A program made the translations under genes and the position numbers. A stretch of 20,500 nucleotides of DNA from a virus, in IMG/VR virus record IMGVR_UViG_3300010397_000099, positions 1 through 20,500 of that record. One strand, given 5' to 3'. The stretch's first letter is position 1, and every line of letters begins with the position of its first letter. Below the pieces are notes generated by a model. The model saw nothing but the letters and a program-made list of their open reading frames with translations. It made no database searches and was not told the origin of the DNA. Below are positions 1 to 20,500 of this stretch, in pieces.

Positions 1-1406
1 GAGCCTGTGTCCTCAAGGGACCGCTCCCGAAGAAGATCAAAGGGCTCAAGTGGGATGACCGAGAGAGCAAGTACAAGGTCATTGACAAGATTGTCCCCGG
101 TTACTGGCGGGTATCTCCTTTCAATGCTTATCCTGCCCCTGGCGCCTTAAATCCGAACGACGGTGCCTTTATCGAGATCGAGCCTTATATCCCGTCCGAC
201 CTTTCCGGGCTCATCGGACAGCCGGGTTATAACAAAGAGGCCTTGCGGGAGATCCTGCGGAAGTACCCGAACGGCCATCATGAGCCAACTGTCATTGACA
301 CCGATCGGAAGTTGCTGGAAAACTCCGATTTGACCGGAATGCAGAACAGTGCGCCGGGTGGCAAGATTGACGTTATCAACTTTTGGGGTGATGTTCAGGG
401 CAACATCCTGCGCGAATGGGGAATGACCGAAAAACAGGTCCCTGACGAGGACGCTTATTACCCTGTCAATGCTCGCATGGTCGGAGATATCGTGTTTCGG
501 GCCATTCTGAACCCTGATCCTCTCGGTCGCAAGCCTTACGGTTCCGCCTCCTTCGTTAAAAACAACGATTCCATGTGGGGCAAATCCCCTGCTGATATCA
601 TGAAGCGGATTCAGGAGCCTGCCAACGCAGCGGTACGCGGTCTCATGACAAATGTTGCCTGGTCTTCTGGTCCGGTATTCGAAGTTGCGGAAGATCGTCT
701 TGCCCCTGGCGACAATGGAGACATCTTCCCGGGCAAGAAACTGCTCAGTACCAATAAGCGGATGCAGGAAGGTCCGGCGATTCGGATGTATCAGGCCAAA
801 TTGTACGCTCAAGAGCTGCTGATGGTGCTGGCCGCGCTGAAGAAAGAGGCTGACGACGAGGTTGTGCCTGCTTTCGCCAACGCCGGCGGAGGTGGAGAGC
901 GCACTACTTCGGCACTGGCAATGAGAATGGGAGCTTCCGGACGCAACATTAAGATGGCGGTTGACAATTTCGAGAGCGGAATCATCACCCCGGCCATAGA
1001 GAGACAGTTTGCATGGAACATGCTGAACGTCAATGACCCTTCCATTAAGGGATCGCTCCGGATTAAGGCCCGTTCTTCCAAATCTCAGGCGTCCCGTGAG
1101 CAACTGGCGATCCGTCAGACTGAATATCTGGGCATGGTGGCCTCAAACGAGCGTCTTGCCAACATCGTTACTGACAAAGGACTCGCCTACATCCTTGGGG
1201 AGTGCGCGGCAGGCCGTCAGATGGACGTAAACCGGACGCTGCCAAACTTGGAAGCTATTGAAAGGTCTCCAAACCCGTCTTTGTTACCGCCATCACTGTC
1301 CGGTGCAGCTCCATCGCCGGGTAATACCGCTCCGGCACCGAAAGCAACTACACTTGACGCCTCCGGTGCTCCTGCCGGCGGTCCAGAATCGCAGGTAAGA
1401 GCATGA
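1..1406 (+). CDS. Portal protein, 5'-truncated by the window edge
   Basis: The reading frame is open from position 3 to the TGA at 1404-1406, giving about 467 residues, and its true start lies before the window. The protein should form the dodecameric ring at the unique capsid vertex through which DNA is packaged and ejected. Family resemblance rests on a podovirus-portal-like stretch: AYYPVNARMVGD (from about nt 448), an NPDPLGRKPYG segment, then WGKSPADIMKRIQEPANAA, SSGPVFEV, a PGK segment and a Gly-rich GGGGERTTSALAMRMG (around nt 883-930), followed by a long helical region. The last ~60 residues are rich in Pro, Ala and Gly and look disordered. A TTG at 243 opens the longest fully internal frame but is only a leucine codon, since coding potential continues upstream. 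The terminase genes would be expected just upstream. The assignment is strong from family pattern and gene order; no search was run. Confidence 0.88.
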   Translation, partial: ACVLKGPLPKKIKGLKWDDRESKYKVIDKIVPGYWRVSPFNAYPAPGALNPNDGAFIEIEPYIPSDLSGLIGQPGYNKEALREILRKYPNGHHEPTVIDTDRKLLENSDLTGMQNSAPGGKIDVINFWGDVQGNILREWGMTEKQVPDEDAYYPVNARMVGDIVFRAILNPDPLGRKPYGSASFVKNNDSMWGKSPADIMKRIQEPANAAVRGLMTNVAWSSGPVFEVAEDRLAPGDNGDIFPGKKLLSTNKRMQEGPAIRMYQAKLYAQELLMVLAALKKEADDEVVPAFANAGGGGERTTSALAMRMGASGRNIKMAVDNFESGIITPAIERQFAWNMLNVNDPSIKGSLRIKARSSKSQASREQLAIRQTEYLGMVASNERLANIVTDKGLAYILGECAAGRQMDVNRTLPNLEAIERSPNPSLLPPSLSGAAPSPGNTAPAPKATTLDASGAPAGGPESQVRA

Positions 1407-1606
1407 TAAAGGAGACGAAAGAGCTAAAAGCGGCTGTATCACGGCTGCAGAGCAATCATGACTTCAAGCTGGTCACTAAATGGTTTGCGGAGTCCCTTGA
1501 AGAGCAAAAAGACATCAATATCGACCTCCGTGGCGAAGAAGTAGCGAGAGGCCAAGGCAAGGCTGAAGTTTTACGGGATATTGTAACTGAAATTACTAAT
1601 CAATAG
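1403..1606 (+). CDS. Small phage protein downstream of portal, function unknown
   Basis: This 67-residue protein starts with an ATG that overlaps the portal stop (ATGA, 4 bp), so it is probably translated by coupling to the portal. It is charged and mostly helical, with a pattern (LQSNHDFKLVTKWFAESLEE, then an RG..VARGQGKAEVLRDIV segment) that recalls short proteins often encoded directly after phage portal genes. Those small proteins generally have no assigned function. It has no signal peptide or membrane segment. The conserved position suggests a role in head assembly, but that is inference only. Confidence 0.72.
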   Translation: MIKETKELKAAVSRLQSNHDFKLVTKWFAESLEEQKDINIDLRGEEVARGQGKAEVLRDIVTEITNQ

Positions 1607-1719
1607 TGTTTATTTGTCAATCGCGGGAGAGCTTTCACGCACCCAATAAGAGGACAGCCAGCAGGCACCTCAAAACCACACTCGGGACAGCCATAGCGCA
1701 CCCAAAGGAGCAGTAGAGG
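1607..1719 (+). other. Intergenic leader with degenerate repeats before the scaffold gene
   Basis: This 113-bp gap is the largest in the window. It holds two 9-bp direct repeats: CGCACCCAA at 1638-1646 and 1697-1705, and GGACAGCCA at 1652-1660 and 1685-1693. Together they give an A-B-B-A order that looks like two and a half decayed copies of a ~30-bp tandem unit. The second CGCACCCAA runs into the AAGGAG ribosome-binding site at 1705-1710. No convincing promoter or terminator is visible. The region would form the 5' leader of the scaffold and capsid genes. Confidence 0.5.
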
Positions 1720-2733
1720 ATGAGAGATCAGATCAGAAGGGAAGCAGAAGAAGCAGAACGGGAACTGGAAGAACTGCGGTTGCAGCAGGAGGCAGCAGAT
1801 GCAGAGAGGTTAGAGCAGGCGAATGCTCCCCTGGTATCGAAAGATATCAACGAGCTTTTCCCTGAAGAAGCCACTGCCGATGTTGTTGTTCCTCCCGTAA
1901 CGGAAGTCCCAGTGCCGGCAGCAACCGACGAATCGGCAACAGTAATCGCCCAACTCAGGGAAGAACTGCGCCGGTCTGAGGACCGTTACCGCTCTACCTT
2001 CGGCAATTTCAACAAGGAAGGGTTTGCAAAACTGACGGAAGAAATCGAAGGGCTCAAGAAGCAGCTTGCGGAGAAGAACACTCCGGCCCCCGAACCGACT
2101 CCCGAAGTCAAAGCAAGCCTGGAAGAGCTGACCGCTGAAGTGGGCGCCAAGGGTGCCAGCATTATCACCGCTCTGCAGAAACAGATTGCTTCCCTCGAAA
2201 CCTCCCTCAACGAAGTAACCGGACAGGTGACAGCCACCGGGGAAAAGACAGGGAGGCTTGAGCAGGAACAGGCACAGACGGCGGCAAAGAACTATTTCAC
2301 GTCACTCAATGAGCTCGTACCTGACTGGCGGAAGATCAACGGAGACGAAACAACTCCGCAAGATCCCAAGTTCACGGAATTCGCTTTTCAGACAATCCCC
2401 GGCTCTGACGAAACCTACGACAAGGCGTTAAAGCGCCATCACAGCAAGGGTAATGCCGCCAAGGTAGCCGAGATATTCAACCTGTTCAAGAAAACGGTAG
2501 CGCCGGTTGCGGCTGCCGAACCAACACCTGAAGAGATTGCAACCGAACCGACACGAACCGGCGGGGGTACGCCTCCACCGCAACCAAAACCAACCAAACG
2601 GATCTATACCCAGGCGCAGATTGATGAGTTCGACCGCTTGAAAAAAGAGGGGAAGCTGAAAGGCACACCCGAACAGATAGCGGCAATCAACGACGATATC
2701 AATGATGCGATCATTGAGGGACGGGTCCGGTAA
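1720..2733 (+). CDS. Capsid scaffolding protein
   Basis: The 337-residue product lies directly before the capsid gene, the normal place for a scaffold. It would line the procapsid interior, direct capsid protein assembly and then leave. The N-terminal ~35 residues are an acidic coiled coil starting MRDQIRREAEEAERELEELR. A Pro/Val-rich linker follows, then long heptad-type helices (about residues 73-120 and 135-190). A second Pro-rich linker (about 262-293) leads to a basic C-terminal helical segment, from I295 to the end, finishing in IIEGRVR. That C-terminal pattern, ending in an 'EGR' box, is seen in many phage scaffolds and probably binds the capsid protein. The start is supported by AAGGAG nine bases upstream. 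No protease motif is evident. Low sequence conservation is usual for scaffolds, so the call rests on composition, architecture and position. Confidence 0.85.
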   Translation: MRDQIRREAEEAERELEELRLQQEAADAERLEQANAPLVSKDINELFPEEATADVVVPPVTEVPVPAATDESATVIAQLREELRRSEDRYRSTFGNFNKEGFAKLTEEIEGLKKQLAEKNTPAPEPTPEVKASLEELTAEVGAKGASIITALQKQIASLETSLNEVTGQVTATGEKTGRLEQEQAQTAAKNYFTSLNELVPDWRKINGDETTPQDPKFTEFAFQTIPGSDETYDKALKRHHSKGNAAKVAEIFNLFKKTVAPVAAAEPTPEEIATEPTRTGGGTPPPQPKPTKRIYTQAQIDEFDRLKKEGKLKGTPEQIAAINDDINDAIIEGRVR

Positions 2734-2745
2734 GGAGCCCAACAA

Positions 2746-3783
2746 ATGAAGACCTTTTTCGCAACACTGATGAGCATGTTCGCCATGGCAATCCGTATGC
2801 CGCTCATGGCCTTTATGGGGATAATCCCCGGCGTTCCCGGCAGTGCAGATCATACGACCGGGACCGGTGATGCCCGTATTCCCAAGCTGTTCAGCCGGAT
2901 TTACCAGGACAAGTTTTACGACGAGTGTATTGCTCCGAGCATCTGCAATACAAAGTTCACTGGAGAGCTTAAAGGGCTTGGGAACCAGGTAACTATCAAT
3001 ACTATCCCTACTGTGCTCATCAAACCTCTTGTGCGCGGTCAGAAACGGCAGTGGCAGGAATGTGCGAGCGATCCCGTCATTATGACCGTCAATCGCGGCA
3101 ATACGTTCGACTGTCTCATTCTCGACGCTGACAAGGCCCAGATGTGGGACAAGGATTTCATCGGCACTCTTTCCAAGGATGCCCGTCAGCAGCAGAGTAT
3201 CGATGTTGACACCGCGTTCTTCGCCTCGAACTATCCTGATGCAGCTGCCGCCAACATCGGTACTGCTGCCGGCAAGAAGTCCGGGGCCACTGCTGCCGTT
3301 GCCGGTCCCGGCTACAATCTCGGCGTTACCAACACCCCTGTTGGTATCAACAAGATCAACGCCATCGAAAAAATCCGCGACTGCCAGTCTGTTGCGGATG
3401 AGCAGAGCTGGCCGAAAGATGACCGCTGGATGGTCATTCCGACCTGGATGGAGAACATGCTCGATATGTCCGATTACAAGGACGAGTCCCTGACGGGCAT
3501 GACCTCGACGCTGAACGGCGGCAGGATCGGCACCAGCGCGAAGTTCAAGCTGTACTCCACCAACCTCTACACCCCGATTGCTGACGGTTCCGGCAAGATC
3601 TGCTACCCGGTCATGTTCGGGCACAAGAGCGCAATCAGCTTTGTCAGCCAGCTGGCAAACGTCAAATACTTCCCGGAGCTTCAGGAAGTCAATGGCGCCG
3701 GTCTGTGCGGAGAGTACATCTACGACTGGAAAGTAACCAATCCGGCGGCTCTCGGCGTTCTCTACTGCTACGCAAACAAGTAA
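2746..3783 (+). CDS. Major capsid protein, HK97-fold type
   Basis: This 345-residue protein follows the scaffold by 12 bp. It has the features of podovirus HK97-fold coat proteins: an early helix (IPKLFSRIYQDKFYDE), a positively charged region around residue 85 (PLVRGQKRQWQE), a region WPKDDRWMVIPTWMENMLD near residue 225, and a C-terminal part (KYFPELQEVNGAG, then EYIYDWKVTNPAALGVLYCYA) typical of the A-domain end. The start is well supported because AAGGAG (2732-2737) sits eight bases before the ATG and overlaps the scaffold stop. The N-terminal 24 residues are odd: they are hydrophobic, hold seven methionines, and resemble a leader more than the usual polar capsid arm. The protein also has eight cysteines, which is many for a coat protein. 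A large yield of this product is expected, in line with the strong ribosome-binding site. Confidence 0.88.
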   Translation: MKTFFATLMSMFAMAIRMPLMAFMGIIPGVPGSADHTTGTGDARIPKLFSRIYQDKFYDECIAPSICNTKFTGELKGLGNQVTINTIPTVLIKPLVRGQKRQWQECASDPVIMTVNRGNTFDCLILDADKAQMWDKDFIGTLSKDARQQQSIDVDTAFFASNYPDAAAANIGTAAGKKSGATAAVAGPGYNLGVTNTPVGINKINAIEKIRDCQSVADEQSWPKDDRWMVIPTWMENMLDMSDYKDESLTGMTSTLNGGRIGTSAKFKLYSTNLYTPIADGSGKICYPVMFGHKSAISFVSQLANVKYFPELQEVNGAGLCGEYIYDWKVTNPAALGVLYCYANK

Positions 3784-3797
3784 TTCAACCCAAAACG

Positions 3798-3817
3798 GCG
3801 GGGCTTAACGGCCCCGC
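3798..3817 (+). promoter_or_regulatory. Perfect hairpin between capsid and next gene
   Basis: GCGGGGC (3798-3804) and GCCCCGC (3811-3817) form a perfect 7-bp GC stem around the loop TTAACG, extendable by one G-T pair. It lies 15 bp after the capsid stop and just before the CGGAGG ribosome-binding site of the next gene. No T-run follows, so it is not a standard intrinsic terminator. A role in mRNA stability, partial attenuation, or tuning translation between capsid and downstream genes is inferred. Confidence 0.55.
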
Positions 3818-3834
3818 TACGGAGGATTTAACAG

Positions 3835-4278
3835 ATGGCAAACATTGATAAAACCGGAACTGGCCCACTTCTGGGCGTTATTCCCTACAAAGCGACCAAC
3901 ACCCGCTACACCCTTTCGGCCACTTTCGACCTGACCGGCGGGGCGATAACCGCTGCGGACGTTTACCAGTGTCTCCCGATCCCGGCGAACACTCTGGTTG
4001 AAAGCGTTCATATCGAAGTTATTACTGCGGCAGTCGGCACCACCCTGACAATGAACGTCGGAGATGGCGGAGCAACCAACGGCTGGATGGCTTCAGTGGA
4101 TGGCAAGGCTGTTGCTCACGATCACTCGACCGAAGGCACCGATGCCAGGGCCGTCACCAACAACAACGGCTATTTTTACGATGCTGCCGACTCCATCGAC
4201 GTTGTTATGACCACGGCAACCGCAATTACTGCAGGTCCGAAATTCAAACTTTGCGCTGTCTGCACTGACCTGAACTAA
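3835..4278 (+). CDS. Putative capsid decoration/accessory virion protein
   Basis: The 147-residue product is encoded right after the capsid gene, the position of many head decoration or stabilisation proteins. It is a small, non-membrane, mostly beta protein (alternating Thr, Val and Ala stretches such as TRYTLSATFDLTGGAITAAD and GTTLTMNVGDGGATNGWM), with a run of Asn near NNNGYFYDAADSIDV and a CAVC pair at the C-terminus. The pattern of a smooth expectation value, 'T..VES.H', then 'NVGDG....G' recalls phage structural proteins with a jelly-roll or beta-sandwich form, but I do not recognise a named family. The start is supported by CGGAGG a few bases upstream. A head-fibre or minor coat role is possible too. 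Confidence 0.6.
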   Translation: MANIDKTGTGPLLGVIPYKATNTRYTLSATFDLTGGAITAADVYQCLPIPANTLVESVHIEVITAAVGTTLTMNVGDGGATNGWMASVDGKAVAHDHSTEGTDARAVTNNNGYFYDAADSIDVVMTTATAITAGPKFKLCAVCTDLN

Positions 4279-4289
4279 GGGGGTTCACA

Positions 4290-4475
4290 ATGGCTCATCA
4301 CATGGTACAGGCGACCATTGCCGAACTCACCTTGAGGAATCAGATCAAGGATGACAATGGCAAGGTCATTTACGATGTCCGTTACGGCCACATCTACACC
4401 GATACCGTAACCGGCACGCGCTACTACATCACGATCGATGATGGCGCAATCAATAAAGTGGAGGTGGTTATATGA
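4290..4475 (+). CDS. Small hypothetical phage protein (61 aa)
   Basis: This short gene begins 11 bp after the preceding stop behind AAGGGGG, and its TGA overlaps the next ATG (ATGA), so it is held between two well-marked genes. The protein (beginning MAHHMVQATIAELTLRNQ) has a likely beta-rich core with GKVIYDVRYGHIYTD followed by a TRYYITIDDGAINKVEVVI ending, resembling a compact beta barrel. There is no membrane segment, signal or catalytic motif that I can see. I do not recognise the family. Its position suggests a head or neck accessory protein. Confidence 0.6.
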   Translation: MAHHMVQATIAELTLRNQIKDDNGKVIYDVRYGHIYTDTVTGTRYYITIDDGAINKVEVVI

Positions 4476-4717
4476 GGCGATTTCTCGCAGGCATTCTCAT
4501 AGTTGTAGCTCTCGCAGCTGCCAACCTCTCCTTTGGTGCCGCTGGCGACAAGACACCGGTGACTTCAACAAAGTTCCGCAACGTTTCATCGTCCATCAAG
4601 CCGCAATCAACATCACCAGGGGAGATCCGTTACAACCAGTCATATTTGTTCCTCAACATTTCCGGTACAGGGACACATACCCACTGGAGGCGAATCAGTA
4701 CCGGCGCCAGTTTCTAA
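4472..4717 (+). CDS. Small exported or membrane-anchored protein (81 aa), function unknown
   Basis: The ATG overlaps the preceding stop and is preceded by GGAGGTGG. The N-terminus is a textbook Sec-type signal: a basic MRR, a hydrophobic core FLAGILIVVALAAANL, then small residues (SFGAAG) suitable for signal peptidase I cleavage near residues 22-24. There is no lipobox Cys. The mature part would be about 58 residues, rich in Ser and Thr, with an SPGEIRYNQSYLFLN segment and a THTHWRRIS motif before the end. An export signal is unexpected in the middle of a virion operon. It could be a protein displayed in the host envelope, or a hydrophobic anchor in a virion protein. The mature segment's PGEIRYN...WRR pattern faintly recalls fibre-tip sequences, but the function is unknown. 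Confidence 0.6.
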   Translation: MRRFLAGILIVVALAAANLSFGAAGDKTPVTSTKFRNVSSSIKPQSTSPGEIRYNQSYLFLNISGTGTHTHWRRISTGASF

Positions 4718-4737
4718 CACGTTTGACGATTGAAGGA

Positions 4738-4763
4738 AGAGCCGGGGTTTCGGTCCCGGCTCT
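4738..4763 (+). promoter_or_regulatory. Perfect 9-bp stem hairpin in the 4718-4795 spacer
   Basis: AGAGCCGGG (4738-4746) and CCCGGCTCT (4755-4763) pair exactly around the loop GTTTCGGT. It stands in the 78-bp gap between the exported 81-aa gene and the 118-aa gene, upstream of an AAGGAGGG ribosome-binding site. The sequence after the stem (GACTTGAGCAG) lacks a T-run, so a classical terminator is unlikely. Like the hairpin after the capsid gene, it may protect or punctuate the transcript. Confidence 0.6.
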
Positions 4764-4795
4764 GACTTGAGCAGTCAAACAAGGAGGGAACAATT

Positions 4796-5152
4796 ATGTG
4801 CTGCAAATCAATGGTAAACCGAGTCTTCAACTTCGTATTTGACGCGACAACGACAGCAATAAGCATCCCGTCCGACATCAACGGCTGGATAGGCAAGATG
4901 ATTGTCGTCACTCCCGACTTCACCAACCCGGTGACGGCGACTATTACCATCGTAGACCCTGATAATATCACTGTCTATACGAGTGCGGCCATCAACGAGA
5001 ATAGCACAACCCCTCTCGGGGATTTGATCGGTTCCGCCAAAACGGGTGAGATCCCGATAGGCGAACATCCGTGGAAGATAACATGCACACTCTCCGGGGC
5101 GGCAGGCGCTGGCGGAGGCACTGTGAAAGTAGCAACCTATTCAAAAATATAA
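4796..5152 (+). CDS. Putative virion protein, beta-rich (118 aa)
   Basis: The start ATG is preceded by a strong AAGGAGGG seven bases away. The protein begins with an unusual MCCKSM and then runs into a beta-sandwich-like pattern: alternating hydrophobic strands such as GKMIVVTPDF and TATITIVDPDNITVYTS, ending with a Gly-rich loop (GAAGAGGG) and a final strand TVKVATYSKI. Many short phage structural proteins near the head-tail junction share this pattern (a strand, a 'DPD' turn, then 'G...I....W.IT'), and they often have no known function. No signal peptide or membrane segment is seen. I infer a minor structural role from position and composition only. The pair of adjacent cysteines at residues 2-3 is odd. 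Confidence 0.6.
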   Translation: MCCKSMVNRVFNFVFDATTTAISIPSDINGWIGKMIVVTPDFTNPVTATITIVDPDNITVYTSAAINENSTTPLGDLIGSAKTGEIPIGEHPWKITCTLSGAAGAGGGTVKVATYSKI

Positions 5153-5162
5153 GGAGAAGACT

Positions 5163-5591
5163 ATGCAATACCTGAAAAAACATGGTGATCCGGACGGAAT
5201 TTTCTACGTTTACACAGACGCTCTTGCAGCAAGAGGGGATATGGTGCCTTACAACCCTGTTGCACAAGTAGTTATCGAGGACGCAATCACAGCTGAAGCG
5301 GAAACCGTTGAAGTGCCGGTTGCCAAAATCATCGATGAGACTGCCGCACCGGTTGGGTATCAGGTTGTCAAATACTCCGGCCAGTGGCATGAGATCATCG
5401 GACCTGATGGCGCGGTAGTTGCCAGGGGTCTGAAAAAGGACGAAGCAGATGCAAAGGTGGCTGAACTGCTTGCTGCAACAGCACCCGTTGAGACGGTCCC
5501 TGTTGAGACTGCCCCTGCTGCCCCTGCAATCACAGCTGAAGCGGAAACCGTTGAAGTGCCGGTTGCCGTTGTCGAAACTCAGGAGTCGTAA
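5163..5591 (+). CDS. Phage protein with duplicated ITAEAETVEVPVA motif (142 aa)
   Basis: This gene has an AAGGAG ribosome-binding site and its TAA overlaps the next ATG by one base. The N-terminus (DGIFYVYTDALAARGDMVPY) matches a short pattern common in small phage proteins encoded after capsid genes. The middle holds a compact domain around residues 60-100 (GYQVVKYSGQWHEIIGPDG followed by a LKKDEADAKVAELL helix). Low-complexity acidic, Pro- and Val-rich stretches flank that domain, and both contain the same motif ITAEAETVEVPVA, encoded by an exact 42-bp direct repeat. The function is unknown; a head or neck accessory role is suggested by its place just before the adaptor. The linker composition resembles flexible tethers of virion proteins. 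Confidence 0.65.
   Translation: MQYLKKHGDPDGIFYVYTDALAARGDMVPYNPVAQVVIEDAITAEAETVEVPVAKIIDETAAPVGYQVVKYSGQWHEIIGPDGAVVARGLKKDEADAKVAELLAATAPVETVPVETAPAAPAITAEAETVEVPVAVVETQES
5283..5567 (+). repeat. Exact 42-bp direct repeat pair, 243 bp apart, in frame
   Basis: The same 42 bases occur at 5283-5324 and 5526-5567, starting GCAATCACAGCTGAAGCGGA and ending GTGCCGGTTGCC. The copies are 243 bp apart, exactly 81 codons, so both encode the same peptide in the same frame. The match ends abruptly on both sides. Recombination between the copies would delete 81 codons without a frameshift. No other exact repeat of this length was noticed in the window. Confidence 0.9.
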
Positions 5592-6304
5592 TGCTGCCCT
5601 CCGAACTGCTGATAAGAGCCCGGAGACGGTTGCGTGACCTCGCCGGGTCAGTTGCTGATCGGCATTGGAGTGATATCGAACTTCTGGAAGAGTATGCGAA
5701 CGCCGCAAGGGACAAGATGTTCCTTGCGGTCAAGCATCTTATTATCGACTCGACCACGGCAACGGACTTAACCGCTCCGACTCCCCTTCCCCTCTGCTCT
5801 TTGGCTGTATTGGCGAATACTGCAACTTATGCCATGAGTCCGAAGATCATCGAAGTGACAAGCATCACTCTCTCCGGGCAATATCACTCGCTGGAGAAGA
5901 TGACTGTTGAAGAGATGGATGCTGCTATTCCCGGGTGGCGGAATGCCGGGGCTGGTCAACCGGTCATTTGGATACCGGACCTGAACACGGACAGCATAAC
6001 TCTCTATCCTCCCCCGGCTGCTCCATGCACGGCATCACTGACCGTCCGGCGTTTCCCGCTCAAACGACTCACGCTCGCCACAGCAGCTACATCGTGCCTT
6101 GATTTCAGGGAAGAGTATCACGAATATCTGGTGTATGGGATTCTTGCGGAAGCCTTTGGCAAGAACGATCTTGAAGTTAAGCGGCCCGACCTGTCGGTTC
6201 TCTATGAAGGGAAGTTCAACGACAAGATAGAAAGCGTTAAAGAGGACTTGAGCCGCAGAAACCGTACGAACCACGGCAACCGGGTAAGGAGGGCTTTCAG
6301 GTGA
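5591..6304 (+). CDS. Head-tail adaptor (connector) protein
   Basis: The 237-residue protein would dock under the portal ring and link the head to the tail nozzle. The N-terminus is helical (ELLIRARRRLRDLAG, then WSDIELLEEYANAARDKMFL), a layout typical of phage adaptors in which a first helix pair is followed by a 'W.D.ELL.Y.N.A' helix. A beta-rich middle follows (YAMSPKIIEVTSITLSG, then PVIWIPDLNTDSITLYPPP), and a long C-terminal helical part (FREEYHEYLVYGILAEAFGK to the basic end) would insert against the portal. Length and order, just before a nozzle-like gene, fit the T7 gp8/P22 gp4 functional position, though no direct homology is claimed. Its ATG overlaps the previous TAA (TAATG) and its TGA overlaps the next GTG, so translation is probably coupled on both sides. 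Confidence 0.78.
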   Translation: MLPSELLIRARRRLRDLAGSVADRHWSDIELLEEYANAARDKMFLAVKHLIIDSTTATDLTAPTPLPLCSLAVLANTATYAMSPKIIEVTSITLSGQYHSLEKMTVEEMDAAIPGWRNAGAGQPVIWIPDLNTDSITLYPPPAAPCTASLTVRRFPLKRLTLATAATSCLDFREEYHEYLVYGILAEAFGKNDLEVKRPDLSVLYEGKFNDKIESVKEDLSRRNRTNHGNRVRRAFR

Positions 6305-6684
6305 TTTATCTTCTGCTGCTTCTGGGCCTGCTTTTGCCGGTTCAATCTTTTGCCGGAAATCCTGCAACTATTCTGATGGACAATATCTCCACCACAAGGG
6401 CAGGAGTTGGAAAACGACTCGGCACGAAAGTCAAGACTGTTATTCTGCAAGGGTACTCTAGCAACGGAGTTGCACTGACTACCGCACTGCCTGGCACAAT
6501 AACCATCCAGTGCGGTCCAGAGGTGGTAGGTCCGTGGATTACCTGTGGAGATCGGAACGGCAATGCCATCGCAGGCACGGCAAATGCCATTTATGACATG
6601 GAAAGCGCAGTTCTGTTCATGCGGTACAACTACACAAAGACCCGCCGTGGTTCTGTCAAGGCGTGGATACTGGGGCTTGAATGA
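6301..6684 (+). CDS. Small virion-module protein with signal-like N-terminus (127 aa)
   Basis: The gene uses a GTG start that overlaps the adaptor stop (GTGA). The start is well supported by AAGGAGGG ending seven bases upstream. The first ~18 residues (MIYLLLLLGLLLPVQSFA) are strongly hydrophobic and end in an S-F-A/G site that suits signal peptidase, although the usual basic residue after the start is missing. The remaining ~109 residues look beta-rich, with GTITIQCGPEVVGPWITCGD and a late MRYNYTKTRRGSVKAWILG segment, a pattern shared with small phage structural beta-sandwich proteins. Two cysteines, in IQCG and ITCG, could form a disulfide if the protein is exported. It lies between adaptor and nozzle genes, so a neck or surface role is likely, but the function is unknown. 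Confidence 0.65.
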   Translation: MIYLLLLLGLLLPVQSFAGNPATILMDNISTTRAGVGKRLGTKVKTVILQGYSSNGVALTTALPGTITIQCGPEVVGPWITCGDRNGNAIAGTANAIYDMESAVLFMRYNYTKTRRGSVKAWILGLE

Positions 6685-8204
6685 TCCGTTTCGCCGGAGA
6701 AAATACCATTGCCGATGCTGCTTCTCTCAGTATGCGAAACGGGGAGTGTGTAAGGGCGGTCAATTGCGATATTGACGACAGTGGCAACGCCGTCAGGAGA
6801 GACGGGTTTACCCTTGTGACAGGTGGAGAAACAACTTCTCTCTGGGGTAATTACTGTGTCCAGAACAGCAAGATATGCTATTTCGATGGCGCCACGGTAT
6901 CACCGATGTCCGATGAGATAATTGTCTTGGCTGAAGTCCATTTTGAGCAGGTCAATAACATAGTGGTCTTCTCTGACGGCTTGGTCTACGGAAAGATCGA
7001 CAACGGCACAATCACTGTCCTTGACAATACAACCGACTGGAATGCTCTTGCTAACGATGTGACTCAGTGGGTGGAGAACCATGCGCCGGCAGACTTTCAG
7101 GCCGTTGTCAGTAACTTCGAGGTCGATACGTTTAAACTCTCCACGCAGGCAGGCAAACACCTTGTTTTCGCCGATGGGTGTGTCTATTTCGCTGTGGCCG
7201 TTGGGGATGCCAGTTTCGTTTTTCGCACTGATACCTTCAATGTCGATCGCACTGATATCCGGTTCAATGTGGTGGCCGGGTTCCCACAAACTATCACAGC
7301 TATCAGGGCGGTGGCAGACGCTCTGTATGTTGGCACAACTGGAGGAACATACTTCCTTGAGGGTCACGCCTTGGTGGTCCTCCCGGATGGGTCTAAGGTT
7401 GGCGGGTTCACTCAGAAGAAGATCGACGCATACGGCATTATCGAAGGGACCGACTTAACCATATCCGGAGAGGCAATCCCGTCGATCCAGACGAGTGCAG
7501 AAGTGATTATGTGGACCTGCCGACAGGGAATCATGGTGGGATTACCGAACGGTAATGTCATAAACCTGTCTTCAAGAAAGGTTGATTTCCCCAATGTCGC
7601 AAAAGGGGCGGCTGTCTTGCGGGACCACAATACATTGAAGATCAAGCAGTATATCGTCTGCTTTGATGTCGATGTCCTGGATGGCGCCGGGGCAATAGTT
7701 GCAGTTGATCTTACCGGCACAAGAGTTGTGAATCTCAATTCTATGGTTCGGCCTGATGGCAGTCATTCTTACGCACACAGCCGGTATGAACGGTTCCCAT
7801 TCAACTCTTTGACTCGTATAGGCAACGATTGCTACGGGGCCAATGCTGCCGGGATATTCCTTATCGGAGGGGAAACCGATAACGGGGCGCAGATAGACGG
7901 CTATGCTCGCTCTCTGGTGACGGATTTTGCAGTCAAAGAGCAGAAGAACGTTCCTGACGTTTATGCCCATGCCAGATGCGAAGGAAGTCTTCTGATAAGC
8001 ACGTTCGTAGATGAAGTGCTGAGAAGTGACGATGTACCAGTCTCCTTTGACGGGAATCCCGGGATACATCGCCGGAGATGTGAGCTACCGCTTGGGGTAT
8101 TCGGAACATCGTGGCAGTTCATGTTCAAGAATCAGGATGGAAACAGATTCACTGTTGCAGGTCTTGACCCGGTAGCAACAAAAAGCGTTTCAAGGGTCTC
8201 GTAA
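6681..8204 (+). CDS. Tail nozzle / head-closure protein, beta-propeller-like
   Basis: This 507-residue protein starts with an ATG overlapping the previous stop (ATGA). It begins MIRFAGENTIADAASLSMRN followed by GECVRAVNCDIDDSGNAVRR, an opening typical of short-tail nozzle and DNA-stabilisation proteins (T7 gp12-like and P22 gp10-like groups share the 'L..GE...A.N.D.D..G...RR.G' layout). The body is rich in repeating beta blades, with turns such as GNYCVQNSKICYFDGA, DALYVGTTGGTYFLEG, TCRQGIMVGLPNGNV and NDCYGANAAGIFLIGG, spaced as in a propeller. There are no membrane segments or enzymatic motifs. It would form the distal nozzle of the tail below the adaptor and could carry the fibre attachment site. 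Its TAA overlaps the start of the giant gene, so the two are probably coupled. Confidence 0.75.
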   Translation: MIRFAGENTIADAASLSMRNGECVRAVNCDIDDSGNAVRRDGFTLVTGGETTSLWGNYCVQNSKICYFDGATVSPMSDEIIVLAEVHFEQVNNIVVFSDGLVYGKIDNGTITVLDNTTDWNALANDVTQWVENHAPADFQAVVSNFEVDTFKLSTQAGKHLVFADGCVYFAVAVGDASFVFRTDTFNVDRTDIRFNVVAGFPQTITAIRAVADALYVGTTGGTYFLEGHALVVLPDGSKVGGFTQKKIDAYGIIEGTDLTISGEAIPSIQTSAEVIMWTCRQGIMVGLPNGNVINLSSRKVDFPNVAKGAAVLRDHNTLKIKQYIVCFDVDVLDGAGAIVAVDLTGTRVVNLNSMVRPDGSHSYAHSRYERFPFNSLTRIGNDCYGANAAGIFLIGGETDNGAQIDGYARSLVTDFAVKEQKNVPDVYAHARCEGSLLISTFVDEVLRSDDVPVSFDGNPGIHRRRCELPLGVFGTSWQFMFKNQDGNRFTVAGLDPVATKSVSRVS

Positions 8205-11200
8205 TGAAGATCCTCGACGCTTCCGAGGGATTGTGCTCCCAAAGCGCGATTTCTCAGGCTCGTTCTGTGGCAAAAACATTGCCGCCGAATGGGGCCAAAA
8301 CCCTCATTCAGTTCCTCACCCCTGGCAATTCCGATCAGGATTATTTTGTTCTACGCGTAAGGCCTTCATCGATCACGGTCATCAATGCCAACCGATTCCG
8401 CATTACCGGCGCTTCCAATGACGAGGCCGGAGTTCCTACCCTTACCTGGAAAAGCGGTGTCCCTCCGTTCGTAGTCAAACTGATTTACTCCAGCGTGGAC
8501 GGCACTACCCAGATATTCGACACAACCGGCATGGCGGTCAACCTCAACACAAACCTGACGGACGGGACCGGCGATATCGTGACCTCCGAGATGCCCCGCG
8601 AGTATGCCGTAACCAAGATTGTCGATGCTGACGGTTGGTGGGCAGATGACCTTGAGGATGTGGTTACTGACTCAAACCGGCAGAACGCCATCGGCCTGCA
8701 GATCGAGGACGCCAGCGGACGTAAGCTGTTTGCACCGTTCACGCCCCAGACAGGAGACATTGAAGGCATACCCAACTCACCACTGGCGACTCTCTACACT
8801 CACTATGGCCCTGATACGTGGTGTGTGCCGACTATCAACTGGTCATCGCCGGCTGGTATTACATATGGTACGAAGCTGGAGGTAGGCGTAACCCTCAACG
8901 CCGTTGTCTATGTGCCAGGGACGGAAACTCTTTTGCCGGGGGTGTTCAAGTATTGGCTGGACGCTGATTATACCATTCCTGCGGAGAATACCGTCCCTGT
9001 GGTCAATTCCGGTCTGCCGCTGTATGTTACGTTTCAGGCAACTGATGCGGTTCACTACCGCCTGGCAGCCGCTGAATCCGGGGTAGTGGTCAACAAATAC
9101 CAGCAGGTACTTGGTGAGCCGACAAATTACCAATCTTCGCCCTATATTGGTGGATACGTGATTCACACCATGCGGAGGCCGCTAAATCGAAACTCAGGGC
9201 TCGATATTGTCGGCAGCACCACAACCCCGAGTCTCGTATCCTTGGTCGGCATTGTAGATACCAGAGTCGTCAACCCGCAGGAGACAAACCCGGAGTTCGG
9301 GCCGTGGCTGGAGACGGATATCAAATGGACGCTGACCGGGGCCGGCTTCGCGCATATATCGTACCAGCAGCCAGGAGATAGTAACTATCTTGCGTCGAAT
9401 GTCCAGAGTAAGACTGTGACGATCAGTGTTGGATCGGGTGGCACTATCACCGGCACTTTTGACGTGAACGACCCACAGCCGATTGTCTACGGTACGGGTT
9501 TCGACTTCCTTGTGGATGCCGGGGGGCTGGCTGGCAACCCTTCTTATGCAGCGACCGCCCATGAACCGCAAGGATGGCGGGTTACCCCGGCATGGGGAAC
9601 GCTGCTGCAGTGCAATGCAGACGGTACGAACAAGGTAAACAACGTATTTGCCGACTTTTACCCGAACGATACCACCAACTACCCCTCCCCTATGGAGTAT
9701 ATGGCAGGGGTTGAAGTCACTCAGGACACACCCATCATAGACTGGACTCCATCTACCATGACTTTCGGAGATCCTTGGTCAACGATCATGACGGCAGTAT
9801 GGCGCAACTCGATTAACGGCAGTGCTGTAAACGGCACCACCACCTACACGGTGTCCGGGCATGCCAATGCCACCTTCAACGGTGTCATCTCCGACCCGAC
9901 CAAGATACCGGATGCCGATACCGGGATATTCATTGTCTGCAGCTTCGTTCCTGACAATTCGGGTATCTCGGACTCATCGCTGTATCGCGCCCACAACTAC
10001 AAGAATCCGGCACCAACAGGTGCTACCGAATACGGCGTTGTCATTAACAAGCGCCCTGTCTGGATAGTGCCAACTACGGATGTGGTGGAGTATGGCCCTC
10101 AACCGATTGCATTCACAAGTCACGGCCCAGGTGGTGACAGCAAACCGCAGGCAAACGGCTTGATGCTTGGAGATGATTTCAGCGGCGAACTGTCCGCAGG
10201 ATTTACACCCTCGGCAACCCCATACGCCATAACGATAGGCACCCTGTCGGCAGGGGCAAACTACGATTTAACGACGAATTTCGATAGCACGAAAACCCGC
10301 ACAATCAACAAGCGGCAACTGGTGCTGTCTGCTTTGTCGGTATATTGGGGTGGCCTGCTTTCTTACGATGCATACAAAATGACCAGCTACAGCTTCGGGA
10401 CGGTTACGGCAAAGCTCAACTGGACACTGGATGATGCACTGAAGAACAAAATAGCCTTCTCCGCCAGCGGCATCAATCCAACCTCGACCCCGGATATCGA
10501 ACAGCATGACGGAACCGGGTCGAACTACTCTTTCGCCTATGTGTCAATGTCCGGGTTTACGCCGAACCCGTCAACCTTTGTACTCACACTTACTGCGAGC
10601 CTGACGCTGACGACTGACCAACAGGTTTACTACATCGCTCCTACGCCGATATCCATTACAAGGAGCAATTCAACGCTACAGGCCGATGTCACGTTCCCCG
10701 GTCAGGCCACGACCTATAATTACGGCAGCAGCTACACGATAACCGCCACGACCGATCCGGCAGGCAAGACCGTTACGTACTCCTACAGTGGCGGCACGGC
10801 TCCATCCGGGGAAATCACTGTCTACGGTCCATCTGCAACCAAGCCGACGAATGCAGGTTATTATGTCGTCACGGCAACAGTAGACCCGGCCACCGGCTAC
10901 ACCGGTACGGGGATATTCGCATACTCAATCCTGAAGGTGAATTGCACAGTCAGGTTCGATCTGCCTGCCTCCATACTGGCCGGTCAGTCCCTGCTCGACG
11001 TATCGGCTGCGGCCAGCGTCTACGATGCAGGCAATACGACCTATCTGGGAATGCCGGTCAATTACTACTTCACCAAGACCGGTTCGGTATTCAGCCAACC
11101 CCTTCGCGGAAATGGCACGAATGAGAACTACAAGTTTGCCCCGAGTTCAGGGGTTACGGTCTATGCGGTGCAGGAGGCGAGCCCCAACTACAACGTGGCA

Positions 11201-14200
11201 TATGCCAGCGATACGATGGTGGTTAAAGAGACTGTGACGATCACCAGTATTGTCCTGCCGTCTCTCACTCCGACCATGTATTTCCCCCTCGCGGCTGACG
11301 GGACTGGTACGGGATCGAGCGTCACGGCAAAGAGTTCCAATGGAGTCACAGTTGCCTGCACCTACATTTACAAGGTTGTGGGCGGGGCATGGTCAAGCGA
11401 GCATACGATCACCTCTGCCGACATGCTGCCGATAGGCACATATCAGCTCCGCATTTACCCGACTCTCCCCGGAGGAACTGGCTACTACCTGCTCCCTGGA
11501 TATTACGCCACATATAATCTGTCTGTAGGTATCGGCACTGTGTCGGTATCGTGGACTGATGCCCGGACGATTACCTATTCAGCAGGAGGAGACGGGACCG
11601 GCATAACAGCCAAGGCTCTGATGGATGCTGTCGCGCTGGACGGCTCTACCAATGTCACCAGTCACTTCACAAGGGTCTATGAGGTGCAGGCCGGAGGCAC
11701 CTGGAAGGATATGGAGACAACCGCCCTGGCTGCCGGAGAGTATTTCGCCCGGGTGACATTCACACCCACTGGAGTTGATTATGCCTCCCCTCCTGTCGTT
11801 GAGATCGGGTTTACAATGCAGTGGTCCGACTTTGCTTACTCGGTGGCCGGCAACGTAGTCACGATTTCGGGGAAGGGCTGCGGTCAGCCCGGGGGATACC
11901 TTGCCTCGCGGCGATATGGGAACGGCACAATCAACATCACTGACGACAGCATCATAGGGGCTGAGATAGTCTTTACAACGCAATCCGGCCCCAACGAGTT
12001 TAAGTTCACGCTGCAGAAGATATCGACGGCGAGCGCCTGGGCTCGCAATGCCGATGTTGACGAGTTCGGGGTAGCGAAAACCGGCATACTCTTTACCGAT
12101 CTGTTCAACAATACCAAGTACGTGCCGTTTCAGGCGGGGTTCACCCCTCCGGTCAAGGCGGTTGTTACACTGACCGTTACTCCGGTATCTCCTGTTTACT
12201 ACGAGGGGTTGTTTACTTTTTCTACACTGACCGCCAAGGTCGGAGCATCTGATATCGCAGGGACGTGGAGTTTTCGGGCGGTGAAGTCCGGTTTCGATGA
12301 GGTTATAAGCGTAAACCAGAAGCTCAATGCCGGGAGTTACACCGTTACGGCAACATTTACCCCGACTGATACTGTTGTCTATTCGGCATCTCCCGTAAAT
12401 TTCAATTTCACGGTCAATCCGGTTGCTCCGGTCATGTCCTGGGGAACAGCGGGGATTGTCCCGGCCTACTTCACTCCAGCAGCTCAGACAGTCAAAGCGG
12501 CAAGCATGAATGCCACGGCGAAGCATCCGGTCAGCAACTCGAACATCTCCGCTGATTACGAAACGAAGACATACGAAATCCAGCTGTACGGGTACTGGTA
12601 CTCGCTGATAAATAATCACATATATACGCTCGGGGATTATCCGGTACGGGCCTCCTTCAGTTCCTCCAACCCGAACTATGCTTCAGGCTCTGTGACTGCG
12701 ACCCTTCACGTTACTGCCGCTGCAATGGCCTACTCGCGATATGCCGAAAACGGTGCACTGCTGCCGGACAACTATATAAGGATCTCCGGCGGGAGGCCGT
12801 ACGGTGAGCCCTATGGATACTTCCCGACCATCGTAGATGCCGGCAAAACGACGAATGCCACAGTGGATTATGGAACTCTGTCTGGTGACAGCTTCATTCA
12901 TTACCTCCATAAGAGCAATACGGCCTTGCCGTGGAGTTATGCGGACAGCAGTGGCGGCACGTTCTACTTTGAGGACCAGGATCATCAGTTTCTGGCAGTG
13001 CCGTTCCAGGCAGGGTTTACCATTCCGCTAAAGGCATCTCAGACCATCTCGGCCATCACCATGTCGGCTCCGGTGTATCTTGATCCTATTTTTGGCAGAA
13101 CGGCCCGGATCTGGCAGACGGCTACGCTCTCTCCACAAAACTCGTCAGCAGGGTTGCCGGTGGTGTTCTCGTCATCCAACCCTGCCGTAGCTTCCGTCTC
13201 AGGCCGGACAATCACCTGTAATGGTGTCGGTTCCTGCACCATCTATGCAAATCAGGCGGGACAGACCAGCGACCCGCAGTATGCCGCAGCCGGTCAGGTG
13301 TCTACGTCCTTCAGGGTGCTGCAGTCAGTCAGCTATACCGTCATGTTCGATAACAACATCCCCCTGCAAAACCCTGTAATGGAAGGATGGCTTGCCCTGC
13401 CGGTGCTGCAACGGGCGAGTTACGCCAGCATTGCGGGGACTTGGGAGTATCGGGCGGATTCGACCGGTGGGGCGCTGGTAACTGCCTACACCACATTCCC
13501 CCGCGACTCGGGGAAATTATATTATGCCCAGTTCACCCCATATGACAGCAATTTTGTCCAAAGCGACTGGCTACAAGGTGGCCTTGTTTGCACGGGTCTT
13601 GTATGGGTTCGATCCTATAAAGCCATCACCGGGTATAACATCCATTACGGACAGGCACTGTCTTCTGTGGCAAGCAATACTTCCCTTGTAACGGTAGATA
13701 ACAGTACCGGTCAGGACGTAAAAAGCACTGGCACTATGTCGTTTGAGATTCTTGACGGCGATGGTGGCGTCCGGGGTGGATGGGACACCAATGCAGTATT
13801 TGGAGCAGGGAGCTGGTTTTTTAAGGCAATCTTCACCCCTTCAAGCAGTGAATATCAGGCCGGTAGCGACTGGACAGGGTTCAACATCTTGCGGGCTCCT
13901 CTTACCGTCCTGCATTCCGACACATATTTGAATAGCGGGAGAGCTTACGGCGATGTAGGCTGGCACAATCTTGTCATCGCCCTGATAAACGGAAATATCA
14001 CCTTCATGATGAACTCCGGTATTGTCGCCTTATCAATGATTTCCTTACAGCAACAATACGGCACCGTCTCTCCGATGCCGGTATTCAACCCGGACGGGTA
14101 CGACCACTTCAACGTGAAGTTCTGGTGCATGCAGGCGGATTTTACATGGAAGCAGTACGTTGATAATGGGGGGAGTTACAACTGGTTTATCACTTCAACG

Positions 14201-14320
14201 ATTTTCGTAAACGGATCGACTCAGGTAGGTTCAATGAAAGCCATGTTCAAAGTAAGCGTGGAAACTGACAATTTCGAGTACAGTGAATCATCGTTTTTCT
14301 GGGTCACAATCAATTACTAA
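8204..14320 (+). CDS. Giant multi-domain Ig/MBG-like virion protein, probable fibre or adhesin
   Basis: The 2038-residue product is built from many beta-sandwich domains of the kind found in bacterial adhesins. An N-terminal ~200 residues are unique and probably attach it to the tail. A first Ig/MBG-like domain (about 209-298) starts INWSSPAGITYGTKLEVG; a related one starts IDWTPSTMTFGDPWST (about 512). Another (about 619-706) has VEYGPQP and ends in LSAGANYDLT with a TINKRQL tail, and one at about 829-911 has NYGSSYTITATTDPAG and NAGYYVVTATV. Two related modules end in FQAGFTPPVKA (1207-1319) and FQAGFTIPLKA (1508-1612). A Big-type domain with SSSNPAVASVSG follows (about 1612-1705). The last ~140 residues are unique. 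No signal peptide, LPXTG or autotransporter end is seen, and the start is coupled to the nozzle gene, so export as a cell adhesin is unlikely. Its partner and receptor are unknown. Confidence 0.72.
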   Translation: MKILDASEGLCSQSAISQARSVAKTLPPNGAKTLIQFLTPGNSDQDYFVLRVRPSSITVINANRFRITGASNDEAGVPTLTWKSGVPPFVVKLIYSSVDGTTQIFDTTGMAVNLNTNLTDGTGDIVTSEMPREYAVTKIVDADGWWADDLEDVVTDSNRQNAIGLQIEDASGRKLFAPFTPQTGDIEGIPNSPLATLYTHYGPDTWCVPTINWSSPAGITYGTKLEVGVTLNAVVYVPGTETLLPGVFKYWLDADYTIPAENTVPVVNSGLPLYVTFQATDAVHYRLAAAESGVVVNKYQQVLGEPTNYQSSPYIGGYVIHTMRRPLNRNSGLDIVGSTTTPSLVSLVGIVDTRVVNPQETNPEFGPWLETDIKWTLTGAGFAHISYQQPGDSNYLASNVQSKTVTISVGSGGTITGTFDVNDPQPIVYGTGFDFLVDAGGLAGNPSYAATAHEPQGWRVTPAWGTLLQCNADGTNKVNNVFADFYPNDTTNYPSPMEYMAGVEVTQDTPIIDWTPSTMTFGDPWSTIMTAVWRNSINGSAVNGTTTYTVSGHANATFNGVISDPTKIPDADTGIFIVCSFVPDNSGISDSSLYRAHNYKNPAPTGATEYGVVINKRPVWIVPTTDVVEYGPQPIAFTSHGPGGDSKPQANGLMLGDDFSGELSAGFTPSATPYAITIGTLSAGANYDLTTNFDSTKTRTINKRQLVLSALSVYWGGLLSYDAYKMTSYSFGTVTAKLNWTLDDALKNKIAFSASGINPTSTPDIEQHDGTGSNYSFAYVSMSGFTPNPSTFVLTLTASLTLTTDQQVYYIAPTPISITRSNSTLQADVTFPGQATTYNYGSSYTITATTDPAGKTVTYSYSGGTAPSGEITVYGPSATKPTNAGYYVVTATVDPATGYTGTGIFAYSILKVNCTVRFDLPASILAGQSLLDVSAAASVYDAGNTTYLGMPVNYYFTKTGSVFSQPLRGNGTNENYKFAPSSGVTVYAVQEASPNYNVAYASDTMVVKETVTITSIVLPSLTPTMYFPLAADGTGTGSSVTAKSSNGVTVACTYIYKVVGGAWSSEHTITSADMLPIGTYQLRIYPTLPGGTGYYLLPGYYATYNLSVGIGTVSVSWTDARTITYSAGGDGTGITAKALMDAVALDGSTNVTSHFTRVYEVQAGGTWKDMETTALAAGEYFARVTFTPTGVDYASPPVVEIGFTMQWSDFAYSVAGNVVTISGKGCGQPGGYLASRRYGNGTINITDDSIIGAEIVFTTQSGPNEFKFTLQKISTASAWARNADVDEFGVAKTGILFTDLFNNTKYVPFQAGFTPPVKAVVTLTVTPVSPVYYEGLFTFSTLTAKVGASDIAGTWSFRAVKSGFDEVISVNQKLNAGSYTVTATFTPTDTVVYSASPVNFNFTVNPVAPVMSWGTAGIVPAYFTPAAQTVKAASMNATAKHPVSNSNISADYETKTYEIQLYGYWYSLINNHIYTLGDYPVRASFSSSNPNYASGSVTATLHVTAAAMAYSRYAENGALLPDNYIRISGGRPYGEPYGYFPTIVDAGKTTNATVDYGTLSGDSFIHYLHKSNTALPWSYADSSGGTFYFEDQDHQFLAVPFQAGFTIPLKASQTISAITMSAPVYLDPIFGRTARIWQTATLSPQNSSAGLPVVFSSSNPAVASVSGRTITCNGVGSCTIYANQAGQTSDPQYAAAGQVSTSFRVLQSVSYTVMFDNNIPLQNPVMEGWLALPVLQRASYASIAGTWEYRADSTGGALVTAYTTFPRDSGKLYYAQFTPYDSNFVQSDWLQGGLVCTGLVWVRSYKAITGYNIHYGQALSSVASNTSLVTVDNSTGQDVKSTGTMSFEILDGDGGVRGGWDTNAVFGAGSWFFKAIFTPSSSEYQAGSDWTGFNILRAPLTVLHSDTYLNSGRAYGDVGWHNLVIALINGNITFMMNSGIVALSMISLQQQYGTVSPMPVFNPDGYDHFNVKFWCMQADFTWKQYVDNGGSYNWFITSTIFVNGSTQVGSMKAMFKVSVETDNFEYSESSFFWVTINY

Positions 14321-14332
14321 AGGAGAATTATC

Positions 14333-15376
14333 ATGACAATCGCTAATGCAAGCAACTTAGCCGACCAAACCATTACCAGCATAGCCGCAGCACAATCAGG
14401 TATCTCAACCGCCATGACGAACCTGAATAACGTCCTGTCGGGATTCTCCTTCTCGTCCTACTCCGGCGTTTCCACAACAGGGATTTACGTAGACCCTTAC
14501 ACTCTGTTTCCTGACGCCGATTCCGTTATCAAGACGGCGCTGGCAAATTTCGACACATCTGTTGCAGCAATAACCTTCCCTACCCTGCCGGACCTTGAGA
14601 CACTGCCTACCGGTGCGGAAGCCGCCTGGACGGAAACTGGTTGGGCCGACCTGAAAACGATGTTGACCGCCTTTACCTCCAATATAACATCTGCCGATGA
14701 TGTTGATTCAGTCTTGGCAAAGCTGACCAGTGATACCGACAGGGTGAGTAGCGCCATGTTCCAGAAAGGGCTTGGGCGCAGACAGCAACTTCTCCGGGAT
14801 GAGATCAGCGCGGCGGCAACCATGACCGGCAATTCTGGGTTCACCTATCCGAACTGCATGACTCAGGCGTTTATGACCCAGGCTCTTCAGCGGTTCAACC
14901 TTGGGCTCAGTGATGAATCACTCAAACTCGTTGACAAGCTCTTCGAATGGGCGAAGGTCAATTTCCAGTTTGCAGCCGAAAAGCAGATTGCCGCTCATAG
15001 CGCGGATACCGATTTCAATATCAGGTATGCCGGGGTGCTGATTTCGGCCTATAGCGAGAAGGTAAAGGGGTTGCTGCAGCAGTATAAGGAAGAGATGGCC
15101 GGAATCTTCGATAAGGCAGCGGAGGTCATGAAGGCCTATACGGTCAGGCTGGAAGTTGCCAAAGGGAACGCCCTGATTCAGAGTGAGGCGGACAAGCATA
15201 ATCTGGCCGTTTACACGGCGCAAGTGCAGGAAAGCGTTGCAGCCTTCAAGATGATCACTGACCAGATTATGACAGTCAAGACGCAACAGATAACCGCTGC
15301 GGCATCGGCGGTTACTGCTGCAGCTACGATGGCACAGGCGGCTAACCAGGTAGCAGTAGGCGTTCTGAACGGATAA
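14333..15376 (+). CDS. Conserved phage helical protein of unknown function (347 aa)
   Basis: The gene follows the giant gene by 12 bp behind AAAGGAG. The N-terminal ~60 residues are Ser, Ala and Asn rich with weak helix. Residues ~60-140 hold Thr- and Pro-rich segments. A central motif with GLGRRQQLLRDEIS (about 146-159) and NSGFTYPN (167-174) recalls a podovirus family in which 'R....E.......GF..P.G' is conserved. The rest (about 180-335) is a long Ala-rich, Gln-rich coiled helix region with an Ala-Thr-rich end. It lacks membrane segments and enzyme motifs. The position, between the tail-surface gene and the ejection genes, suggests a structural component of the tail or an internal protein. 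The specific function is unknown. Confidence 0.65.
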   Translation: MTIANASNLADQTITSIAAAQSGISTAMTNLNNVLSGFSFSSYSGVSTTGIYVDPYTLFPDADSVIKTALANFDTSVAAITFPTLPDLETLPTGAEAAWTETGWADLKTMLTAFTSNITSADDVDSVLAKLTSDTDRVSSAMFQKGLGRRQQLLRDEISAAATMTGNSGFTYPNCMTQAFMTQALQRFNLGLSDESLKLVDKLFEWAKVNFQFAAEKQIAAHSADTDFNIRYAGVLISAYSEKVKGLLQQYKEEMAGIFDKAAEVMKAYTVRLEVAKGNALIQSEADKHNLAVYTAQVQESVAAFKMITDQIMTVKTQQITAAASAVTAAATMAQAANQVAVGVLNG

Positions 15377-15420
15377 TCTGATAATCAATGTTGATTATGA
15401 GTTGTTTACTAATTGATTAT
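15372..15420 (+). promoter_or_regulatory. ATAATC/GATTAT repeat cluster, probable operator
   Basis: ATAATCAA-TG-TTGATTAT (15381-15398) is an 8-bp inverted repeat with a 2-bp centre. A further TTGATTAT lies at 15413-15420, and GATAATC also stands at 15372-15378, overlapping the stop of the upstream gene. The four copies sit in about 50 bp of AT-rich DNA, unlike the GC-balanced coding flanks. This looks like a cluster of binding sites for a dimeric regulator. The 15413 copy contains the putative -35 element of the promoter described next. Confidence 0.55.
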
Positions 15421-15441
15421 TAAGTATTTACAAGTTATCAT
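15413..15441 (+). promoter_or_regulatory. Candidate sigma70-type promoter before the ejection genes
   Basis: TTGATT (15413-15418) and TATCAT (15436-15441) are separated by exactly 17 bp. The -10 box matches TATAAT at five of six positions and the -35 box matches TTGACA at four of six. Transcription would start about 22 bp before the ATG at 15470, in a spacer with no coding content. The -35 element overlaps one of the TTGATTAT repeats, so a bound regulator could block or modify it. Host sigma use is inferred. Confidence 0.5.
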
Positions 15442-15469
15442 TCACACAATGTAGTCAGCGAGGTGCTAA

Positions 15470-18007
15470 ATGTACGATTGGGAGTCTGTAGTACGGAATG
15501 CAGTCACCGATTTTAACCGTAAAATGCAGGGAGTGCCGCCAACAGCAGGAATAGGATTTGCTGAAGGTGGAGATATTGTCCAAAGAGCGGCAGACGCGGT
15601 TGGAGTGTCTGCAAGCATCCCGGGTGCAACCACTATCGGCATTCCCACAATCATGAATGCCGGTCGAAAGGTGGGGCAGTTCTTAGGGATAGGACAGCCA
15701 GAGCCTGTCCCCACATACACCCCGGCGGAGATGCGGGATCAATTCATTGAAAACGAGAGTGCCGATCCCCTTGCCCAACGGCTGAACAACTCAATCTCTC
15801 AACTCAGTGCGGCAGGGTACGCAGAGGGTGGTATGCCGCGACCTGCCGGCATCATCCCGGGTCCGGTGATCCCCGGCGGCGGCGATAACACGTTGACTCC
15901 TACCCAGACCGGAGAGTACATCATCCCGGTTGACGCTATTATTGCAATCGGGGCGCAACTTGCTCCAAATAGCAAGCTCTCACCTGAAGACGCTTTCAAC
16001 CTCGGAAAGAAGACCCTCGATCAGACTGTCATGGGGCTGAAGCGGTCAGTCGGTAATGACACCCCTCCCCGGAACATGGACATGCAGGCGGGATTTGCTG
16101 AAGGCGGTATGCCGGACGTTCCCGGGGTGGTTCCGCGAGATGAAGAAACATACCCGTTGACTGACCAGTTTAACTCCACTCCTGCCGGGATAAGTACCAC
16201 TGCTGCCGGGTTCCCGAAGTTTCAGAACAACACGCTCGACATAACCGGCTCAGAGCGGCCTATGAACATTGCCACGGCACCCGGGCCTTCGAATAATCCG
16301 GTTCAGTTCGGTACGCCAAAAACAGCGGCACCAACAGACACTTTCACTGCGTTGTATCCGACTAAGACCGCCGGGATACCGGTGGCGGCACCGGCTGCCC
16401 CTGGTCCTGCAAGCAGACCGTCAAAAGTGAAAAACAATGGTTGGGCCGTTCTCTCTCCCGTTCCTCAGGCAATCGACGTATCGCAAAGGGTAGGCTTGCC
16501 AACGGCTGACGATTGGAGAGAACCGCCACTTGTGGATGCTCCTGCAGCAGCGGAAACCCCACAACCTGCACCGCTCCCGACAAGCAATTATGGCGAAATC
16601 ACCAATGAGGACGGGATAAAGACGCGGGTTTACCTCCCGAGCGAGAATGCGCCTACCGGGTTTCGCACTTACGAAAGCCCGGTTATGGATGCTGAGGGTA
16701 AACCGGTCCTTAATCCTGATGGATCTCCTGTAACAGAGACCAAGCCATTCAATATAGTCAACATGGACCCTGCGTTTTCTCCTGACAACAATGCCAAGGG
16801 CGGCTATGTCAGCCCGAATACTCGTCCCGATGGTTATACTGATTACGGTGATTCGGAAGGCAATGCAGCGCGGCTGGCACCTGGTCTACCGTTGCCGGGA
16901 ATCAGTGGCGATTCGTCTGTTATGGGGCTGTTCGGTCGAAAAGGCCGTAGGGAGCAGGCGCTGAACGATGCTCAGGTTGCAAACTTCAATTCAGAGATTG
17001 CGAACAGAGCCGGAGAGTTGGGACTGAAGCAGGAAATGCAGCCGGTAGAGATGGGCCTGAAGAAAGCACAATCTGAACAGGCGTTGGGACACGGCCAGTG
17101 GTGGAATGCCAAATCAGAGACTGAAGGCTCCAAGGTTGAACAAGGCAACCGAGCGTTGGATATTAAGGAAAGAGATGTTGCCTCTAAAGAGGAATACCGC
17201 AAGAGAATGGCAGAAATAAAGGCCAACGTGGGCAACGGACAGGTATCAACTCTCGATCCTCAGACCAGAAAAGACCTTGCACGGCAATACGCTATAACCG
17301 GCCAATTGCCACCTTTGGGGATGGGCGCGGCAGCGGCGGCAGACAGACGCGCTATCCTCGCCGAATGGTCCAGCGACATGCACAACGGCGGGACAACTGT
17401 TGAAGACAAGGTGCTGCAAAACTCGGCACTCAAGGCCAGTCAGACCGAGCTTACCAACCTGCAGAAGCAGCGCGGTCAGGTAATGGCGTTTGCGAAAACC
17501 GCCAGCAGCAACCTGGAGCTGGTGGGCAAACTCTCGGAGAACGTGGATAGAACAGGCGTGCCGTTGCTGAACAAGTGGGTGATAGCTGGGAAGAGATCAG
17601 TTGCCGGTGATCCTGAAGTTGCCAAGTTTGATGCGGCAGTGCGGACGGCTATCAATGAGTATGCCAAGGTTACGTCCTCCGCAACCGGTGGACAGGTTAC
17701 ATCTGACTCGGCCAGGAAAGAAGTCGAGAGCATGTTGAACACAGCTCAAACTCCGGAACAGGTCAGACAGGTCATAACATTGCTTCGTCAAGAGATCGGT
17801 AACAGGTCCAAAGGTTATGACGACCAGATTGCAGAGATCAAGGGTGCCATTATCGGCAAACCTGCTGCGGGGTCTACGGCAGGCATCCCCACGGTGAAAC
17901 CCAGAGGTAAAGCCACTCTCGCTATAGCGACCAGCTACGTCCAGCAGGCCGGTGGTGACAAGAATAAGGCCAGACAGCTTGCTAAGGCTGATGGATGGGA
18001 GTTCTAA
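15470..18007 (+). CDS. Internal virion / DNA-ejection-type protein (845 aa)
   Basis: The start follows a weak GAGGTG ribosome-binding site. The first ~210 residues hold three copies of a short motif, FAEGG or YAEGG (at F30, Y117 and F209), and a GEYIIPVDAIIAIGAQL segment near residues 148-164. This pattern is common in podovirus internal or tail-associated proteins. A long Pro-, Ala- and Asp-rich, apparently disordered middle (about 230-500) includes an NMDPAFSPDNN segment. The C-terminal part (about 500-770) is charged, helical and coiled. The extreme C-terminus (AGGDKNKARQLAKADGWEF) matches the short 'A.GD...A..LA...GW.F' tail seen in many phage virion proteins. No lysozyme or transglycosylase motif was seen. 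The context suggests an ejection protein that works with the next gene product, which is inference. Confidence 0.65.
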   Translation: MYDWESVVRNAVTDFNRKMQGVPPTAGIGFAEGGDIVQRAADAVGVSASIPGATTIGIPTIMNAGRKVGQFLGIGQPEPVPTYTPAEMRDQFIENESADPLAQRLNNSISQLSAAGYAEGGMPRPAGIIPGPVIPGGGDNTLTPTQTGEYIIPVDAIIAIGAQLAPNSKLSPEDAFNLGKKTLDQTVMGLKRSVGNDTPPRNMDMQAGFAEGGMPDVPGVVPRDEETYPLTDQFNSTPAGISTTAAGFPKFQNNTLDITGSERPMNIATAPGPSNNPVQFGTPKTAAPTDTFTALYPTKTAGIPVAAPAAPGPASRPSKVKNNGWAVLSPVPQAIDVSQRVGLPTADDWREPPLVDAPAAAETPQPAPLPTSNYGEITNEDGIKTRVYLPSENAPTGFRTYESPVMDAEGKPVLNPDGSPVTETKPFNIVNMDPAFSPDNNAKGGYVSPNTRPDGYTDYGDSEGNAARLAPGLPLPGISGDSSVMGLFGRKGRREQALNDAQVANFNSEIANRAGELGLKQEMQPVEMGLKKAQSEQALGHGQWWNAKSETEGSKVEQGNRALDIKERDVASKEEYRKRMAEIKANVGNGQVSTLDPQTRKDLARQYAITGQLPPLGMGAAAAADRRAILAEWSSDMHNGGTTVEDKVLQNSALKASQTELTNLQKQRGQVMAFAKTASSNLELVGKLSENVDRTGVPLLNKWVIAGKRSVAGDPEVAKFDAAVRTAINEYAKVTSSATGGQVTSDSARKEVESMLNTAQTPEQVRQVITLLRQEIGNRSKGYDDQIAEIKGAIIGKPAAGSTAGIPTVKPRGKATLAIATSYVQQAGGDKNKARQLAKADGWEF
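15554..16107 (+). repeat. GGATTTGCTGAAGGYGG repeat encoding GFAEGG
   Basis: A 17-base sequence occurs at 15554-15570 and 16091-16107 with one change (GGTGG against GGCGG). A diverged third copy (GGGTACGCAGAGGGTGG) starts at 15815. All three encode (G)F/YAEGG in the same frame of the 845-residue protein, roughly 90 residues apart. They mark a probable threefold repeated unit in its N-terminal 210 residues. Confidence 0.65.
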
Positions 18008-20500
18008 ATGGCCGATATCTTTGATCAGGTCCAGTATGAGCCGCCGAAGAGTGGGGGAGATATCTTTGACCAGGTAGACGCTTCCGCTCCGGTATCTTCC
18101 CCCGGCATCCCGGTCAACCCGGACTTCACCGGCCACACCTACACCGGTGGCAAGACTCCGGAAGAGGCGAGGCAGGAGTTTATGAATAAGGAGCAGGTCA
18201 AGCCGGGACTGCCTGTCTGGGATACCGTCAAGACCGTTGCAGCCGAACCGTTCAAACTGGCAGGTGAAGCCATTGCAGCCCCTATCAACGCTGCTGCGAA
18301 GGCTGGCAAGGGGTACATGGGACTCGCTTCAGCGATCAAAGCCGGGATAAATGGCGGATCTCTTGACGATGCCTTGCAGTCTGGAGTTGACACTATTGGC
18401 AATAGAAACCCCGTTCAATCACCCCTCGGAGCTTCAAAAACCGGCGAATTCCTAGGAGAGCATGCCATTCGTCCCGGCATCCAAGCCGCCAGCGACTTCA
18501 CCGGACAACCTGAATTGGTGCAGGGCGCGGCGGAAGTGGTCGGGGATGTTGCAGCATTACTCGCGGCTAAACCGGCAATTTCCGCAGTAGGAAAAGCCAG
18601 TGTGCGTGCTGGTAAAGCCGCACTTTCCCCCATCGAAACATCGAAATACTTCATTGACGGCAAGCTGAAAGAAGCCGCTGCAAAACAACTGGCTGAATCA
18701 ACCACCGAATCAGGGCCAGTAGCAGAACAGGCGGCAAAGAACACAGCTGAGACAGCGGCCCTGCAAGAACGAGTCCCCGGCGTTAAATTCGGGCTTGGAC
18801 AAGTAAGTGAAGATCCTAAGACACTGGCGCTTCAGCGGCGGTTGAACATGACCAATGACGAGGCCAAGGTTTTGAATGCCGATCAGGTAATGGGCAATAA
18901 CCAGGCGGTGATCGATCATCTACGCAATACGTTACCTGAAGGGAGCATTGATGACGTTTTGGGGGCCATTGAACAACAGCGTGTACGTGCCGCCAAAACA
19001 TCATCAAACGAGGCGCTTAATGCGGAGACTGCGGCGGCTGGAATAGAGGGAGATACTCAACAGGCCGCAGGGCAGACCTTGAGAGAAGGGGCAAAAACCG
19101 TCAAAGGGGTCTTGCAGCAAAAAGCGAAGGATCTTTATGATGCCGTGCCGCGAGAGTTGGAGTTAGACAGCACCCCGCTTTACCGGAGTATCCAAGAAAT
19201 TGGCGGAGCTTCCGACCCTGCATTTCAGAACATCTCCGCCACTCCTTCAGATGTGATGAACAGAGCAAAAGGGGCGTTAGAACCGGAGCCATCAGCGATT
19301 CTCGGGGCCGATGGCAAGCCTTATAATCAACCGGCTGTTGATGCTGGCATCCCTCAAACAATGACCTTCGGCCAACTGCAGGATTTCCGCTCGCAGGTAA
19401 CGGCGGCTGAACGAGTAGCAAGATCAACCCCTGGTCAAGAAGCATTGGCAATGAAACTTGGCAAACTTCGAGAAGGGGCTGACGCCACTTTGCAACTGGC
19501 AACCGACACAGGCAAAGGCGAGGGGGTAGATGCTCTTCGTGCGGCCAACAAGTTTTATCGTGAAGAATATGTCCCAACAGTTCGGCAGGGAGCAACGTCT
19601 AAAGTGCTGGCGACTGACCGCACAGGCGGAAGCAAGGTGGAAGATGCTTTGGTTGGATCTGAATACTTCAAGCCGGGGCCAAAAGGAGTAGCGGCAGCAG
19701 AGTCATTTAAAAAGACTTTCGGGGATACTCCAGAGGCTCAACAAGCCATCAAAGATCATGCGGCGCAGGATTTGTTGAGAGCGGCGAGAAATCCGGACAC
19801 TGGAGAGATAAGGCCAACTGCCGTCAATCGTTGGATCAACCGGCATCAAGAAGCGCTCCAAGGATTAGGGATTGAGGACCATTTCAAAAACGTTCAATCA
19901 GCCGCAAAGATGGCGGAGAACGCTCGGGCAGTCGAAGCGGAATTCAACAATTCCCGGCTTGCCAAAGTCCTTGACAGCACCGACACCGATAAGGCTATGG
20001 ATGCGCTATTTAGTTCAGGTTCCAAGGATACCGTGAATACCATGCGGCATCTGATAAATCTCACCAAGGGTGATGAGGCAGCCACCAACGGACTGAAACG
20101 CTCCTTTGCTGATCTCATGGTAAAGAGGGCTCAAGTCGCCGATACAGATATGGCCGGCACCCCGAAAATGTCGAGCGCTAAATCAGGGAAGGTTCAAGAC
20201 CAGCTCGATGCAGCCAAAAAACTTCTCTACGATCCCGATGAACTTCAGGCGGTGAACGATGTGCAGCGGATTACTGAAATAGGGAACAGGATCAATAAAA
20301 ATGTTTCCGGGGTTGCTGGCAGCCAGACTGCAGATCTTGGGCAAGGCCTCCTTATGAAATATGGCAAAGCAGTAGGCCATATCCTGACGGGAGGCGGAGT
20401 CGGGTATATGGCACATGGCCCTGTAGGTGCTGCAATCGGTGCGACTGTTGGTGCAGGGGTCAAGGCCGCTATGAAGGTTACAGGAGACCAAGTACAGTCC
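18008..20500 (+). CDS. Internal virion / DNA-ejection protein, 3'-truncated by the window end
   Basis: The frame starts at the ATG right after the preceding stop (TAA immediately followed by ATG) and stays open for 831 codons to the window edge. The N-terminus carries a twice-repeated DIFDQV motif (residues 3-8 and 18-23), a signature of podovirus internal virion proteins. Amphipathic Ala/Gly-rich segments follow at about 74-117 and 177-205. A long helical, charged body runs through LQERVPGVKFGLGQVSEDPK, many Glu/Gln/Lys helices and DHFKNVQSAAKMAENARAVE. Near the visible end (about 791-822) a Gly-zipper hydrophobic stretch, TGGGVGYMAHGPVGAAIGAT, could insert in a membrane. These traits fit proteins that leave the capsid with DNA and form a channel across the host envelope. 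No enzymatic motif is visible in the part present; one could lie downstream. The ribosome-binding site is weak (GGGAG, about six bases before ATG). Confidence 0.7.
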   Translation, partial: MADIFDQVQYEPPKSGGDIFDQVDASAPVSSPGIPVNPDFTGHTYTGGKTPEEARQEFMNKEQVKPGLPVWDTVKTVAAEPFKLAGEAIAAPINAAAKAGKGYMGLASAIKAGINGGSLDDALQSGVDTIGNRNPVQSPLGASKTGEFLGEHAIRPGIQAASDFTGQPELVQGAAEVVGDVAALLAAKPAISAVGKASVRAGKAALSPIETSKYFIDGKLKEAAAKQLAESTTESGPVAEQAAKNTAETAALQERVPGVKFGLGQVSEDPKTLALQRRLNMTNDEAKVLNADQVMGNNQAVIDHLRNTLPEGSIDDVLGAIEQQRVRAAKTSSNEALNAETAAAGIEGDTQQAAGQTLREGAKTVKGVLQQKAKDLYDAVPRELELDSTPLYRSIQEIGGASDPAFQNISATPSDVMNRAKGALEPEPSAILGADGKPYNQPAVDAGIPQTMTFGQLQDFRSQVTAAERVARSTPGQEALAMKLGKLREGADATLQLATDTGKGEGVDALRAANKFYREEYVPTVRQGATSKVLATDRTGGSKVEDALVGSEYFKPGPKGVAAAESFKKTFGDTPEAQQAIKDHAAQDLLRAARNPDTGEIRPTAVNRWINRHQEALQGLGIEDHFKNVQSAAKMAENARAVEAEFNNSRLAKVLDSTDTDKAMDALFSSGSKDTVNTMRHLINLTKGDEAATNGLKRSFADLMVKRAQVADTDMAGTPKMSSAKSGKVQDQLDAAKKLLYDPDELQAVNDVQRITEIGNRINKNVSGVAGSQTADLGQGLLMKYGKAVGHILTGGGVGYMAHGPVGAAIGATVGAGVKAAMKVTGDQVQS
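18014..18075 (+). repeat. Direct repeat encoding DIFDQV twice
   Basis: GATATCTTTGATCAGGT (18014-18030) and GATATCTTTGACCAGGT (18059-18075) differ by one base over 17 and lie 45 bp (15 codons) apart. They encode the paired DIFDQV motifs at the N-terminus of the last gene. The repeat is a protein motif repeat kept at the DNA level, perhaps from a recent duplication. Confidence 0.75.

Follow-up and report, generated by a model that had tools for sequence, protein, structure and literature searches.

A 2038-residue MBG/Ig-like repeat protein, a likely tail fibre, in the tail module of a short-tailed phage contig

The 20.5-kb linear IMG/VR record IMGVR_UViG_3300010397_000099, the whole of which forms the window analysed here, is probably part of a phage genome and encodes a 2038-residue protein that we read, with a probability of about two in three, as the giant MBG-repeat tail fibre of a short-tailed phage. 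A first-pass annotation had described a 6.1-kb gene covering about 30% of the window and coding for 2038 residues, in agreement with the frame of 2038 open codons at 8204-14320 on the + strand (29.8% of the window). The chain has a mass of ~217 kDa and is rich in Thr, Ser and Gly.

Gene layout of the window

Every long gene of the window lies on the + strand. The genes, with the evidence for each in brackets, are as follows.

3..1406, +: portal protein, 5' end cut (phrog_332, 3.5e-22; matches in 35 phage records)
after the portal gene, +: 67-aa protein (gene order)
before the major capsid gene, +: 337-aa protein in scaffold position (phrog_13678)
2746..3783, +: major capsid protein (phrog_267, 4e-28; 31% to Rhizobium phage RHph_TM3_14A)
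between the major capsid and adaptor genes, +: several small proteins (gene order)
5591..6304, +: head-tail adaptor, SU10 type (PF24175, 2.4e-18)
6301-6684, +: 127-aa protein (signal-peptide-like start)
6681..8204, +: nozzle, 507 aa (phrog_8040, 4e-17; phrog_26502, 7e-10; PDB 26gp_Q)
8204..14320, +: MBG/Ig-like repeat protein, 2038 aa, likely tail fibre (Pfam domains, open frame)
14333..15376, +: helical tail protein, 347 aa, KPP25 gp04 (PDB 26la_X) family (HMM, hhalign)
15470..18007, +: 845-aa protein, presumed ejection or internal virion protein (position only; no match)
18008..20500, +: protein of 831 or more aa whose frame runs off the 3' end, presumed to be an ejection protein (location; N terminus of MADIFDQV type)

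Head genes of the window are ~25-35% identical to those of Rhizobium phages, HMO-2011-type phages (Roseobacter, Pelagibacter, Puniceispirillum) and many uncultured phages. The flanking of the 2038-residue gene by phage head-tail genes on the same strand supports the tail-fibre reading. The portal, major capsid protein, SU10-type adaptor and Hc3-type nozzle around it bear out its earlier placement in a podovirus tail module, and these neighbours do not make it a bacterial adhesin lying outside a phage. The 127-aa (6301-6684) and 81-aa (4472-4717) proteins of the head-tail module have signal-peptide-like starts (MIYLLLLLGLLLPVQSFAG; MRRFLAGILIVVALAAANLSFGA) and are putative exported phage proteins.

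The stop codon of the nozzle gene, TAA (8202-8204), shares one base with the ATG of the 2038-residue gene (8204-8206) in the string TAATG, and AAGGG is located 7 nt 5' of this ATG. One-base overlaps are present at the same junction in KPP25 (gp06/gp05, 7852), HTVC033P (15000) and two further relatives (L091, 7056; L090, 16148). They are ordinary at this place, and thus give no support to the earlier suggestion that the coupling points to stoichiometric assembly with the nozzle.

The window is a metagenome contig, and a second copy of its arrangement was not found, as would fit an assembly artefact in which a bacterial adhesin gene was joined onto a phage contig. Such an artefact is hardly probable at all: the frame of 2038 residues is intact, its overlap with the nozzle gene is exact to the base, the next gene is preceded by a Shine-Dalgarno-like stretch, and GC content and codon usage are uniform. 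Because both of these measures in the 2038-residue gene are similar to those in the neighbouring genes, a chimeric contig is unlikely.

Domains and repeats of the 2038-residue protein

The profile search that had been proposed as a check on the MBG identity of the protein gave one match each to MBG_2 and MBG_3, both exceeding the curated Pfam cut-offs (25 bits for each) and placing the protein among the MBG-domain proteins. The regions of the chain are listed below.

8204..8818, +: non-repeat N-terminal region, aa 1-205, presumed virion anchor (no family match)
10148..10276, +: MBG_2 domain (PF18676), aa 649-691 (25.6 bits; 2.9e-5 in hmmscan of pieces)
10682..10912, +: MBG_3 domain (PF18887), aa 827-903 (27.8 bits; 1.4e-5 in hmmscan of pieces)
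11615..12418, +: copy 1 of a duplication, ~aa 1138-1405, with weak Big_13 and Big_3_5 inside (blastp 1e-13 to copy 2)
12485..13318, +: copy 2 of the duplication, ~aa 1428-1705, with weak Big_2 at 13115-13234 (blastp and shuffle scores)
13802..13840, +: aa 1867-1879, GAGSWFFKAIFTP, the final clearly recognisable occurrence of the MBG-like motif (14.8 in the leave-one-out test, with the 95% point of shuffles at 11.8)
13916..14317, +: C-terminal region, aa 1905-2038, possible tip (no family match)

Beyond MBG_3, weaker matches to Big_13, Big_3_5 and Big_2 were obtained, and PF17883 (MBG) did not match the protein. All of the MBG-type motifs noted earlier are present: YGT four times, YGP three times, NYDLT at 686 and NAGYYVVTATV at 883. 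The MBG-like motif xAGxYxVxAxFxP is seen in five copies, at 883, 1176, 1375, 1475 and 1867, four of which score above the shuffle 95% point in a leave-one-out test. A unit of ~270 residues is present twice, with a score of 92, where shuffles did not exceed 73, and a blastp value of 1e-13 in direct comparison of the copies. The description of the protein as an Ig/MBG fibre over its whole length is borne out for ~aa 649-1880, to which the MBG/Ig signals are confined, and not for aa 1-610 and 1880-2038, which gave no significant family match in the hmmscan of pieces. MBG-like phrases are legible by eye in aa 206-610. AlphaFold2 predictions made without homologues had a mean pLDDT of ~30 for aa 1-720 and aa 1410-2038 and were uninformative on the fold.

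MBG and Big domains are mainly known from bacterial surface proteins, and the 2038-residue protein carries both MBG domains of such proteins (PF18676, PF18887). Unlike them, it is encoded in a phage tail cluster and has neither the export signal nor the cell-surface anchor of a secreted bacterial adhesin. As stated earlier, an export signal is absent: the best 12-residue Kyte-Doolittle mean at the N terminus is 0.46, a value without a hydrophobic stretch, as compared to 3.1 in the signal-peptide-bearing 127-aa neighbour. Surface anchor and autotransporter families did not match in Pfam scans. The domain content would suit a cargo gene (moron) acquired from a host, whose product is a bacterial adhesin displayed by the infected cell, but we consider this quite improbable, as the protein lacks signal peptide, anchor and autotransporter match, the gene is embedded in the tail module with the codon usage of the virion genes, and promoter- and terminator-like sites around it do not exceed the number expected by chance. 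The two MBG domains above cut-off, the absence of a signal peptide and the neighbour-like codon usage are instead taken in support of a tail fibre.

Neither 50,697 phage records nor the IMG/VR scan nor the relatives tested yielded a homologue of the protein. Searches against INPHARED (tblastn), PDB, PHROGs, NCBIfam and 50 related virus records returned nothing, and no PHROG matched at E up to 1, phrog_37070 (the family of KPP25 gp05) included. The protein was accordingly not assigned to any known tail-fibre family of the same length and domains, which leaves the earlier description in place; the lack of a sequence relative of established role weakens the tail-fibre reading. With the lone MBG_3 domain as query and an E limit of 10, phages gave chance-level matches only (E of at least 1), many of them to Hoc-like proteins. 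MBG_3 was absent from the 50 related records in a search that detects the domain in the window and in which no control genome matched. Across IMG/VR the strict motif PTNAGxYxVTAT was present in one contig, L166 (IMGVR_UViG_3300034082_004705), which was rejected as a phage parallel as it encodes a secreted bacterial-type protein. That contig has genes for a large secreted protein of RCC1-repeat type, for an integrase and for a transposase-like protein, and is apparently bacterial DNA that was classified as viral. The pattern PxIxWxxPxxIxYGT had three matches in bacterial genomes, which were unrelated. MBG arrays in the post-nozzle place were not encountered elsewhere, within the range of one strict motif in IMG/VR and MBG_3 in the 50 related records. 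In a relative with a related capsid (L049:4041-6608), an 855-aa protein is nozzle-like at its N terminus, after which a phrase of He_PIG/Ig-like character, LPFAAYPGALAVSL...AMPNGLELDTASGVIYGTP, was recognised by eye.

The interval after the nozzle gene and the proposed role

The location of the gene between a nozzle domain of the KPP25 gp06 type and a protein of the gp04 family is a further argument for a tail fibre. The 347-aa protein matches an HMM of the KPP25 gp04 family with E 0.0012 (hhalign E 6.7e-6); none of 500 shuffles scored as well, and it was the sole non-member sequence to score above all of them. KPP25 gp04 is present in the PDB entries 26la and 44nx. A nozzle domain followed by a gene X and then by a member of the gp04 family is common to the window (X of 2038 aa), Pseudomonas phage KPP25 of the genus Kochitakasuvirus (gp05, 649 aa) and the uncultured L189/L173 (637 aa) and L186 (422 aa). 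'Putative tail protein' is among the annotations of the KPP25 interval holding gp05 in two records. In the HMO-2011-type phages HMO-2011, CRP-1, HTVC033P and phiM6, whose portal and capsid are related to those of the window and whose nozzles are not detectably similar, a fibre gene follows directly after the nozzle as in the window; the post-nozzle gene of this type encodes 506-1080 aa and is mostly annotated as a tail fibre or as structural. Since relatives keep a putative tail protein or a fibre there, we favour reading the interval as a slot for appendages, the occupant of which is exchanged, and the tail-fibre reading gains from it. The comparison with related tail genes, proposed in the first-pass annotation, thus places the gene within the tail module, at a position matching the one where KPP25-type and HMO-2011-type phages have their tail-appendage slot. 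The slot order is variable, with X coming after the helical gene in several other relatives (736, 714 and 669 aa), and this weakens the reading.

The gp05-type slot proteins share the interval with the 2038-residue protein and, in KPP25, the one-base overlap with the gene before it. They differ from it as follows: there is no detectable similarity, they have one third of its length and no Pfam MBG match, and their 75-residue N-terminal module is undetectable in it (HMM score -0.5, against E 1e-15 to 1e-26 among the source sequences of the module and their close copies). N-terminal homology to the slot proteins appeared plausible by eye and failed this HMM test. Because the module is undetectable, we keep the protein out of the slot-protein family and assign it the same place only. 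The conserved N-terminal module of HMO-2011-type fibres (MAGYTRQS...GHxHDGT) had no match in its N terminus either. A virion-anchoring N terminus homologous to that of a known fibre was therefore not seen with slot-protein HMM or HMO-2011-type fibres, which counts against the tail-fibre reading.

An internal or ejected virion protein, with a function in the periplasm or channel while the genome is being delivered, would fit the immediate downstream genes, which code for presumed ejection proteins. It is improbable here, as repeats of the MBG/Ig type are characteristic of proteins outside the cell, the composition is rich in Thr, Ser and Gly, and the KPP25-type slot precedes the helical virion protein and lies outside the ejection genes.

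A precedent that favours the tail-fibre reading is found in crAss-like phages, in which tandem BACON (Ig-like) arrays, with a proposed role in binding to the host surface, are located among the tail genes (PMC6949934). The crAssphage array and the 2038-residue protein both contain tandem Ig-like domains of bacterial surface-protein type encoded in the tail region. However, the former is built of ~eight clearly homologous repeats of BACON (PF13004) rather than MBG and belongs to another phage group, and Pfam scans with an E limit of 1 showed no BACON in the 2038-residue protein. As tandem Ig-type phage-tail arrays are already known, the protein is a variant on a known theme.

We infer that the protein is part of the virion and attaches to the tail. 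The N-terminal ~200 residues would fasten the fibre to the nozzle or tail collar, and the string of MBG/Ig-like beta-sandwiches would form a flexible stalk projecting from the tail. The last ~150 residues, the Ig-like domains or both would bind the host surface, either a glycan or a surface protein. A long array would hold the site of contact well away from the short tail and offer many weak binding sites. Receptor-binding, chaperone and spike domains were not recognised in the protein in Pfam and PHROG scans, which weakens the tail-fibre reading, and since the contig covers just 20.5 kb of a genome, further fibre genes may be encoded outside it. These two points would also agree with an Ig-array tail decoration, a virion surface protein with weak, Hoc-like glycan or matrix binding, the true receptor-binding protein being encoded in the missing part of the genome; phage Ig-like domains are frequently accessory decorations. 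We regard a decoration as unlikely, because the gene occupies the tail-appendage slot and is not among the capsid genes, and 2038 aa is far longer than known decoration proteins.

If the fibre is in the virion, a short-tailed phage would be using MBG adhesin domains for its main tail appendage, a further case beside crAss-like BACON in which phage tails have recruited bacterial surface-domain arrays. The post-nozzle interval would then be a site where unrelated host-contact modules swap between phages with related heads. It is conceivable, although we hold it doubtful, that an MBG-adhesin array captured from bacteria became the main host-contact organ of a podovirus lineage, with a new N-terminal nozzle anchor on the ~217 kDa chain, replacement of the usual fibre or spike and flexible multivalent weak binding.

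The nozzle gene and its relatives

The nozzle encoded upstream is composite, with an Hc3-like part (~aa 1-330) and a C-terminal domain (365-495). Its first part corresponds to the head closure protein Hc3 (phrog_8040, 4e-17; hhalign E 1.5e-4 to Hc3 of relatives). Over its final 130 residues it matches the C-terminal domain of gp06 (PDB 26gp_Q), a component of the virion of Pseudomonas phage KPP25 for which structures have been deposited; the same domain is present in proteins of ~27 uncultured phage contigs. An HMO-2011-type nozzle was considered for the window and dropped, as similarity was undetectable and the KPP25 type fits.

Hc3 and the nozzle C-terminal domain are encoded by separate genes in KPP25-type phages and form a single chain in the window. 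A single chain of reversed order is seen in L195:4988-6400, with the domain at 21-101 and the Hc3 part at 194-451. By their sequences, the nozzles of the window, the KPP25 type and L195 may represent a single nozzle unit that was fused, split and permuted.

Two neighbouring genes in L186:7714-10444 (645 and 257 aa) each have the nozzle C-terminal domain at their end, which suggests a duplication or two interchangeable nozzle-tip proteins. The domain is preceded by WD40/BNR (Pfam) in L188:887-4270 and by BNR-like phrases, read by eye, in L185:8573-10411 and L186:7714-9650. As these preceding parts are unrelated repeat or propeller-like modules, the nozzle C-terminal domain carries exchangeable modules.
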